A stretch of DNA of 64,000 nucleotides, from the NCBI RefSeq assembly GCF_004349065.1, contig NZ_SMKZ01000027.1, forward strand, positions 1 through 64,000, in the 5' to 3' direction. The first letter of the stretch is position 1. The number at the start of each line of letters is the position of its first letter. This DNA is from Jiangella asiatica (GTDB lineage Bacteria > Actinomycetota > Actinomycetes > Jiangellales > Jiangellaceae). The notes under the pieces are model-generated. The model was given only the letters and a program-made list of their open reading frames with translations, did not search any database and was not told the origin of the DNA. Position numbers and translations under genes: made by a program. Below, in pieces: positions 1-64,000 of this stretch.

Positions 1-1
1 C

Positions 2-763
2 CCCGGCGCCGACGCCGGGCCCCCACGCCGCGAGACGGCGCCGTCGCCGTTCGGAGGGCCGCGGCTGCCGATCGTGGCGCCCCGCGACGCGGGAGCTGAC
101 CTCGTGCACGACGCCGCGCCCGGCGGCCCGGCGCGGGTGGAGCTCACCACGCCCGACGGTGTCCCGGCCGGCGTCGTGCTGCGGCTGGGCCGGCAGGTAC
201 TGGACGCGCCGGACCTCCCGGCGGCAGCCCGGGCGCTCGGCGGCGCGAACGTCGTCGCCGTCGTCGTCCCCGCCACGCGGCCGGCGGTCATCGTCGAGCT
301 GTGCCGTCGCGGGGTCGCCGTCGTCGCCGGACTGGGCGAGGACGCCGCACTCGCCGGCGCGGCGGTGGCCGCTGGCGCGGCCGGGCTCTGGCTCGACGGC
401 GCCGGGGCCGCCGCGGTCGGGCAGGCCCGCGAGGCGTCCGCCCGGCTGGCCCCGCTGGTGCGGCCCACGGTCCCGGACACGTTCGCAGGGTGCCGCGAGG
501 CCATCGACGGCGTCGACGCGGCCGTCGCGACGCTGCTGGAGCACCGGGTGGCCCTGGCCGGACGGGTGCAGCGGCTCAAGCCGGTGGGCGGTCACGCCGG
601 CCGTGACCCGCGGCGCGAGGCGGCCATCGTGGCCGCGATGGCCGCGCGGGCGCCGTCGGTGCCGGTCGACGGGCTGGCCCGGATCATGGGCGCCGTGATC
701 GAGGCCGGACTCGACGCCGCGGAACGGGACGAAGCAGACGAAACGCCCGTCTGGCGGCTGTGA
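2..763 (+). CDS. Chorismate-mutase-domain protein, 5' end outside window
   Basis: The frame is open from the first bases of the window, so the gene probably begins upstream; a GTG at 74 is the first in-window start and would give 229 residues. The last ~75 residues look like an AroQ-type (all-helical) chorismate mutase: an IDxVDxAVxxLLEHR helix, then LK, then DPRREAAI, with basic residues where the family binds chorismate. If active it would convert chorismate to prephenate. The ~140 residues before it are Ala/Gly/Val-rich with alternating strand and helix character (GVVLRLG, VVAVVVPATRP, VAVVAGLG), and I do not recognise them. A DAHP-synthase-like or other aromatic-pathway partner is possible but unproven. 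It lies 134 bp upstream of dnaE on the same strand. I am confident that it codes and moderately confident of the mutase domain. Confidence 0.6.
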   Translation, partial: PGADAGPPRRETAPSPFGGPRLPIVAPRDAGADLVHDAAPGGPARVELTTPDGVPAGVVLRLGRQVLDAPDLPAAARALGGANVVAVVVPATRPAVIVELCRRGVAVVAGLGEDAALAGAAVAAGAAGLWLDGAGAAAVGQAREASARLAPLVRPTVPDTFAGCREAIDGVDAAVATLLEHRVALAGRVQRLKPVGGHAGRDPRREAAIVAAMAARAPSVPVDGLARIMGAVIEAGLDAAERDEADETPVWRL

Positions 764-896
764 GCCGAGTCTCCACAGAGTCCCTTCGGTGCGCCTGAGC
801 CAGGCTGTCGGAGCGGCGGATTAGGGTGTCTGTTGTTCCCCGGTGCGCGCGGCTGGCCGCCCGGTGTGCGACTGTTTGAGGAGGCGTCGGATCGTC

Positions 897-3800
897 GTGT
901 CGAGTGCTGCGTCCAGTTCCTCCGGTACGGGCAACTTCGTGCACCTGCACGTGCACACCGAGTACTCCATGCTCGACGGAGCCGCCCGCCTCGACGACCT
1001 CTTCAGCGCGGCCGCGAAGCAGGGCATGCCGGCGCTGGCCACCACCGACCACGGCAACGTCTTCGGCGCCTATGAGTTCTACCGCAAGGCCAAGCAGTAC
1101 GGTGTCAAACCGATCATCGGCACCGAGGCGTACCTGACACCGCGTACCAGCCGGTTCGACAAGACCCGGGTCCGCTGGGGCGACGGTGGCGGCGACGACG
1201 TCTCCGGTAGTGGCGCCTATACGCACATGACCATGTTCGCCGAGAACACCGGCGGCATGCACAACCTCTTCCGGCTGTCCTCACTGGCCTCGATCGAGGG
1301 CTTCTACTTCAAGCCGCGCATGGACCGTGAGCTGCTGGAGCACTACTCCAGCGGCGTCATCGCCACCACCGGATGCCCCAGCGGCGAGGTGCAGACGTTC
1401 CTGCGGCTGGGCAAGTACGACGAGGCCATCAAGGCCGCCTCGGACTTCCGCGACATCTTCGGCAAGGACAACTTCTTCCTCGAGCTGATGGACCACGGGT
1501 TGTCCATCGAGACCCGCATCCGCGAGGACCTGCTCCGGCTGGGCAAGGAGCTCGGGCTGCCGCCGCTGGCCACCAACGACCTGCACTACACCCACAAGTC
1601 CGACCACGAGGCGCACGCGGTGCTGCTGTGCGTTCAGTCCGGCTCCACGCTGGCCGACCCGAAGCGGTTCAAGTTCGACGCCGAGGACTTCTACCTCAAA
1701 ACCGCTGCCGAGATGCGCCAGGTGTGGGCCGACCTCCCGGAGGCCTGCGACAACACCCTGCTGGTCGCCGAGCGGTGCGAGGTCAAGTTCGTCGAGGAGG
1801 CCGGCAAGTACATGCCGCGCTACCCGGTGCCGCCGGGTGAGGACGAGGTCTCCTGGTTCGTCAAGGAGGTCGAGCGCGGGCTGCACGAGCGGTTCCCCGG
1901 CGGCATCACCGACGAGGTCCGCGAGCGCACCGACTACGAGGTCGAGGTGGTCACCAGCAAGGGCTACGCCGGCTACTACCTCGTCGTCGCCGACTTCATC
2001 AACTGGGCGAAGAAGAACGGCATCCGGGTCGGCCCGGGCCGCGGCTCCGGCGCCGGGTCCATCGCGGCCTACGCCATGGGCATCACCGACCTCGACCCCA
2101 TCCCACACGGGCTGATCTTCGAGCGGTTCCTCAACCCCGAGCGCATGTCGATGCCGGACTTCGACATCGACTTCGACGAGCGTCGGCGGGGCGAGGTCAT
2201 CCGCTACGTGACGGACAAGTACGGCACCGACCACGTCGCGCAGATCGTCACCTACGGCACCATCAAGGCCAAGCAGGCCATCAAGGACGCCAGCCGCGTC
2301 CTCGGCAACCCGTTCGCGGTCGGCGAGCGCATCACCAAAGCCATGCCGCCGGCCGTCATGGGCAAGGACATCCCGCTCTCGGGCATCTTCGACCCCGAGC
2401 ACAAGCGCTACGCCGAGGCCGGCGAGTTCCGCTCGCTGTACGAGTCCGACGCCGAGGTCCGCCGCGTCGTCGACACCGCCAAGGGCCTGGAGAACCTCAA
2501 GCGGCAGTGGGGTGTGCACGCCGCCGGCGTCATCATGTCCTCCGCACCGCTGCTCGACACCATCCCGATCATGAAGCGCGAGCAGGACGGCGCGATCATC
2601 ACGCAGTTCGACTACCCGACCTGTGAAGAGCTCGGGCTGGTCAAGATGGACTTCCTGGGCCTGCGCAACCTCACCATCCTCGACGACGCGCTCAAGAACA
2701 TCGTCCGCAACGGCAAGGACCCTATCGTCCTGGAGAACCTGCCGCTGGACGACCGCCCCACCTACGAGCTGCTCGGCCGCGGCGACACCCTGGCGGTCTT
2801 CCAGCTCGACGGCGGGCCGCTGCGGGCGCTGCTGCGACAGATGAAGCCGGACAACTTCGAGGACATCTCCGCGACAATCGCCCTGTACCGGCCCGGCCCG
2901 ATGGGCGCCAACAGCCACATCAACTACGCACTGCGCAAGAACGGCCAGCAGCCCATCACGCCCATCCACACCGAGCTGGCCGATGCCCTCGAGCCCATCC
3001 TCGGCACCACCTACGGCCTGATCATCTACCAGGAGCAGGTGATGGCGATCGCCCAGCACCTGGCCGGGTACACGCTCGGAAAAGCGGACCTGCTCCGCCG
3101 GGCCATGGGCAAGAAGAAGCGTGAGGTCCTCGACGCGGAGTACGTGCCGTTCTCCGACGGCATGAAGGCCAACGGCTTCTCCGAGGCGGCCGTCAAGACG
3201 CTGTGGGACATCCTGGTCCCGTTCTCCGACTACGCGTTCAACAAGGCGCACAGCGCGGCCTACGGCCTCATCGCGTACTGGACCGGGTACCTCAAGGCGC
3301 ACTACCCGGCCGAGTACATGGCCGCGGTGCTCACCTCGGTCCGCGACGACAAGGACAAGACCGCGCTCTACCTGTCCGAGTGCCGCCGCATGGGCATCAA
3401 GGTGCTGCCGCCCGACGTCAACGAGTCCGCCGGCGACTTCACCCCGGTCGGCACCGACATCCGCTTCGGCCTCACCGCCATCCGCAACGTCGGCGCCAAC
3501 GTCGTCGACGGCATCGTCGCGGCCCGGCAGGAGAAGGGCCGGTTCGAGTCGTTCCCCGACTTCATGGACAAGGTGCCGGTCAACGTCTGCAACAAACGGG
3601 TCGTCGAGTCGCTGGTTCGGGGCGGGGCGTTCGACTCCCTCGGCTACTCCCGGCGGGCGCTGGCAGCCGTCGTCGACGACGCCGTCGACACCGTCATCTC
3701 GCTCAAGCGCAACGAGGCGGTCGGCCAGTTCGACCTGTTCGGCGGCGCCGGCGAGGACGCCGGCGGCTTCGAGGTCGCCGTTCCGGAGCTGACGGAGTGG

Positions 3801-4436
3801 GACAAGAAGCAAAAGCTCGCCTACGAGCGCGAGATGCTTGGGCTCTACGTCTCCGACCACCCGCTGCTCGGCCTGGAACACATCGTGGCCAACGCCTCGG
3901 ACAAGCCGATCTCCGCGCTGGCCGACGAGGAGGAGGTGCCGAGCGGCACCACCATCAGCGTCGGCGGGCTCATCACGTCGCTGCAGCGCAAGGTCAGCAA
4001 GCGCGGCGACACCTGGGCCATCGTCACCATCGAGGACCTCGAGGGCTCCATCGAGGCCATGTTCTTCCCGGCCACCTACCAGCTTTACGCGCTGCAGCTG
4101 GCCGAGGACGAGATCGTCGTGGTCAAGGGGCGCCTGGACCGGCGTGAGGAGGCGCCGCAGCTGATCGCCAGTGAGTTGAGCCTGCCTGACCTCTCCGACG
4201 GCCCGTCGGGCCCAGTGGTCGTCACCATGGCGATGAGCCGGTGCACCCCGCCAGTGGTGGAGCGGCTCAAGGACGTGCTGACGACGCATCCCGGCGTCAC
4301 CCCGGTGCACCTGCGGTTGACCGGTTCGGACCGGACCACCCTCATGAAGCTCGACGACCGGCTCCGGGTGACGCCGTCGACTGCGCTGATGGGCGACCTC
4401 AAAGCACTGCTTGGTCCGACGTGCCTGGCGTCGTGA
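897..4436 (+). CDS. dnaE: DNA polymerase III alpha subunit (DnaE1)
   Basis: This is the replicative DNA polymerase, which extends primers at the fork. The protein begins with a PHP domain (HLHVHTEYSMLDGA, TTDHGN, TNDLHYTH). The catalytic pair sits in PDFDIDFD (Asp423 and Asp425), with the third aspartate in KMDFLGL (Asp585). A helix-hairpin-helix region and a C-terminal OB fold (TISVGGLITSLQRK) follow. In Mycobacterium the DnaE1 PHP domain is the 3'-5' proofreading exonuclease; the metal-binding histidines look intact here, so the same is inferred. I chose GTG 897 (1179 residues) because the conserved N-terminus follows closely and GAGGAGG at 878-884 is upstream. A GTG at 843 is also in frame, but its extra 18 residues look unlike the family. 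The stop overlaps the next gene (GTGATG). Confidence 0.97.
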   Translation: MSSAASSSSGTGNFVHLHVHTEYSMLDGAARLDDLFSAAAKQGMPALATTDHGNVFGAYEFYRKAKQYGVKPIIGTEAYLTPRTSRFDKTRVRWGDGGGDDVSGSGAYTHMTMFAENTGGMHNLFRLSSLASIEGFYFKPRMDRELLEHYSSGVIATTGCPSGEVQTFLRLGKYDEAIKAASDFRDIFGKDNFFLELMDHGLSIETRIREDLLRLGKELGLPPLATNDLHYTHKSDHEAHAVLLCVQSGSTLADPKRFKFDAEDFYLKTAAEMRQVWADLPEACDNTLLVAERCEVKFVEEAGKYMPRYPVPPGEDEVSWFVKEVERGLHERFPGGITDEVRERTDYEVEVVTSKGYAGYYLVVADFINWAKKNGIRVGPGRGSGAGSIAAYAMGITDLDPIPHGLIFERFLNPERMSMPDFDIDFDERRRGEVIRYVTDKYGTDHVAQIVTYGTIKAKQAIKDASRVLGNPFAVGERITKAMPPAVMGKDIPLSGIFDPEHKRYAEAGEFRSLYESDAEVRRVVDTAKGLENLKRQWGVHAAGVIMSSAPLLDTIPIMKREQDGAIITQFDYPTCEELGLVKMDFLGLRNLTILDDALKNIVRNGKDPIVLENLPLDDRPTYELLGRGDTLAVFQLDGGPLRALLRQMKPDNFEDISATIALYRPGPMGANSHINYALRKNGQQPITPIHTELADALEPILGTTYGLIIYQEQVMAIAQHLAGYTLGKADLLRRAMGKKKREVLDAEYVPFSDGMKANGFSEAAVKTLWDILVPFSDYAFNKAHSAAYGLIAYWTGYLKAHYPAEYMAAVLTSVRDDKDKTALYLSECRRMGIKVLPPDVNESAGDFTPVGTDIRFGLTAIRNVGANVVDGIVAARQEKGRFESFPDFMDKVPVNVCNKRVVESLVRGGAFDSLGYSRRALAAVVDDAVDTVISLKRNEAVGQFDLFGGAGEDAGGFEVAVPELTEWDKKQKLAYEREMLGLYVSDHPLLGLEHIVANASDKPISALADEEEVPSGTTISVGGLITSLQRKVSKRGDTWAIVTIEDLEGSIEAMFFPATYQLYALQLAEDEIVVVKGRLDRREEAPQLIASELSLPDLSDGPSGPVVVTMAMSRCTPPVVERLKDVLTTHPGVTPVHLRLTGSDRTTLMKLDDRLRVTPSTALMGDLKALLGPTCLAS

Positions 4437-4969
4437 TGCGGCGGGCGGAGCGGTTCGGCCACGCCGCCCCCACCCCTGGCCGGGTGGCCACCGAAATCGC
4501 GGTGGTCTCGGTCCTCGCCGGTGTGCTCATGGGCGTGCTGTGGTGGCTGCTGTCGCCGGAGGTCACCGGCGTGGTCGTCGAGGGCGGGCTGGCCGCTGAT
4601 GCGCGCGAAGGCCAGAAGATGTTCGACCGTGACGCCGTGTTCGCCTTGCTCGGCGCCGGGTTCGGGCTGGTGCTGGCGGTCGTGTACTCCGTCCGGCACT
4701 GGCGCAGCCCGGTGACCACCCTGGTGACTCTGGCGCTGGCCGGCGTCGCCGGGTCGTACTTGGCCACGCTCGTCGGCGGCCTGTTCGGCCCTGGTGGTGA
4801 CGTCGCCGGGCTGGAGAACGGCACGCAGGAGCCGTTCCCGCTGCGCATGGAGTCGCCGGCCGGGCTGCTGGTGTGGTCCATGGTCGCGACGGTGGTGGTG
4901 GCGGTCGTCGCGTTGTTCCGCGAGGACCGCGCGCCGTGGTCGGTGCCAGGGAACCCACCCGGCCGGTGA
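4436..4969 (+). CDS. Small membrane protein, DUF2567-like
   Basis: A 177-residue integral membrane protein with about four hydrophobic segments: VVSVLAGVLMGVLWWLL, AVFALLGAGFGLVLAVVY, LVTLALAGVAGSYLATLVGGLF and LLVWSMVATVVVAVVALF. A ~35-residue loop (VVVEGGLAADAREGQ...) lies after the first helix. The GVLMGVLWWLLSPEV start resembles the actinobacterial DUF2567 family, whose function is unknown; this assignment is from memory of the motif. ATG 4436 overlaps the dnaE TGA, and a GTG at 4433 is equally possible, so translation is probably coupled to dnaE. There is no catalytic motif. Confidence 0.8.
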   Translation: MRRAERFGHAAPTPGRVATEIAVVSVLAGVLMGVLWWLLSPEVTGVVVEGGLAADAREGQKMFDRDAVFALLGAGFGLVLAVVYSVRHWRSPVTTLVTLALAGVAGSYLATLVGGLFGPGGDVAGLENGTQEPFPLRMESPAGLLVWSMVATVVVAVVALFREDRAPWSVPGNPPGR

Positions 4970-5019
4970 CCCGCGCGGTGCTTCGTCAGCCCGCTGCCGG
5001 GCCGCTGCCGGTGACGGTC

Positions 5020-5517
5020 TTAGCTCGTGCGGCCGATGGTGGCCGTCTTGGCCGACGTGAGCCGTATCAGGTCCGCGGGTGCGATCTCGACGTCCAGCCC
5101 TCGCCGTCCCGCCGAGACGTACACCGTCGGGAACCCGAACACGGACTCGTCGACGATGGTCGGTAGCCGGCGCCTCTGCCCGATCGGGCTTATCCCCCCG
5201 ACGACGTATCCGGTGGCGCGCTCGGCCTGCGAGGTCGCGGCCATGACCGCGCGCTTGCCGGAAGCGGCGCGGGCCAGCGACTTGAGGTCCAGCGAGCCGG
5301 ACACCGGAACGACGGCGACGACGAGCTCGTCGTCGACTTCAGCCAGCAGCGTCTTGAAGACGCGCGCCGGCGTCACCCCGAGCGCACGGGCGGCCTCCAG
5401 GCCGAACGAGGGCGCGGAGGAATCATGGTGGTACGGGTGCATGGTGAATGTGACACCAGCCCGCTCCAGCACCAGTGTGGCAGGAGTGCCCGTCCGTTGG
5501 CGCATTGTTGTCCCCAT
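5020..5517 (-). CDS. ybaK: YbaK/EbsC-family aminoacyl-tRNA deacylase
   Basis: A 165-residue single-domain protein of the YbaK/ProX editing family. In this family the domain hydrolyses mischarged tRNA, typically Cys-tRNA(Pro), in trans. Visible family features are the N-terminal HPYHHD, GLEAARALGV..VFKTLL, the strand VVAVVPVSGSLDLKSLA and GYVVGGISPIGQ...PTIVDES, which contains the GGxSP loop. Length is normal. The ATG at 5517 lies exactly 6 nt downstream of TAGATT (5529-5524 on the minus strand), so the mRNA may be leaderless; an in-frame ATG at 5505 is the alternative. It is convergent with the gene before it, with only ~50 bp between them. Confidence 0.93.
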   Translation of the reverse strand: MGTTMRQRTGTPATLVLERAGVTFTMHPYHHDSSAPSFGLEAARALGVTPARVFKTLLAEVDDELVVAVVPVSGSLDLKSLARAASGKRAVMAATSQAERATGYVVGGISPIGQRRRLPTIVDESVFGFPTVYVSAGRRGLDVEIAPADLIRLTSAKTATIGRTS

Positions 5518-5523
5518 TAGGGC

Positions 5524-5529
5524 AATCTA
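5524..5529 (-). promoter_or_regulatory. -10 box of ybaK, leaderless arrangement
   Basis: TAGATT on the minus strand followed by six bases and then the ATG at 5517, so the predicted transcription start is the A of the start codon. No Shine-Dalgarno sequence serves this ATG. No clear -35 box is visible. Confidence 0.5.
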
Positions 5530-5718
5530 GCCCCAACCCAGGGCATTCGTCATCGCACGCGCCGGCCCTAGTGATCGTTTCGGACGGCGTGTCGCGGGAG
5601 CGTTTCAGCGGTGGCCCGAATTCATCGGATGTCTTGCCGCGTAACGGCTCGCGCTGGTCATGGCCATGGTCGCTCGCGCCCCGGGTGTACGCGTGAGATG
5701 TCGATGGGGCAACGCCAA

Positions 5719-5746
5719 TTGACATGCGCTGTTACATCACTACCAT
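5719..5746 (+). promoter_or_regulatory. Sigma-A-type promoter for sugar ABC operon
   Basis: A perfect TTGACA (5719-5724), a 16-bp spacer and TACCAT (5741-5746) lie about 70 bp before the GTG of the ABC ATPase gene at 5818. This is one of the best -35/-10 pairs in the window and would start transcription of the importer operon near 5753. Confidence 0.55.
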
Positions 5747-5817
5747 CGGGTTCATCCGATCTCTTGACGGTCAAGTCGACGTCACTCGGTCAGCCGCCAC
5801 CGCGAACCGGGAGGGCC

Positions 5818-7338
5818 GTGAACGCGCAGCTTGTGCGGGTCGATGGGGTCAGCAAGACCTTCCCCGGCGTGCGTGCCCTGTCCGACGTGAGCCTGACCCT
5901 GGACGCCGGCGAGGTGCACGCGCTGGTGGGTGAGAACGGTGCCGGCAAGTCCACCCTGATGAAGATCCTGGCCGGCATCCACCACCAGGACGAGGGCACC
6001 GTCGCCATCGACGGCCGCGTCGTCGAGATCGACAGCCCCACGGCCGCCCAGGACCTGGGCATCAGCATCATCCATCAGGAGCTGTCGCTGATGCCCGACC
6101 TGACCATCGCCGAGAACATCTTCATCGGGCGGGAACGACGGCGCGGGTTCGGCCTCTTCGTCGACGACGCCGACCTGAACCGGCGGGCTCGAGAGCTCTT
6201 CGACCACCTCGGCATCGCCCTCGATCCGCGGGCGAAGGTCGGCTCGCTGCTCGTGGCGCAGCAGCAGGTGGTCGAGATCGCGAAGGCGTTGTCGTTCGAC
6301 GCCCGGATCATCATCATGGACGAGCCGACCGCGGCGCTGACGGAGTCCGAGACCCACGCGTTGTTCGGGCTCATCGGCGATCTCAAGCGCCACGGCACCG
6401 GGATCATCTACATCTCACACCGCCTCGAGGAGCTCGCGGCCGTCGCCGATCGCATCACCGTGCTCCGCGACGGGGCGTGCGTGGGCACTCTCGCGGCGCG
6501 TGACGCCGACCTGCGCCAGGTCGTGTCGATGATGGTCGGCCGGCAGCTGCGGGGCCAGACGCGCCCGCCGTCGCTGCCCGGCGACCTGCCGACGGTGCTC
6601 GAGGTTCGCGGCCTGTCCACGAAGAGCCTGCTGAAGGACGTCAGCTTCAGCCTGCGGCGCGGCGAGATCCTGGGCTTCGCCGGGCTCATGGGCGCCGGCC
6701 GCACCGAAGTGGCGCGCGCGATCTGCGGCGCGGACCGCACCGACGGCGGTGAGATCTTCCTGTCCGGCAGGCGGGTGCGCGTCTCGAGCCCGGCCGACGC
6801 CGCGCGGCTGGGCATCGGCTACCTGTCCGAGGACCGCAAGCGCTTCGGCCTGATGTTGGACCAGGACGTCGCCTTCAACATCGTCGCCTCGGACCTGCGA
6901 CGGCACGTCAACGCGGCCGGCCTCGTCCGCGACGACCAGGTCCGCCAGACCGCGCGGCGCTACGTGGAGACGCTGAGCATCCGGACCCCGTCCATCCGGC
7001 AGCGCACCAAGCATCTGTCCGGCGGCAACCAGCAGAAGGTGGTCATCGCCAAGTGGCTGGCCCGCGACTGCGAGGTCCTGATCTTCGACGAGCCCACCAG
7101 AGGTATCGACGTCGGAGCGAAGGAGGAGATCTATTCGCTGCTCAGGACGCTGGCCGACGAGGGCAAGGCCATCATCATGATCTCGTCGGAACTGCCTGAG
7201 GTGCTGCGGATGGCGGACCGGATCGCCGTGATGTGCGAGGGCCGGCTGACCGCGGTGCTCGACAACGCCGACGCCGACCAGGAGACCATCATGACCCACG
7301 CGACCAAGCTGGTACCCGGAGGCGGTGTGGCCGCATGA
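5818..7338 (+). CDS. Sugar ABC importer, double ATPase subunit
   Basis: The 506-residue ATPase of a ribose/xylose/galactose-type (CUT2) importer. It contains two nucleotide-binding domains in tandem. The first has Walker A GENGAGKS and Walker B IIIMDEPT. The second has a loosely conserved Walker A (GLMGAGRTE), the signature LSGGNQQKV and Walker B LIFDEPTRGIDVGAKEEIY. A degenerate second Walker A is normal in RbsA/MglA/XylG proteins. It hydrolyses ATP at the inner membrane face to power uptake of a monosaccharide. GTG 5818 has GGGAGG upstream and begins NAQLVRVDGVSKTFPGVRAL, the family start; longer in-frame extensions lack similarity. It overlaps the permease by 4 nt. Confidence 0.95.
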   Translation: MNAQLVRVDGVSKTFPGVRALSDVSLTLDAGEVHALVGENGAGKSTLMKILAGIHHQDEGTVAIDGRVVEIDSPTAAQDLGISIIHQELSLMPDLTIAENIFIGRERRRGFGLFVDDADLNRRARELFDHLGIALDPRAKVGSLLVAQQQVVEIAKALSFDARIIIMDEPTAALTESETHALFGLIGDLKRHGTGIIYISHRLEELAAVADRITVLRDGACVGTLAARDADLRQVVSMMVGRQLRGQTRPPSLPGDLPTVLEVRGLSTKSLLKDVSFSLRRGEILGFAGLMGAGRTEVARAICGADRTDGGEIFLSGRRVRVSSPADAARLGIGYLSEDRKRFGLMLDQDVAFNIVASDLRRHVNAAGLVRDDQVRQTARRYVETLSIRTPSIRQRTKHLSGGNQQKVVIAKWLARDCEVLIFDEPTRGIDVGAKEEIYSLLRTLADEGKAIIMISSELPEVLRMADRIAVMCEGRLTAVLDNADADQETIMTHATKLVPGGGVAA

Positions 7339-8366
7339 GGGACGTCGACGCCACCGGGCCGGCGCCCGCATCGGAGGCGCTCACCGCGCCGGAGCACGTC
7401 CGGACGACGAGGGTCGGCGTGCTGCGCAGGCAGCTGCAGCAGTTCCTCGCGTTCGCGAGCCTCATCGCGCTGATCCTGTTCTTCTCCATCGCCGACGACA
7501 ACTTCCTGACGTGGTCCAACATCACCGGCATCCTGCTGTCCACCGCGGTCATCGGCATCCTCGCCCTGGGCACCACGTTCGTGATCGTCAGCGGGGGCAT
7601 CGAGCTGTCCCTCGGCACCGGCATGACGCTGGCGGCCGTGATGACCGGCGTCTTCCTCACCAACCTGGGCTGGCCGCTGCTGCTGGGCGTCGTCGCCGGA
7701 ATCCTCAGCGGCGCCGCGATGGGGCTGATCAACGGCCTCAACATCGCGGTGCTCAGGATCCCGCCGTTCATCGCGACCCTGGCGATGATGCTCATCGCCC
7801 AGGGTCTGGCGCTGGTCATATCCGGGACCGCACCCATCTACTTCACCGACGTGCCGGGCTTCACCGACATCTCGCAGGGTGAGCTGATCCCGGGCGTCGA
7901 CCTGCCCAACGCGGTGCTCATCCTGTTCGCGCTGACCGCGCTGGGCGCGATCGTCCTGCGCAAGTCGCTGCTGGGCCGCTACGCGTTCGCCATCGGCAGC
8001 AACGAGGAGGCCGCGGACATCTCCGGCATCGACGTTCGCCGATGGAAGATCCTCATCTACACCCTTTCCGGGGTGTTCATGGGCATCGCCGGCGTGGTGC
8101 TCGCGGCGCGCCTCAACTCCGCGCAGCCGGCGCTGGGCCTGGGCTACGAGCTCCAGGCGATCGCGGCGGTCGTGATCGGTGGCACCTCGCTGCAGGGCGG
8201 CAAGGGCAGCATCGTCGGGACCCTGATCGGTGCCCTGATCGTGGGGACCGTCACCAACGGGCTGCGGATCATGTCCATTCCGCAGGAGTGGCAGACCGTG
8301 ATCATCGGTCTGGTCATCCTGGTGGCCGTCTACACCGACAACCTTCGCCGAGGCAGGGACGGCTGA
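7335..8366 (+). CDS. Sugar ABC importer permease (RbsC-like)
   Basis: A 343-residue polytopic membrane protein of the BPD_transp_2 family, the channel of CUT2 sugar importers. After a ~40-residue cytoplasmic start it has eight to ten hydrophobic segments. Family hallmarks are TFVIVSGGIELSLG, GLINGLNIAVLRIPPFIATLAMM, GSNEEAADISGI and AIAAVVIGGTSLQGGKGSIVGTLIGALI. It pairs with the ATPase gene (ATGA overlap) and with the binding protein 44 bp downstream. The substrate is not readable from the sequence. Confidence 0.94.
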   Translation: MRDVDATGPAPASEALTAPEHVRTTRVGVLRRQLQQFLAFASLIALILFFSIADDNFLTWSNITGILLSTAVIGILALGTTFVIVSGGIELSLGTGMTLAAVMTGVFLTNLGWPLLLGVVAGILSGAAMGLINGLNIAVLRIPPFIATLAMMLIAQGLALVISGTAPIYFTDVPGFTDISQGELIPGVDLPNAVLILFALTALGAIVLRKSLLGRYAFAIGSNEEAADISGIDVRRWKILIYTLSGVFMGIAGVVLAARLNSAQPALGLGYELQAIAAVVIGGTSLQGGKGSIVGTLIGALIVGTVTNGLRIMSIPQEWQTVIIGLVILVAVYTDNLRRGRDG

Positions 8367-8410
8367 GGCCGGCCCCGGACCTCGGACCGACGACAGACTG
8401 GGAGCTGACG

Positions 8411-9400
8411 ATGAGACATCGATGGACTGCCATGGGCGTGGGAGTCGCCGCCGCCCTGGTCCTCAGCGCGTGCGGCGGCGATGACGACGGCGGCGGCGAG
8501 AGCACCGACGGCGGCGACGGTGGCGGCGACCGGCCGCAGATCGCGCTGGTCTCCAAGGGCTTCCAGCACCAGTTCTGGCAGGCGGTGCGGGAAGGCGCGG
8601 AGCAGGCGGCCGAGGAGTTCGACGTCGAGGTGACGTTCGAAGGGCCGGACTCCGAATCCGAGGTGGCGCAGCAGATCGACATGCTCCAGGCCGCCATCGA
8701 CCGCGGTCCCGACGCGCTGGGCTTCGCCGCGCTGGACAGCCAGGCCGCGACGCCGCTCATCGAGGAGGCGGCCAGCCGGGACATCCCCGTGATCGCTTTC
8801 GACTCCGGCGTGGAGAGCGACGTGCCGCTGACGACAGCGGCGACGGACAACACGGCGGCCGCGGCTCTGGCCGCGGAGCACATGGTGGAGCTGATCGGCG
8901 GCGAGGGCCAGGTCGCGCTCGTGGTCCACGACCAGACGAGCGTCACCGGGGTCGAGCGGCGCGACGGTTTCGTCGAGTACATCGAGGAGAACGCGCCCGA
9001 CGTGGAGATCGTCGACATCCAGTACGGCGGCGGCGACCACCTGGAATCGACCAACCTCGCCACGGCCATCATCCAGGGCAATCCCGAGCTGGACGGCATT
9101 TACGGCGCCAACGAGGGTTCGGCGATCGGCGTGGTGAACGCCGTCAACGAGCTGGGCATGGCCGGCGAGCTCGTCGTGGTCGGCTTCGACTCCGGGCAGG
9201 CGCAGATCGACGCGATCAGGAGCGGCGTGATGGCCGGGGCTATCACCCAGAACCCCGTCGGGATCGGGTACGAGACGGTCCGGGCGGCGGTCCAGGCGCT
9301 GGACGGTGAGGAGCTCCCCGAGACCATCGACACCGGCTACTTCTGGTACGACGCGAACAACATCGACGACGCGGAGATCCAGGCCGTCCTCTACGAGTAG
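8411..9400 (+). CDS. Sugar ABC importer binding lipoprotein (RbsB-like)
   Basis: A 329-residue solute-binding lipoprotein. The signal peptide ends in the lipobox LSAC with Cys21 as the lipidated residue. A Gly/Asp/Ser-rich linker (residues 22-46) leads into a periplasmic-binding-protein type-1 domain (PQIALVSKGFQHQFWQAVREGAEQA, IPVIAFDSGV, GIYGANEGSAIGVVNAV, VVVGFDSGQAQIDAIRSG). It captures a sugar outside the membrane and delivers it to the permease. The sugar may be a pentose, fucose or an oligosaccharide product; the neighbouring esterase and fucosidase support plant or mucin glycans, by inference only. Confidence 0.94.
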   Translation: MRHRWTAMGVGVAAALVLSACGGDDDGGGESTDGGDGGGDRPQIALVSKGFQHQFWQAVREGAEQAAEEFDVEVTFEGPDSESEVAQQIDMLQAAIDRGPDALGFAALDSQAATPLIEEAASRDIPVIAFDSGVESDVPLTTAATDNTAAAALAAEHMVELIGGEGQVALVVHDQTSVTGVERRDGFVEYIEENAPDVEIVDIQYGGGDHLESTNLATAIIQGNPELDGIYGANEGSAIGVVNAVNELGMAGELVVVGFDSGQAQIDAIRSGVMAGAITQNPVGIGYETVRAAVQALDGEELPETIDTGYFWYDANNIDDAEIQAVLYE

Positions 9401-9488
9401 GTCGCGGCGACGGTGACGGCACCGGCTACGCTGCCGCTGCTCGTCCCTTGCTCGTTCCCTGCCCGATCACGACGCGGAGGATCCGCCC

Positions 9489-10463
9489 ATGGCGTTGTTC
9501 GACAAGCCGCTCGCCGAGCTGCGTGACTATCGGCCCGAGCGACACGAGGAGTCCGACTTCGACGAGTTCTGGTCCCGGACACTGGCCGAGGCGGCACAGT
9601 TCCCGCTGGACCCGCGGTTCGAGCCGTACGACGCCGCGCTCCGCCTGGTCGACGTCTACGACGTGCGGTTCTCCGGCTGGGGCGGCCACCGCGTCGCCGG
9701 CTGGTTCATCGTCCCGGCCGGCGCCACCGAGCAGTTGCCGACGGTCGTGCACTACATCGGCTACGGCGGTGGCCGCGGGTTCCCGCACGACTGGCTGACC
9801 ACCGCGGTCGCCGGCTTCGCCGCGTTCGTCATGGACACCCGGGGCCAGGGTTCGGCCGGCACGCCCGGCGACACGCCGGACCCCGTCGGCGGCGCCAACC
9901 CGCAGACGCCGGGCTTCATGACCCGCGGTGTGCTCGACCCGGACGACTACTACTACCGCCGCGTGTTCACCGACGCGGTCCGGGCGGTGGAGGCGGTCGC
10001 GTCGCACCCGCTGGTGGACGAGTCGAGCATCGTGGTCGCCGGCGGCAGCCAGGGCGGCGGCATCACGCAGGCGGTCGCCGGCCTGCGTCCCGGGCTCGCC
10101 GGGGCGGTCATGGACGTGCCGTTCCTCACCGGTTACCGCCGCGCCACCGAGATCGTCGACACCATGCCGTACGGCGAGATCGTCAAGTACCTGTCGATCC
10201 ACCGCGACCACGAGGAGCAGGTGTTCCGCACGCTGTCCTACTTCGACGGCATGAACTTCGCCGTCCGAGGGTCGGCCCCGGCCCTCTACAGCGTCGCCCT
10301 CATGGACAGCACCTGCCCGCCGTCGACGGTGTTCGGCTCGTTCAACCACTACGCCGGGCCGAAGGAGATCCGGGTGTGGCCGTACAACAAGCACGAGGGC
10401 GGCCAGACCTTCCAGACCCGGGAGCAGCTGCGCTGGCTGCGCGACGTGCTGAAGGGCCGCTGA
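9489..10463 (+). CDS. axeA: Acetyl esterase, carbohydrate esterase family 7
   Basis: A 324-residue cytoplasmic alpha/beta hydrolase of the CE7 family (acetyl xylan esterase/cephalosporin-C deacetylase). It lacks a signal peptide, as CE7 enzymes normally do. The triad is Ser187 (GGSQGG), Asp273 (LMDSTCPP) and His302 (NKHEGG), close to the positions usual for the family. The TRGQGSAG and [16 protein letters not shown] motifs are also present. It removes acetyl groups from imported xylo-oligosaccharides or similar sugars. It lies 88 bp downstream of the importer genes and is probably co-transcribed with them. Confidence 0.93.
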
Positions 10464-10516
10464 GCTCCGCACCGGTCCGGTGATCAGGTGGGTCCGCTCT
10501 GGCCTTGGCGTGCCCA

Positions 10517-10628
10517 GAAACCGGTTCACTGGCCGGATGCGGACAAGGTATCCCGCCCTGGCTGGGTGACTCTTGACCCTGGAGTGCGCTCGACGTTTGA
10601 CTGTGAGGTCAGGGTCGGAAACCGGTTC
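10517..10628 (+). promoter_or_regulatory. Two AACCGGTT operator-like sites before the fucosidase gene
   Basis: GAAACCGGTTC occurs at 10517-10527 and again at 10618-10628; the second copy is flanked by G and C, giving GGAAACCGGTTCC. Each contains the 8-bp palindrome AACCGGTT typical of LacI-family operators with a central CG. They are 101 bp apart centre to centre, close to an even number of helical turns. Between them are TTGACC (10573-10578) and the arms GACCCTG/CAGGGTC (10575-10581, 10610-10616). No LacI gene is in the window. Confidence 0.42.
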
Positions 10629-10692
10629 CCGAGACTGCTCGGCGCACCCGGCCCGTCGCCGTGTGCCGGGTGGGACGAGTTGAGGAGGCCGT

Positions 10693-12978
10693 GTGATCAC
10701 TCGCAAAGCGGTGCCGGTGGGAGCCGGGGTCCTGGTGGTTGCCGGTGCCCTCGGTGCGGCCGCGGCAGAGCCCACGCCGGACTCCGGCGACCTTCAGCCG
10801 GCCACGACGGCCGTGCCGGTCGACGACTACGAGCCGACCGTGCCGTCGCTGTCCCAGCACGAGACGCCGGAGTGGTTCTCCGACGCCAAGCTCGGCATCT
10901 TCGTGCACTGGGGCCCGTACTCGGTCCCCGCGTATGCACCGCCGTGCTGCGGTGCACGCGACGGCTCCGACGTCTATGCCGAGTGGTACTGGTACGAGAT
11001 GAACCAGCCGGGCAGCCCCACCTACGAGCACCACGCAGCGACCTACGGCGAGGGCGTCCCGTACGACCAGTTCATCGAGGACTGGCAGCCCGACGAGTTC
11101 GACCCGCGGGAGTGGCTGGACCTGTTCTCCGACGGCGGCGCGGAGTACTTCGTGCTCGTCTCCAAGCACCACGACGGCGTGGCGCTCTGGGACACCGACA
11201 CGACCGACCGCGACACCGTCGCCCTGGGGCCGCGGCGCGACCTCGTCACCGAGCTGTTCGAGGCGGCCGACGACTACCCGCTGAAGACCGGCCTCTACTA
11301 TTCGCTGGCCGAGTGGTATCACCCCGCCGGTGGCTGGGACCCCCTGCACGGCACCGGCCTCGCCGAAGGGCCGGTCAACCCCTACACCGGCGAGGCGGTG
11401 CCCTACACGGGCTACCGGCCGGTCGGCGACGAGGTCATGGATCACCAATACCCGCAGATGGTGGAACTGGTCGACCGCTTCGACCCGGACATCATCTGGT
11501 GTGACATCGGCAAACACGTGGCGCACAACAGTCACGAGCTCATGGCGTACTACTACAACCAGGCCAAGAACCGGGCCCGGCCCAAGGAGGTGGTGGTCAA
11601 CGACCGGTGCAGCACCGAGGTGCGTGACTTCGTCACTCGGGAGTACCGCAACCAGCCCGACATCGACCCGAACCCGTGGGAGGCCACCCGCGGCATCGGG
11701 CGGTCCTTCGGCTACAACGCCGAGGAGGGCCCCGAGGTCTACCTCACCCCCGACCAGCTGATCGACAGCTTCATCGACACGGTCAGCAAGAACGGCAACC
11801 TGCTGTTGAACGTCGGGCCGATGGCCGACGGGACGATCCCGGACATCCAGGCCGACCGAATCCGGGCGTTGGGCGAGTGGCTGGAGGTCAACGGTGAGGC
11901 CATCTACGGCAGCACCTACTGGCACCAAGCCGACGACGCCAACAGCAACGTCCCGGTGCGGTACACCGTCAAGGACGGGGCGCTCTACGTCACCGCGCTG
12001 GAGTGGCCCGGCGAGGAGCTGGTGCTCTCCGGCGACCTTCCGTTGGCCGCCGCCACCAGTATCACGTTGCTCGGCGCCGACGGCGAGGCGCTGCCGTGGC
12101 GGCGCGACGACGGCCTGGTGAGGGTGACCATGCCGGCCGAGGGCGCCGCGGCGACGCCGAGCGAGCACGCCTACACGTTCATGATCACCACGCCGGGTGT
12201 CGAGGACGTGCGCGACCTCGTCCGCTCCACGACCGAGGCGCCCGACAGCGCGCCGGCGGGTGAGCCGTTCACCGCGCAGGTGACGGTGACCAACCCGGCC
12301 GCGGACGCCTCGCCCGGGGTGCGGGTCAGCCTCGACGCGCCCGACGGCTGGGTGGTCTCCCCGCGCCGGGCGGCGCTCGAATCGATCCCGCCGGGCGGCT
12401 CCAGAACGGTGGAGTTCGTCGTCACGTCGCCTGAGGACGCGGGCCCGGACCGGTTCGCGCTGGTGGCGAGCACAGCCGCCGGCCGGATCACCCAGGAGAG
12501 CCGCGACGGCGTCGTCGTGGGCTTCGAGAGCGCGGTGGACGTCGTCGCGCCCGAGAAGCTGAGCCCCGGGGTGATGGCCGTCGAGGGCGCCGCCAACTAC
12601 GTCGACCGGGACGTCACCCTCGCCTCGCTGCCGCCGTCGCTGCGCGGCTCGACCCTGGTGCGCGGCGCGAACGACGACAAGCAGTCGACCGATCCGGAGT
12701 ACCTCGTCCTCGACGCGCGAGAACGGGTGCAGCTCTACGTCGGGCTGGACCCGCGCGGCGCCCCGGAGAACGGCGACTGGTGGCCGGACTGGGTCGCCGA
12801 CCTCGGGTTCGAGCCGACCGGTGAGGAGGTCACGGTCGCCGGCGACCCAGGGCTGCAGACGTTCCAGGTGTTCGCCCTCGACCGTGTGGTGGAGGCGGGG
12901 GAGCGGATCGTCCTCGGCGGCAACGGCGCGACGTCGGGCAGCTCGGGCTCCTACATCACGTTCGCCGCTACGCGCTGA
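10693..12978 (+). CDS. Secreted alpha-L-fucosidase, GH29, with NEW3-like and C-terminal carbohydrate module
   Basis: A 761-residue exported glycosidase. The N-terminus is a Sec signal (VPVGAGVLVVAGALGAAAAE). The GH29 catalytic domain starts at WFSDAKLGIFVHWGPYSVP and includes YFVLVSKHHDGVALWDT and PDIIWCDIG, where Asp271 is the expected nucleophile. A beta-sandwich follows, then a NEW3-type domain (GEPFTAQVTVTNPA...GGSRTVEFVVTSPEDA). The last ~120 residues (YVDRDVTLASLPPSLRGSTLVRGANDDK...) look like a further sugar-binding or NPCBM-like module. It would release L-fucose from extracellular glycans. GTG 10693 has GAGGAGG upstream. It is followed by a perfect hairpin. Confidence 0.92.
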   Translation: MITRKAVPVGAGVLVVAGALGAAAAEPTPDSGDLQPATTAVPVDDYEPTVPSLSQHETPEWFSDAKLGIFVHWGPYSVPAYAPPCCGARDGSDVYAEWYWYEMNQPGSPTYEHHAATYGEGVPYDQFIEDWQPDEFDPREWLDLFSDGGAEYFVLVSKHHDGVALWDTDTTDRDTVALGPRRDLVTELFEAADDYPLKTGLYYSLAEWYHPAGGWDPLHGTGLAEGPVNPYTGEAVPYTGYRPVGDEVMDHQYPQMVELVDRFDPDIIWCDIGKHVAHNSHELMAYYYNQAKNRARPKEVVVNDRCSTEVRDFVTREYRNQPDIDPNPWEATRGIGRSFGYNAEEGPEVYLTPDQLIDSFIDTVSKNGNLLLNVGPMADGTIPDIQADRIRALGEWLEVNGEAIYGSTYWHQADDANSNVPVRYTVKDGALYVTALEWPGEELVLSGDLPLAAATSITLLGADGEALPWRRDDGLVRVTMPAEGAAATPSEHAYTFMITTPGVEDVRDLVRSTTEAPDSAPAGEPFTAQVTVTNPAADASPGVRVSLDAPDGWVVSPRRAALESIPPGGSRTVEFVVTSPEDAGPDRFALVASTAAGRITQESRDGVVVGFESAVDVVAPEKLSPGVMAVEGAANYVDRDVTLASLPPSLRGSTLVRGANDDKQSTDPEYLVLDARERVQLYVGLDPRGAPENGDWWPDWVADLGFEPTGEEVTVAGDPGLQTFQVFALDRVVEAGERIVLGGNGATSGSSGSYITFAATR

Positions 12979-12991
12979 GCGCCGCGAACCC

Positions 12992-13031
12992 AGACCGCCG
13001 GCCGGCGACGACGTGCCCCGGCCGGCGGTCT
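12992..13031 (+). terminator. Strong hairpin after fucosidase gene
   Basis: A perfect 14-bp inverted repeat (12992-13005 with 13018-13031, beginning AGACCGCC) with a 12-nt loop, starting 13 bp after the fucosidase stop. There is no U-tract, as is common in high-GC genomes. Its right arm touches the -10 box of the next gene. Confidence 0.6.
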
Positions 13032-13062
13032 ACACTGGTGCGGCAGCACAATCTCGTTGTGC
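13031..13062 (+). promoter_or_regulatory. Promoter and IclR-type operator of the KDPG operon
   Basis: TACACT at 13031-13036 is a likely -10 box. Just downstream, at 13046-13062, is the perfect palindrome GCACAA-TCTCG-TTGTGC. A 6-bp inverted repeat with a 5-bp spacer is close to sites bound by IclR-family proteins. Its position at the predicted transcription start suggests autorepression by the gene beginning at 13093. No convincing -35 box is visible. Confidence 0.55.
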
Positions 13063-13092
13063 AGAGCGCAACCAGAGGCGGGTGAGGCGCGC

Positions 13093-13902
13093 GTGGAGCG
13101 GAACAACTCGTCGTCCCTGCGCCGCGGGCTCGCCCTCCTCGACGCCGTCACGGCCACCACGCGGTCCGGCGGCGCGACCCTCACCGAGCTGGCCCAGTCC
13201 GTCGGCGTGCACAAGAGCTCCGCCCTGCGCCTGCTCCAGCCGATGACGGAGACCGGGCTGGTCCGCGTCGACCACGGACGCTATGTGCTCGGGCCGCGCA
13301 CCGCCCAGCTGGGCCGCGTCTACCTCGACTCCGTCGACCTGCGCGCCCTGGCCCAGCCCACGCTGCGCCGGCTGGTCGAGCGGTCGGGCGAGTCGGTCCA
13401 CCTCGTGCTGCCGGACCTGCCGCACATGGTCTACATCGACAAGATCGACGGACCGGGGCGGGTCCGCATGAACTCGACCATCGGATCGCGCCAGCCGTCG
13501 CACTCCACCGGGGTCGGCCGCGCCTACCTCGCCTTCGCCGACGCCGACGAGGTCGAGCTGGTCATCGCGCACGGCCTCACCGCCCGCACCGAGCGCACCG
13601 TCACCGACCCCGACGAGTTCCGCGCCGGTCTCGCCGCCGCGCGCGAACGTGGCTACGTCGTCGACGACATCGAGAACGAGCACGACATCCGCTGTGTCGC
13701 CGCGCCGGTGTTCGACCACACCGGCGTGGTGGCGGCGGCGGTGTCGGTCTCGGGCCTGGCCACCCGGGTCTCACCCGACCGCTTCGGCCCGCTCGGCGAG
13801 CTGGTCGCCGCGGCCGGCCGGGAGATCTCCGCCCTGCTCGGCGCGCCGGCACCGTCGCCGTCCAGTGTCACCCCACCCTCGTCGAGAGAGGAACAACGAT
13901 GA
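13093..13902 (+). CDS. IclR-family transcriptional regulator
   Basis: A 269-residue regulator with an N-terminal winged helix-turn-helix (LTELAQSVGVHKSSALRLLQPMTETGLV) and a C-terminal IclR effector domain (HMVYIDKIDGPGRVRMNSTIGSRQPSHSTGVGRAYLAF, GYVVDDIENEHDIRCVAAPVFDHTG). Such proteins usually repress their own sugar-acid operon and are released by a pathway intermediate. Here the operon contains KDPG aldolase and KDG kinase, so a keto-deoxy sugar acid is a plausible effector. I chose GTG 13093; a start at 13057 would run through the operator. The stop overlaps eda by 4 nt. Confidence 0.93.
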   Translation: MERNNSSSLRRGLALLDAVTATTRSGGATLTELAQSVGVHKSSALRLLQPMTETGLVRVDHGRYVLGPRTAQLGRVYLDSVDLRALAQPTLRRLVERSGESVHLVLPDLPHMVYIDKIDGPGRVRMNSTIGSRQPSHSTGVGRAYLAFADADEVELVIAHGLTARTERTVTDPDEFRAGLAAARERGYVVDDIENEHDIRCVAAPVFDHTGVVAAAVSVSGLATRVSPDRFGPLGELVAAAGREISALLGAPAPSPSSVTPPSSREEQR

Positions 13903-14558
13903 CGACCGCCGACCGCATCCGACCGAGCGCCCAGCTGCGCGACACCGGGGTCATGGCGATCCTGCGCGCCCGCACGGCCGACCGCTTCGCCGAGGTCAGC
14001 CGGACCCTGGTCGACGCCGGCATCACCTGCCTGGAGATCACCCTCACCTCGCCCGGCGCCGTCGACGCGATCCGCGCCATCCGCCAGGAGCTGCCCGACA
14101 CCGTCGACGTCGGCGCGGGGACGGTGACCGACGCCGCCCAGGCGCGCGCCGTCGTCGAGGCCGGTGCGGGTTTCGTGGTGTCGCCGTCGGTGGAGCCGGA
14201 CGTGGTGGCGGTGGCGCGCGAGGCCGGCATCCCCGCCTACCCGGGCGCGTTCACGCCGACCGAGGTGCTGGCGGCGTGGCGGGCCGGCGCGAGCGTCGTC
14301 AAGCTGTTCCCGGGCTCCGCGGTCGGGCCGTCGTACATCAGCGCACTGCACGGACCGTTCCCGGACATCGAGATCATGCCCACCGGTGGGGTCAGCCTCG
14401 ACAACATCGGCGACTGGATCCGCGCCGGCGCGGCCGGCGTGGGGCTCGGTGGTCCGCTGCTGGGCGACGCCGCCGACGGTGGCGACCTCGGCGCCCTGGC
14501 CGAGCGGGCCGCGAAGGCGCTGGCCGCCGTCCGCGACGCGAAGGCCGGTGCCGCATGA
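13899..14558 (+). CDS. eda: KDPG/KHG aldolase
   Basis: A 219-residue class I aldolase that splits 2-keto-3-deoxy-6-phosphogluconate to pyruvate and glyceraldehyde-3-phosphate. The TIM-barrel motifs are complete: VMAILRA, CLEITLTSPGA with the catalytic glutamate, VGAGTVTDAAQA, FVVSPSVEPDVV, IPAYPGAFTPTE and SVVKLFPGS with the Schiff-base Lys135, then MPTGGV. It overlaps the IclR gene upstream and the kinase gene downstream by 4 nt each, so the three form one operon. It completes a KDG-KDPG route for uronate or similar sugar acids. Confidence 0.96.
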   Translation: MTTADRIRPSAQLRDTGVMAILRARTADRFAEVSRTLVDAGITCLEITLTSPGAVDAIRAIRQELPDTVDVGAGTVTDAAQARAVVEAGAGFVVSPSVEPDVVAVAREAGIPAYPGAFTPTEVLAAWRAGASVVKLFPGSAVGPSYISALHGPFPDIEIMPTGGVSLDNIGDWIRAGAAGVGLGGPLLGDAADGGDLGALAERAAKALAAVRDAKAGAA

Positions 14559-15499
14559 CCGGCGGTCTGGTCACCCTCGGCGAGGCGATGGCGCTGACGG
14601 CGGCCGCGGAAATAGGCGGGTGGGCGCACCACCGCGACCTCAAGCTGTCCGTCGCCGGGGCCGAGCTCAACGTCGCGGTCGGGGTACGGCGGCTGGGCGC
14701 GCCCGCCACCTGGGTCAGCCGGGTCGGCGACGACGGCTTCGGCGAGCTGATCCTGCGCGAGCTGCGCGCCGAGGGCGTCACCGCCGTCGCCGCCGTCGAC
14801 GACACCCGGCGCACCGGGCTGATGGTCAAGGAGCGGCCGACCAGCCAGCGCACCCACGTCCGCTACTACCGCGCCGGCAGCGCGGCCTCGGCGATGACGG
14901 CGTTCGACGTCCCGGTGGAGGCGATCGCCCAGGCGTCGGTGCTGCACGTCACCGGCATCACCCCCGCGCTCGGACCCGGCCCGGCCTCGGCGGTCCAGCT
15001 GGCCGTGGACACCGCGCGCCGGCACGGCACGACGGTGTCGCTCGACGTCAACTACCGCTCGGCGCTGTGGAGCCGGGCCGACGCGGGCGCCGCGCTCGAG
15101 CCGCTGGTCCGGCAGGCCGACGTGGTCTTCGCCGGCCCGGAGGAGGCGTCGCTCGTCGTCCCCGACGGCGACCCGGAGCAGCTCGCCCGTGCCCTGTCCG
15201 ACCTGGGCCCGAAGCAGGTGGTGATCAAGATGGGCGGCGACGGTGCGGTCTCGCTCGTCGACGGGGTGGTCCGGGCGACACCGGCCGTCCCGGTGACGGT
15301 GGTCGACACCGTCGGCGCCGGCGACGCGTTCGTGGCCGGCTACCTGGCCGAGCTCATGGACGGCGCCGACGCCGAGCGGCGGCTGGAGACCGCGGCCGTC
15401 GCAGGCGCGCTGGCCTGCACGGTCCTCGGCGACTGGGAAGGCCTGCCGACCCGGGCCGACCTCGCCTCCCTCGGCGCGACGGAGTCGGTCCAGCGCTGA
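14555..15499 (+). CDS. kdgK: PfkB-family sugar kinase, probably 2-keto-3-deoxygluconate kinase
   Basis: A 314-residue ribokinase-fold enzyme. Family signatures are VAGAELNVAVGVRRLG near the N-terminus and DTVGAGDAFVAGYLAEL near the C-terminus, with the catalytic base in GAGD. The LGEAMALTAA start and the YYRAGSAAS motif resemble KDG kinases, and the overlap with the KDPG aldolase gene supports ATP-dependent phosphorylation of 2-keto-3-deoxygluconate. Another sugar is possible because PfkB specificity cannot be read safely. A palindromic element lies 24 bp after the stop. Confidence 0.88.
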   Translation: MTGGLVTLGEAMALTAAAEIGGWAHHRDLKLSVAGAELNVAVGVRRLGAPATWVSRVGDDGFGELILRELRAEGVTAVAAVDDTRRTGLMVKERPTSQRTHVRYYRAGSAASAMTAFDVPVEAIAQASVLHVTGITPALGPGPASAVQLAVDTARRHGTTVSLDVNYRSALWSRADAGAALEPLVRQADVVFAGPEEASLVVPDGDPEQLARALSDLGPKQVVIKMGGDGAVSLVDGVVRATPAVPVTVVDTVGAGDAFVAGYLAELMDGADAERRLETAAVAGALACTVLGDWEGLPTRADLASLGATESVQR

Positions 15500-15522
15500 G
15501 CGTCCCGCCGCTTCCACTCCCT

Positions 15523-15580
15523 CCCATGATCATCAACGATTTCGGGTGCTATCGCGCCGGCAATCGTTGATGATCATGGG
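15523..15580. repeat. Palindromic element A1
   Basis: A perfect 19-bp inverted repeat, 15523-15541 with 15562-15580 (arm begins CCCATGATCATCAACG), with a 20-nt loop. It lies 24 bp after the kinase stop. Closely related elements occur at 33223-33272 and 38950-39005. It may serve as a transcription terminator as well as a dispersed repeat. Confidence 0.85.
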
Positions 15581-15647
15581 TTGCCCAACGCCCGGGCACC
15601 CTGAGCGGGCGCCGGACGTTGGGGATCACTGAGGGAGGGACGGCTGG

Positions 15648-15794
15648 GTGACGAGGCAACAGGCGCGCGGCGAACGGCGGATCGAGCAGGTAGTCACCGC
15701 CGACGGCGCCGAGCGGGACGCGCTGGTCGGTGAGCTGACGGCGGCGCCGCACGGCTACCTCGCGCCGGTGCTCGGTGAGGACGAGCGTGCCTGA
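15648..15794 (+). CDS. Possible 48-residue small protein upstream of ydcF
   Basis: GTG 15648 opens a 48-codon frame (VTRQQARGERRIEQVVTADG..., ending GEDERA). It is preceded by GGGAGGG at 15632-15638 at good spacing. It is charged and has no membrane segment or known motif. Its stop overlaps the start of the YdcF gene by 8 nt, which fits translational coupling. It may instead be a remnant or a chance frame, since high-GC DNA is rich in open frames. The ribosome-binding site is the main support. Confidence 0.4.
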   Translation: MTRQQARGERRIEQVVTADGAERDALVGELTAAPHGYLAPVLGEDERA

Positions 15795-16446
15795 GGCGGC
15801 GCCGGCGACAGGGGAGCGGCCGGCGCCGCGCCGGGAGCGGAAGGCGTGGCGCATGACACCGCGCCGGTGGGTCGCCCTGGCCGCCGCGGCCGCCGTCGTC
15901 GTCTTGGCGGCGCCGACGGCGTGGGCGTACGCGGCCAGCGCGGGGCGCATCCTCGCCGACCCGGCCGACGCGCCGCCCACCGACGTCACCATGGTGATGG
16001 GCGCCGGCATCCGGTCCGACGGCCGGCCGTCCCGGCTGCTCGCCGGCCGCCTGGAGGTCGCAGCGGCGCTGTACCACCTCGGCCGCACCCGCACGCTGCT
16101 GGTCAGCGGCGGCACCGGCCCGGGCGGGCACGACGAGCCGGCCGCCATGCGCCAGTACCTCGTCGAGGCCGGCGTGCCCGAGGAGGCGATCATCGAGGAC
16201 CCACTCGGCGTCGACAGCTGGGCGTCGTGCCGCCGGGCCCGCGACGAGTTCGAGCTCGATCGGGTCCTCGTCGTCAGCCAGCGCTTCCACCTGCCGCGCA
16301 CCGTCGCCCTGTGCCGGTCGCTGGGCCTGGACGCGGTCGGCGTCGCCCACGACTCCATGGACTCCAACCCGCCCGGCACCCGGCAGGGCTACCTGCGCGA
16401 GGTGGCCGCGTCGATCCCCGCGATGGCCCGCGCCCTCTTCACCTGA
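15787..16446 (+). CDS. YdcF/DUF218-family membrane-anchored protein
   Basis: A 219-residue protein with one N-terminal membrane segment (VALAAAAAVVVLAAPTAWAYAA) and a DUF218 domain: VTMVMGAGI...SRLLAGRLEVAAALYHLGR, TLLVSGGTG, PAAMRQYLVEAGVPEEAIIEDPLGVDSWASCRRA, VLVVSQRFHLPRTVALCRSLGL. The family (SanA/YdcF/ElyC) is linked to cell-envelope functions. GTG 15787 is preceded by GGTGAGG at 15774-15780 with ideal spacing; ATG 15853, just before the membrane segment, is an alternative. It is followed by element B1. Confidence 0.88.
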   Translation: MPEAAPATGERPAPRRERKAWRMTPRRWVALAAAAAVVVLAAPTAWAYAASAGRILADPADAPPTDVTMVMGAGIRSDGRPSRLLAGRLEVAAALYHLGRTRTLLVSGGTGPGGHDEPAAMRQYLVEAGVPEEAIIEDPLGVDSWASCRRARDEFELDRVLVVSQRFHLPRTVALCRSLGLDAVGVAHDSMDSNPPGTRQGYLREVAASIPAMARALFT

Positions 16447-16484
16447 GCGCACCTTCGTCCCACCGCCATCCTCCTCCCGCCTTG

Positions 16485-16563
16485 AATGATCACGTTCAGC
16501 ACGAAATCTCGTGTCGCACCATGCTTGTAGCCCTGGTGCCGCACGCGATGTCCTCGTGATGGC
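16485..16563. repeat. Palindromic element B1 (degenerate right end)
   Basis: A 39-bp core (16485-16523) beginning AATGATCACGTTCAGCA and containing CACGAAATCTCGTG, 38 bp after the YdcF stop. It differs from the cores at 22347 and 46796 by about one base. The right half is only loosely similar to that of the complete copy at 46792-46885. Confidence 0.75.
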
Positions 16564-16698
16564 TCGCGAGCCCTCTGCCGGCCGACCGCTCGACCAGCGT
16601 CAGCGGCGCATGCTCGCCTCACTTGCTCGTTGGCGCACCGCCGGGTGAGACGGCGTCTTGGTATGCGGGCAATGCGTCCGGGTGGTGAGCAGCGCACA

Positions 16699-16704
16699 TA
16701 CACT
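16699..16704 (+). promoter_or_regulatory. -10 box of his operon, leaderless arrangement
   Basis: TACACT ends 7 nt before the hisD GTG at 16712, and there is no Shine-Dalgarno sequence between them, so transcription probably starts at or next to the start codon. No good -35 box is seen. Confidence 0.45.
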
Positions 16705-16711
16705 CGGGTGA

Positions 16712-18040
16712 GTGATACGCCGCATCGACCTGCGGGGGAGGCTCGCCGCCGGCGAGTCCCTCGACTACCGCTCGCTCGTCCCACGCGCCCCGGTCGACGT
16801 CGACGCCGCGCTCGACGCCGTCCGGCCGATCTGCGCGGACGTGCGCCGTCGCGGGCTGTCGGCGGTCAAGGAGCTGACGGCGCGCTTCGACGGCGTGGAG
16901 CTGGACGACGTGCGAGTGCCGCGGCAGGCCATCGACGACGCCCTGACCAGCCTCGACCCGACCGTCCGGGCGGCGCTGGAGGAGTCCGTCGCGCGCGCCC
17001 GCAGGGTCCACGGCGACCAGCGCCGCGCCGAGGTCACCACCACCGTCGTCCCCGGCGGCACGGTCACCGAGCGCTGGGTCCCGGTCGGCCGGGTCGGACT
17101 GTACGTGCCCGGCGGGCTGGCCGTCTACCCGAGCAGCGTGGTCATGAACGTGGTCCCGGCCCAGGAGGCGGGGGTCGAGAGCCTGGCCATCGCCAGCCCG
17201 CCCCAGCGCGGTGCGGGCGGTCGGCCGCACCCGACCATCCTGGCCGCGTGCGCGCTGCTGGGCGTCACCGAGGTCTACGCGGTCGGCGGCGCGCAGGCGC
17301 TGGCCATGCTCGCCTACGGCCTGCGCGACGACGACGGCGTCAGCCTCTGCGATCCGGTCGACCTGGTCACCGGGCCCGGCAACGTCTACGTCGCGGCGGC
17401 GAAGCGCCTCCTGCGCGGGGTCGTGGGCATCGATGCCGAGGCCGGCCCGACGGAGATCGCCGTCCTCGCCGACGACTCCGCCGACCCGGTGCATGTCGCC
17501 GCGGACCTCGTCAGCCAGGCCGAGCACGATCCGCTCGCCGCGTCGGTGCTGGTCACCGACAGCGAAGCGCTCGCCGACACCGTCGACGACGAGCTGCGGA
17601 CGCGGGTCGCGGCCACCAAGCACGACGAGCGGGTGCGCACCGCCCTGGCTGGTGAGCAGTCCGGCATCGTGCTGGTCGACGACATCGCGCAGGGGCTCGC
17701 CGTCGTCGACGCGTACGCCGCGGAACACCTGGAGATCCAGACTCGCGACGCCGCCGCCGTGGCCGCGCGGGTGCGCAACGCCGGCGCCGTCTTCGTCGGG
17801 CCGTGGTCGCCGGTCAGCCTGGGCGACTATGCCGCCGGGTCCAACCACGTGCTGCCCACCGGCGGCAGCGCGCGGCACTCGTCCGGCCTGTCGGTGCAGT
17901 CGTTCCTGCGCGGCGTGCACGTCGTCGAGTACGACCGGGCCGCGCTCCAGGACGTCGGCGGGCACGTGCGCGCCCTGGCCGACGCGGAGGACCTGCCGGC
18001 GCACGGCGCCGCCATCACGGCGAGGTTCGAGGATGACTGA
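16712..18040 (+). CDS. hisD: Histidinol dehydrogenase
   Basis: A 442-residue Zn-dependent enzyme that catalyses the last two oxidations to L-histidine. Motifs are [31 protein letters not shown], the cofactor region [43 protein letters not shown] and the zinc/substrate region [10 protein letters not shown], with NHVLPTGG near the end. Length is normal. It opens the his cluster; its 3' end overlaps hisC by 8 nt. The GTG start has no Shine-Dalgarno sequence but a -10 box directly upstream. Confidence 0.98.
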
Positions 18041-19121
18041 CCTGCCTATCCGCGACGAGCTGCGCGGCGTCGAGCCCTACGGCGCGCCGCAGCTCGACGT
18101 GCCGGTCTGCCTGAACGTCAACGAGAACCCGTTCCCGCCGTCGGAGCAGCTGGTAGCCGATGCCGCCCGGGCCGTCGCGCACACCGTCCGCGGGCTCAAC
18201 CGCTACCCGGACCGCGAGGCCACGACGCTGAGGGAACGGCTGGCCGGCTACCTCGACCGCGAGTCCGGCGTCGCCCTGCGCACCGAGCAGGTGTGGGCGG
18301 CCAACGGGTCCAACGAGATCATGCTGCAGATCCTGCAGGCCTTCGGCGGGCCGGGTCGTACGGCGCTCAGCTTCGCGCCGACGTACTCCATGTACCCGGA
18401 GTACGCCCGCGACACCTCGACGCGGTGGGTGGTCGGCCGGCGCGACGACGACTTCTCCATCGACGCCGAGACCGCGTTGAAGGCGGTCGCCGAGCACCAG
18501 CCGTCCGTCATCCTCATCGCCTCGCCGAACAACCCCACCGGCACCGCCGTACCGCTCGACACCGTCACGGCGCTGCACGAGGCCACCGACGGCATGGTCG
18601 TCGTGGACGAGGCGTACACGGAGTTCCGCCGCGACGGCGTCCCCAGCGCGCTGACGCTGCTGGCCGACCACCCGCGGCTCATCGTCGCGCGCACCATGAG
18701 CAAGGCGTTCGCCTTCGCCGGTGCCCGGGTCGGGTACGCTGCGGCGTCGGAGCAGGTGATCGACGTGCTGCGGGTCGTGCGGCTGCCGTACCACCTGTCG
18801 GCGGTCACCCAGGCCGTCGCCGTCGTCGCCCTGGAGCACGCCGCCGAGCTGCAGGCCCGGGTGGCGCAGCTGCGCGAGGAGCGCGACGCGCTCGCGGCGT
18901 GGCTGCGCGGCATCGGGCTGGAGGTCGCCGACTCCGACGCGAACTTCGTGCTGTTCGGGCGGTTTGCCGACCGGCACGCGGTCTGGCGGAGCCTGCTCGA
19001 CCACGGCGTGCTCATCCGCGAGACCGGCCCTGACGGCTGGCTGCGGGTGTCCGTGGGCACCCCGGAGGAGACGACGGCGTTCAGGGAAGCGCTCGTCGAG
19101 GTACTGAAGGAGCACACATGA
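18033..19121 (+). CDS. hisC: Histidinol-phosphate aminotransferase
   Basis: A 362-residue PLP enzyme of fold type I that converts imidazole-acetol phosphate and glutamate to histidinol phosphate. Visible are [65 protein letters not shown] and the PLP-lysine segment [18 protein letters not shown] 18033 lies inside the 3' end of hisD, and the stop overlaps hisB by 4 nt, so expression is coupled. Confidence 0.98.
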
Positions 19122-19717
19122 GCCGCACCGCGAAGGTCGAGCGCGCGACCAGCGAGAGCAAGGTCAGCGTCGAGCTGAACCTCGACGGCGCGGGCGTGCA
19201 CGACATCGCCACCACGGTGCCGTTCTACGACCACATGCTGACCGCCCTGTCGCGGCACTCGCTGATCGACCTGTCCGTCCGGTCCGAGGGCGACACCCAC
19301 ATCGACGCGCACCACACCGTCGAGGACACCGCCATCGTCATCGGTCAGGCGCTGCGTGAGGCGCTGGGCGACAAGCTCGGCATCGTCCGCTACGGCGAGG
19401 CGACCGTGCCGCTGGACGAGGCCCTGGCGCATGCCGTCGTCGACGTGTCCGGCCGGCCCTACTTCGTGCACTCCGGGGAGCCCGCCGGGCAGGAGTACGT
19501 GATGATCGGCGGCCACTTCACCGGGTCGCTGACCGCGCACGTGCTGGAGAGCCTCGCCCACCACGGCGGGCTGACCATGCACGTGCGCGTGCTCGCCGGC
19601 CGCGACCCCCACCACATCGCCGAGGCGCAGTTCAAGGCCGTCGCCCGAGCGCTGCGTACCGCCGTGGCCATCGACCCGCGCGAGCGTGGCGTCCCGTCCA
19701 CGAAGGGCGCGTTGTGA
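19118..19717 (+). CDS. hisB: Imidazoleglycerol-phosphate dehydratase
   Basis: A 199-residue monofunctional HisB, the dehydratase acting sixth in the pathway. Metal-binding motifs are intact: [51 protein letters not shown] and [11 protein letters not shown]...[16 protein letters not shown]. There is no phosphatase domain, as usual in actinobacteria. It ends the first his block; the next gene lies on the opposite strand 20 bp away. Confidence 0.98.
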
Positions 19718-19737
19718 CGCTGCGGCGCGGGCAGCGG

Positions 19738-20925
19738 CTAGGGCAGGTCGGCCAGGAACGCCGCGAGGGTGGCCTCGTAGCGCCGCGGGTCGCGGTTCCA
19801 GCTCTGCACGTGCAGGGCTTGCGTCCGCAGGTAGGTGACCAGGTCGGGCCGGGCCGCGGCGAACGCGTCGGACGAGGTGACGGGAACCGTCGGGTCGTCT
19901 GCGCCGTGCACCAGCAGTACCGGGACGTCGAGCTCGTCGGCGTGGACCACCTGATCCATGGCCCAGACGTTGATGCCGGTGCGGGCACGCACCACCGACC
20001 CCGCGACGGTGGCGCCCAGCGACGGCAGTCCGCGCTGACGTGCCTGGTAGACCAGGATGTCCGGCCAGGACAGCGCCGGGGAGTCGTACACGACACCGGC
20101 GATGTCGTCGGTGCCCTCTCGGCGCTGCGTGCGCAGGTAGTTGCCGACGATGGCGCCGCCCATCGAGTAGCCGACCAGGACGACGTCGCGGGCGCCGCGG
20201 CCCCGGGCGTCGTCGACGGCGGCGGCGAGGTCGGCGGCTTCGGTCCAGCCCAGACCGTACGCCCGCTGCGGCGTGCCCGGGGCACCGTCGTCGTTGCGGT
20301 AGGCGATGGACAGCTGCGGGTGACCCAGCCGGTGCAACGCTGGGATGAGCCGGTGCGCCTCGGCACGAGTGGCGCCGCGCCCGTGGACGTGGACGACCCA
20401 GCGGTCGGCAGGTCCTGGGGCACCGCGGGCCGCCGACGGCGCCGGCACCAGCGTCGCCGGGTAGCGGCCGAGTGGGCCGTCGTACCAGCTCTCCTCGAGC
20501 TTCAGGCCGCTGACCTCGGCGAACGCCACGAGGTCTGCCGGCGCGGCGTAGGAGTCGATGCGCACCTGGGTGCCGGCCTCCGGGCGGTCCGGGTAGGGCA
20601 CGAGCCCACGCACGACGACGCCGTCGCCGTCCACCGTCACGTCGCCGCCGGCCCGCGCGTAGCCGCCGGGCCAGTGCAGGCCGATCACGCCAGGGTGGTC
20701 GGCGTCGTCGCCGGACAGGGTGATCGACGACGCGCCGGTCTCGAGCACGCGCAGCGGGAACTCCGGCGGCTCCGGGCGCACCCGCAGCAGTTCGTCGGCG
20801 AAGTACCAGCCGCCGGCGCCGGTGGTGGCCAGGGTGAGCCCGGCCACCGCGGCCGAGCCGACCGCCATCCGTCGCGGCCAGCGCCGTGGGACCAGCTGTG
20901 CACCGGTGCGCTCGTCCAGACTCAC
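19738..20925 (-). CDS. Membrane-anchored alpha/beta hydrolase, antisense inside his cluster
   Basis: A 395-residue protein. The first ~25 residues are basic and lead into one membrane segment (MAVGSAAVAGLTLATTGAGGWYF). An N-terminal beta-rich region follows, then an alpha/beta hydrolase core with VVHVHGRGATRAEAHRLIPALHRLGH, the nucleophile elbow GYSMGGAIVGNYLRT, the acid loop LLVHGADDPTVP and a late histidine (LHVQSWNRDP). It is probably an esterase or lipase at the membrane; the substrate is unknown. It is transcribed against hisDCBHAF and sits between hisB (20 bp) and hisH (29 bp), so it must share a very short divergent promoter region with hisH. Confidence 0.88.
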   Translation of the reverse strand: MSLDERTGAQLVPRRWPRRMAVGSAAVAGLTLATTGAGGWYFADELLRVRPEPPEFPLRVLETGASSITLSGDDADHPGVIGLHWPGGYARAGGDVTVDGDGVVVRGLVPYPDRPEAGTQVRIDSYAAPADLVAFAEVSGLKLEESWYDGPLGRYPATLVPAPSAARGAPGPADRWVVHVHGRGATRAEAHRLIPALHRLGHPQLSIAYRNDDGAPGTPQRAYGLGWTEAADLAAAVDDARGRGARDVVLVGYSMGGAIVGNYLRTQRREGTDDIAGVVYDSPALSWPDILVYQARQRGLPSLGATVAGSVVRARTGINVWAMDQVVHADELDVPVLLVHGADDPTVPVTSSDAFAAARPDLVTYLRTQALHVQSWNRDPRRYEATLAAFLADLP

Positions 20926-20954
20926 GATCGCAGTGTGACATGCCGAGGTGACAG

Positions 20955-21590
20955 ATGAGCGGTCGCCGCGTCGTCGTGCTCGACTACGGTTCGGGCAACG
21001 TGCGCTCCGCCGTGCGGGCGCTGGAGAAGGTCGGCGCCCAGGTCACGCTGACCGCGGACCGTGCCGCCGCGGCCGACGCCGACGGGTTGGTCGTGCCGGG
21101 GGTGGGTGCTTTCGCCGCCTGCATGGCCGGGCTGCTGAAGGTGCGCGCGCCGGAGGTCGTCGGGCGGCGCCTCGCCGGCGGCCGGCCGGTGCTGGGCATC
21201 TGCGTGGGCATGCAGGTGCTGTTCGAACGGGGCGTCGAGCACGGCGTGACGACCGAGGGCATCGGCGAGTGGCCGGGCACCGTCGAGCGTCTGCGCGCCA
21301 GCCCGCTGCCACACATGGGCTGGAACAGCGTCGACGTGCCGGCCGGCTCGACGCTCTTCGACGGCATTGAGAACGAGCGGTTCTACTTCGTGCACTCCTA
21401 CGGCGTACGGAGCTGGGAGCTGCCTCCACCGGAGCGGATCAAGCCACCGGTGGTCGTCTGGTCCGAGCACGACGGCGACCGTTTCGTCGCCGCCGTCGAG
21501 AACGGGCCCCTCACGGCGACGCAGTTCCACCCGGAGAAGTCCGGTGACGGCGGGCTGCGGCTGCTGGAGAACTGGGTGAGAGGGTTGTGA
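20955..21590 (+). CDS. hisH: Imidazole glycerol phosphate synthase, glutaminase subunit
   Basis: A 211-residue class I glutamine amidotransferase that feeds ammonia to HisF. The catalytic triad is Cys83 (GICVGMQ), His192 and Glu194 (FHPEKSG). Start motif [13 protein letters not shown] and PHMGWN are typical. Its ATG lies 29 bp from the start of the divergent hydrolase gene, which leaves room only for a minimal promoter. The stop overlaps or abuts the methyltransferase gene. Confidence 0.97.
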
Positions 21591-21592
21591 CA

Positions 21593-22333
21593 GTGACCAA
21601 CTGGGACTCGCAGGCCTACGACCGCGACTTCGCGTTCGTGGCCGCGTACGGTGCCGAGCTGCTGGACTGGCTGAGCCCGCAGCCCGGCGAGTCCATCCTG
21701 GACCTCGGGTGCGGCACCGGTGAGCTGACCTCACGACTCATCGACGCCGGGGCTCGGGTCATCGGCATCGACGCCGACCCGGCGATGATCGAGGCGGCCA
21801 GGGAACGGCTCGGTGACGCCGCGGAGCTGCGGGTCGCCGACGCGCACGACTTCACCGTCGACGAGCCGGTCGACGGCGTCGTCTCCAACGCCGCGCTGCA
21901 TTGGATGCCGGCGCAGGTCGAGGTGCTCGGCTGCGTCTCCGACGCGCTGCGCGACGGCGGGCGGTTCGTCGCCGAGATGGGCGCCACCGGCAACGTCGCC
22001 TCCATCACCGCCGCGGTCGACCGCGCCAGCCGCGAGGCGGGCCTGCCGGACCGGGCGTGGCCGTGGTTCTTCAACTCGCCGGCCGAGTACGCGGCCATGC
22101 TCGAGGACGCCGGGCTCGAGATCAGGCAGCTGGACTTCTACGACCGGCCGACCAAGCTGACCGGGGCCGACGGGCTGGCGAAGTGGCTGGCGATGTTCGC
22201 CGGCGCCGCCATCGAGGACCTGCCGCCGGAGGCGTTGCGGCGCGCCGAGGACCTCGCCCGTCCCACGCTCTGGCACGACGAAGCCTGGTGGGCGGACTAC
22301 CGCCGCCTCCGTTTCCGCGCCGTCAAGATCTGA
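21593..22333 (+). CDS. SAM-dependent methyltransferase inside his cluster
   Basis: A ~246-residue class I methyltransferase. SAM-binding motif I is ILDLGCGTGELTSRLI, followed by GIDADPAMIEAAR, DAHDFT and a post-motif region VVSNAALHWMPAQ. It resembles the trans-aconitate/malonyl-type small-molecule methyltransferase group, but the substrate is not known. GTG 21593 has GAGAGGG at 21578-21584 at good spacing; GTG 21587, overlapping the hisH stop, is the alternative. It has no known role in histidine synthesis. Element B2 follows its stop. Confidence 0.9.
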   Translation: MTNWDSQAYDRDFAFVAAYGAELLDWLSPQPGESILDLGCGTGELTSRLIDAGARVIGIDADPAMIEAARERLGDAAELRVADAHDFTVDEPVDGVVSNAALHWMPAQVEVLGCVSDALRDGGRFVAEMGATGNVASITAAVDRASREAGLPDRAWPWFFNSPAEYAAMLEDAGLEIRQLDFYDRPTKLTGADGLAKWLAMFAGAAIEDLPPEALRRAEDLARPTLWHDEAWWADYRRLRFRAVKI

Positions 22334-22346
22334 CCCCACCTCCCGG

Positions 22347-22427
22347 AATGATCACGTTCAGCACGAGATCTCGTGTCGCACCATGTGTGCAAGCCTCGTG
22401 ATGCGCGAGCAATCCTGGTGATGCACC
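22347..22427. repeat. Palindromic element B2 (degenerate right end)
   Basis: A 39-bp core (22347-22385) starting AATGATCACGTTCAGCA and containing the perfect palindrome CACGAGATCTCGTG. The right half retains AATCCTGGTGA, similar to AATCCTGCTGA in B3, but the terminal inverted repeat is lost. It lies between the methyltransferase stop and the priA ribosome-binding region, inside the his operon. Confidence 0.75.
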
Positions 22428-22447
22428 GCAGAAGGGAATGGACAGCC

Positions 22448-23173
22448 GTGACCACGTTGGAGCTGCTGCCCGCCGTCGACGTGACGGAGGGCCGCGCCGT
22501 TCAGCTCGTCCAGGGTGAGGCCGGTACCGAACGGTCGTACGGCGACCCGCTCACGGCCGCGCTGAACTGGCAGCGCGCCGGCGCGCCGTGGGTGCACCTG
22601 GTCGACCTGGACGCGGCGTTCGGTCGTGGGTCCAACCGCGAGCTGCTCGCCGACGTCGTGGGCCGTCTCGACGTGGACGTCGAGCTGTCCGGCGGCATCC
22701 GCGACGACGACTCGCTGGAGAACGCGCTGGCGACAGGATGCCGGCGGGTCAACATCGGGACCGCGGCGCTGGAGGACCCGGACTGGACGGCGCGGGCCAT
22801 CGCCCGGCACGGCGACCGCGTCGCCGTCGGCCTCGACGTGCGCGGCACCACGCTCGCCGCCCGCGGCTGGACGCGCGAGGGCGGAGACCTGTGGGAGGTG
22901 CTCGCGCGGCTGGACCGCGACGGCTGCGCGCGCTACGTCGTCACCGACGTGAACAAGGACGGCATGCTGCGCGGCCCCAACCTGGACCTGCTGCGCGAGG
23001 TGTGTGCGCGCACCGACAAGCCGGTGGTGGCCAGTGGCGGCGTGTCCACCCTCGACGACGTCGCGGCGCTGCGGTCGCTGGTGCCGCTGGGCGTCGAGGG
23101 CGCGATCATCGGCACGGCGCTCTACGAGGGCAACTTCACCCTCGAGGAGGCGCTGAAGGTGGCGACGGCGTGA
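22448..23173 (+). CDS. priA: ProFAR isomerase, PriA-type (HisA/TrpF bifunctional)
   Basis: A 241-residue (beta/alpha)8 enzyme. In actinobacteria this HisA form also does the TrpF step (phosphoribosylanthranilate isomerase). Support here is phylogenetic and contextual: no trpF is found although trpE, trpC, trpB and trpA are nearby. Motifs are [69 protein letters not shown] and [12 protein letters not shown]. The catalytic aspartates in AVDV and TDVNKDG are present. GTG 22448 is the start; the stop overlaps hisF. Confidence 0.95.
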
Positions 23174-23931
23174 GCGTCGCGGTCCGCGTCATCCCCTGCC
23201 TGGACGTCGACGCCGGGCGCGTCGTCAAGGGGGTGCGCTTCACCGACCTGCGCGACGCCGGCGACCCCGTCGAGCTGGCCGCCGCCTACGGTGCCGAGGG
23301 CGCCGACGAGCTGGTGTTCCTCGACATCACCGCGTCCAGCGACGACCGCTCCACCATGTACGACGTGGTCGCGCGCACGGCCGAGCAGGTGTTCATCCCG
23401 CTGACCGTCGGCGGCGGCGTCCGCTCCGTCGACGACGTCGACCGGCTGCTGCGCGCCGGCGCGGACAAGGTGGGCGTGAACACCGCCGCCGTCGCCCGGC
23501 CGGAGCTGGTCGGGGAGATCGCCGGCCGGTTCGGCGCGCAGGTGCTCGTGCTGTCCGTCGACGCCCGGCGCGGCGGCGGCACCGAGTCCGGCTTCGAGGT
23601 GACGACGCACGGCGGCCGGCGGGGCACCGGCATCGACGCGGTCGCCTGGGCCGCGCGCGCCGCCGAGCTCGGTGCCGGCGAGATCCTGCTGAACTCGATG
23701 GACGCCGACGGCACCAAGGACGGCTACGACCAGGACATGCTGGCCGCGGTGCGCGCCGTCGTCGACGTTCCCGTGATCGCCAGCGGGGGAGCGGGCGAGC
23801 TGGCGCACTTCGCGCCGGCGGTGGACGCCGGCGCCGACGCCGTCCTGGCCGCGAGCGTCTTCCACTTCGGCGACCTGCGCATCGGTGACGTGAAGGGTGC
23901 ACTGGCCGCCGCCGGTCACTCCGTCCGCTGA
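23170..23931 (+). CDS. hisF: Imidazole glycerol phosphate synthase, cyclase subunit
   Basis: A 253-residue (beta/alpha)8 cyclase that joins ammonia from HisH to PRFAR to make IGP and AICAR. Signatures are [17 protein letters not shown] with the catalytic aspartate, [49 protein letters not shown] with the second catalytic aspartate, and [16 protein letters not shown] 23170 overlaps the priA TGA by 4 nt. Confidence 0.98.
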
Positions 23932-24063
23932 CGACGGGGCGGGGGATCGGCGGGGATCGCGGTTCAGGGGTGTCGGTGGCGGTTGGTACCGTACAAAGCC
24001 GGGCACCCCACGGATTCGCGACGGTTCAGCACGCCTGCTCGCAGGACCCGTGGCCGCGACGCG

Positions 24064-25878
24064 ATGAGAGCGAGTGATGTGAGGGACGAGCGGCAGGCGA
24101 CCCTGCGCGAGGGGTTGCGCATCCTCGTTCGGGCCATGCGGGACGAGCCGGTCATTCTCGGTGTCGCGGTGGCCGGCAGCGCGGTGTACGGCATCGCGAC
24201 GGTGGCCGCGGCCGAGGTCATCGGGCGGGTCACCGACCAGGTGGTGGTGCCGGCGTTCCGCGACGGCGAGACCACCACCAGGGCACTCGCGCTGGCTGCG
24301 CTGGCGATCATGGTGACGGCGCTGGTCAAGGCGGCGGGCATCGTGGTGCGGCGCTACTTCGCCGGGCTCGGGCAGTATTCGCTGAACGCCCGCTACCGGC
24401 GCCGGGTCACCCGCCAGTATCTGCGGCTGCCATTGTCGTGGCACCATCGGCACTCCACCGGCAAGCTGCTGTCCAACGCGAACGCCGACGTCGAGGCGAC
24501 GTTCTGGCCCATCGCGCCGCTGCCGTTCGCGCTGGGCGTCGTGGTCATGCTGGTGTTCGCGCTGGTGTCCATGTTCCTGGCCGACCCGCTGCTGGCGCTG
24601 GTCGGCGCACTGGTGTTCCCGGCCATCCTGCTGCTGAACTTCGTCTACCAGCGTCGGCTGTCGCCGCTGGCCACCCGGGCGCAGGCACTGCGCGCGGAGC
24701 TTTCGGGAGTGGCACACGAGTCGTTCGACGGCGCGCTCGTGGTGAAGGCGATGGGCCGCGAGGCCGACGAGACCACGCGGTTCGCGAAGGTCGCCGGCCA
24801 GCTACGCGACGCGAACGCGGCGGTCGGCCGGGTGCGCGGCGCGTTCGACCCGATGCTGGAGGCGCTGCCCAACCTGGGTGTGCTGGCGGTGCTGGCCATC
24901 GGGTCCGCGCGGGTGGCCGACGGCACCCTCGAGGCCGGCACGCTGGTGCAGGTGGCGTATCTGCTCACCATCACCGCGTTCCCGATCCGGGCCATCGGCT
25001 TCGTCCTCGGCGAGCTGCCTCGGGCCACCGTCGGCTGGCGACGGGTGTCGGCGGTGCTGGACGCCACCGGCGCGCTGCCGCACGGCACCGGCAGCCTGCG
25101 CGGGCAGGGCGACGCGGCTCACCTCGGCATCCGTGACGTCAGCTACTCCTACGTCGAGGGCACCCCGGTGCTCGACGGCGTCCACCTCGACGTCGAGCCC
25201 GGCCGCACGGTCGCCGTCGTCGGCTCCACCGGTTCGGGCAAGTCCACGCTGGCCAGCCTGCTGGTCCGGCTGGTCGACCCGCAGACCGGCGCGGTGCTGC
25301 TCGACGGCACCGACGTGCGTCAGCTGGAGCCCGGCGCCGTCGCCGGGGCGGTCTCGCTGGTCTTCCAGCAGCCGTTCGTCTTCGAGGACACCGTCCGCGA
25401 CAACGTCACGCTCGGTCTCGAGGCCGGCGACGACGACGTCTGGGCGGCGCTGCGACTCGCCCAGGGCGCCACCTTCGTCCGCGAGCTCGACGGCGGCCTC
25501 GACGCGCGCATCGGCGAGCGCGGTGCCACTCTCTCCGGTGGCCAGCGGCAACGGCTGGCGCTGGCCCGGGCGCTCGTGCGCCGGCCGCGGCTGCTCGTGC
25601 TCGACGACGCCACCAGCGCGGTCGACCCGGAGGTGGAGCGGCGCATCCTGGCCGGACTGCGCGAGGCGGCGCTGCCGTCCACCGTCGTCGTCGTGGCCTA
25701 CCGGCGGGCCACGATCGCGCTGGCCGACGAGGTCGTCTATGTCGACGAGGGCCGGGTTTCCGCCCGTGGCGTCCACGCCGACCTGCTGGCGCGCTCGCCC
25801 GGATACCGCGACCTCATCACCGCCTACGAGCGCGACGCCGCCGAACGCGCGATGGACCGGACGGAGGACGCGTCGTGA
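24064..25878 (+). CDS. ABC exporter half-transporter, degenerate-site subunit
   Basis: A 604-residue fused membrane-ATPase protein with six transmembrane helices (residues ~30-320) and one nucleotide-binding domain. Walker A is GSTGSGKST (from ~387) and the signature LSGGQRQ is canonical. However, the catalytic Walker B glutamate is replaced by Asp515 (VLDDATS), and the H-loop histidine by Tyr546 (VAYRRAT). This is the pattern of the partner that contributes the non-hydrolysing site in heterodimeric exporters. ATG 24064 precedes family-like sequence; upstream in-frame codons do not match. It overlaps the second half-transporter gene by 4 nt. The substrate may be a drug, lipid or peptide. Confidence 0.94.
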   Translation: MRASDVRDERQATLREGLRILVRAMRDEPVILGVAVAGSAVYGIATVAAAEVIGRVTDQVVVPAFRDGETTTRALALAALAIMVTALVKAAGIVVRRYFAGLGQYSLNARYRRRVTRQYLRLPLSWHHRHSTGKLLSNANADVEATFWPIAPLPFALGVVVMLVFALVSMFLADPLLALVGALVFPAILLLNFVYQRRLSPLATRAQALRAELSGVAHESFDGALVVKAMGREADETTRFAKVAGQLRDANAAVGRVRGAFDPMLEALPNLGVLAVLAIGSARVADGTLEAGTLVQVAYLLTITAFPIRAIGFVLGELPRATVGWRRVSAVLDATGALPHGTGSLRGQGDAAHLGIRDVSYSYVEGTPVLDGVHLDVEPGRTVAVVGSTGSGKSTLASLLVRLVDPQTGAVLLDGTDVRQLEPGAVAGAVSLVFQQPFVFEDTVRDNVTLGLEAGDDDVWAALRLAQGATFVRELDGGLDARIGERGATLSGGQRQRLALARALVRRPRLLVLDDATSAVDPEVERRILAGLREAALPSTVVVVAYRRATIALADEVVYVDEGRVSARGVHADLLARSPGYRDLITAYERDAAERAMDRTEDAS

Positions 25879-27659
25879 GCACCGCATCCCGGCTCGGCGA
25901 CGTCCGGATCGACTCCGCGTGGGGGACGCTGCGCCGTGGCCTGGCGCTGTCGCCGGAGATCACCCACGGGCTGACGCTGACGCTGCTCCTGGCGGTCGTC
26001 GCCACCGCCGGCCGCGTGGTGGTGCCGGTCGCCGTCCAGCAGACGGTCGACGGCGGCCTGAACGCCCCCGGCGGCGCCGACATCGGCTACGTCCGCTGGA
26101 TGGTGGCGCTGGCCGCGGGCGGTGTACTGGTCACCGTCGTCGCCGCCTATCTGATGAACCGCCGGGTCTTCAGAGCCAGCGAGGCCGGCCTGGCGACGCT
26201 GCGGACCAAGGCGTTCCGGCACGTCCACGACCTGTCCGTGCTCACCCAGGACACCGAGCGGCGCGGCTCGCTGGTGTCCCGGGTCACCAGCGACGTCGAC
26301 ACGATCTCGCAGTTCGTCCAATGGGGCGGGCTGATCATGCTGGTCAGTATCGGACAGCTGATGATCGCGACGGTCCTCATGGCCGTCTACTCGTGGCAGC
26401 TGACACTGCTGGTCTGGATCTGCTTCCTGCCACTGTTCCTGGCGCTGCGGACGTTCCAGCGGATGCTGTCCGCCGCCTACATGACCGTGCGCGAGCGGGT
26501 CGGCTTCATGCTGGGCGCCATCTCCGAGTCGGTCGTCGGTGCCCAGGCGGTGCGGGCCTACGCGGTCGAGGCGCGCACCCAGCGGCGCATCGACGACGCC
26601 GTCGAGTCGCACCGGGCGGCGGCGAGCCGGGCGCAGCGGCTGGCGGCGACGGCGTTCTCCACCGGCGAGGTGGTGGCCGGCCTGGTCAACGCCGCCATCG
26701 TCGTGGTCGGTGTGCTGCTGGGGGTCGCCGGCGACATCACCCTGGGCCGGATGCTGGCGTTCCTGTTCCTGGTCACGCTGTTCGTGGCGCCGGTCCAGGT
26801 GGGCACGGAGGTGCTCAGCGAGGCCCAGAACGCCATCGCCGGCTGGCGTCGGGTGCTGGGCATCCTCGACACGCCGGCCGACGTCGTCGACCCGGGTCCC
26901 GACGGAGTCAGCCTGCCGCGCGGCCCCGTCGACGTGCGCTTCGAGAAGGTGTCGTACGCCTACCCGAACGGGCCGACGGTGCTGCGGGACGTCGACGTCG
27001 CCATCGCGCGCCACACCCGGGTGGCCGTGGTCGGTGAGACCGGGTCGGGCAAGACGACCTTCGCCAAGCTGCTCACCCGGCTCATGGACCCGGTGTCCGG
27101 CCGGGTGCTCGTCGACGACACCGACCTGCGCGACGTGCGCTTCTCGTCGCTGCGCGAACGGGTGGTCATGGTGCCGCAGGAGGGATTCCTCTTCGACGAC
27201 ACGCTGGCGGCGAACCTGCGCTACGGGCGTCCGGGCGCCACCGACGACGACCTCTGGCTGGCCATCACCGAGCTGGGGCTGGCCGAATGGGCGCAGACGC
27301 TGCCGGCCGGGCTGGACACGCCGGTCGGGCAGCGGGGCGAGTCGCTGTCGGCGGGGGAGCGGCAGCTGGTGGCGCTGGCCCGGGCGTACCTGGCCGACCC
27401 GGACCTGCTGGTGCTGGACGAGGCCACCAGCGCCGTGGACCCGGCGACGGAGGTGCGGCTGGCGCGAGCGCTGGAGGGCATCTCGCGCGGGCGCACGTCG
27501 GTGACCATCGCGCACCGGCTGTCCACGGCCGAGGCCGCCGACGAGGTGTTCGTGTTCGACAAGGGCCGGCTCGTGGAGGCCGGCCCGCACGCCGAGCTGG
27601 TGCAGAAGGGCGGCGTCTACGCCGGCCTGCACGCGGCCTGGATCAGCCAGTCCCGCTGA
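25875..27659 (+). CDS. ABC exporter half-transporter, catalytic-site subunit
   Basis: A 594-residue six-helix plus ATPase half-transporter. Walker A GETGSGKTT, Walker B with Glu516 (VLDEATS) and H-loop His547 (IAHRLST) are intact, while its signature is LSAGERQ rather than LSGGQ. Thus its own ATP site uses the good signature of the first subunit, and its weak signature completes the degenerate site of the first subunit. The two proteins therefore fit a BmrC/BmrD-like heterodimer. GTG 25875 overlaps the partner gene. A bidirectional hairpin terminator follows. Confidence 0.94.
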   Translation: MSTASRLGDVRIDSAWGTLRRGLALSPEITHGLTLTLLLAVVATAGRVVVPVAVQQTVDGGLNAPGGADIGYVRWMVALAAGGVLVTVVAAYLMNRRVFRASEAGLATLRTKAFRHVHDLSVLTQDTERRGSLVSRVTSDVDTISQFVQWGGLIMLVSIGQLMIATVLMAVYSWQLTLLVWICFLPLFLALRTFQRMLSAAYMTVRERVGFMLGAISESVVGAQAVRAYAVEARTQRRIDDAVESHRAAASRAQRLAATAFSTGEVVAGLVNAAIVVVGVLLGVAGDITLGRMLAFLFLVTLFVAPVQVGTEVLSEAQNAIAGWRRVLGILDTPADVVDPGPDGVSLPRGPVDVRFEKVSYAYPNGPTVLRDVDVAIARHTRVAVVGETGSGKTTFAKLLTRLMDPVSGRVLVDDTDLRDVRFSSLRERVVMVPQEGFLFDDTLAANLRYGRPGATDDDLWLAITELGLAEWAQTLPAGLDTPVGQRGESLSAGERQLVALARAYLADPDLLVLDEATSAVDPATEVRLARALEGISRGRTSVTIAHRLSTAEAADEVFVFDKGRLVEAGPHAELVQKGGVYAGLHAAWISQSR

Positions 27660-27678
27660 GGCCCTGCCGCGCCACGAT

Positions 27679-27719
27679 CTTCGGCGGTCGGCCACGCGAT
27701 GGCGGGCCGACCGCCGAAG
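27679..27719. terminator. Bidirectional hairpin between convergent genes
   Basis: A perfect 15-bp inverted repeat, 27679-27693 (CTTCGGCGGTCGGCC) with 27705-27719, and an 11-nt loop. It lies 20 bp after the exporter stop and about 20 bp after the stop of the opposed lipoprotein gene, so it can end both transcripts. Confidence 0.75.
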
Positions 27720-27740
27720 GTCATGCGGTCAGGCGACGGG

Positions 27741-28331
27741 TCAGCGGCCGGCGCCCTCGAGGGTGCCGGTCACCGGGCCGGCCGGGTCGTAGATGGTGCA
27801 GACCAGCTCGCGGTCGCCCTGCGCCCACGACTCCTCGGTCGGCTCCAGCCACTGGATGTCCAGGACCGAGTCGGCGTACGGCATCCCGACGAACGTCTCG
27901 AACTCGGCGACGCAGTCGGACTCGACCTGCGTCTGGAACGCCTCCGAGCCGGGGAAGTCGCCGTCGGCGACCTCGTAGACCGCGAAGACCTCCTGGTCGT
28001 GCTCATCCTCGCAGGGGATCACATTCAGCTCGCTGATCTGCTCCTCGGCGTTGAAGTTGCTGATGCAGTCGCCGAGGCCGACGTCGAACACGTCCTGCGT
28101 CTCGCCTCCGGGCGTCTGTTCATCCTCGGTGGGCTCCTCGGTGGGCTCCTCGGTGGGCTCCTCGGTGGGCTCGTCGGTCCCGCCGCCGGTCTCCTCGCTG
28201 CCGGACGTCTCCGTTGCGGTGGCGTCGTCGCCGGCGGTGTCGTCGGAGTCGTCCCCACATGCGCTCAGGCTGAGCGCGGCCACGGCGGCCAGGGCCGCGA
28301 CGGTCGTGCGAATCGTGACCTTCACGATCAT
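27741..28331 (-). CDS. Septum-formation-type lipoprotein with EPTE repeats
   Basis: A 196-residue lipoprotein with lipobox LSAC (Cys25). An acidic Thr/Glu/Asp-rich linker (residues ~26-75) contains four EPTE repeats from a DNA tandem repeat. The C-terminal domain has [49 protein letters not shown] and [17 protein letters not shown], matching the actinobacterial septum-formation domain (Pfam Septum_form), with four cysteines likely in two disulphides. The role is unproven. ATG 28331 has AAGGAG directly upstream; a longer in-frame start is less likely. It is a tandem paralogue of the next gene. Confidence 0.88.
   Translation of the reverse strand: MIVKVTIRTTVAALAAVAALSLSACGDDSDDTAGDDATATETSGSEETGGGTDEPTEEPTEEPTEEPTEDEQTPGGETQDVFDVGLGDCISNFNAEEQISELNVIPCEDEHDQEVFAVYEVADGDFPGSEAFQTQVESDCVAEFETFVGMPYADSVLDIQWLEPTEESWAQGDRELVCTIYDPAGPVTGTLEGAGR
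28124..28171. repeat. Four perfect 12-bp tandem repeats
   Basis: CCTCGGTGGGCT is repeated four times without a mismatch (28124-28135, 28136-28147, 28148-28159, 28160-28171). On the minus strand it encodes EPTE units in the lipoprotein linker. Copy number may vary by slippage without changing frame. Confidence 0.9.
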
Positions 28332-28466
28332 TGTCTCCTTAGAAATGAACCACACCGCGGACGACCGGCATGGTGCCGGCCGCGTGGATCACGGTGTCTT
28401 TACCGACCGCGCATCCAGCACCGGCAGGTGCGAACGGATGGCGGAACTCTGGATGGGACACGGGGA

Positions 28467-28952
28467 TCAGCGCCCGGCTCCTTCGAGGGAACCGGTGACC
28501 GGCCCGGCGGGGTCGTACACCAGGCACACGAGCTCGCGGTCGCCCTGCTCCCAGGACTCCTCGGTCGGCTGCAGCCAGGTGTAGTCCAGCTCGGACTCCG
28601 CGTAGGGGACGCCGACGAACGTCTCGAACTCGGCCACGCAGACCTCGTCGGCCTCGGCCCGAAAGGCCTCGTCGCCGGGGAAGTCGCCGTCGGACAGCTC
28701 GGACACGGCGTAGGCCTGCTGGGCGTGCTCGTCGTCGCACGGGGCCAGCGCGACCTCGCTGACCTCGGCGGAGTCGCCGAAGTCGCCGAGGCAGTCGCCG
28801 ACGCGGACCTCGAAGACGTCGGCGTCGTCAGCGGACTCGGTGATGTTGCCGGCCTCGTCGCGCTGCGGGCCGTCCTCGGAGCAGGCGCCCATCAGCACGA
28901 CCGCGGCGCCGGCGAAAGACGTCGCCACCGCGGTGCGGATGGTGCGTGCCAC
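28467..28952 (-). CDS. Septum-formation-type lipoprotein, paralogue
   Basis: A 161-residue lipoprotein with lipobox MGAC (Cys24) and a short linker. The same domain as its downstream neighbour follows: [80 protein letters not shown]. Both end in an almost identical tail, which points to tandem duplication. Compared with its paralogue it lacks the EPTE linker. It starts at GTG 28952 with GGGAG upstream and is divergent from hisI. Exact function is unknown. Confidence 0.88.
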
Positions 28953-29091
28953 GAGAACCGCTCCCTTACCTCACGTGTCTGTGCGGGTCAGCCCTGATGT
29001 ACCCAACCACGGCACCCTAGTTGGTCACCCGCCTGTCCACGATGCGAACCGCCGATGCGGGCCTCCGGCGCGTCGGCCCGGCGTCGTCGGC

Positions 29092-29097
29092 GACAAT
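29092..29097 (+). promoter_or_regulatory. -10 box of hisI-trpE, leaderless arrangement
   Basis: GACAAT lies 6 nt before the hisI ATG at 29104, and no Shine-Dalgarno sequence is present. This would start the hisI-trpE transcript at the start codon. No clear -35 box is visible. Confidence 0.4.
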
Positions 29098-29103
29098 GGG
29101 TGG

Positions 29104-29463
29104 ATGCCCGGTCTAGACCCCACCGTAGCCGCGCGGCTCACCCTCACCGCGGACGGCCTGCTGCCCGCCGTCGTCCAGCAGCATGACACCGGCGAGGTGC
29201 TCATGCTGGCCTGGATGGACGCCGAGGCGCTGCACCGCACCCTCACCACCGGCCGTGCCACGTACTGGAGCCGCAGCCGGCAGCGGCACTGGGTCAAGGG
29301 CGAGACGTCGGGCAACCGGCAGTGGGTACGCGAGGTGCGCCTGGACTGCGACGGCGACACCCTGCTGGTCCGGGTCGACCAGGAGGGCCCGGCCTGCCAC
29401 ACCGGCACCCGCACCTGCTTCGACGCGGGGCGCCTCGACGCCGTCGTGGGGTCGCCGGCATGA
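29104..29463 (+). CDS. hisI: Phosphoribosyl-AMP cyclohydrolase
   Basis: A 119-residue Zn enzyme that opens the adenine ring of PR-AMP, the third step of histidine synthesis. Motifs are [51 protein letters not shown] and [12 protein letters not shown], giving the conserved cysteines and aspartates for zinc and magnesium. There is no HisE domain. It is separated from the rest of the his genes by the exporter and lipoproteins, and its stop overlaps trpE (ATGA), physically linking the his and trp pathways. Confidence 0.97.
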
Positions 29464-30998
29464 CTCGAATGCCTGCGGAGCCAGGTATCGACGCGTTCCG
29501 GGTGCTGGCCAAGGAGTGCCGGGTCATCCCGGTGGTGCGCCGGCTGCTGGCCGACGGCGAGACCCCGGTCGGGGTGTACCGCAAGCTCGCCGCTGACCGC
29601 CCCGGCACCTTCCTGCTGGAGTCGGCTGAGCACGGCGGGGTGTGGTCGCGGTACTCGTTCGTCGGCGCGCACTCGGCCGCGGTGCTGTCCGAGCGCGACG
29701 GCGAGGCCGTCTGGCACGGTGCCCCGCCGGTTGGCCTGCCCGCGGGCGGCGACCCGTGGGAGGCCCTGCGCGGCACGCTCGCCGCGCTGCGCAGCCCGCG
29801 GCTGCCGGGCCTGCCGCCGCTGACCGGCGGGCTGGTCGGCTTCGTCGCCTACGACGCGGTCCGCCGGCTGGAGCGGCTACCCGAGAGCACCGTCGACGAC
29901 CTTCGGCTCCCGGACCTCGCGTTCCTGCTCGCCACCGATGTGGCGGTCCTCGACCACGACGACGGCACCATCCTGCTGGTCGCCAACGCCGTCAACTGGG
30001 ACGACAGCGACGAGCGGGTCGACGAGGCCTGGGCCGACGCCGTCCGGCGACTGGACCGCATGACCGCGGAGCTGGCCCAGCCGACGCCGTCGTCGGTGGC
30101 GTCCTACGACCCGGCGACCCCGCCGCGGCACGAGAGCCGCACCGCGAAGCCGGACTTCCTGGCCGCCGTCGAGCGGGCCAAGGAGGAGATCCGGGCCGGC
30201 GAGGCGTTCCAGATCGTGCTCTCGCAGCGCTTCCAGACGCCCACCCACGCCGACCCGCTCGACGTCTATCGCGTGCTGCGCCGCGACAACCCGAGCCCGT
30301 ACATGTACCTCGTCCGGCTGCCCGGGCCCGACGGCGGCGAGGACGGCGCGTACTCCGTCGTGGGCTCCAGCCCGGAGGCGCTGGTCAAGGTCACCGGCGA
30401 CCGCGCCATGACGCATCCCATCGCCGGCACCCGCTGGCGCGGCGACACTCCGGAGGCCGACGCCGCGCTGGCCGAGGAGCTGCTGGCCGACCCCAAGGAG
30501 CGCGCCGAGCACCTGATGCTCGTCGACCTGTCCCGCAACGACCTCGGCCGGGTGTGCGCACCCGGCACCGTCGAGGTGGTCGACTTCATGACCGTGCGCC
30601 GCTACAGCCACGTCATGCACATCGAGTCGACCGTGGTCGGCCGGCTGCGACCGGACCGCGAGGCGCTGGACGTGCTGGCCGCCTGCTTCCCGGCCGGGAC
30701 ACTGTCCGGTGCGCCGAAGGTCCGGGCCATGGAGATCATCGACGATCTCGAGCCCACCCGCCGCGGTGTCTACGGCGGCGTCGTCGGCTACCTCGACTTC
30801 GCCGGCGACCTCGACGTCGCCATCGCCATCCGCACCGCCCTGATCCACGACGGGGCCGCGTACGTGCAGGCAGGCGCCGGTATCGTCGCGGACTCCGACC
30901 CCGAGGCGGAGTGGACCGAGTCGCGCAACAAGGCCGCGGCGGCGCTGCGGGCCATCGCCGTCGCCGAGTCAATGCGGCCAGTGCGGCCCGAGCCGTGA
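29460..30998 (+). CDS. trpE: Anthranilate synthase component I
   Basis: A 512-residue chorismate-utilising enzyme that makes anthranilate with a TrpG glutaminase, which is not in this window. The N-terminal LLES motif ([19 protein letters not shown]) is the tryptophan feedback site. The C-terminal catalytic domain has [62 protein letters not shown] and [19 protein letters not shown]. Its ATG overlaps the hisI stop, and its TGA overlaps the next gene. Confidence 0.97.
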
Positions 30999-31570
30999 AC
31001 GCCGTCCGACGCGAGTACCTGCTGGCGCTGGCGCTGCTGGTGGCCGGCGGCGCCCTCGGGCTCCTCGCGTCGTCCCGGCCGTGGGGGTCCGCGCAGCAGC
31101 CGTCGTCGCTGTCGGTGACGGCGACGACGGTGTCGGGCAGCGACCTGCTGCCCTTCGCTCCGGCGGTGTCGCTGGTGGCCATCGCCGCCGTCGTCGCGGT
31201 GCCGGCGGTGCGGCGGGTCGGACGGCGGATCGTCGGCGCGGTGGTGGCGCTGCTGGGCGCGACGCTCGTGGTGTCGGCGTTGCTGGCGGTGCTGGACCTC
31301 GACGGCCGGATCGAGTCGTGGATCGTCGACGCCCCTGGGTCGTCCGGGCCGGTCAGCGAGGTGTCGACGACGCCGGGCTGGGGGCTCGCGGTGACCGCGG
31401 CCGGCGTGCTGGTCCTCGCCGCGGGCCTGCTGATCGCGGTGCGCGGCCCGCGCTGGCCGTCCATGGGCGCCAAATACGAGCGAACGCCGCGCGGCCGCAC
31501 CACGTCCGGCGAGGTGAAAGGCGGGCGTGAGGCCTGGGAGGCTCTCGACCGCGGCGACGACCCAACCTGA
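30995..31570 (+). CDS. Trp-operon-associated membrane protein
   Basis: A 191-residue protein of the actinobacterial family often named trp region conserved hypothetical membrane protein. It has about four hydrophobic segments: [53 protein letters not shown] and [19 protein letters not shown]. The cytoplasmic C-terminus contains the family pattern [11 protein letters not shown]. Function is unknown; the steady linkage to trpE and trpC suggests a role in aromatic amino acid transport or regulation, by inference. GTG 30995 overlaps the trpE stop. Confidence 0.9.
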
Positions 31571-31651
31571 CTTCATGGCGCCGACGTGGATGCGGCGCCG
31601 ATCCGGCACAATGAGCCGTAGCAGCAACCGGACGCAAGGAGACGACGCAGC

Positions 31652-31918
31652 ATGGCGCACAACGAACACGGCCACACGCCAGCCGCCTGGACGACGGTCA
31701 TCCTCATCCTCGCCGGCTTCGTGGTCGGCGCCATCGCGGTCATCCTGCTGAACTGGCCGCTGTTCTGGATCGGTGGGGTGGGGTTGATCGTCGTCGCCGG
31801 CATCGTCGGCAAGATCATGCAGATGATGGGCCTGGGCCAGATCGACCCGCAGGCCGGCCGCGACCGGCGCTCCGCCGATGCCGCGACCGCGACCGCGGGC
31901 GAGGAGACCAGCGGGTAG
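31652..31918 (+). CDS. HGxxPAAW-family small membrane protein
   Basis: An 88-residue protein with the diagnostic start HGHTPAAWTTV (HGxxPAAW) and two membrane helices, VILILAGFVVGAIAVILLNW and LFWIGGVGLIVVAGIVGKIMQMM. A polar C-terminal tail follows. This is a conserved actinobacterial family of unknown function that commonly lies between trpE and trpC. AAGGAG is about 10 nt upstream of the ATG. It may act with the preceding membrane protein; there is no direct evidence. Confidence 0.9.
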   Translation: MAHNEHGHTPAAWTTVILILAGFVVGAIAVILLNWPLFWIGGVGLIVVAGIVGKIMQMMGLGQIDPQAGRDRRSADAATATAGEETSG

Positions 31919-31921
31919 GCC

Positions 31922-32275
31922 ATGGCCGGTCACCCGGGCAGGACTCGGACGGACCGGGCCGTAGCCGGCCCGGCCTCGGTGTCCGTGGCCGGGGTGACGC
32001 TCGACCCGACCAACCGCCGTGCGGTCACCCCCGCCGGCGTCGAGGTCGCGTTCACGCCGCTCGAGGCGGCGGTGTTGGCGTACCTGATGAACCGGCCGGG
32101 CCGGGTGTGCAGCCGTGACGAGCTGATGTGCGAGGCGCTGGGCTACTCCGTGCCGGTGGGGTCGCGCACGGTGGACGTGCACATCGCTGCCCTGCGCAGC
32201 AAGCTCGGCGACGCGGTCCGCATCCGGTCGGTCCGCGGCGTGGGTTACCGGCTGGAACCGGCCGCGAAGACGTGA
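31922..32275 (+). CDS. Stand-alone OmpR-type winged-helix protein
   Basis: A 117-residue protein containing only the DNA-binding domain of OmpR/PhoB regulators: LTPLEAAVLAYLMNRPG-like helix (FTPLEAAVLAYLMNRPGRV), SRDELMCEALGYSVP, the recognition helix SRTVDVHIAALRSKLG and the wing IRSVRGVGYRLEP. There is no receiver domain and no space for one upstream, since the start is 3 nt after the previous stop. It would therefore act without phosphorylation. Target genes are unknown; the trp genes around it are candidates. Confidence 0.85.
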   Translation: MAGHPGRTRTDRAVAGPASVSVAGVTLDPTNRRAVTPAGVEVAFTPLEAAVLAYLMNRPGRVCSRDELMCEALGYSVPVGSRTVDVHIAALRSKLGDAVRIRSVRGVGYRLEPAAKT

Positions 32276-32392
32276 CGGGAAGCGTGTCCAGGTGACAACA
32301 CCGGGGGCACGTCGATGCGCGCGAAGGCGCGTGGCTACTCTGGAGCGGCTGGGTCGACCGATCCGGCCGCAGGGCGTCGGCGAGGGGCGGAG

Positions 32393-33208
32393 ATGAGCGT
32401 TCTCGAAGAGATCATCGAGGGTGTGCGCGCTGACCTCGCCGAGAGGGAAGAACGCGTCCCGCTCGACGAGCTGAAGGCGATGGCGGCCAAACAGCCGCCG
32501 GCTCGTGACCCTCTGCCGTTGCTCCGTTCTCCCGGTGTCTCGGTCATCGCAGAGGTGAAACGGTCGAGCCCGTCGCGGGGTTCCCTGGCCGAGATCGCCG
32601 ACCCGGCCGCGCTGGCCGGCGACTTCGAGTCCGGCGGTGCGGCGGCCATCAGCGTCCTCACCGAGCAGCGTCGTTTCGGCGGCACGCTCGACGACCTGCG
32701 GGCCGTGCGGGCCGCCGTCGACGCCCCCGTCCTGCGCAAGGATTTCATCGTCACCAGCTACCAGCTGTGGGAGGCGCGGGCGTACGGGGCGGACCTGGCG
32801 CTGCTCATCGTCGCCGCGCTGGAGCAGATCGCGCTGGTCAGCCTGGTCGAGCGGGCCGAGTCCATCGGCCTGACCCCTCTGGTCGAGGCGCATACCGCCG
32901 ACGAGGTCCGGCGCGCGGCCGACGCCGGCGCCAAGCTCATCGGCATCAACGCCCGCAACCTCAAGACCCTCGACGTCGACACCTCGACGTTCGAGCGGCT
33001 GGCCCCGGTGGTGCCCGACGGCGTCGTCAAGATCGCCGAGTCCGGCGTCAAGGCGCCCCGCGACGTCATCGACCTCGCCCGGGCCGGCGCCGAGGCCGTC
33101 CTCGTCGGCGAGACGCTGGTGACGGGCAAGGACCCGCGCGCCGCGGTCGCCGACCTCGTCGCCGCCGGCGCCCACCCCGCCCTCAACCGCGGCAGCCGCC
33201 AGAACTGA
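32393..33208 (+). CDS. trpC: Indole-3-glycerol-phosphate synthase
   Basis: A 271-residue (beta/alpha)8 enzyme that closes the indole ring from CdRP. Motifs are [14 protein letters not shown] with the catalytic lysine, [61 protein letters not shown] and AVLVGETLV. It is a monofunctional TrpC with no TrpF fusion, consistent with PriA supplying that step. GAGGGGCGGAG precedes ATG 32393. Element A2 follows 14 bp after the stop. Confidence 0.98.
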
Positions 33209-33222
33209 CCCCGCTGTAACCA

Positions 33223-33272
33223 TGATCATCAACGATCGTGGGTGTGATAGCGCCCACGATCGTTGATGATCA
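33223..33272. repeat. Palindromic element A2
   Basis: A perfect 20-bp inverted repeat, 33223-33242 with 33253-33272 (arm begins TGATCATCAACGATCG), with a 10-nt loop. It lies in the gap between trpC and trpB and may end or attenuate transcription there. About 225 bp with no gene follow before trpB; I saw no leader peptide with tandem Trp codons in them. Confidence 0.85.
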
Positions 33273-33497
33273 AGGGTGTCGGCGGCCGCGATCTCGCACG
33301 ACCTCGACACCGAGAGGGGTGAGGGTAACTTCGGGACGCGGGGGAACTTGACGACGGTGCTGACGGACCGTCAACCCATACGGCAAAACCGGGAGCGATT
33401 CCTGTGCCGGCGACCGGCTGCGATACCGTCGCGGTGACGGCGCATCGGCGCATCCGTCACGTCAGCCATCTCTGCAAGACATCGAGGAGCTTCTCGG

Positions 33498-34751
33498 GTG
33501 GACACCACACCCGGCGGCGGGCACGTCCTGGCCGCCGATCGTCCCGGCCGATTCGGACCGTACGGGGGCCGGTACGTCCCCGAGGCCCTGGTCGCGGCGC
33601 TGGACGAGCTGGACCGCGAGTACGCCGCGGCCGCGCAGGACCCGAGCTTCACCGCTGAGCTCGACCACCTGCTCACCACCTACAGCGGCCGCCCGACGCC
33701 GCTGACCGAGGCGGCCCGGTTCGGTGCCGAGGCCGCGCACGGCGCGCGCATCCTGCTCAAGCGCGAGGACCTCAACCACACCGGGTCCCACAAGATCAAC
33801 AACGTGCTGGGCCAGGCACTGCTGACCAAGCGCATCGGCAAGCAGCGGGTCATCGCCGAGACCGGGGCCGGCCAACACGGCGTGGCCACCGCGACCGCCG
33901 CGGCGCTGATGGGCCTGGAGTGCGTGATCTACATGGGCGAGGAGGACACCCGCCGGCAGGCGCTCAACGTCGCCCGGATGCGGCTGCTCGGCGCCACCGT
34001 GATCCCGGTGAGCACCGGCTCGCGCACCCTCAAGGACGCCATCAACGAGGCGCTGCGCGACTGGGTCACCAACGTCGAGACCACCAACTACGTGTTCGGC
34101 ACGGTCGCCGGGCCGCACCCGTTCCCGACGCTCGTGCGCGACCTGCAGCGCATCATCGGCGTCGAGGCCCGCCAGCAGGTCCTCGACCTGACCGGCCGGC
34201 TGCCCGACGCGGTCGCCGCCTGCGTCGGCGGCGGCTCCAACGCCATCGGCATCTTCCACGCGTTCCTGGACGACGCCGACGTCGCCCTGTACGGCTTCGA
34301 GGCCGGCGGCGACGGCGTCGCGACCGGCCGGCACGCGGCCACCATCACCGCCGGCAGCCCGGGTGTCCTGCACGGCGCCCGGTCGTACCTGCTGCAGGAC
34401 GAGATGGGTCAGACCATCGAGTCGCACTCCATCTCCGCCGGGCTGGACTACCCGGGTGTCGGGCCGGAGCACTCGTGGCTCAAGGACACCGGCCGGGCCG
34501 CCTACGAGCCGGTCGACGACGCCGAGGCCATGGAGGCGTTCCGGGTGCTGTGCCGGACCGAGGGGATCATCCCCGCCATCGAGAGCTCGCACGCCCTGGC
34601 CGGTGCCCGGCGCCTCGGCGAGCGGCTGGGAAAGCAGCACGGACCTGGCGCCGTCATCCTGGTGAATCTCTCCGGCCGCGGCGACAAGGACGTCGACACC
34701 GCCGCCAAGTGGTTCGGCATCATGGATGAGTCCGGGGAGGTCCGCGCATGA
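33498..34751 (+). CDS. trpB: Tryptophan synthase beta subunit
   Basis: A 417-residue PLP enzyme that joins indole and serine. Motifs are [30 protein letters not shown] with the PLP Lys99, [24 protein letters not shown], GAGVGGxDG-type sequence ([12 protein letters not shown]) and the C-terminal [13 protein letters not shown]. It starts at GTG 33498 with GAGGAG upstream. The stop overlaps trpA by 4 nt, typical of coupled subunits of the alpha2beta2 complex. Confidence 0.98.
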
Positions 34752-35542
34752 CGACGTCGGTCGCCTTCGAGAAGGCGCGCGCCGAGGGCCGGGCCGCCCT
34801 GGTCGGGTACCTGCCGGCCGGCTACCCAAGCGTCGACGGGTCCATCACGGCGCTGCGGGCCATGGTGCAAGCCGGCGTCGACGTCGTCGAGGTCGGGCTG
34901 CCCTACAGCGACCCGCTGATCGACGGGCCGGTCATCCAGCGCGCCGTCGACGGCGCGCTGCGTGCGGGAACGACGACGACGGACGTGCTGCGGGTGGTCG
35001 AGGCGGTCGCCGCCACCGGCGCGCCGGCCGTGGTCATGTCGTACTGGAACCCGCTGGGCCGCTACGGCGCGGCGGCGTTCGCCCGCGACCTCGCTGCGGC
35101 CGGCGGCTCCGGCGTGATCACCCCCGACCTCACCCCGGACGCCGACGACGCGTGGCTCCCGGCCGCCCGCGAGCACGGCCTCGACACCGTCTTCCTGGTG
35201 GCGCCGTCCTCCACCGACGAGCGCATCGCCATGACGACGGCGTCCTGCCGCGGCTTCGTCTACGCCACCTCCGTCATGGGCGTCACCGGCACCCGCGACC
35301 AGGTCAGTGACGCCGCCTCGGTGCTCGTGTCGCGGACCCGGGCCACCACCGAGCTGCCGGTCGCCGTCGGGCTGGGGGTGTCCGACGCCGGCCAGGCCGC
35401 CGAGATCGCCGCGTTCGCCGACGGCGTCGTCGTCGGGTCCGCGTTCGTGCGGCGCATGCTCGAGGCACCGGACGAGCCGGCCGGGGCCGCGTCGGTGGCC
35501 GAGCTGGCCGGCGAGCTGGCCGGGGGAGTGCGCCGCCGGTGA
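34748..35542 (+). CDS. trpA: Tryptophan synthase alpha subunit
   Basis: A 264-residue (beta/alpha)8 lyase that frees indole from indole-3-glycerol phosphate and passes it to TrpB. Motifs are [35 protein letters not shown] with the catalytic glutamate and aspartate, [35 protein letters not shown] and [16 protein letters not shown]. The ATG overlaps the trpB stop. Confidence 0.98.
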
Positions 35543-35588
35543 GCACGCGGTGAGCAGTCGTTGAGTACGTGGTGACGGGCGGGCACTG

Positions 35589-36329
35589 ATGGCGAGCAAG
35601 AAGGAGCAGGCGCGACAGCGTGCCGCGCGGCTGCGGGCCGAGGCGGAGGAGCGGGCCCGGCTCGAACGCCGCCGCGAACGCCTCCTGCGGTTCGGCGTCT
35701 CCGCCGCGGTGCTGGTGGCCGCCGTCGTGCTGGTGCTGTTCCTGGTGCGCGACGACGGGCCGGAGGGCACCGGGGCGATCCCGACCGGTGCCACCGCGTC
35801 CGGCATCGTCGTGGGTGAGGAGTCCGCGCCGATCACCATCGACTACTGGTTCGACTTCCAGTGCCCGTTCTGCGGGCAGTTCGAGGCGGAGAGCGGGCCG
35901 GTCCTGGAGGACGTGGTGGCCGACGGCACCGCGCGGGTGGCCTACCACCCGGCGGCGTTCCTCGGCGAGGAGTCCGACCGCGCCTCCAACGCCTTCGGCT
36001 GCGCCATCGACGCCGGCCGGCCGGTCGAGTACCTTACGGAGCTGTTCGAGAACCAGCCGCCGGAGCGGTCCGGCGGCTACACCGACGACGACCTCGTCGA
36101 GGCCGGAGCCGCCATCGGCCTGGACGACCCCGAGTTCGAGTCGTGCGTGCGCGACGGCACGTACGCCGACTGGGGCTCTCGGGTCCGCGAAGCCTTCCGC
36201 GACGCCGGCCACGAGGCCACGCCCACCGTCCTGATCAACGGCGAGGAGCTGGAGGGCAACCCGGTCGACCTGAGCGCCGAGGAGTTCCGTGCCGCCGTTG
36301 ATGCCGCCGCGGCGGGCTCGCCGCAGTAA
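35589..36329 (+). CDS. Membrane-anchored DsbA-like thiol oxidoreductase, copy 1
   Basis: A 246-residue protein with a long charged N-terminal helix (KKEQARQRAARLRAEAEERARLERRRER), one membrane anchor (FGVSAAVLVAAVVLVLFLV) and an external thioredoxin-fold DsbA domain. The active site is CPFC (Cys92, Cys95) in YWFDFQCPFCGQF, with the cis-proline loop in ATPTVLING. It probably makes or reshuffles disulphides in exported proteins. It is 46 bp after trpA and followed by a paralogue. Confidence 0.92.
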   Translation: MASKKEQARQRAARLRAEAEERARLERRRERLLRFGVSAAVLVAAVVLVLFLVRDDGPEGTGAIPTGATASGIVVGEESAPITIDYWFDFQCPFCGQFEAESGPVLEDVVADGTARVAYHPAAFLGEESDRASNAFGCAIDAGRPVEYLTELFENQPPERSGGYTDDDLVEAGAAIGLDDPEFESCVRDGTYADWGSRVREAFRDAGHEATPTVLINGEELEGNPVDLSAEEFRAAVDAAAAGSPQ

Positions 36330-36411
36330 ACTCCGGAACTCATGCCGGGGGCAATGAAGTTCTACTGTCGTCCCATTCCGTGATCCGACCCGTCCCGAAG
36401 GAAGCCCACCG

Positions 36412-37221
36412 ATGAGCAGCAAGAAGGCCGAGGCGCGCGAACGCATCAAGGCGATGCGCGAGGAGCAGGCCCGCCAGGAACGCCGTCGTGAGCGGATGAT
36501 GCGCTACGGCGTCGCGGTGGCCATCGTGGCCGCTGTCGCCATCATCGCGGTCGCGGTCGCGGCCAGCCGCGGCGGGGACGACGGTCCGGTCGCCGTGCCG
36601 GCCGCCAGCGGAACCGGCAACGGTCTGGCCGTCGAGGGCGACGGCGCCGGCATCCTCGTCGGCCAGCCGGACGCGCCCGTCACGATCGACTACTGGATGG
36701 ACTTCCTCTGCCCCCACTGTGCGGAGTTCGAGGCCGCCAACGGCACCCTGATCGACGAGCTGGTCTCCTCCGGCCAGGCCAACATCGTGTACCACCCGCT
36801 CACGTTCACCGGTGGCGTCTACTCCAGCCGGGCCAACAACGCCTTCGCCTGCGCGGCCGACGAGGACATGGCCTCGGAGTTCGTGAACGCGGCGTTCGCC
36901 TCCCAGGGCACCCAGTGGTCCACCGGTTCACTGGTCGATCTCGGCGAGCAGACCAGCATCGGCGGCGACTACGAGTCGTGCGTGAACGACGACACCTACG
37001 AGGACTGGGCCAGCGCGGCGGAGTCCGAGGCCCGCGAGTTCGAGGTGACCGCCACCCCGACGGTGTTCGTCAACGGCGAGCTGCTGGACTCCACCGCATG
37101 GACGCCCGAGGGCATCCAGGCGGCGGTCGACACCGCGGCGGCCGGCGGCAGCATCGCCACGCCGGCGCCGACCGGGACGACGACGCCGACCCCCACGCCC
37201 ACACCCGGTGCGACGGAGTAG
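36412..37221 (+). CDS. Membrane-anchored DsbA-like thiol oxidoreductase, copy 2
   Basis: A 269-residue paralogue of the preceding protein with the same layout: charged helix (KKAEARERIKAMREEQARQE), membrane anchor (YGVAVAIVAAVAIIAVAVA), DsbA domain with CPHC (Cys100, Cys103) in YWMDFLCPHCAEF, and ATPTVFVNG with the cis-proline. CPHC is the classical oxidising DsbA motif. The C-terminal ~25 residues are a Thr/Pro-rich tail (TPTPTPTP). GAAGGAAG precedes ATG 36412. It lies 53 bp before lgt, an envelope-maturation context. Confidence 0.92.
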   Translation: MSSKKAEARERIKAMREEQARQERRRERMMRYGVAVAIVAAVAIIAVAVAASRGGDDGPVAVPAASGTGNGLAVEGDGAGILVGQPDAPVTIDYWMDFLCPHCAEFEAANGTLIDELVSSGQANIVYHPLTFTGGVYSSRANNAFACAADEDMASEFVNAAFASQGTQWSTGSLVDLGEQTSIGGDYESCVNDDTYEDWASAAESEAREFEVTATPTVFVNGELLDSTAWTPEGIQAAVDTAAAGGSIATPAPTGTTTPTPTPTPGATE

Positions 37222-37262
37222 GGCAGGGGCTGACCCATGGCCCGCCGGTTCGCCCCATCCGG

Positions 37263-37268
37263 TACGGT
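37263..37268 (+). promoter_or_regulatory. -10 box of lgt, leaderless arrangement
   Basis: TACGGT is followed by six bases and then the GTG at 37275, with no Shine-Dalgarno sequence. This matches the spacing seen at other likely leaderless genes in this window. Confidence 0.4.
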
Positions 37269-37274
37269 TCGCCT

Positions 37275-38915
37275 GTGATCACGACTCCGGCCGTGTTGCC
37301 CGCGTCCATTCCGAGCCCCGCTGACGGCTCCTGGAGCATCGGCGGCTTCGAGCTGCGGGCGTATGCCCTGTGCATCATGGCCGGCATCGTGCTCGCGATC
37401 TGGCTGGGTAACCGGCGCTGGCTGGCCCGCGGCGGCGAGCCCGGCGTCGTCGCCGACGTCGCCGTCTGGGCGGTGCCGTTCGGCATCGTCGGTGGCCGGC
37501 TGTACCACGTCATCACCGACAACCAGCTGTACTTCCGCGAGGGCCAGGACCCGTGGCAGGCGCTGCGCATCTGGGAGGGCGGCCTGGGCATCTGGGGCGC
37601 CATCGCGATGGGCGGGCTGGGTGTCTGGATCGCCTGCCGCCGCCGCGGCGTCCCGTTCGCGGCGATGGCGGACGCTCTCGCGCCGGGCATCGCGATCGCC
37701 CAGGCCGTGGGCCGGTGGGGCAACTGGTTCAACCAGGAGCTCTTCGGCCGGCCGACCGACCTGCCCTGGGGCCTGGAGATCGACTCGGGCTTCCGGCCCG
37801 ACGGCTACGCGGACGCCGAGACCTTCCACCCGACGTTCCTCTACGAGTCGCTGTGGGCGCTGGGGGTCGCGCTCGTGCTGCTGTGGATCGACAGGCGTTA
37901 CCGGATCGGCCACGGGCGGCTGTTCGCGCTGTATGTCGCCGGCTACACCCTGGGTCGCGGCTTCTGGGAGTACCTGCGCATCGACCTCGCCAACGAGTTC
38001 CTCGGGGTCCGCATCAACCTGTGGGTCTCCGGCGTGATCTTCCTGGCTGCCGTCGCCTACTTCTTCTGGTCGCTGCGCATGCACCCGGGCCGTGAGGACC
38101 CGGAGGCATTGCGCGGCTTCTACGACCAGGAGGATCCGTTCGCCGACTCCTCCGACGCCGACAAGGCCAAATCCAAGGCCGGCGACTCCGACGACGACGC
38201 GGCGCCCTTCAGCCTCCCCGACGACGATGACGACGGCGACGGTGGTGGCGAGCCGGCCGGTGCGCCGAAGCCGAAGCCCGACGGTGACGCCGAGGCGACG
38301 GCGGACGGCGACGCGGAGGCGACGGCGGACGGCGGCGCGAAGCCCGAGGCGAACGCCGAGGTGAAGACCGAGTCGGACGACGGCGCGAAGCCGGCGACCG
38401 ACGGGGCGAGCGGCGAGGCCGGACCGCGGGCGACGAGCACGGCGAAGAAGACCGCCGCGACCAAGAAGACCGCCGCGACCAAGAAGACGGCAGCGGCGAA
38501 GAAGACAGCAGCGGCGAAGAAGACAGCACCGGCTGACACGCCCGCGCCGGCGGAGCAACCGACCCTCATGGAGTCGGCCGGCGCCATCGACACCGCCGCC
38601 GATTCGGCCGCACCGGCGAAGAAGTCCGCCGCGAAGAAGGTCGTCCCGGCTTCGGCCTCCGCGACCACCGTCGCTGCCACCGCGTCCGCCGCGAGCTCGG
38701 ACCCGAAGAGTCCGGCGAAAAGGTCGGCGGCGAAGAAGACCACCGCGAAGAAGGCGACGGCGACGAAGAAGGCGACGGCGACGAAGAAGGCGACTGCGAC
38801 GAAGAAGACGAGCGCCACGACGAAGGCGACGGCGACGGAGACCACCGCGGCGAAGAAGACGGCGGCGAAGAAGGCTCCCGCGAACGAGACCGCCCCGACC
38901 GACGTCGCGGACTGA
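37275..38915 (+). CDS. lgt: Prolipoprotein diacylglyceryl transferase with long histone-like tail
   Basis: A 546-residue protein. Residues ~1-275 are Lgt, a seven-helix membrane enzyme that transfers diacylglycerol to the lipobox cysteine; signatures are GGRLYHVITD, GRWGNWFNQELFGRPTDLPWGLEI, FHPTFLYESLW and RIGHGRLFALYVAGYTLGR. The remaining ~270 residues are hydrophilic: first an acidic part (SDDDAAPFSLPDDDDDGDGGG), then Lys/Ala/Thr repeats (KKTAATKK, KKTAAAKK, KKATATKK) like those of bacterial histone-H1-type proteins. The tail is predicted to be cytoplasmic. Typical Lgt is about 280-330 residues, so the protein is nearly doubled. It should modify the lipoproteins encoded in this window. 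Confidence 0.94.
   Translation: MITTPAVLPASIPSPADGSWSIGGFELRAYALCIMAGIVLAIWLGNRRWLARGGEPGVVADVAVWAVPFGIVGGRLYHVITDNQLYFREGQDPWQALRIWEGGLGIWGAIAMGGLGVWIACRRRGVPFAAMADALAPGIAIAQAVGRWGNWFNQELFGRPTDLPWGLEIDSGFRPDGYADAETFHPTFLYESLWALGVALVLLWIDRRYRIGHGRLFALYVAGYTLGRGFWEYLRIDLANEFLGVRINLWVSGVIFLAAVAYFFWSLRMHPGREDPEALRGFYDQEDPFADSSDADKAKSKAGDSDDDAAPFSLPDDDDDGDGGGEPAGAPKPKPDGDAEATADGDAEATADGGAKPEANAEVKTESDDGAKPATDGASGEAGPRATSTAKKTAATKKTAATKKTAAAKKTAAAKKTAPADTPAPAEQPTLMESAGAIDTAADSAAPAKKSAAKKVVPASASATTVAATASAASSDPKSPAKRSAAKKTTAKKATATKKATATKKATATKKTSATTKATATETTAAKKTAAKKAPANETAPTDVAD
38443..38890. repeat. Low-complexity Lys/Ala/Thr-coding repeat tract in lgt
   Basis: Imperfect repeats of AAGAAGACCGCCGCGACC-like and AAGAAGGCGACGGCGACG-like units coding for KKTAAT, KKTAAA and KKATAT. 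A blank segment (about 38539-38700) with fewer lysines divides two blocks. The tract is prone to length change by slippage or recombination. Confidence 0.75.
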
Positions 38916-39290
38916 GTGAGCCCCGCCGGGCCGCCTACAAGGCTCCACGCCTTGATCATCAACCGGTGGCGACGCTATGACGTCGGCAACCGTTGATGAT
39001 CAAGGCCGCAACGTTGCCAACAAGTTACAAGCGTCGCATGATGCGTGGATGTCAACGTATGTGTGACGGCCCGACAGTCCGCAAGCCTCACGATCTACGG
39101 CCAGCGCCCGCCGGCGGCGAAGAAACCGGTGATCAACGACGTTTCCGCGCGCTACACCGTCGGCCCGGCCGCACTTATCATGGAGAGACGCGACAACACA
39201 CAGCGCTCGAAGTGTTGTAATCTCCACGAAACTCGAAGCACGGGCCATCGCCGTCCCTGCCCCGCCGCCAGTCTCGACGACGGGAGTGCC
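38916..39290. other. Intergenic region between lgt and gltB
   Basis: 375 bp without a convincing gene. It holds element A3 (38950-39005) and then the leader of gltB. A frame continuous with gltB runs through it, but its translation has no family similarity. GACAAC (39192-39197) and TGTAAT (39216-39221) with an 18-bp spacer could be the gltB promoter; this is weak. No riboswitch fold was recognised. Confidence 0.5.
38950..39005. repeat. Palindromic element A3
   Basis: Two 24-bp arms, 38950-38973 and 38982-39005, match as an inverted repeat at 21 of 24 positions; the outer 14 bp (CCTTGATCATCAAC) are perfect. It lies 34 bp after the lgt stop and shares TGATCATCAAC with A1 and A2. Confidence 0.8.
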
Positions 39291-42200
39291 ATGCGCCTCA
39301 TGCCTGACCCCGAGGGCCTGTACGACCCGCGGTTCGAACACGACGCCTGTGGTGTCGCCTTCGTGGCGACGCTCGACGGCGTGCCGAGCCGCGCGATCGT
39401 CGACCACGGGTTGACCGCTCTGAGCAATCTCGATCACCGCGGCGCCTCGGGCGCCGAGCCGGACTCCGGCGATGGCGCCGGCATCCTGCTGCAAGTGCCC
39501 GACGCGTTCTATCGCGCGGTCGCCGGCTTCGAGCTGCCCGAGCCCGGTCACTACGCCACCGGCCTGGTCCTCGTCCCCGACGACGACGATCAGGCCGCCG
39601 AGATCGCCGCGGCGACTGAGCGCATCGCGGCCGAGGAGGGCCTGACGGTCCTGGGCTGGCGCGAGGTGCCCACCACTCCCGGGCTGCTGGGCGCGACGGC
39701 ACGCTCCACCCTGCCGCGCATCCGCCAGCTCTTCGTCGCCGACGCCGCGGAGCACCGCGACGCGGCCGGCATCGCTCTGGACCGCATGGCGTTCGCGCTG
39801 CGCAAGCGCCTGGAGCGGACCACGGAGGCGTACTTCCCGAGCCTGTCCTCGCGCACCATCGTCTACAAGGGCATGCTGACGACCGGCCAGCTGGAGCCGT
39901 TCTTCCCCGACCTGTCCGACCAGCGGCTGGCCACCGCCATCGCCGTCGTCCACTCGCGGTTCTCGACGAACACGTTCCCGAGCTGGCCGCTGGCCCATCC
40001 GTACCGCTTCGTCGCACACAACGGCGAGATCAACACCGTGATGGGCAACCGCAACTGGATGCGGGCCCGCGAGTCGCAACTGGCCAGCGACGTCATCGAC
40101 GCCGACCTTGCCCGGCTGTACCCGATCGTGGCGCCCGACGGCAGCGACTCCGCCAGCTTCGACGAGGTGCTCGAACTGCTGCACCTGGGCGGGCGGAGCC
40201 TGCCGCACGCGGTGCGCATGATGATCCCCGAGGCGTGGGAGAACCATCAGGGCATCTCGGCGGCCCGGCGCGACTTCTTCGAGTTCCACAGCACGATCAT
40301 GGAGCCCTGGGACGGCCCGGCCGCGGTCGTCTTCACCGACGGCAGCCTGGTCGGCGCGGTGCTGGACCGCAACGGCCTGCGCCCGGGCCGGTACTGGATC
40401 ACCGACGACGGCCTGGTCGTGCTCGCGTCGGAGGCCGGCGTCCTCGACATCGAGCCCGAGCGCATCGTGCGCAAGGGCCGCCTCGAGCCCGGCCGGATGT
40501 TCCTGGTCGACGTCGCCGGGCATCGGGTCATGGACGACGACGAGGTCATGGACAGCCTCGCCGCGGAGCAACCCTACGGCGAGTGGCTGCACGCCGGGCT
40601 GATCCGGCTCGACGAGCTGCCCGAGCGCGAGCACGTCGTGCACACCCACGCCAGCGTCACGAGGCGGCAGCAGACGTTCGGCTACACCGAGGAGGAGCTA
40701 CGGCTGCTGCTCGCGCCGATGGCCAAGATGGGCGCGGAACCGATCGGGTCCATGGGCACCGACACGCCCATCGCGGCACTCTCGTCGCGGCCACGGCTGC
40801 TGTTCGACTACTTCTCGCAGCTGTTCGCGCAGGTGACGAACCCGCCGCTGGACGCCATCCGCGAGGAGTTGGTGACGTCGCTGGCCGGCACCATCGGCCC
40901 GGAGGGCAACCTGCTCGACCCCGGTCCGGCGTCGTGCCGGCAGCTGGTGCTGCCGTTCCCGGTCATCGACAACGACCAGCTCGCCAAGATCATCCACATC
41001 AACCGCGACGGCGACCTGCCCGGCTACGCGACCCATGTGGTGCGCGGGCTGTTCGACGTCGCGGCCGGAGCGGCCGGGCTGTCCCGGCGCCTGGACGAGA
41101 TCTGCGTCGAGGTGTCCAAGGCCATCGAGTCCGGGGCACGCATCGTCGTGCTGTCGGACCGGCACTCCGACACCACGCTCGCGCCGATCCCGTCACTCCT
41201 GCTCACCTCCGCGGTGCACCACCACCTGATCCGCGAGAAGAGCCGCACCAAGGTCGGCCTGGTGGTCGAGGCCGGCGACGTGCGCGAGGTGCACCACGTG
41301 GCGCTGCTCATCGGCTACGGCGCCGGAGCGGTCAACCCGTACCTGGCCATGGAGAGCGTCGAGGACCTGGTCCGGCAGGACACGCTGCTGCCGGGCGTGA
41401 CGCCGGAGAACGCCGTCGCCAACCTCATCAAGGCCCTGGGCAAGGGCGTGCTCAAGGTCATGAGCAAGATGGGTGTGTCGACGGTGGCCTCGTACACGGG
41501 CGCGCAGATCTTCGAGGCGCTGGGACTGTCGTCCGAGGTCGTCGACCGGTACTTCACCGGCACCACCTCCCGCCTTGGCGGCGTCGGCCTCGACGTCGTC
41601 GCCGAGGAGGTGCGCCGGCGGCACGCGCAGGCCTACCCGCGCGGTGGCACCGCCACCCGGCACCGGCGGCTGGAGATCGGCGGTGAGTACCAGTGGCGGC
41701 GTGAGGGCGAGCCGCACCTGTTCGACCCCGAGACCGTCTTCCGGCTGCAGCACTCCACCCGGGCCGGCCGCTACGACGTGTTCAAGCAGTACACGCAGGG
41801 CGTCGACGAGCAGTCCCGGCGGCTGATGACTCTGCGCGGACTGTTCACGTTCAAGGCGGGAAAGCGCCCAGCGGTGCCGATCGACGAGGTCGAGCCGGTC
41901 GAGAGCATCGTGCGCAGGTTCTCCACCGGCGCCATGTCGTACGGGTCCATCAGCAAGGAGGCGCACGAGACCCTCGCCATCGCCATGAACCGGCTCGGCG
42001 CGAAGTCGAACACCGGTGAGGGCGGCGAGGACACCGACCGGCTGCACGACCCGGAGCGGCGCAGCGCCATCAAGCAGGTGGCCAGCGGCCGGTTCGGCGT
42101 CACGTCGGACTACCTGACCAACGCCGACGACATCCAGATCAAGATGGCGCAGGGCGCGAAGCCGGGCGAGGGCGGCCAGCTGCCGGGACACAAGGTGTAC

Positions 42201-43814
42201 CCGTGGGTGGCGCGCACCCGGCACTCCACCCCAGGCGTCGGGCTCATCTCGCCGCCGCCGCACCACGACATCTACTCCATCGAGGACCTCAAGCAGCTCA
42301 TCCACGACCTCAAGAACGCCAACCCGGCCGCGCGCATCCACGTGAAGCTGGTGGCCGAGGTCGGCGTCGGCACGGTCGCCGCGGGCGTGTCGAAGGCGCA
42401 CGCGGACGTCGTGCTGATCTCCGGGCACGACGGCGGCACCGGCGCGGCGCCGCTGACCAGCCTCAAGCACGCCGGCGGCCCGTGGGAGCTGGGGCTGGCC
42501 GAGACTCAGCAGACGCTGCTGCTCAACGGGTTGCGCGACCGCATCGTCGTGCAGACCGACGGCCAGCTGAAGACCGGCCGCGACGTCGTGGTCGCCGCGC
42601 TGCTGGGTGCCGAGGAGTACGGGTTCGCGACGGCGCCGCTGGTGGTGTCCGGCTGCATCATGATGCGGGTCTGCCACCTCGACACCTGCCCGGTCGGCGT
42701 CGCCACCCAGAACCCGGAGCTGCGCAAGAAGTTCACCGGGCGGCCGGAGTTCGTGGTCAACTTCTTCGAGTACATCGCCGAGGAGGTGCGCGAGTACCTG
42801 GCGCAGCTGGGCTTCCGGAGTCTCGACGAGGCCATCGGCCACGCGGAGATGCTCGACACCACCGCGGCGGTCGACCACTGGAAGGCCGCCGGGCTCGACC
42901 TGTCGCCGATCCTGCACGTGCCGCGGCTACCCGACGACGCCGCCCGCCGGCAGGTGGTCAGCCAGGACCACGGCCTGGAGAAGGCGCTGGACAACCAGCT
43001 CATCGCGCTGGCCACCGACGCGCTGGAGAGCGGCGACCCGGTCCGGGTGCAGCTGGAGGTTCGCAACGTCAACCGCACCGTGGGCACCATGCTCGGCCAC
43101 GAGGTCACCAAGCGCACCGGTGGCACCGGCCTGCCCGACGGCACCATCGACGTGACGCTGGTCGGCTCGGCCGGGCAGTCGTTCGGCGCGTTCCTGCCGG
43201 CCGGGGTGACGCTGCGCCTGGAGGGCGACGTCAACGACTACCTGGCCAAGGGGCTGTCCGGCGGCCGGGTCGTCATCCGGCCCGACCGCGCGGCCCGGTT
43301 CACCGCCGAGGAGAACATCATCGCCGGCAACGTCGCAGCCTACGGCGCCACCGGCGGCGAGCTGTTCATCCGCGGCGTCGTCGGGGAACGTTTCTGCGTG
43401 CGCAACTCCGGCGTCACGGCCGTCGTCGAGGGGGTGGGCGACCACGCCTGTGAGTACATGACCGGCGGTGTCGCGGTCATCCTCGGCCGCACCGGCCGCA
43501 ACATCGCGGCGGGCATGTCCGGCGGCAACGCCTACGTGCTCGACCTCGACACCAGCCTGGTGAACCCGGAGATGGTCGACCTAGAGACGCCCGACGCCGA
43601 CCAGCTGCGGCGGCTGCGCGAGATCGTGGAGAAGCATCGCGACGAGACCGGCTCGGCCGTCGCCGAGGCACTGCTGGCCGACTGGGCCGTCGCCCAGGCC
43701 CGGTTCACCCTCGTCATGCCCAAGGACTACAAGCGAGTGCTCGCCGCCAAGGCCGCCGCCGAGCGCGATGGACGCGATGTCGACGTCGCGATCATGGAGG
43801 CGGCGAATGGCTGA
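39291..43814 (+). CDS. gltB: Glutamate synthase, large subunit
   Basis: A 1507-residue ferredoxin/NADPH-type glutamate synthase alpha subunit. Cys20 ([10 protein letters not shown]) becomes the N-terminal nucleophile of the glutaminase domain after removal of a 19-residue propeptide. A central domain, the FMN-binding synthase domain ([29 protein letters not shown]) and the 3Fe-4S motif [15 protein letters not shown] follow, ending in the beta-helix domain ([26 protein letters not shown]). It converts 2-oxoglutarate and glutamine to two glutamates. ATG 39291 has GGGAG upstream and gives the expected propeptide. The stop overlaps gltD by 8 nt. Confidence 0.98.
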
Positions 43815-45273
43815 CCCACGAGGTTTCCTGAAGACCCCGCGTCAGGTCGCGAAGGCGCGGCCGGTCGACGTGCGGCTCAAGGACTGGAACGAGGTCTACC
43901 CCGAGCCCGGCATCGGGCGTACCTTGCTGCCGATCATCACCGAGCAGGCCGGTCGCTGCATGGACTGCGGCATCCCGTTCTGCCACCAGGGCTGCCCGTT
44001 GGGCAATCTCATCCCGGAGTGGAACGACCTGGTGTGGCGGGACGACTGGAAGGTGGCGGCGGAGCGGCTGCACGCGACGAACAACTTCCCGGAGTTCACC
44101 GGGCGGCTGTGCCCGGCGCCGTGCGAGGCCGCGTGCGTCGTCGCGATCGCCGACGACGCCGTCACCATCAAGAACGTCGAGGTCGCCATCATCGACAAGG
44201 CGGTCGACGAGGGCTGGGTGGTGCCGTCGCCGCCGGAGCGCCTGACCGACCGGACCGTGGCCGTGATCGGTTCCGGGCCCGCCGGACTCGCGGTCGCCCA
44301 GCAGCTCACCCGCGCCGGGCACACCGTCGCCGTCTATGAGCGGGCCGACCGCGCCGGCGGGCTGCTGCGCTACGGCATCCCCGAGTTCAAGATGGAGAAG
44401 CGGCACCTGGACCGCCGGCTGGACCAGATGCGTGCGGAGGGCACCATCATCCGCACCGGGGTCGACGTGGGCGGCGCCGTCACCGGCCAGGAGCTGCGGT
44501 CGCGCTACGACGCGGTCGTGCTGGCGGTAGGTGCGACGGCGTGGCGCGACCTGCCGATCCCCGGTCGCGAGCTCGACGGCGTCCACCAGGCCATGGAATA
44601 CCTGCCGCAGGCCAACCGCAGCGCACTCGGTGAGACGGTGCCCGGCCAGATCACCGCCGCCGGCAAGCACGTCGTCATCATCGGCGGGGGCGACACCGGG
44701 GCCGACTGCCTGGGCACCGCGCACCGGCAGGGTGCCGCGTCGGTCACCCAACTGGAGATCATGCCCGAGCCGCCCGGCACCCGGCACCCGTCGACGCCGT
44801 GGCCGACCTGGCCGCTGATGTTGCGCACGTCCAGCGCCCACGAGGAGGGCGGCGACCGGGTCTACGCGGTCTCCACGCAGGAGTTCGCCGGTGTCGACGG
44901 GCACGTGACGGCGCTGCGGCTGGTCGAGGTGCGGCGCGGGGAGAAGGGCTTCGAGCCGGTGCCCGGCACCGAGCGCGAGCTGCCCGCCGACCTGGTGCTG
45001 CTGGCCATGGGCTTCGTCGGCCCCGAGCGTTCGCCGCTGATCGAGCAGCTGGGTGTCGAACTGGACGAGCGTGGGAACATCGTGCGTGACGATTCCTACG
45101 AGACCACGGTGCCGGGGGTGTTCGTCGCCGGCGACGCCGGACGCGGTCAGTCGCTGATCGTGTGGGCGATCGCGGAGGGCCGGTCCGCCGCAGCCGCGGT
45201 GGACCGCAAGCTCACCGGCGTCGATCGCCTGCCGGCTCCGGTCTCGCCCACCGACCGTCCGCTCGCGGTGTGA
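43807..45273 (+). CDS. gltD: Glutamate synthase, small subunit
   Basis: A 488-residue FAD/NAD(P)H oxidoreductase that passes electrons to GltB. The N-terminal Fe-S region has [14 protein letters not shown] and CPAPCEAAC. The FAD-binding motif is [17 protein letters not shown] and the NADPH-binding motif [15 protein letters not shown], with [19 protein letters not shown] near the C-terminus. Length and motifs are complete. ATG 43807 lies within the end of gltB, so the two subunits are coupled. Confidence 0.98.
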
Positions 45274-45300
45274 CGGTCCAGAGAGATAGTGTTGGCGGAC

Positions 45301-46740
45301 GTGCGTAGAGCGAAGATAGTTTGCACCCTTGGTCCAGCGACCGACTCCCCGGAGCGGCTGCGGGAGCTGATAGACGTCGGCATGGACGTCGCTCGGTTCA
45401 ACCTCAGTCATGGCACCCACGCCGAGCACGAGGAGCGATATCTCCGCGTGCGCAAGGCCGCCACCGAGGCCGAGCGCAACGTCGGTGTGCTTGTCGACCT
45501 CCAGGGTCCCAAGATCCGCCTGGGCACGTTCGCCGAGGGTTCGGTCGAGCTCGAGGACGGCCAGACGTTCGTCATCACCGTCGATGACGTCGATGGCACC
45601 GCCGAGCGTGCCTCCACCACCTACAAGGGCTTGACGCACGACGTGAAGGCCGGCGACACCGTGCTGGTCGACGACGGCAGGCTGTCGTTGGACGTCACCG
45701 AGGTCACCGAGACCGACGTCGTGACCACGGTCGCCATCGGCGGGCGGGTCTCCAACCACAAGGGCCTCAACCTGCCTGGCACCGCGGTCAGCGTTCCGGC
45801 GATGTCGGAGAAGGACGTCGACGACCTGCGCTGGGGTCTGCGCGTCGGCGCGGACATGATCGCGCTGTCGTTCGTCCGCTCGGCCTCCGACGTCGAGGAC
45901 GTGCACCGCATCATGGCCGAGGAGGGCGTGCGGCTGCCGGTCATCGCGAAGGTCGAGAAGCCGCAGGCGGTGGAGAACCTCGCCGAGATCGTCGACGCGT
46001 TCGACGGTGTCATGGTCGCCCGCGGCGACCTCGGGGTCGAGCTGCCGCTGTGGGACGTCCCGCTGGTGCAGAAGCGCGCCGTCGAGCTGTGCCGGCGCCG
46101 GGCCAAGCCGGTCATCGTCGCCACCCAGATGCTCGACTCGATGATCACCAATCCGCGGCCCACCCGTGCGGAGACCTCCGACGTCGCCAACGCGGTGCTC
46201 GACGGCGCCGACGCGGTCATGCTGTCCGGCGAGACCAGCGTCGGGGCGTACCCGATCGAGACGGTCACGACGATGGCCCGCATCGTCGAGGCGGTCGAGG
46301 ACCACGGCCTGGAGCGCATCCCGCCGCTGGGCACCCAGCCGCGCACCAAGGGCGGCGCCATCACCAAGGCCGCGGTCGAGACCGGCAACCTGCTCGGCGC
46401 GAAGTACCTGGTCGCGTTCACCCAGAGCGGCGACTCCGCGCGCCGGATGGCCCGGCTGCGTCCCGGCATCCCGCTGCTGGCGTTCAGCCCGCTGACCGCC
46501 ACCCGGCACCAGCTGGCGCTGTCGTGGGGCATCGAGGCGTTCACCGCCGAGCACGTCGACCACACCGACGAGATGGTCAAGCAGGTCGATCGGATGCTGC
46601 TGGAGCAGGAGCGGTGCCGGCGCGGCGACCTCGTGATCATCGTGGCCGGCTCGCCGCCGGGGATCCCCGGCTCCACCAACGCCATGCGGGTGCACCGCAT
46701 CGGCGACGCCGTCGGCAAGGTCGCGCCCGCCTACCACTGA
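45301..46740 (+). CDS. pyk: Pyruvate kinase
   Basis: A 479-residue glycolytic enzyme making ATP and pyruvate from PEP. Motifs are RRAKIVCTLGPATDS, DVARFNLSHGTHAEH, VDLQGPKIRLGTF, the signature VIAKVEKPQAVENL, GVMVARGDLGVELP, VIVATQMLDSMITNPRPTRAETSDVANAVLDGADAVMLSGETS and a C-terminal allosteric domain. I chose GTG 45301 because homologues begin MRRAKIVCTLGPA; GTG 45289 and TTG 45292 are closer to AGAGAG and cannot be excluded. TAGTGT at 45287-45292 could be a -10 box. Element B3 follows. Confidence 0.96.
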   Translation: MRRAKIVCTLGPATDSPERLRELIDVGMDVARFNLSHGTHAEHEERYLRVRKAATEAERNVGVLVDLQGPKIRLGTFAEGSVELEDGQTFVITVDDVDGTAERASTTYKGLTHDVKAGDTVLVDDGRLSLDVTEVTETDVVTTVAIGGRVSNHKGLNLPGTAVSVPAMSEKDVDDLRWGLRVGADMIALSFVRSASDVEDVHRIMAEEGVRLPVIAKVEKPQAVENLAEIVDAFDGVMVARGDLGVELPLWDVPLVQKRAVELCRRRAKPVIVATQMLDSMITNPRPTRAETSDVANAVLDGADAVMLSGETSVGAYPIETVTTMARIVEAVEDHGLERIPPLGTQPRTKGGAITKAAVETGNLLGAKYLVAFTQSGDSARRMARLRPGIPLLAFSPLTATRHQLALSWGIEAFTAEHVDHTDEMVKQVDRMLLEQERCRRGDLVIIVAGSPPGIPGSTNAMRVHRIGDAVGKVAPAYH

Positions 46741-46791
46741 TGCCGACGGCCACATGAGGCTCTTTTGCTGCTTCCGTGGGTGCGCGTCGCC

Positions 46792-46885
46792 TCGAAATGA
46801 TCACGTTCAGCACGAGATCTCGTGTCGCACCATGCTCGCAATCATGGTGAGGCTCGGGTAATCCTGCTGAACGTGATCATTTCGA
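46792..46885. repeat. Palindromic element B3, complete copy
   Basis: A 94-bp element bounded by a perfect 21-bp inverted repeat: 46792-46812 (core AATGATCACGTTCAGCA) with 46865-46885. Inside are the perfect palindrome CACGAGATCTCGTG (46811-46824) and CACCAT/ATGGTG (46828-46833, 46844-46849). It lies 51 bp after the pyk stop. The 39-bp left core is shared with B1 and B2. The layout is that of a MITE or REP-type element with no coding capacity. Confidence 0.88.
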
Positions 46886-46977
46886 TCACGTCGAGCGTGC
46901 CCGAGCCCCGCAGGGCAGCACGACGGTGAGGACGTGTGCTCCCGCTTCACCGGGGACGCATGCCTGCTGAGCGCGGA

Positions 46978-47013
46978 GGTCCCGCCCACCTGCCATCTGG
47001 TGACGGCGGGACC
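46978..47013 (-). terminator. Hairpin after the Cys-rich small gene
   Basis: GGTCCCGCC (46978-46986) pairs with GGCGGGACC (47005-47013), and CACC/GGTG extends the stem inward with a small bulge. It starts 10 bp after the minus-strand stop at 47023. Confidence 0.6.
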
Positions 47014-47022
47014 TGGGGTTGG

Positions 47023-47247
47023 TCAGGCGTTCGCCGGTTGCAGCACGTCGTCGAGGGTGCCGTCCTTGGCCGACTCGACGATCACCCGCAGCTGGGCCAG
47101 GCTCATCTGGATGCGCTGGCCGAAGTCGTCGGTGATGACGACGCGACGTTCGGGTGGCGCGTTGTGGTTGAGGAACAGCTCCGGGCAACCGCAGTCGCAG
47201 TTGCCGCAGAACGTCACGATGTGCTGGAGAGATCCCGTGCGCTCCAT
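47023..47247 (-). CDS. Small Cys-rich protein (CGNCDCGCP motif)
   Basis: A 74-residue protein with the compact motif FCGNCDCGCPELFL (four cysteines in nine residues) followed by ERRVVITDDFGQRIQMSLAQLRVIVESAKDG. The cysteines suggest a zinc or iron-sulphur site; the rest looks like a small strand-helix domain. I do not recognise a named family, although similar short proteins are, I believe, common in actinobacteria. ATG 47247 precedes MERTGSLQHIVTFCG; a longer frame from 47286 is less likely. It has its own promoter and terminator. Confidence 0.75.
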   Translation of the reverse strand: MERTGSLQHIVTFCGNCDCGCPELFLNHNAPPERRVVITDDFGQRIQMSLAQLRVIVESAKDGTLDDVLQPANA

Positions 47248-47296
47248 GGGCGGCCTCATTCTCCCGATCGAACTGTGCAGCACCACCGGCTCTCGG

Positions 47297-47325
47297 AATG
47301 TAACCGAATCCGTGGATCATGAACA
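47297..47325 (-). promoter_or_regulatory. Possible promoter of Cys-rich small gene
   Basis: On the minus strand TGTTCA and TACATT are separated by 17 bp, about 50 bp before the ATG at 47247. The -35 match is weak. It is back to back with the xthA promoter. Confidence 0.35.
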
Positions 47326-47328
47326 GTC

Positions 47329-47357
47329 TTGATCGATGCCGTGACGGGCAGTAAAAT
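47329..47357 (+). promoter_or_regulatory. Promoter of xthA
   Basis: TTGATC (47329-47334), a 17-bp spacer and TAAAAT (47352-47357). This is a near-consensus housekeeping promoter about 100 bp upstream of the xthA GTG. Confidence 0.6.
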
Positions 47358-47459
47358 CCCGCAGGTCAGGCAGCGGAACGCCGCGGGAGAGGCGACGCGG
47401 CCTCAGCGCGGGTGGAGGGCGGCGCCTCGTTGTCGGTGGGCGGGGCTACGGTAGGTGCG

Positions 47460-48323
47460 GTGAGGGTCGCCACGTGGAACGTCAACTCGATCAAACAACG
47501 CATGCCGCGGCTGCTGCCGTGGCTGGACCAGCGCCGCCCCGACGTCGTCTGTCTGCAGGAGACCAAGCTCGCCGACGAGCTGCTCGCCGAGCTGCTCGGT
47601 GTCGAGCTGGAGCAGCGTGGCTACGAGATCGCCGCACACGGTGAGGCGCGCTGGAACGGCGTGGCCATACTGTCCCGGGTGGGTCTCGACGACGTCGTTC
47701 GCGGGCTGCCCGGCGGTCCGGGCTTTCCCGAGCCGGAGGCGCGGGCGGTCTCCGCGACGTGCGGGGGAGTGCGGGTGCACTCGGTCTACGTGCCCAACGG
47801 CCGCGTGCCCGGCTCCGAGCACTACAACTACAAGCTGGCCTGGCTGGCGGCGCTGCGCGCGCAGGTGCGGGCCGGGCCGCAGTCCGTCATGGTCTGCGGC
47901 GACATGAACATCGCGCCCGCCGATGCCGACGTCTTCGACCCTGACGCCTACATCGGCCAGACCCACGTCACCGAGCCGGAGCGGGCCGCCCTGGCCGAGC
48001 TGCAGTCCGCCGGCCTCCACGACGTCGTGCGCGACCGCTGGCCCAGCGACCGCGTCTTCACCTACTGGGACTACCGGGCCGGCATGTTTCACAAGGATCT
48101 CGGCATGCGCATCGACCTCGTGCTCGCCGACGGCCCGGTGGCCGAGCGGGTCCAGGCCGCCTGGGTCGACCGGCACGCCCGCAAGGGCACCGGTCCGAGT
48201 GACCACGCGCCCGTCATCGTCGACCTCGACGAGGCCCCTGACGGCGACATCGGCCCGGTGGTGCCCCCGCCGTCCGCCGCCGCGCCCCGGCGCGGGACGG
48301 TGAAGCTGCCCCAGGCCCCCTGA
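47460..48323 (+). CDS. xthA: Exodeoxyribonuclease III / AP endonuclease
   Basis: A 287-residue EEP-family nuclease for base-excision repair of abasic sites and 3' blocks. Motifs are RVATWNVNSIKQRMPRLLPWL, VCLQETKL with the metal-binding glutamate, GVAILSR, YVPNGRVPGSEHYNYKLAWLAAL, VCGDMNIAP with Asp and Asn, and GTGPSDHAPVIVDL with the catalytic Asp-His. GTG 47460 gives the usual M-R-V-A-T-W-N start; the codons upstream in frame are not family-like. The final ~30 residues are a variable tail. Confidence 0.95.
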   Translation: MRVATWNVNSIKQRMPRLLPWLDQRRPDVVCLQETKLADELLAELLGVELEQRGYEIAAHGEARWNGVAILSRVGLDDVVRGLPGGPGFPEPEARAVSATCGGVRVHSVYVPNGRVPGSEHYNYKLAWLAALRAQVRAGPQSVMVCGDMNIAPADADVFDPDAYIGQTHVTEPERAALAELQSAGLHDVVRDRWPSDRVFTYWDYRAGMFHKDLGMRIDLVLADGPVAERVQAAWVDRHARKGTGPSDHAPVIVDLDEAPDGDIGPVVPPPSAAAPRRGTVKLPQAP

Positions 48324-48374
48324 CCGCGGGTGGATCGCGGGCATGGCCGGTGCCCTGACGGGTACCTGCCGGAC

Positions 48375-48602
48375 ATGACCGACAAGGCAGTGATCCGCGC
48401 CTACGACGACGGGCCGTTGCTGGTCCGCGGCGCGTTCGAGATCCAGACCCAGGACGGCGACGTCATCGACGCCCGCCGGGCGACGGTGGCGCTGTGCCGG
48501 TGCGGCAGGTCGGCCATCAAGCCGTTCTGCGACGGGAGCCACGTCGCGGCGGGCTTCCGGGCGTCCACGTCGGCGCGCCGGGCCAACCGGACCGCCGGGT
48601 GA
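48375..48602 (+). CDS. CDGSH iron-sulphur protein
   Basis: A 75-residue protein with one CDGSH/mitoNEET-type motif, CRCGRSAIKPFCDGSH (CxC-X2-(S/T)-X3-P-X-CDGSH), which binds a 2Fe-2S cluster through three cysteines and one histidine. The first half (VIRAYDDGPLLVRGAFEIQTQDGDVI) is typical of bacterial members. It probably carries electrons. Its last 86 bp overlap the 3' end of the opposed glycosyltransferase gene. Related iron proteins are encoded just across that gene. Confidence 0.9.
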   Translation: MTDKAVIRAYDDGPLLVRGAFEIQTQDGDVIDARRATVALCRCGRSAIKPFCDGSHVAAGFRASTSARRANRTAG

Positions 48603-49611
48603 GCGCGGCCACGTCCAGCGCCGCTCGGTCTTGTGCGGCCCGGTCCCGCACAGCTCGGTCGAGCATGGCCTGGCTGTGCGCCGCCACCGCCAGCCGCGTG
48701 CCGGCGTAGGAGACGCCGCCGGCCAGCACCCGCATGGCCACCGCCACCCACGAGCACACCCCGCGCTCCAGCACCCACGCCGGCGCCCACAAGGCGGCGC
48801 TCGCCGGGTACGCGCGGGTGCCGCCGTCCCGGCGCCGGCCGGCCTCGGCGATCGCGATCGCCGCGACGACCGCCGCCGCGCTCATCTGCCATTGTCGGCG
48901 CCGCGCCAGGGCGACGCCCGCCGGCAGGATCGCCAGCTCGGCGGCGAGCCGGCCCGGCTGGGCGAGGCTGTCGAAGGCTTGGCGGACCCGCTGCGACCAG
49001 AAGGTTCGCACCGTCGGCGGCCGGCGTCGGACGAACACACCACGCGCGAACCGGACCGTGGCGCCGGCGGCCCGCATCGTCCGGATCAGCTCGAGATTCT
49101 CGAACAGCACGTCGCCGTCGTAGCCGCCGGCCGCGTCGTACCGGTGGCGGCGCACCCCGAGGGTCCCCGGGTAGTCGGTGCCGAATGCCCGGTTGACCAG
49201 CGACCGGGCGCTGTCCCAGCGGGCGTGCCAGGGCAGCGGCTCGAAGACGTTCTGCGGCACCACCACGTCCGCGCGATCCAGCTCCCGGAGCACCGACGCG
49301 AGCGAGGCCTCGTCGTAGCGGACGTCGTCGTCGGCGATGACGACGACGTCACCGGTGGCGCGCCGCAGCCCGGTCCGCACCCCGTGGACCTTCCCGTTGC
49401 GGCAGCGCAGCTCGTCGTCCGGCCGGAGATGTGTCACCAGCCCGGCCCAGGCGGCACGGTGCCGCGCGAAGAGCTCCGGCGGCGAGCCGTCGACGACCAC
49501 CACCCGGCAACGGGTGCGCAGCCAGGCCAGGTAGCCGGTCAGCTCCGCCAGCCGATCGACGTCGGCCGTCCAACGCAGCGGCAGGACATAGGCCGGCGGC
49601 TCGATGGTCAT
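48517..49611 (-). CDS. Family 2 glycosyltransferase
   Basis: A 364-residue GT-A-fold transferase. The nucleotide-sugar domain has YVLPLRWTADVD, VVVVDGSPPELF, GKVHGVRTGLRRATGDVVVIADDDVRYD with the metal-binding acidic motif, and the acceptor region GVRRHRYDAAGGYDGDVLFENLELIRTMRAAGATV. Membrane-associated helices follow (AAELAILPAGVALARR, AAAVVAAIAIAE, ERGVCSWVAVAMRVL). Donor and acceptor are unknown. The ATG at 49611 overlaps the stop of the upstream gene on the same strand (ATGA), so the two are one operon. Confidence 0.88.
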   Translation of the reverse strand: MTIEPPAYVLPLRWTADVDRLAELTGYLAWLRTRCRVVVVDGSPPELFARHRAAWAGLVTHLRPDDELRCRNGKVHGVRTGLRRATGDVVVIADDDVRYDEASLASVLRELDRADVVVPQNVFEPLPWHARWDSARSLVNRAFGTDYPGTLGVRRHRYDAAGGYDGDVLFENLELIRTMRAAGATVRFARGVFVRRRPPTVRTFWSQRVRQAFDSLAQPGRLAAELAILPAGVALARRRQWQMSAAAVVAAIAIAEAGRRRDGGTRAYPASAALWAPAWVLERGVCSWVAVAMRVLAGGVSYAGTRLAVAAHSQAMLDRAVRDRAAQDRAALDVAALTRRSGWPGAPTWTPGSPPRRGSRRRTA

Positions 49612-50603
49612 CGAGCCGCGGCGATCGGTGCGCGCCGGCTGCTCTCCTGCCAGCTCACCAGCAGGGTCTTCGCGAACAGACCGTCGACGACGAGGCACGC
49701 GGTGGCGCCGAAGGCGAGGTCGATGGCCGCGTCCGGATGCGCGCGCAGGTAGCTGCCGCACAGGTCGTGAGCGGCGATCTGCTCGTGGACGGCGTCGGCC
49801 TCGACGTGCTCGTCGAAGTACCGGGCCGCGTCGTCGTCCCCGCCGAGGCGGCGAACGCCCGCCGCATAGCGCCGGTTGGGCTCGGTGGACGTCATTTCGA
49901 ACACCGCGAGATGCCCCAGCAGCGCGGCGAGCCAGCGGCGGTGCAACCCGAACAAAGACATCAGGTTCGACACCGCCAGCGTGACCGCCGGCACCTGGGG
50001 CACGTAGTACCCGTACTCGTCCGACAGGCCCAGCCAGCGCATGGTCCGCCGGAACAGCTCGGCGTGCATGCGTTCCGGCCGGCCGCCGCCGTACTCGTCG
50101 GCCTGGATCTCCAGCATGGCCGCTTTGGCGGCACCGTCCAGCCGCGGAATGCCGAACGTGTGCGGATCGGCCTCCTTGAGCTGGTAAATCGACCGGTTGC
50201 GCGCGAACTCGCGGAACTGCTCGCGGGTCGCGTGCCGCTGCAGGTAGCGGGACAGCGACGGCGCATCGTCGGCGTCGACGATCTGCCGCAGCAGCCGGGG
50301 CGCCGGGAGCGCGGGGTCGACCTCGCGGCCGGCACACAGCTGGCGCAGGCACGCCGTCCAATGCCGTTCCAGGTCGGCGCGGAACCGGAGCACGTCGACG
50401 TCCCATTCCATCTCGGCCGGCACGTCCGCGAAGCCGCGGTAGTGCAGCTCGTAGCAACACCACAGCGCGAGCTGCAGGTCGTCGTCGCACCACGCCGTGG
50501 AGAGCGGGCCCGAAGGTCGCGGTGCCGGCGTCGGCGGCGCGGCGTGGATGAGATGCCGGACCAGCCACCGGCTCAACTCGCCCCTCGGCGGCGGCAGCTC
50601 CAT
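49608..50603 (-). CDS. Iron-containing redox enzyme, heme-oxygenase-like fold
   Basis: A 331-residue all-helical protein of the heme-oxygenase-like diiron (HDO, Haem_oxygenas_2) group. Candidate metal ligands are the Glu and His in YELHYRGF, the EIQADEYGGGRPERMHAELF segment and FDEHVEADAVHEQIAAHDL near the C-terminus. Characterised members include N-oxygenases and desaturases that need O2 and reductant. A small CDGSH protein nearby could supply electrons, which is inference. It starts at ATG 50603 and is co-transcribed with the glycosyltransferase. Confidence 0.85.
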   Translation of the reverse strand: MELPPPRGELSRWLVRHLIHAAPPTPAPRPSGPLSTAWCDDDLQLALWCCYELHYRGFADVPAEMEWDVDVLRFRADLERHWTACLRQLCAGREVDPALPAPRLLRQIVDADDAPSLSRYLQRHATREQFREFARNRSIYQLKEADPHTFGIPRLDGAAKAAMLEIQADEYGGGRPERMHAELFRRTMRWLGLSDEYGYYVPQVPAVTLAVSNLMSLFGLHRRWLAALLGHLAVFEMTSTEPNRRYAAGVRRLGGDDDAARYFDEHVEADAVHEQIAAHDLCGSYLRAHPDAAIDLAFGATACLVVDGLFAKTLLVSWQESSRRAPIAAAR

Positions 50604-50700
50604 GGACGATCCCCCTTTTCGGCTCGTAGACAGCGCCATACCCAGCACCGGTGGGACGCATGCCGTCCAGCCGGGGCGGCGTCCGTCAGGCGCCGGCCGG

Positions 50701-51423
50701 TCAGGCGGCGCCGAGGTGGGCGCTGAACCAGTCGCCGGCCAGCCGGGCCACCTCGGCCAGCGCGCCGGGCTCCTCGAACAGGTGCGTCGCGCCCGGCACG
50801 ACCGCCAGGTCGCGGACGCATCGCATCCGGGCCAGCGCCGCGCGGTTGAGCCCCAGCACCTGCTCGTCGCGGCCGCCGACGATGAGCAGGGTCGGCGCCT
50901 GGACTCCGGGCAGCGCGTCGCCGGCGAGGTCAGGGCGGCCGCCGCGGGAGACGACGGCGCCGACGCGCTCGTCGTCGGGGGCGGCGACGGCGAGCGCGGC
51001 CGCGGCACCGGTGCTGGCGCCGAACAGGCCGAGCGGCAGGTGCGCCGTCGCCGGGTCGGTCGCGAGCCACCGGCCGGCCAGCCTCAGGCGGTCGGCCAGC
51101 AGCGCGATGTCGAAGCGGTGCCGGCCGGTGACGGCATCGTCGCGCTCCTCGACGTCGGTGAGCAGGTCGGTCAGCAGGGTCGCGAACCCCTGCCGCTGCA
51201 GCGCCGCGGCGACCGAGCGGTTGCGCGGGCTGTGCCGGCTACTGCCGCTGCCGTGCGCGAACAGGACCACCCCGCGTGCGTCCGGGGGAACCGCGAGGTC
51301 CGCGTGGATCGCCTCACGCGCCTCGACGCCGGCGACGGCGCCGCTGTGCACCGGCACGGTGACCGGACGCTCGGTCAGCCGGTCGTCGTGGTCGGTCGGG
51401 CCGTCGCGGCCCAGGTACGTCAT
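50701..51423 (-). CDS. Dienelactone-hydrolase-like alpha/beta hydrolase
   Basis: A 240-residue alpha/beta hydrolase of the small dienelactone-hydrolase-like group common in actinobacteria. Visible are GVVLFAHGSGSSRHSPRNRSVAAALQRQGFATLLTDLL, the elbow LGLFGASTGAAAAL (nucleophile Ser in GAST), VGAVVSRGGRPDLA, LLIVGGRDEQVLGLN with the acid and a late histidine in GATHLFEEPGAL. Substrate unknown. AAGGAG precedes ATG 51423. It lies between the redox-enzyme operon and the two-component system, all on the minus strand. Confidence 0.88.
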   Translation of the reverse strand: MTYLGRDGPTDHDDRLTERPVTVPVHSGAVAGVEAREAIHADLAVPPDARGVVLFAHGSGSSRHSPRNRSVAAALQRQGFATLLTDLLTDVEERDDAVTGRHRFDIALLADRLRLAGRWLATDPATAHLPLGLFGASTGAAAALAVAAPDDERVGAVVSRGGRPDLAGDALPGVQAPTLLIVGGRDEQVLGLNRAALARMRCVRDLAVVPGATHLFEEPGALAEVARLAGDWFSAHLGAA

Positions 51424-51492
51424 CGGAGACCACTCCTTCGAACCGCGGCGTACCCAGCCGGGCACGGAACACACCGGGTCGCCCGACCCGGC

Positions 51493-53223
51493 TCAGGACG
51501 GCCGGACGCGCTGATCCAGGAGGTGTGACTCGACCGCCGGCAGCACGACGGTGAACGCCGAGCCGACCCCGACGGCGCTGGAGACCTCGAGGCGTCCCTG
51601 GTGGGCCTCGACCAGGTGCTGGGCGATGGCCAGCCCCAGGCCCGAGCCGGGGTGCGGCCGGCCGGTTGGCGGGTCGGAGCGGTAGGCCCGGTCGAAGACG
51701 TGCGGCAGGTCCTCGGCGGCGATACCGCAGCCGGTGTCGCTCACGGTGAGCACGGCCGAGCCGGCCGAGCGACGCACCGTGATCGTCACGGTGCCGCCGG
51801 CCGGCGTGTGCCGGACCGCGTTCGACACCAGGTTGCCCAGGACCTGCCGCAGCCGCGCCGGGTCGGCCCTGACGGTCACCCGCTCGGCGTCCTGGACGCG
51901 CAGGTGGACGCCGAGAGCCGACGCCTCGGCCCGGTGCCCGGCGACCACCTGCTCGGCCAGGTCGGCGGCATCGCGCTCCTCCGGGTGCAGCCGCAGCAGA
52001 CCGGCGTCGGCCAGCGCGAGGTCGTGGAGGTCGGTGACCAGCCGTTCCAGCTGCGCCGACTCCGTGATCAGGGACGTGACCAGGCCAGGCGCGAGTGGGA
52101 CGACGCCGTCGCGGGCCGCCTCCAGGTGCGTGCGGACGTTCGACAGCGGCGTTCGCAGCTCGTGCGTCACTTCGCTGATCATCGCGGTGCGGCGCCGCTC
52201 GTGGCTCTCGACCGCGGCGACGGTCAGCGCGCGCAGGCGCCGGGTGAGGCGGCGGCCGACCGGGAGCGTCAGCGCGACGGCGGCGGCCAGCCCGGTCGCG
52301 GCCGCCGTGGCCACCCGCGGCGAACCGGCTTCCGACAGCGGGTCGAACCCGTCGCCGCTGCCGACGTAGAGATGCGCCGGCGGGGCGACGAAGGCCCGCT
52401 TGGCCTCGGTGGCCGCGGCCTCGGCGCAGGCCGCCCAGGTGGGTCCGGTGCCCGCGACCGGAAGCAACCTGGGCAGGCCATCGCCGTCGGTGGTGGCCTC
52501 GTACGGCAGCGCGTTCGCGTCGAGGCAGGCCGCGGTCTCGGCGACGGTGCGCTCCCGCAGTGCCCGGCTCGCCGCGGTCGGCGCGAACAGGGCCTCGGCC
52601 CCGCATGACCGCACCGTCTCCGGCGGAGTTCCGGAGGTGGTGGTCGTAGGGGTGCCGCTGGCGTCGGTACGCAGCCGCCGGTACCAGGGCTCGGCCGGCG
52701 GTTCGGCCGGACGGGCGTTCTCCGCGCACGCGGCCGCCGCGTCCGCACGCGCCTGCAGCTGCTGCCGCTCTTGTTCGGTCGGCTGCCAGGTGTAGAAGGA
52801 CAGGTTGGCGCCGCCGTCCGAGCCGCCGCCGACGACGACGTTGGGTTCGGGCTCCGCGTCGGCGAGCGGCTCGGCGGCCGCGTCGATCAGCGTGGTCGGC
52901 GTCGACGGCAGGTCGCCGGCCTCCGTACCGAGCAACTCGGCGGAGTCGGCGATCACCGCGCCGTCGGGCGTGGTGACGGCGATGCGCTCACCGGTCCGCT
53001 CGGCGAGCTCGAGCACCAGCGATGCGACGCCGTCCCAGCTCGCATGCTCGTTGGCGAAGAAGTAGAGGTCGGTGTAGGCGTCGAGGTCGGTCTCGAGCAG
53101 CGGCTGGCCACCTGCGTCGTCGTCACCGTCGTAGGCGAGCAGCAGGATCGTCGCGCTCACGGCGAACGAAGCCACCGACAGCGAGAGCCCGAGCAGGCGC
53201 GGCTGGAGACTACGGTGCACCAC
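51493..53223 (-). CDS. Sensor histidine kinase
   Basis: A 576-residue membrane kinase. One helix near the N-terminus (LLGLSLSVASFAVSATILLLAY) and one at ~305-325 bracket a ~270-residue external domain. That domain has four cysteines and a Thr/Pro-rich stretch, and resembles no sensor I know. Then come a dimerisation domain with the phosphorylated His (EVTHELRTPLSNVRTHLEA) and an ATPase domain (LVSNAVRHTPAGG, DTGCGIAAEDLPHVFDRAYR, GSGLGLAIAQHLVEAH). The start overlaps the regulator gene by 14 nt. It should phosphorylate that regulator in response to an external signal. Confidence 0.93.
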   Translation of the reverse strand: MVHRSLQPRLLGLSLSVASFAVSATILLLAYDGDDDAGGQPLLETDLDAYTDLYFFANEHASWDGVASLVLELAERTGERIAVTTPDGAVIADSAELLGTEAGDLPSTPTTLIDAAAEPLADAEPEPNVVVGGGSDGGANLSFYTWQPTEQERQQLQARADAAAACAENARPAEPPAEPWYRRLRTDASGTPTTTTSGTPPETVRSCGAEALFAPTAASRALRERTVAETAACLDANALPYEATTDGDGLPRLLPVAGTGPTWAACAEAAATEAKRAFVAPPAHLYVGSGDGFDPLSEAGSPRVATAAATGLAAAVALTLPVGRRLTRRLRALTVAAVESHERRRTAMISEVTHELRTPLSNVRTHLEAARDGVVPLAPGLVTSLITESAQLERLVTDLHDLALADAGLLRLHPEERDAADLAEQVVAGHRAEASALGVHLRVQDAERVTVRADPARLRQVLGNLVSNAVRHTPAGGTVTITVRRSAGSAVLTVSDTGCGIAAEDLPHVFDRAYRSDPPTGRPHPGSGLGLAIAQHLVEAHQGRLEVSSAVGVGSAFTVVLPAVESHLLDQRVRPS

Positions 53224-53923
53224 CGGCCTCCTCGTCGGCCGGATCGGCGAGCTTGTAGCCCACGCCGGTGACCGTCAGCAGGTAACGCGGCCGGGTGGGG
53301 TCCGGCTCGATCTTGCGGCGCAGGTTCATGACGTGCATGTCGACCGCGCGGGCGGTCACCGAGCGGTCGAACCGGCCGGTGCGCTCCAGCAGCATCTGCC
53401 GGGTGAACGCCCGTCCCGGCGCCGCGCCGAGGCTGGACAGGAGCGCGAACTCCGCCGGCGTGGTCGCTACGGCCGTCCCGTCGACGCGTACCTCGTGCCG
53501 TGCGGCGTCGATGAGCAGCCGGCCGATGCGGACCTGTTCGGGCTGGTGTCCGGTGGATCGGGCCGAACGCCGCAGCACGGCCTGTACCCGCGCGAGCAGC
53601 TCCGGCGGGCTGAACGGCTTGGTCACGTAGTCGTCCGCGCCCAGCGAGAACCCCAGCAGGAGGTCGTCCTCGCCGGCCCGGGCGGTGAGCATGACGACCG
53701 CGACGTCGTGCTCGGCGCGGACCACCCGGCACACCTCCAGACCGGACACGGCTGGCAGCACCAGGTCGAGCACCAGTAGGTCGGGTCGGTGCCGCCGGAC
53801 CGACTCGATGGCCGCCCGGCCGTCGTGCACCACCGCCACCCGGTGCCCTTCGCGAGCCAGGTACCGGCGGATCACCTCGGCCTGCCCGCGATCGTCCTCG
53901 GCGACGAGGATGCGCGCCGTCAT
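53210..53923 (-). CDS. OmpR/PhoB-family response regulator
   Basis: A 237-residue regulator. The receiver has the acidic pocket E9-D10-D11, phosphorylation site Asp53 (LLVLDLVLP), the Thr in VVMLTAR and Lys in VTKPFSPPEL. The C-terminal winged helix has TTPAEFALLSSLGAAPGRAFTRQMLLERTG, the recognition helix ARAVDMHVMNLRRKIE and the wing RYLLTVTGVGYKL. It is cotranscribed with the kinase and divergent from the serine hydrolases; three TGAC repeats at 11-bp spacing lie in the shared promoter region. Confidence 0.95.
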   Translation of the reverse strand: MTARILVAEDDRGQAEVIRRYLAREGHRVAVVHDGRAAIESVRRHRPDLLVLDLVLPAVSGLEVCRVVRAEHDVAVVMLTARAGEDDLLLGFSLGADDYVTKPFSPPELLARVQAVLRRSARSTGHQPEQVRIGRLLIDAARHEVRVDGTAVATTPAEFALLSSLGAAPGRAFTRQMLLERTGRFDRSVTARAVDMHVMNLRRKIEPDPTRPRYLLTVTGVGYKLADPADEEAGGAP

Positions 53924-53973
53924 GCCCGGAAGTGTCGCGCACGGAGCTGAGAGTTCCCCAAGAAGTCCCGGGG

Positions 53974-54001
53974 CTGACCGCGTCTTGACACGAACTTGAC
54001 C
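53974..54001 (+). promoter_or_regulatory. Three 11-bp-phased TGAC direct repeats (response-regulator site)
   Basis: CTGACC (53974-53979), TTGACA (53985-53990) and TTGACC (53996-54001) are spaced exactly 11 bp apart, so TGAC starts at 53975, 53986 and 53997. Direct repeats in register with the helix are how OmpR/PhoB-type dimers bind. The site lies between the regulator gene and the first serine hydrolase gene. The TTGACA or TTGACC unit may also act as a -35 element. Confidence 0.55.
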
Positions 54002-54045
54002 GCCCCCACGCAGGCTGTGGGTGTCGACCCCTAGAAGGAGATGCT

Positions 54046-55251
54046 GTGAACGCTCATCACGACACCACTGCGCCGGCACTGTCCCGGCGGTCCGTCCTGG
54101 GCATGCTGGGTGCGGTCCCGGTGGCGAACGGCTCGGGCATCGCGCTGGCCGGGGCCGCCCGCGCGGACGAGACCGCGGGGAAGTCCGCGACGACCGCCGC
54201 CGGCGGGCGCATCCCGGAGGAGCTGCGGCCGGGCGGGAAGTTCGACCAGTACCTGGCCGACCTGGCCGAGAAGGACGCGTTCGCCGGCACCGTGCTGGTG
54301 CGGTTGAAGGGTCGCGACGTGTTGTCGCGCTCGTACGGGATGGCGAACAAGGAGAAGGAGATCCCACACGGCCCGGACACCATCTTCACGCTGGGCTCGG
54401 TGCCGAAGGCGATGACCGCGGTCGCGATCACCCAGCTGGCCGCGGCCGGCAAGGTGGACTTCCACGAGAAGCTGGGCGCCTACGTCGACGGGTTCTCCGA
54501 CGAGGTGGCGAACACGGTCACCGTCCACCAGATGCTCACCCACACCTCCGGGCTCACCGACTACCACCGGATCGAGGGGTTCTGGAAGGAGGCCCCGACC
54601 TGGGACACCGTCGAGGCCACCTGGAACGGCTGCCTGGAGTACGTCCAGCTGGACGAGCTGAAGTTCCCGGCCGGATACAGCAACTCCGCCTTCTTCGCCC
54701 TCGGCGCGATCGTCGCGGCGGTCTGCGACGAGGACTCGTACTACGACTACATCCGCCGGCACGTGTTCGAGGTGGCCGGCATGACGAGCTCGGACTGGTT
54801 CACCCTGCCCGAGGCCCGGGAGGACCCGCGCATCGCCCACCCGTACTTCAAGAACGAGGCCGGCGAGTGGCTCGACGCCGTCCTCGAGGACGACCAGTTG
54901 TTCGTCGGCACGCCGGCCGGCGGCGCGTTCGCGACGGCCGGCGACCTGGCCCGCTTCGCCGAGGCGGTCATGGACGACACCCTCCTCGGGGAGGCCGGCT
55001 GGACTCACCTGGCCACGAGCCCGAAGACACCCATGCCGCAGCCCGGCGGTACACCGTTCGAGGCGTACGGCACCGTCTGGCGGCTGATGAACGGCCAGCG
55101 GACGGTGTCGAAGACCGGCGGCAGCAAGGGCGTGTCGGCGAGCGTCGAGTGGTTCCCGGACTCCGGCTGGGTGGCGGTGGCGCTGGCCAACTATGCCCGG
55201 GCGGCAGAGACCGTCGGTGAGCGGCTGCGCGAGCTCATCACCGCGGCGTGA
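54046..55251 (+). CDS. Tat-exported serine hydrolase (beta-lactamase/class C family), copy 1
   Basis: A 401-residue exported protein. The Tat signal is SRRSVLGMLGAVPV, ending near AGAARADE. The class C beta-lactamase/DD-peptidase-like domain has the nucleophile motif S-x-x-K as SVPK (TLGSVPKAMTA), the second motif Tyr-Ser-Asn (YSNSAFF) and a third-motif region KTGGSKG. Substrate is unknown; such proteins include esterases, DD-peptidases and D-amino-acid amidases. AGAAGGAG precedes GTG 54046. A close paralogue follows 56 bp downstream, and both are divergent from the two-component genes. Confidence 0.9.
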   Translation: MNAHHDTTAPALSRRSVLGMLGAVPVANGSGIALAGAARADETAGKSATTAAGGRIPEELRPGGKFDQYLADLAEKDAFAGTVLVRLKGRDVLSRSYGMANKEKEIPHGPDTIFTLGSVPKAMTAVAITQLAAAGKVDFHEKLGAYVDGFSDEVANTVTVHQMLTHTSGLTDYHRIEGFWKEAPTWDTVEATWNGCLEYVQLDELKFPAGYSNSAFFALGAIVAAVCDEDSYYDYIRRHVFEVAGMTSSDWFTLPEAREDPRIAHPYFKNEAGEWLDAVLEDDQLFVGTPAGGAFATAGDLARFAEAVMDDTLLGEAGWTHLATSPKTPMPQPGGTPFEAYGTVWRLMNGQRTVSKTGGSKGVSASVEWFPDSGWVAVALANYARAAETVGERLRELITAA

Positions 55252-55307
55252 CGCGGCCGCGCCCGCGCCGCCGCCCGGATTCCCAACCCGAGAAGGAGCA
55301 GGACCAC

Positions 55308-56519
55308 GTGAACACCACCAACGACACCACTGCGGCGGCACTGTCCCGGCGGTCCGTCCTGGGCATGCTGGGCGCGGTCCCGGTGGCGACCGGCTCGGGC
55401 ATCGCGCTGGCCGGGGCCGCCCGCGCGGACGAGACCGCGGCGACCGCGGCGTCAGCGTCGGCCACGATCCCGCGGTCGCTGCGGCCGGGCGGCGAGTTCG
55501 ACCAGTACCTCGCCGACCTCGCCGAGAAGGACGAGTTCGCGGGCACCGTCCTGGTGCGATGGCGCGGACACGACGTGCTGTCCCGGTCGCACGGCATGGC
55601 GAACAAGGAGAAGGAGATCCCGCACGGCCCGGACATCGTCTACACCCTCGGCTCGGTGACGAAGGCGTTGACCGCGATCGCGATCACCCAGCTGGTCGCC
55701 CAGGGCAAGGTCGCCTACCACGAGAAGCTGTCCACCTACGTCGACGGCTTCGTCGACCCACTCGCCAAGGACGTCACCGTCCACCACCTGCTCACGCACA
55801 GCTCGGGCTTCGTCAACGTCCACCAGAACACGGGCTACTGGCAGGAGTCGAGAACCTGGGACAGCGTCGAGGAGGTCTGGGAGGGAACCCTGAAGTACGT
55901 CCGGCAGGACGACGTGACCTTCCCGCCCGGCAGCAGCACCGAGTACAGCAACACCGGCTTCTTCGCCCTCGGCGCGATCGTGGCGGCGACTTCCGGCGCG
56001 GACTCGTACTACGACTACGTCCGCGAGCACGTGTTCGAGCCGGCCGGCATGAAGGACTCCGACTTCTACACCCTGCCCGAGGCGCGTGATGACCCGCGGA
56101 TCGCGCACCCGTACCACAAGGACGGCAACGGCGACTGGGTCGACGTCATATACAGCGACCAGCAGTTGTTCGTCGGCACGCCGTCCGGCGGGTCGTTCTC
56201 CACCCCGGGTGACCTGGCGGCCTTCGCCGAGGCGGTCATGGACGACACGCTCCTCGGAGAGCCGGCGTGGACCCACGTCGCGACGACGCCGAAGCTGCCG
56301 CTGTACTCCGACCCGGAGATCACCTTCGCTGGGTACGGCCTCACCTGCCGCCTGCCCGGTGACGAATGGTCGCTGGCGAAGAACGGCGGCACCCAGGGCG
56401 TCTCGGCAAACGTGGAGTGGTTCCCCGAGTCCGGCTGGGTGGCGGTCGTGCTGTCCAACTACACCAAGGCCGCCGAACCCGTCGCCGACGAGATCCGCCG
56501 GCTCATCGCCGCGGGCTAG
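55308..56519 (+). CDS. Tat-exported serine hydrolase, copy 2
   Basis: A 403-residue paralogue of the preceding protein: Tat motif SRRSVLGMLGAVPV, nucleophile motif SVTK (TLGSVTKALTA), YSN (EYSNTGFF) and, in place of KTG, KNGGTQG. Over the mature domain the two share long blocks such as MANKEKEIPHGPD and GYxAVMDDTLLGE-type sequence, but they differ at many positions. The first ~118 bp of coding sequence are 97% identical between the copies, far above the rest. AGAAGGAG precedes GTG 55308. Confidence 0.9.
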   Translation: MNTTNDTTAAALSRRSVLGMLGAVPVATGSGIALAGAARADETAATAASASATIPRSLRPGGEFDQYLADLAEKDEFAGTVLVRWRGHDVLSRSHGMANKEKEIPHGPDIVYTLGSVTKALTAIAITQLVAQGKVAYHEKLSTYVDGFVDPLAKDVTVHHLLTHSSGFVNVHQNTGYWQESRTWDSVEEVWEGTLKYVRQDDVTFPPGSSTEYSNTGFFALGAIVAATSGADSYYDYVREHVFEPAGMKDSDFYTLPEARDDPRIAHPYHKDGNGDWVDVIYSDQQLFVGTPSGGSFSTPGDLAAFAEAVMDDTLLGEPAWTHVATTPKLPLYSDPEITFAGYGLTCRLPGDEWSLAKNGGTQGVSANVEWFPESGWVAVVLSNYTKAAEPVADEIRRLIAAG

Positions 56520-56541
56520 CAACGAGAGAGTGAGGTACCGC

Positions 56542-56820
56542 GTGAACCCCGGGAAGCACCAGCCCTCGGCGCACCCTCGCGCCGGAACGTGCTCGGCGGC
56601 CTGCTCGGAGCCGTGCCGGTGGCCGCCGGGGCGGCGGGCCTGGTATCCGCCGCGTCCGCCGTCCCCGCGGACCTGCGACCGGGCCGGTTCTCCGTCGCGT
56701 CCATCACCAAGCAGTTCACCAGGGTTGCGATCGCCCAGCTGGTCGAGCGGGACGTGATCGGATACCCACGAGGCCGCCGAGTCGGTGCGTGACCTGGCGC
56801 GCGAGTTGATCGCCGGGGTG
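56542..56820 (+). pseudogene. Decayed third serine-hydrolase copy
   Basis: A start GTG (56542) is out of frame with a following Tat leader SRRNVLGGLLGAVPV (about 56577-56621). That frame reads on to ADLRPG and then jumps to RFSVASITKQFTRVAIAQLVERDVI, an intact S-x-x-K segment, with the ~60 residues normally between missing. A third frame then gives EAAESVRDLARELIAG (56770-56817), which matches the C-terminal ends of copies 1 and 2. So about 270 residues are deleted and there are at least two frameshifts. It should make no active enzyme. Confidence 0.8.
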
Positions 56821-56830
56821 TCGAACCACC

Positions 56831-56836
56831 TAGACT
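56831..56836 (+). promoter_or_regulatory. -10 box of PPOX gene, leaderless arrangement
   Basis: TAGACT is followed by six bases and the ATG at 56843, with TTGATC at 56806-56811 (19-bp spacer) as a possible -35 box. No Shine-Dalgarno sequence is present. Confidence 0.5.
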
Positions 56837-56842
56837 TGGCGG

Positions 56843-57286
56843 ATGCTTCCTGATCTCGACGACGACGCGCGCGCCCGCGCGGAGGAGCGGCTGCGCGAGC
56901 AGACGGTTGTCTGGCTGACCACGGTCTCCGCCGACGGCCAGCCCCAGACGTCGCCGGTCGGCTTCGTGTGGGACGGCGAGTCCTTCCTCATCCTCAGCCA
57001 GCCGGGCCAGGCCAAGGTGCGCAACCTGGGCGGCAACCCCAGGGTCTCGCTGCACCTGGACCTCGACGGCGAGGCCGAGCGGAACAGCGTGCTCACAGTC
57101 GAGGGCGTCGCCACGGTGGACCCCGCACCGCCCGGCGGCTCCGCCCGGCTGAGCGAGGACGAGGCCGCCGTCTACGTCGAGCGCTACCTGGAGAGCATGG
57201 AGTGGGCGGGCACCACTCCGGAGGCGACGTTCGCCGACTTCTCCACGGTCATCCGCGTCACCCCGACCCGCGCCCGGTCCTGGTGA
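56843..57286 (+). CDS. PPOX-class F420-dependent oxidoreductase-like protein
   Basis: A 147-residue split-barrel flavin/deazaflavin-binding protein. TVVWLTTVSADGQPQTSPVGFVWDGESFLILSQPGQAKVRNLGGNPRVSLHLD is the family core, and it resembles the TIGR03667/Rv3369 type of actinobacterial F420 proteins. It probably reduces a small molecule with F420H2; FMN use is the alternative. Length is normal. It begins at ATG 56843, directly after the serine-hydrolase pseudogene, and is convergent with gabD. Confidence 0.88.
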   Translation: MLPDLDDDARARAEERLREQTVVWLTTVSADGQPQTSPVGFVWDGESFLILSQPGQAKVRNLGGNPRVSLHLDLDGEAERNSVLTVEGVATVDPAPPGGSARLSEDEAAVYVERYLESMEWAGTTPEATFADFSTVIRVTPTRARSW

Positions 57287-57332
57287 ACCCACGCCTGGCC
57301 CTTGGGTCCAGCGCGCCACCGTGCTGCGCCTC

Positions 57333-57395
57333 GGCACGCGAAGTCTTTCGATGCACCGGGACAGATCGGACGGGCGGGCGGTGAGTTCGCGTGCC
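57333..57395. terminator. Inverted repeat between convergent PPOX gene and gabD
   Basis: GGCACGCGAA (57333-57342) and TTCGCGTGCC (57386-57395) are perfect 10-bp arms with a 43-nt loop in the 160-bp gap. It could end one or both transcripts, although the long loop makes this uncertain. Confidence 0.35.
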
Positions 57396-57446
57396 AAGGA
57401 TGGCGACTGACGAGGACTGCCTCCTTGACTCTCCGCCCGTGCGGGG

Positions 57447-58952
57447 TCACTCCCAGTCGACGCTGAAGTACTGCGTCTCCTGGAACTCCCGCAGCCCGTG
57501 CCGGCCGCCCTCCCGGCCCAGCCCGCTCTGCTTGAGTCCACCGAACGGCGCCGCCGGGTCGGAGACGATGCCTCGGTTGATGCCGACCATCCCGGCCTCG
57601 ATCGACTCGGCCAGGCGCATCGCGGCGCGCAGGTCCGCGCTGTACACGTAGGCCGCCAGCCCGGACTCGCCAGCGTTGACATGCTCCAGCAGCCGGGCCT
57701 CGTCCGTCCAGGTGACGACGGGCGCCACCGGGCCGAAGATCTCGGTGGTCAGGATGCTGGCCGTGGCCGGCACGCCGGCCAGCACCGTCGGCGGATAGTA
57801 GGAGCCGCCGGTGTGCTCCGGAACCGCGGCCCGGTGGGTGACGGTGGCGCCCTCGGCCACCGCGCCCTCGACCAGGGCCCGCACGTCGTCGACCGCGCGA
57901 GGGTTGATCAGCGGTCCTATCGCGGTGGTCTGGTCCACGGCCGGACCCACCACCAGCCGCTCGACGGTGGCGCCGAATCGCTCCAGGAACGCGTCCGCGA
58001 CGTCGGCGTGGACGTAGAAGCGGTTCGCCGCCGTGCAGGCCTGTCCGCCGTTGCGGAACTTCGCCACCGTCGCGCCGCGCACGGCGGCGGCGACGTCGGC
58101 ATCGGCGGTGACGACGAACGGGGCGTTTCCGCCCAGCTCCATCGAGGTGTTGACCACCCGTCCCGCGGCCCGGCTCAGCAGGGCGCTGCCGACCTCGGTC
58201 GACCCGGTGAACGACAGCTTGCGCACCCGCGGGTCGGCCAGCCAGGCGGCCACCACGTCCCGCGCCGAGGTCGTCGGCACGACGTTGACCACCCCGGCCG
58301 GAACCCCTGCCGTCCGCAGGATGCGCGCGATCGCCAGGGCGGTGAGCGGGGTCTCCGACGCGGGTTTCAGCACGACGGTGCAGCCGGCGGCCAGCGCCGG
58401 CGCGATCTTCCGGGTCGCCATGGCGGCGGGGAAGTTCCACGGCGTGACGAGCGCGGCGACGCCCACCGGGCGATGGGTGACGATGGTCCGGGTGGCGCCG
58501 GCCGGCGCGGGGCCGTACTCGCCCTCGGTGCGCACCGCCTCCTCGGCGTACCACCGGAAGAACTCCGCGGCGTAGGCCGCCTCCGCTCGGCTGTCGGCCA
58601 GTGCCTTGCCGTTCTCCCAGGACATCAGCGCGGCCAGCTCGGCGGCGTGCTCCCGCATGAGCTCGAAGCCGCGGCGCAGCGTCTCGCCGCGCTCGCGTGG
58701 TGCCGTGGCGGACCATCCGGGCAGAGCGGCCGCGGCGGCGTCGACGGCGGCGGCCGCGTCCGCGACGGTTCCGTCCGAGACGCCGGCGATGACGGCGCCG
58801 GTGGAGGGGTCGCGGACGTCGAAGCGGGCACCGCCGGCGGCCGCTCGGCCGGCCCCGTCGACCCAGACGGCGTGGCCGGGCTCCAGGGCACGGACGTAGT
58901 CGCCGACGATGCCGGCGAGCGTCGGGACCGGGGCGGGCGCGGTCGTGGGCAT
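57447..58952 (-). CDS. gabD: Succinate-semialdehyde dehydrogenase (NAD(P)+)
   Basis: A 501-residue aldehyde dehydrogenase. Motifs are VTPWNFPAAMATRKIAPALAAGCTVVLKPASETPLTA, LSFTGSTEVG, the catalytic Glu in MELGGNAPFVV and catalytic Cys in FRNGGQACTAANRF, and EIFGPVAPV. The SSADH-type C-terminus AGMVGINRGIVSDPAAPFGGLKQSGLGREGG is present. It oxidises succinate semialdehyde to succinate, the second step of GABA breakdown. GAGGAG precedes ATG 58952. It is 41 bp after gabT, and they form one operon. Confidence 0.95.
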   Translation of the reverse strand: MPTTAPAPVPTLAGIVGDYVRALEPGHAVWVDGAGRAAAGGARFDVRDPSTGAVIAGVSDGTVADAAAAVDAAAAALPGWSATAPRERGETLRRGFELMREHAAELAALMSWENGKALADSRAEAAYAAEFFRWYAEEAVRTEGEYGPAPAGATRTIVTHRPVGVAALVTPWNFPAAMATRKIAPALAAGCTVVLKPASETPLTALAIARILRTAGVPAGVVNVVPTTSARDVVAAWLADPRVRKLSFTGSTEVGSALLSRAAGRVVNTSMELGGNAPFVVTADADVAAAVRGATVAKFRNGGQACTAANRFYVHADVADAFLERFGATVERLVVGPAVDQTTAIGPLINPRAVDDVRALVEGAVAEGATVTHRAAVPEHTGGSYYPPTVLAGVPATASILTTEIFGPVAPVVTWTDEARLLEHVNAGESGLAAYVYSADLRAAMRLAESIEAGMVGINRGIVSDPAAPFGGLKQSGLGREGGRHGLREFQETQYFSVDWE

Positions 58953-58993
58953 GGTGGTCTCCTCGCTCTCGGGTCGCGGATCTCGGATCGCGG

Positions 58994-60346
58994 TCACCGG
59001 GTGGCGGCGACGGCGTCGCCGAGGACGTCCAGGCCCTCGGCCAGCAGGATGTCGGGCATGCTCAACGGCGGCAGGAGGCGCACTACGTTGCCGAAGGTGC
59101 CGCAGGTCAGCACGATGAGACCGCGGGCCCGGGCGGCCGCCGCGATGCGGCCGGCGACCGCGGCGTCCGGTGTCGTCGTGCCGGGCTCGACCAGCTCGAC
59201 CGCCACCATCGCGCCGCGTCCGCGCACGTCGCCGATCCTGGGGTCGTCGTCGCGCAGCCGGCCGAGCCGGTCGAGCATGGTCGTGCCGATCGCCCGGGCG
59301 CGGTCGAGCAGGTTGTCCGCCGCGATCGCGTCGATCGTGGCCAGTGCGGCGGCGCAGCCGAGCGGGTTGCCGCCGTAGGTGCCGCCGAGGCTGCCCGGCC
59401 CGGGCGCGTCCATGATCGCCGCGCGCCCGGTCACCGCCGAAAGCGGCAGGCCGCCGGCGATGCCCTTCGCGCTCACCACGAGGTCGGGGACCACGCCCTC
59501 GTGCTCGCAGGCGAACATCCGGCCGGTCCGGGCGAAGCCGCTCTGCACCTCGTCGGCGACGAACACGACGCCAGCCGACGCGGCCCACTCGGCCAGCCGC
59601 GGGAGGAACCCCGGCGCCGGCACGATGAAGCCGCCCTCGCCCTGGATGGGCTCGATGACGACGGCGGCCAGGTTCTCGGCGCCGACCTGGGACTCGATGA
59701 CCTCGATGGCACGGGCCGCGGCCGCCGGCCCGTCGAGTCCGCCGTCGCGGAACGGGTACGACAGCGGGGCTCGGTACACCTCAGGGGCGAACGGCCCGAA
59801 GCCGCTCTTGTACGGCACGTTCTTCGCGGTCAGCGCCATCGTGAGGTTGGTGCGGCCGTGGTAGGCGTGGTCGAAGGCCACCACCGCGGTCCGGCCGGTG
59901 AACGCCCGGGCGATCTTGACCGCGTTCTCCACCGCCTCCGCGCCTGAGTTGAACAGGACCGTGCGCTTCGGGTGGCGGCCGGGTGTGAGCTCGTTGAGGG
60001 CCTCGGCGACCCGGACGTAGCCGTCGTACGGGGTCACCATGAAGCACGTGTGCGTGAACCGCTCGGCCTGCTCGCGCACCGCGTCGACGACGCCCGGCGC
60101 GCTGGCACCGACGGTGGTGACGGCGATGCCCGAGCCGAAGTCGATCAGCGAGTTCCCGTCGACGTCGACGACGACACCGCCGCCCGCGGCCACGGCGTAG
60201 ACCGGCATCGTGGTCGCGACCCCGGGCGCCACCGCGGCCGCCCGGCGCGCGTCCCACTCGCGCGAGCGCGGTCCTGGGATCTCGGTCACCAGCCGGTGCT
60301 CCTGGCGCAGGCCGGGACCGCCCCGCACCTCGACGACGTCAGCCAT
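58994..60346 (-). CDS. gabT: 4-aminobutyrate aminotransferase
   Basis: A 450-residue class III PLP aminotransferase that moves the amino group of GABA to 2-oxoglutarate. Motifs are IDFGSGIAVTTVGAS, LFNSGAEAVENAVKIAR, FDHAYHGRTNLTMALT, AVVIEPIQGEGGFIVP, VFVADEVQSGFARTG with the cofactor aspartate, and SAKGIAGGLPLSAVTG with the PLP lysine. GGGAGGAACGAG precedes ATG 60346; a longer in-frame start would cover the promoter region. It is divergent from a PucR regulator, which probably controls it. Confidence 0.96.
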   Translation of the reverse strand: MADVVEVRGGPGLRQEHRLVTEIPGPRSREWDARRAAAVAPGVATTMPVYAVAAGGGVVVDVDGNSLIDFGSGIAVTTVGASAPGVVDAVREQAERFTHTCFMVTPYDGYVRVAEALNELTPGRHPKRTVLFNSGAEAVENAVKIARAFTGRTAVVAFDHAYHGRTNLTMALTAKNVPYKSGFGPFAPEVYRAPLSYPFRDGGLDGPAAAARAIEVIESQVGAENLAAVVIEPIQGEGGFIVPAPGFLPRLAEWAASAGVVFVADEVQSGFARTGRMFACEHEGVVPDLVVSAKGIAGGLPLSAVTGRAAIMDAPGPGSLGGTYGGNPLGCAAALATIDAIAADNLLDRARAIGTTMLDRLGRLRDDDPRIGDVRGRGAMVAVELVEPGTTTPDAAVAGRIAAAARARGLIVLTCGTFGNVVRLLPPLSMPDILLAEGLDVLGDAVAATR

Positions 60347-60411
60347 CTCGTTCCTCCCGATCGCGATGGGGTTCGCGGTGACGCTAGCCCCGGCGACCGG
60401 CCGATGGCGCT

Positions 60412-60441
60412 GTAGATCGTGCACAACCTGGCCGCATCTAC
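60412..60441. promoter_or_regulatory. Inverted repeat between gabT and pucR
   Basis: GTAGAT (60412-60417) and ATCTAC (60436-60441) form a perfect inverted repeat with an 18-bp spacer that contains GTGCACAA. It sits in the middle of the 113-bp divergent region and is a candidate PucR-family binding site. Confidence 0.4.
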
Positions 60442-60446
60442 TGTGC

Positions 60447-60452
60447 GACACT
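60447..60452 (+). promoter_or_regulatory. Possible -10 box of pucR-type gene, leaderless arrangement
   Basis: GACACT followed by seven bases and the GTG at 60460. Weak but with the same spacing as other leaderless candidates in the window. Confidence 0.3.
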
Positions 60453-60459
60453 GACAACC

Positions 60460-61998
60460 GTGGTGAGCGTCGCGCAGATCGTGGCGACGCCCGGGCTCGC
60501 GCTCCGGGCGGTCGCCCTGCCCCACGCGGACGTGCCCGTCACCTGGGTGGCAACCAGCGAGCTGACCGACCCGACCCCGTTCCTCGAAGGTGGCGAGGTC
60601 CTGCTGACGACGGGGATGGCGACCGCCGCGTGGACGGGAGAGTGGGACGGTTACGTGTGCCGGCTGGCCGCGGCCGGCGTCGTGGCCGTCGGCTTCGGCG
60701 TCGGCCTGACCCACGACGCCGTCCCCGAGCCGCTCGCGCGGGCCTGCGCCGACCACGCGCTCAACCTCGTCGAGGTGCCGCGCGCCACGCGCTTCGTGGA
60801 CATCAGCCGGCTGATCGCGCGGAAGGTCGGCGAGCCGGAGCAGGCCGCGGTGCGCGAGGCGCTGGTCATGCAGCGCGAGCTCACCATGGCCGCCGTGCAC
60901 GCCGACGGCCTCGGCACCCTGGTCCGCCGGCTCGCCGACGTCGTGGGCGGTGCGGCCTGCGTCGTCGACCCCGACGGCCGGTTTGTCGTCGGGCCGGGTG
61001 ATCCGGTGCCGCCGGCACTGGCCGGGCCGGCGCTGGCGGCGCAGATCCAGCGGCAGCGCCCGCACGGCCTGCGTGCGTCGTCGACGATCGTCGACGACGA
61101 GGGCGTGACGGTGATCCAGCCGATCGGCCTGCGCGGCCGGCCGCACCGCTACCTCGCGCTCAGGGCGCCGAGCCTGACCGACGACCAGCGCGCCGCCGTC
61201 ACCACCGCGGTCGCGCTGCTCAGCCTGACCGCCGAAGGCGGCGTGCCGCTCCGAGCGGTCCGGTGGCGGCTGCGCCGGCGGGCCGTGGAACTGGTGGCCG
61301 ACGGCGACCCCGGCACCGCGACCGCGCTGCTCGCCGCCGTGTCCGACGTGCCGGCGGCGACGATCCGCCTCCCGGACCCGCTGCGGGTCCTGCGCGCGTC
61401 GGGGACCGCAGAGGCGCTCGACGACGCCGTCTGGGTCCTCGACGAGACCGGCGGGCGCGCCGCTGGGCACGCCGACGTCGCCGCCCGCCTCGACGACGAG
61501 CTGTGGCTGCTCGTCGATCCCGCCCGGGCCGCCGCGACCGCATCCTGGCTCCGTGACCACGGCCTTCGCGTGGGCGTCGGCGCCACGACGAGCCTGGCCG
61601 ATGCCGGCCGCGGCGCCGCGACCGCCGGTCACGCCCTGTCCCGGGCCGGCGCCGCGGACGTCGTCGACTGGGACGCCGTCGTCGACGACGGCGCCGTCGG
61701 CCTCATCGACCCCGCGGCCGGCGCCGCGTTCGCCTCCGCCTTCGCCGGCCGCGTGGCCGCGGCCGCCACCGACCCGTCCGCGTCGCTGGCCACGCTGGAG
61801 TCGTTCCTGCGCCACCACGGCCGGCACGGCGCCGTCGCCGCGGAGCTCGGTATCCACCGCAACACGGTCCGTAACCGGCTGCGCGACATCGAGGCCGCGC
61901 TCGGGCGGTCACTCGACGACCCTCAGGTTCGCATGGACGCCTGGGTGGCCCTCAGACTGCGCGGTCGGGTCAAAGCGACACGCCGAGCTGGTGGGTGA
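60460..61998 (+). CDS. PucR-family transcriptional regulator
   Basis: A 512-residue regulator. The N-terminal PucR domain (SVAQIVATPGLALRAVALPHADVPVTWVATSELTDPTPFLEGGEVLLTTG) is followed by a central GGDEF-like region and a C-terminal helix-turn-helix of the PucR/CdaR type (FLRHHGRHGAVAAELGIHRNTVRNRLRDIEAALGRSLDDP). Such proteins often activate GABA, purine or polyamine catabolism and sense the substrate. It is divergent from gabT-gabD, so GABA control is the best guess. Its 3' end overlaps the opposed ROK gene by 29 bp. Confidence 0.92.
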   Translation: MVSVAQIVATPGLALRAVALPHADVPVTWVATSELTDPTPFLEGGEVLLTTGMATAAWTGEWDGYVCRLAAAGVVAVGFGVGLTHDAVPEPLARACADHALNLVEVPRATRFVDISRLIARKVGEPEQAAVREALVMQRELTMAAVHADGLGTLVRRLADVVGGAACVVDPDGRFVVGPGDPVPPALAGPALAAQIQRQRPHGLRASSTIVDDEGVTVIQPIGLRGRPHRYLALRAPSLTDDQRAAVTTAVALLSLTAEGGVPLRAVRWRLRRRAVELVADGDPGTATALLAAVSDVPAATIRLPDPLRVLRASGTAEALDDAVWVLDETGGRAAGHADVAARLDDELWLLVDPARAAATASWLRDHGLRVGVGATTSLADAGRGAATAGHALSRAGAADVVDWDAVVDDGAVGLIDPAAGAAFASAFAGRVAAAATDPSASLATLESFLRHHGRHGAVAAELGIHRNTVRNRLRDIEAALGRSLDDPQVRMDAWVALRLRGRVKATRRAGG

Positions 61999-63193
61999 TG
62001 GCCGCGGCGGCGGCGCCGAGCACGCCGGATCGGGTGGCGTTCTCGTCCATGGTGATGGTGGGCAACGCGTTCAGGGCCGACATCGTCCGCGCGGCGACGT
62101 GCTCGCGGAGCCGGTCGAGGAAGCGCGGGCCGGCCTCGACGATCGGGCCGTGCAGGATGAACAGCGGGATCGACAGCACGTGGAAGAGGTTGACGATGCC
62201 CAGCGCGACGTGGCCGGCGTAGTCGTCGAGCACCTCGGCGGCGGCCGGGTCGCCGGTGTCGGCGAGCTCGGTCAGCCGGCGGGGCGTCATCGTCTCCGGC
62301 TCCGGCAGACCGGCCTGCTCGGACCGCCGGTGCAGCCACCGGGACGAGGCCAGGGTCTCCCAGCAGCCGCGCTGGCCGCACCGGCACAGCTCGCCGTCGT
62401 GGTCGACGGTCATGTGGCCGACCTCGGAGGCGACGAGCGGACCGCGCAGCAGCCGCCCGTCCAGCATGATCCCGGCACCGATCCCGGCGCCGATCTGGAG
62501 GGCGGCGAAGTCGCGCACGCCCCGCGCCTGCCCGAACCAGCGCTGACCGAGTGCCAGCGCACGGGCGTCGTCCTCGAGTACCACCGTCGTGCCGGTCGCC
62601 GCCGCGAGTAGTGCCGGCAGCCGGGACCCCGGCAGCGTGTCGATCGTCGTGGAGACGAGTATCTCGCCGTCGGGGCCGAAGAACCCGGGCAGCGCGAGAC
62701 CGACCGCGATCAGCGGCTGCCGGGTCGGCCCCAGCACGGTGCGGACGGCGTCGACGGCGGCCGCGTCGAGCTCCGCGGCGCTGCGCACGGGCGGCAGCGC
62801 GACGCTCTCCCGCACCGACACCCGCCCGTCGGAGGCGACCACTCCGACCTCGACGACGCCGGGCTGGAGCACCACCGCGCCGAGCGGTCCGCGGTCGGCG
62901 AACCACAGCGGCCGGGACGGCTTGCCGATGCGGCGCGACCCGCCGGTGCCGGACTCCAGCTCGTGCAGCACGCCCTCGGTCAGCAGCCCGGCTGCCACGC
63001 CGCCGATGCTGGCTCGGGTGACGCCGCTGTGCCGGGCCAGGTCCGCACGCGACAGCGGCCCGTGGTCGGCGAGTGCCTGCAGCACCCGCGCCCGGTTGGT
63101 GCTGCCGACGGCGGTCGTCGAGAGCAGGCCGGTCTCGGGCCGGGGGCCCAGCGCGACGACGCGCGGCCCCGGTCGCGGCGCGGTCGCGGTCAT
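61970..63193 (-). CDS. ROK-family transcriptional regulator
   Basis: A 407-residue ROK protein. It has an N-terminal winged helix-turn-helix (ARVLQALADHGPLSRADLARHSGVTRASIGGVAAGLL) and a sugar-kinase-fold domain with the ATP-binding-like GAGIGAGIMLDG, EVGHMTVDHDGELCRCGQRGCWETLAS (the CxCGxxGCxE zinc motif) and conserved ExGH. This layout is that of NagC/XylR-type repressors that bind free sugars. It lies 13 bp after the ceramidase-like gene on the same strand, so it may regulate that unit. Confidence 0.92.
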   Translation of the reverse strand: MTATAPRPGPRVVALGPRPETGLLSTTAVGSTNRARVLQALADHGPLSRADLARHSGVTRASIGGVAAGLLTEGVLHELESGTGGSRRIGKPSRPLWFADRGPLGAVVLQPGVVEVGVVASDGRVSVRESVALPPVRSAAELDAAAVDAVRTVLGPTRQPLIAVGLALPGFFGPDGEILVSTTIDTLPGSRLPALLAAATGTTVVLEDDARALALGQRWFGQARGVRDFAALQIGAGIGAGIMLDGRLLRGPLVASEVGHMTVDHDGELCRCGQRGCWETLASSRWLHRRSEQAGLPEPETMTPRRLTELADTGDPAAAEVLDDYAGHVALGIVNLFHVLSIPLFILHGPIVEAGPRFLDRLREHVAARTMSALNALPTITMDENATRSGVLGAAAAAITHQLGVSL

Positions 63194-63206
63194 CGTCGCT
63201 CCCTCC

Positions 63207-64000
63207 TCATCGCGCGTCGTCCCCGCGGGCCAGGGTGAGCGCGGCCGCCGTCAGCCGCTCGACGGTGCCCGGCGCGTAGCGGGTGCTGCCCACCTCGTAG
63301 CCGCTGCGCGCGAACTCCCCCAGCTCTGGGAGGTAGCTCGCTGCGCCGTTCGCGTACCCGACCAGGAGCAGCTGCTCGCCGAGCTCCCGGCGCAGCAGGT
63401 CGGCGGAGGCGGTCAGCGGCTCCCCGGGCAGTGCCACGATGTGGAAGCGGCCGCCGAGGGTGAAGACCTGCACCGGCAGGGTGGCACCCTCTGGCGGCGG
63501 GAAGTCGACGCACAGGTAGCTCGGCCGGCCCGCGAGCAGGTCCTCGATCCACCACGCCTGCGCGGTCGCGGCGACCCGGTCGCGCGCCGCGTCGGTGGGC
63601 GCCTCGTCGACGGCGGCCCGCGCCGCGGCCAGCTCCTGGCGAATGCGCTCCGGCGCGACCGAGGGCTTGGCCTCGACGGCGACCTCGTCGAGCCCGGCAC
63701 CGACGGCATCGACGTCCACGGTGGTGTGCCGCCGGTCCAGCCGCACCGGCAGCTCGCGGTCGAGGCTGAGGTTGATGGTCCGGTTCGGCAGGCAGGCACG
63801 GGCCGCGGTGAGGATCGCGTCCGCCGCGCGCACCCCGAGCTGCCGGCCGAACAGACGCATGTCCGCGGCACCCTGGTCGTGGATGAGCGGGTTGACGTCG
63901 CCGGCGAAGCCCTGGAGGAACACCGCCCGGCCACCGCAGGCCGCCTCGACGGTGTCGCACAGCGCGCCGGGGAAGTCGCGGGAGTAGGAGGTCATGCCCG
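63207..64000 (-). CDS. Neutral ceramidase-like hydrolase, 5' end outside window
   Basis: The frame is open to the window edge; 262 residues from ATG 63995 are visible, but the N-terminal part of the family is missing, so the gene very likely starts beyond 64000. FLQGFAGDVNPL with a Gly-Asp-Val-Asn-Pro motif resembles the GCCGNINP region of the neutral/alkaline non-lysosomal ceramidase family, and DAILTAARACLPN and the C-terminal VALPGEPLTASADLLRRE, LLVGYANGAASYLPE support that. In the family a zinc enzyme cleaves N-acyl bonds of ceramide; environmental members may act on other substrates. ROK control is inferred. Confidence 0.75.
   Translation of the reverse strand, partial: GMTSYSRDFPGALCDTVEAACGGRAVFLQGFAGDVNPLIHDQGAADMRLFGRQLGVRAADAILTAARACLPNRTINLSLDRELPVRLDRRHTTVDVDAVGAGLDEVAVEAKPSVAPERIRQELAAARAAVDEAPTDAARDRVAATAQAWWIEDLLAGRPSYLCVDFPPPEGATLPVQVFTLGGRFHIVALPGEPLTASADLLRRELGEQLLLVGYANGAASYLPELGEFARSGYEVGSTRYAPGTVERLTAAALTLARGDDAR

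Follow-up and report, generated by a model that had tools for sequence, protein, structure and literature searches.

A CDGSH iron-sulfur protein gene paired with a heme-oxygenase-like diiron oxygenase gene in Actinomycetes, and its optional glycosyltransferase in Jiangella asiatica

Among the heme-oxygenase-like diiron oxidases and oxygenases (HDOs), HrmI, SznF, and RohS belong to natural-product gene clusters. HDOs can need a dedicated redox partner, as illustrated by mangotoxin biosynthesis, in which the HDO acetylenase MboA is encoded together with the reductase MboB. Its authors describe this as perhaps the first characterised HDO-redox pair (available text of PMC13185094). According to the same text, MboB uses NAD(P)H by way of a flavin plus an Fe2S2 cluster, the substrate of MboA is a tripeptide from the ligases of its gene cluster, and chemical reductants with mediators are often used in HDO assays. 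In contrast, the HDOs studied so far need no protein effector, as stated in the accessible part of a 2026 review (PMC13108848). A connection with stress survival is provided by the six-ligand HDO DtpC of Acinetobacter baumannii: its gene shares a transcript with katE, and the protein holds down H2O2 in cells that have been dried and depends on its metal-ligand residues (PMC13232832, in the portion available).

The CDGSH proteins of type 4 carry a single CDGSH motif and predominate in Actinobacteria and Firmicutes; the available text of PMC3174974 names no partner enzyme for them. A pairing of CDGSH with HDO was not found in print, nor was literature joining heme-oxygenase-like, CDGSH, and gene cluster, in a search that left most subscription papers outside and is no proof of absence. 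SznF together with Rieske led only to the review, and the accessible portions of PMC9608346 and PMC13118837 yielded nothing on the pair. Literature joining CDGSH, glycosyltransferase, and operon, as far as its available text goes, concerns AlkB.

In the window, the whole 64,000-nucleotide stretch of Jiangella asiatica DNA analysed here, an HDO gene and a family 2 glycosyltransferase (GT) gene form an overlapping operon that faces a CDGSH gene (Table 1). The preliminary description had proposed this arrangement, and coordinates and strands agree with it. The CDGSH and GT genes overlap tail to tail by 86 bp (48517-48602), and the HDO stop overlaps the GT start by 4 bp (49608-49611), so that translational coupling is likely. 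Translation reveals no internal stop in any of the three frames. Translations, Pfam matches, and homologues elsewhere confirm the three overlapping genes, and chance frames are ruled out because all three homologues adjoin each other in other genera. The window HDO shares 48-64% identity with 49 other aligned HDOs, and the GT shares 53-64% with 22 other aligned GTs. PF14518 and PF09360 each match once in the genome (E <=0.001), both times at this locus. The module starts at a genomic breakpoint, the end of the exoIII gene: when window positions 43001-58000 were compared by dc-megablast with the exoIII loci of five congeners, similarity ended there in all five. Both the HDO and the CDGSH protein differ from the congeners' copies and resemble those of other genera.

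Table 1. Coordinates of the locus features in the window
Feature	Position	Strand	Details
CDGSH [2Fe-2S] protein	48375..48602	+	75 aa; PF09360 3e-20; predicted redox partner of HDO
Family 2 glycosyltransferase (GT)	48517..49611	-	364 aa; PF00535 1.8e-7, PF13506 3.5e-6; optional decorating enzyme
Heme-oxygenase-like diiron oxidase/oxygenase (HDO)	49608..50603	-	331 aa; PF14518 Haem_oxygenas_2 1.8e-58
Sigma-B/sigma-F-like promoter motif GCAT-N16-GGGTAT	50638..50663	-	upstream of HDO-GT operon; putative
End of DNA similarity with congeners	48314..48328		dc-megablast; at exoIII gene end (stop at 48323)

Across 296 Actinomycetes genomes, HDO and CDGSH genes are co-inherited and adjacent, family f18 excepted. 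A strong HDO was defined by a best E <=1.3e-45, the next weaker match lying at 6e-40. Outside f18, CDGSH is present in 135 of 137 strong-HDO genomes and in 50 of 131 genomes without one; inside f18, whose membership was read from the genomes among the HDO matches listed, only 1/24 strong-HDO genomes has it and 23/24 do not. Both genes occur in 136/296 genomes. The f18 genomes imply that a relative of the window HDO works without CDGSH, and the 50 genomes with CDGSH alone imply that this protein has further roles. Linkage is also physical: CDGSH lies within 5 kb of HDO at 101/105 listed HDO places (from the best 150 listed places per family) and within 3 kb in 89/96 loci. Distances within the two families correlate at r = 0.84, a value reached in none of 500 permutations. 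Three Arthrobacter loci (L023, L028, and L042) carry HDO and GT, with no CDGSH within the stretch examined. The loci drew on the 80 best matches of the homologue scan, in which close relatives are over-represented, and on 40 further hand-picked stretches, 7 of them chosen for CDGSH without HDO; their gene calls are mechanical. A linkage limited to this strain, which the preliminary description had taken as the outcome that would tell against its proposal, is clearly not what the genomes contain, because the pair is near-constant in the sampled Actinomycetes outside f18 and the GT recurs.

Fold and profile comparisons place the window HDO nearest to HrmI, RohS, and SznF among HDOs of known structure. 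Its AF2 model (pLDDT 94.5; this and the GT model are monomers) matches HDO structures with Z from 34 to 18, in keeping with its PF14518 membership. HrmI is the top structural match (Z 34.0, 2.2 A over 301 of 331 residues), and the three N-oxygenases together give the best matches (Z 34-27), above 3bjd/FlcD (Z 25-26; FlcD 25.5), CADD (23.5), and UndA (20.3). Profile comparison yields the same order, with E from 4.5e-16 to 7e-13 for the three and 0.0036 for BesC as the next. Residues E144, E170, H180, H266, D270, and H273 are invariant in 50/50 aligned HDOs, all among the best 80 matches, and align in sequence with SznF E189, E215, H225, H311, D315, and H318, which we take to be its metal ligands. 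Binding of two irons and activation of O2 are predicted functions of the protein. Differences from the three enzymes are also evident: identity in the structural alignments is 17-19%, the Pfam scan matched no cupin domain in the window HDO, so the C-terminal cupin of SznF is missing, and the window pair is spread through the class. MboA-MboB resembles the locus in that an HDO is encoded with a dedicated redox partner; here, however, the partner is a CDGSH protein with no other domain, and neither flanking gene encodes a ligase.

The reading we favour, at roughly even odds (about 0.5), is that an HDO N-oxygenase under partial stress control receives its electrons from the CDGSH protein as a dedicated donor, and that the oxygenase's product is glycosylated at this locus and methylated at others. 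The locus would represent a two-component oxygenase that is widespread in actinobacteria. In this scheme, the six conserved Glu/Asp/His ligands of the HDO would hold a pair of irons, the enzyme would activate O2, and its most probable reaction would be the N-oxygenation, as in HrmI, SznF, and RohS, of a small substrate resembling an amine, an amino acid, or guanidine. External electrons for turnover would be passed by the CDGSH [2Fe-2S] cluster from a cellular reductase encoded off-locus. The GT would glycosylate the product here; in other lineages, a HemK2-like methyltransferase (MT) would methylate it, or it would stay unchanged. A sigma-B/F-like promoter would turn the module on in the general stress response.

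The putative promoter motif is separated from the HDO ATG by 34 nt. With the consensus used, which we take to be GNNT-N14-17-GGGTA(C/T), this motif class occurs in 25/131 HDO upstreams, is absent from 106/131, and compares with 39/1212 other genes at the same loci (Fisher p 1e-10; as with all Fisher values here, phylogeny is ignored). It lies on the opposite strand in 9/134 loci, and a stricter GTT form is found in 6/134 against 45/8040 random windows. This enrichment suggests that the general stress response may activate the module in several lineages, including that of the window. Stress-type neighbours occur beside some copies: SpoIIE, STAS, and CsbD genes in Kitasatospora, gas-vesicle genes at one Streptomyces plasmid copy, and genes for sigma-B-family sigma factors and ANTAR proteins at another. 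A Mn-catalase gene lies within 5 kb in 10/131 loci, although only 17/98 class genomes have one; in the window's genome, it sits on another contig.

These observations also bear on an unlikely but credible alternative, namely defence against reactive oxygen, in which the HDO reduces O2 or H2O2 with CDGSH electrons in stress or desiccation, and GT and MT are side decorations. Rubrerythrin with rubredoxin is an analogue of such a scavenging oxidase with its electron carrier. The motif, the Mn-catalase neighbours, the plasmid and Kitasatospora neighbourhoods, and the precedent of DtpC fit this explanation. DtpC differs in forming an operon with the catalase KatE, and the main text of PMC13232832 mentions neither CDGSH nor Rieske. 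Stress neighbours, however, are a minority: among the 15 genomes with both a Mn-catalase and a strong HDO, the two lie within 7 kb in only 2 (G024 and G046). Moreover, the nearest folds are biosynthetic N-oxygenases, and a pure scavenger leaves the HDO-GT fusions and the alternation of GT and MT described below unexplained.

The window CDGSH protein contains the motif CRCGRSAIKPFCDGSH, with C41, C43, C52, and H56 forming a full Cys3-His ligand set, and Pfam detects no further domain. Its closest solved structure by sequence is 3tbm. When 118 distinct linked copies were aligned without demanding ligands, all four were kept in 117; in the remaining copy, the alignment stops before the His. A separate set of 99 linked copies was picked by a ligand-requiring motif and is hence no ligand test; in it, Lys/Arg follows the ligand His in 94, and the window copy has Val. 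In type 4 CDGSH proteins, Lys/Arg stands beside this His in >90% (PMC3174974, available text); the residue is a usual and not an obligatory feature. The window copy shares the single motif of that type and lacks its usual Lys/Arg, and its family has a near-constant partner gene. Locus gene maps contained no CDGSH-HDO fusion. In Asticcacaulis, a CDGSH domain is fused with a ferritin-like domain.

Electron donation by CDGSH to the HDO would have a counterpart outside the Actinomycetes. In plasmid HDO relatives of Azospirillum, Gloeothece, Methylobacterium, Pantoea, and Rhizobium, the next annotated downstream gene encodes a small Rieske [2Fe-2S] protein, which is the case in 5/6 annotated non-actinobacterial HDO records, the Nostoc relative being without it. 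These systems share with the CDGSH locus a small [2Fe-2S] protein gene that follows HDO, and 2/5 include a PrmA/PRMT-like methyltransferase. They differ in that the carrier is a Rieske and not a CDGSH protein, a cupin is present in both HDOs scanned, the methyltransferase belongs to a non-HemK2-like family, and the hosts are of other phyla. Less probably, CDGSH would supply iron or clusters, or sense redox state, and in this way assemble or gate the diiron centre of the HDO. The lability of HDO diiron cofactors and the ability of mitochondrial CDGSH proteins to hand over clusters agree with such a role, which would account for the same co-inheritance; the small Rieske in the same slot in other phyla suits electron transfer better.

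The GT consists of a GT-A domain followed by a C-terminal helical part (AF2 pLDDT 91.4). Its PF00535 match scores 31.7 bits against a cut-off of 23.3, and D94-D95-D96, Q207, R208, and R210 are invariant in 23 aligned sequences. An attempt to read the acceptor from structure was abandoned: the best 50 fold matches mix lipid-phosphate, polymer, and other GT-A enzymes (query TM 0.34-0.54), no PDB sequence relative exists at E <=0.1, and hydropathy gives no clear membrane segment (best 19-residue mean 1.44). The GT is present in 34/134 loci and the HemK2-like MT in 23/134, never together (0/134); the MT count comes from clustering, and tblastn yields two more, L141 and, weakly, L150, both without GT. 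In the 96-locus set, the GT lies 3' of HDO on the same strand in 29/29 GT loci, with an alignment gap of 12-110 nt in 28 and 406 nt in L104, one of two genomes with an HDO-GT fusion (L104 and L143). Since the GT is optional and MT takes its place in other lineages, the core comprises two genes and not three.

It is doubtful that the GT, beside a genuine HDO-CDGSH pair, is an unrelated passenger whose overlap is accidental. Most pair loci have no GT, and 14 changes are required to map its presence onto the HDO tree, a FastTree reconstruction containing several long branches. Near relatives in Arthrobacter/Pseudarthrobacter that are flanked by the same families do not carry the GT (L053 and L067 against L054 and L057). 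Its fixed position and strand, the two fusions, and its exclusion of MT nonetheless argue for a functional tie. The preliminary description had joined a diiron oxygenase, an iron-sulfur carrier, and a glycosylating enzyme in one pathway; linkage and the fusions support that functional link well, and the GT as a constant member does not hold. Its suggested substrate, a metabolite or lipid, can be narrowed, because the HDO resembles N-oxygenases specifically: a small amine- or amino-acid-like molecule is likelier than a plain lipid. Methylarginine, as in SznE/SznF-style pathways, was dropped as a general hint. In Kitasatospora, a dimethylargininase gene stands before the HDO gene, but a homologue lies near only 1/131 loci (L075, 26% identity), and the HemK2-like MT does not resemble a PRMT. 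A YbdK ligase was likewise discarded as a core member, as it lies within 5 kb in only 7/131 loci.

That the linkage arose only because both genes sit in a common stress or iron island, with no direct functional coupling, is highly improbable: other stress genes do lie near some loci, but no other family nears the constancy of CDGSH (the next commonest clustered family is found in 30/141 loci), and HDO-CDGSH adjacency persists while gene order and orientation vary.

If electron transfer from CDGSH to the HDO is correct, the HDO would be the first enzyme partner of bacterial single-motif CDGSH proteins, and the family would be the first large HDO family owning an Fe-S carrier, as far as the literature searched shows. 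Bacterial CDGSH proteins are common, and no named partner was found for them; a pair present in nearly half of the sampled Actinomycetes therefore offers a testable partnership. Both proteins of the window (331 and 75 aa) are small enough for expression, mixing, and measurement. Beyond the redox chemistry, the pair suggests that a product capped alternatively by sugar or methyl groups has so far gone unrecognised.

The locus consists of three genes: a small [2Fe-2S] CDGSH protein, a family-2 glycosyltransferase (GT) and a heme-oxygenase-like diiron protein (HDO). The preliminary description had given their positions and overlaps, which proved exact on re-checking: the CDGSH and GT gene ends share 86 bp, and the HDO stop and GT start share 4 bp. 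An exoIII gene (TIGR00633) lies to the left of the module and an alpha/beta hydrolase gene to the right. PF14518 and PF09360 each have a single match in the 7.03 Mb genome (134 contigs), both at this locus.

Genes of the module in the window
Gene	Position	Strand	Pfam
CDGSH	48375-48602	+	PF09360
GT	48517-49611	-	GT2
HDO	49608-50603	-	PF14518

Linkage beyond this strain had been set as the test of the locus, and the pairing of HDO with CDGSH is a solid result. Among the nearest 80 HDO relatives (the best 80 matches) and 16 further loci, tblastn placed CDGSH no more than 3 kb from the HDO in 89/96 loci, GT in 29/96, both in 24/96 and neither in 2/96. HDO and CDGSH are therefore the core of the module, and GT is optional. 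The two core genes remain neighbours while order and orientation differ (same strand, convergent or divergent). When 40 genomes were searched for both proteins, CDGSH was present in all 19 with a close HDO and in 1 without; two further genomes combined a weak HDO with a missing CDGSH. In a class-wide sample of 296 Actinomycetes genomes, a strong HDO (E up to 1.3e-45) occurred in 161, CDGSH in 186 and both in 136. Outside f18, a family of genomes in which the HDO is mostly without CDGSH, CDGSH was found in 135/137 strong-HDO genomes versus 50/131 without strong HDO; inside f18 it was found in 1/24 strong-HDO genomes. Counting f18 in, the figures are 136/161 versus 50/135 (p = 8e-31 without f18 and 2e-17 with it, values that ignore phylogeny). 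Among the 150 best listed HDO places, 105 have a listed CDGSH place in the same genome, 101 of them within 5 kb; of the remaining four, three share a contig with CDGSH at distances of up to 18 kb, and for the last one CDGSH is on a different contig.

Over the 96 loci, the pairwise distances between HDOs track those between CDGSH proteins with a correlation of 0.84, a value reached in 0 of 500 permutations. Common species history adds to this correlation, but the window copy is telling. Within the genus, 8 of 11 genomes carry an HDO at just 44-47% identity and 3 carry none, and CDGSH at six same-genus loci is 24-38% identical to the window copy over the aligned stretch. The more distant HDO of those eight congeners, and CDGSH where compared, sits at another genomic place. 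Identities are higher to Phytoactinopolyspora (HDO 65%, CDGSH 68%) and Kribbella (HDO 63-64%, CDGSH 63-68%), with which the window copy clusters on the HDO tree; one CDGSH copy, at locus L104, nevertheless has the highest value of all, 73% across 55 residues. DNA similarity to five congeners at the exoIII site stops at 48314-48328, where exoIII ends. These data are most simply explained by HDO and CDGSH having moved as one unit, and the window module is probably a transferred copy.

CDGSH was not found within 6 kb of the HDO in 13 of 134 loci. In four (L005, L006, L037, L048) the module lies at or near a contig edge, and L129 is a short plasmid copy. Three (L023, L028, L042) form a single Arthrobacter branch with GT and no CDGSH within the stretch examined, and the other five belong to f18, one clade on the HDO tree. 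At five f18 loci with a strong HDO and no CDGSH (L151-L154, L156), a protein of 238-271 aa adjoins the HDO upstream on either strand; the one member read has an NPPY motif and weak similarity to PrmC-type methyltransferases. Since 50 genomes of the 296 carry CDGSH without a strong HDO, CDGSH has other uses too. In three small genomes with CDGSH and no HDO (L160, L161, L163), the genes flanking CDGSH are, as judged by eye, one of ~800 aa that resembles a membrane protein and a ThiF/MoeB-like one whose tail resembles rhodanese.

The third gene varies. Where present in the 96-locus set, GT is co-oriented with the HDO and located downstream of it (29/29), and in two family f17 genomes HDO and GT form one open frame of 785 codons (L104, 9064-11418) or 679 codons (L143, oriented, 4877-6913), with a low-complexity linker that is repetitive or variable. 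At other loci the third gene is a methyltransferase (MT), one scanned member of which fits TIGR00537 (HemK2/MTQ2; 112.6 bits vs a cut-off of 87). Across 134 loci, GT occurs in 34, MT in 23 and both in none, with about 6 expected under independence. The GT label requires 14 changes on the HDO tree; GT was therefore often gained and lost while the pair stayed. This pattern makes GT and MT appear to be alternative decorating enzymes. Four Cellulomonas loci without the usual GT (L033, L040, L041, L068) have a different GT2-like gene (f51) downstream of the HDO, as judged by eye.

Six HDO residues align with the SznF metal ligands E189, E215, H225, H311, D315 and H318 and are invariant in 50/50 sequences of an alignment drawn from the 80 best matches. 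The nearest solved structure to the AlphaFold2 model (mean pLDDT 94.5) is HrmI (Z 34.0, 2.2 A over 301 residues), followed by RohS (Z 28.3), SznF (28.2), 3bjd and FlcD (25-26), CADD (23.5) and UndA (20.3); Foldseek likewise ranks HrmI, SznF and RohS on top. A profile search of PDB sequences returned RohS (4.5e-16), SznF (7.5e-14) and HrmI (7e-13), and beyond these just BesC (about 0.004). Fold likeness is not function, but these predicted-fold and profile matches, the closest being N-oxygenases, favour N-oxygenation. On the CDGSH side, alignment without requiring the motif recovered all four Cys3-His ligands in 117/118 distinct linked copies; in the exception (L135) the alignment stops short of the His. 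The residue after the ligand His is Lys or Arg in 94/99 linked copies and Val in the window, so the surface of the window protein may be altered. PMC3174974 describes type 4 as the prevailing kind of CDGSH protein in Actinobacteria and Firmicutes.

Some loci have a stress context. The motif class searched for, GNNT-N14-17-GGGTA(C/T), was modelled on the promoter consensus of Streptomyces sigma-B and mycobacterial sigma-F. GCAT-N16-GGGTAT lies 34 nt before the ATG of the window HDO, and the class occurs in 25/131 HDO upstreams versus 39/1212 other genes at the same loci, in 9/134 HDO upstream regions on the opposite strand and in 119/8040 random windows. An Mn-catalase gene lies within 5 kb of the HDO in 10/131 loci; it occurs in only 17/98 Actinomycetes genomes, 15 of which also have a strong HDO, with both genes up to 7 kb apart in 2. 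Plasmid HDO copies adjoin gas-vesicle genes, sigma-B-family sigma factors, or SpoIIE, STAS and CsbD genes, none of which stands alongside the Curtobacterium plasmid copy. On a Kitasatospora plasmid, a dimethylargininase gene directly precedes the HDO (L192:5094-5915), an arrangement that is not general. The Acinetobacter baumannii HDO DtpC sets a precedent for desiccation and H2O2 defence (PMC13232832). The stress association is therefore suggestive, and only in some lineages. Scavenging of reactive oxygen species by the HDO-CDGSH pair, a rival reading that this context would favour, appears unlikely, the closest folds being N-oxygenases.

Parallels occur outside Actinomycetes. Seven plasmid records with HDO relatives were examined; further matches lie in Salmonella and Tistrella. 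The next annotated gene downstream encodes a small Rieske [2Fe-2S] protein in Azospirillum, Gloeothece, Methylobacterium, Pantoea and Rhizobium (L182, L184, L186-L188) and not in Nostoc (L183); the Burkholderia stretch carries no gene annotation. Both plasmid relatives scanned share a C-terminal cupin with SznF, and two neighbourhoods hold a PrmA/PRMT-like methyltransferase. In Asticcacaulis, ferritin-like, Fer4_19 and CDGSH domains are joined in one 653-aa protein (L189:1204-3165). By analogy, the Rieske and Asticcacaulis arrangements suggest that iron enzymes of this sort may have small Fe-S proteins as partners. For the second of its oxidations, the HDO MboA requires MboB, and the authors of that work regard MboAB as perhaps the first dedicated HDO-redox pair to be characterised (PMC13185094). 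A 2026 HDO review names MboB as a redox partner, yet states that no HDO so far studied depends on a protein effector; it mentions neither CDGSH nor ferredoxin (PMC13108848). That CDGSH donates iron or a cluster to the HDO is somewhat less probable than scavenging. In the simplest mechanism, CDGSH would deliver electrons to the HDO acting as an N-oxygenase, and GT or MT would act on its product.
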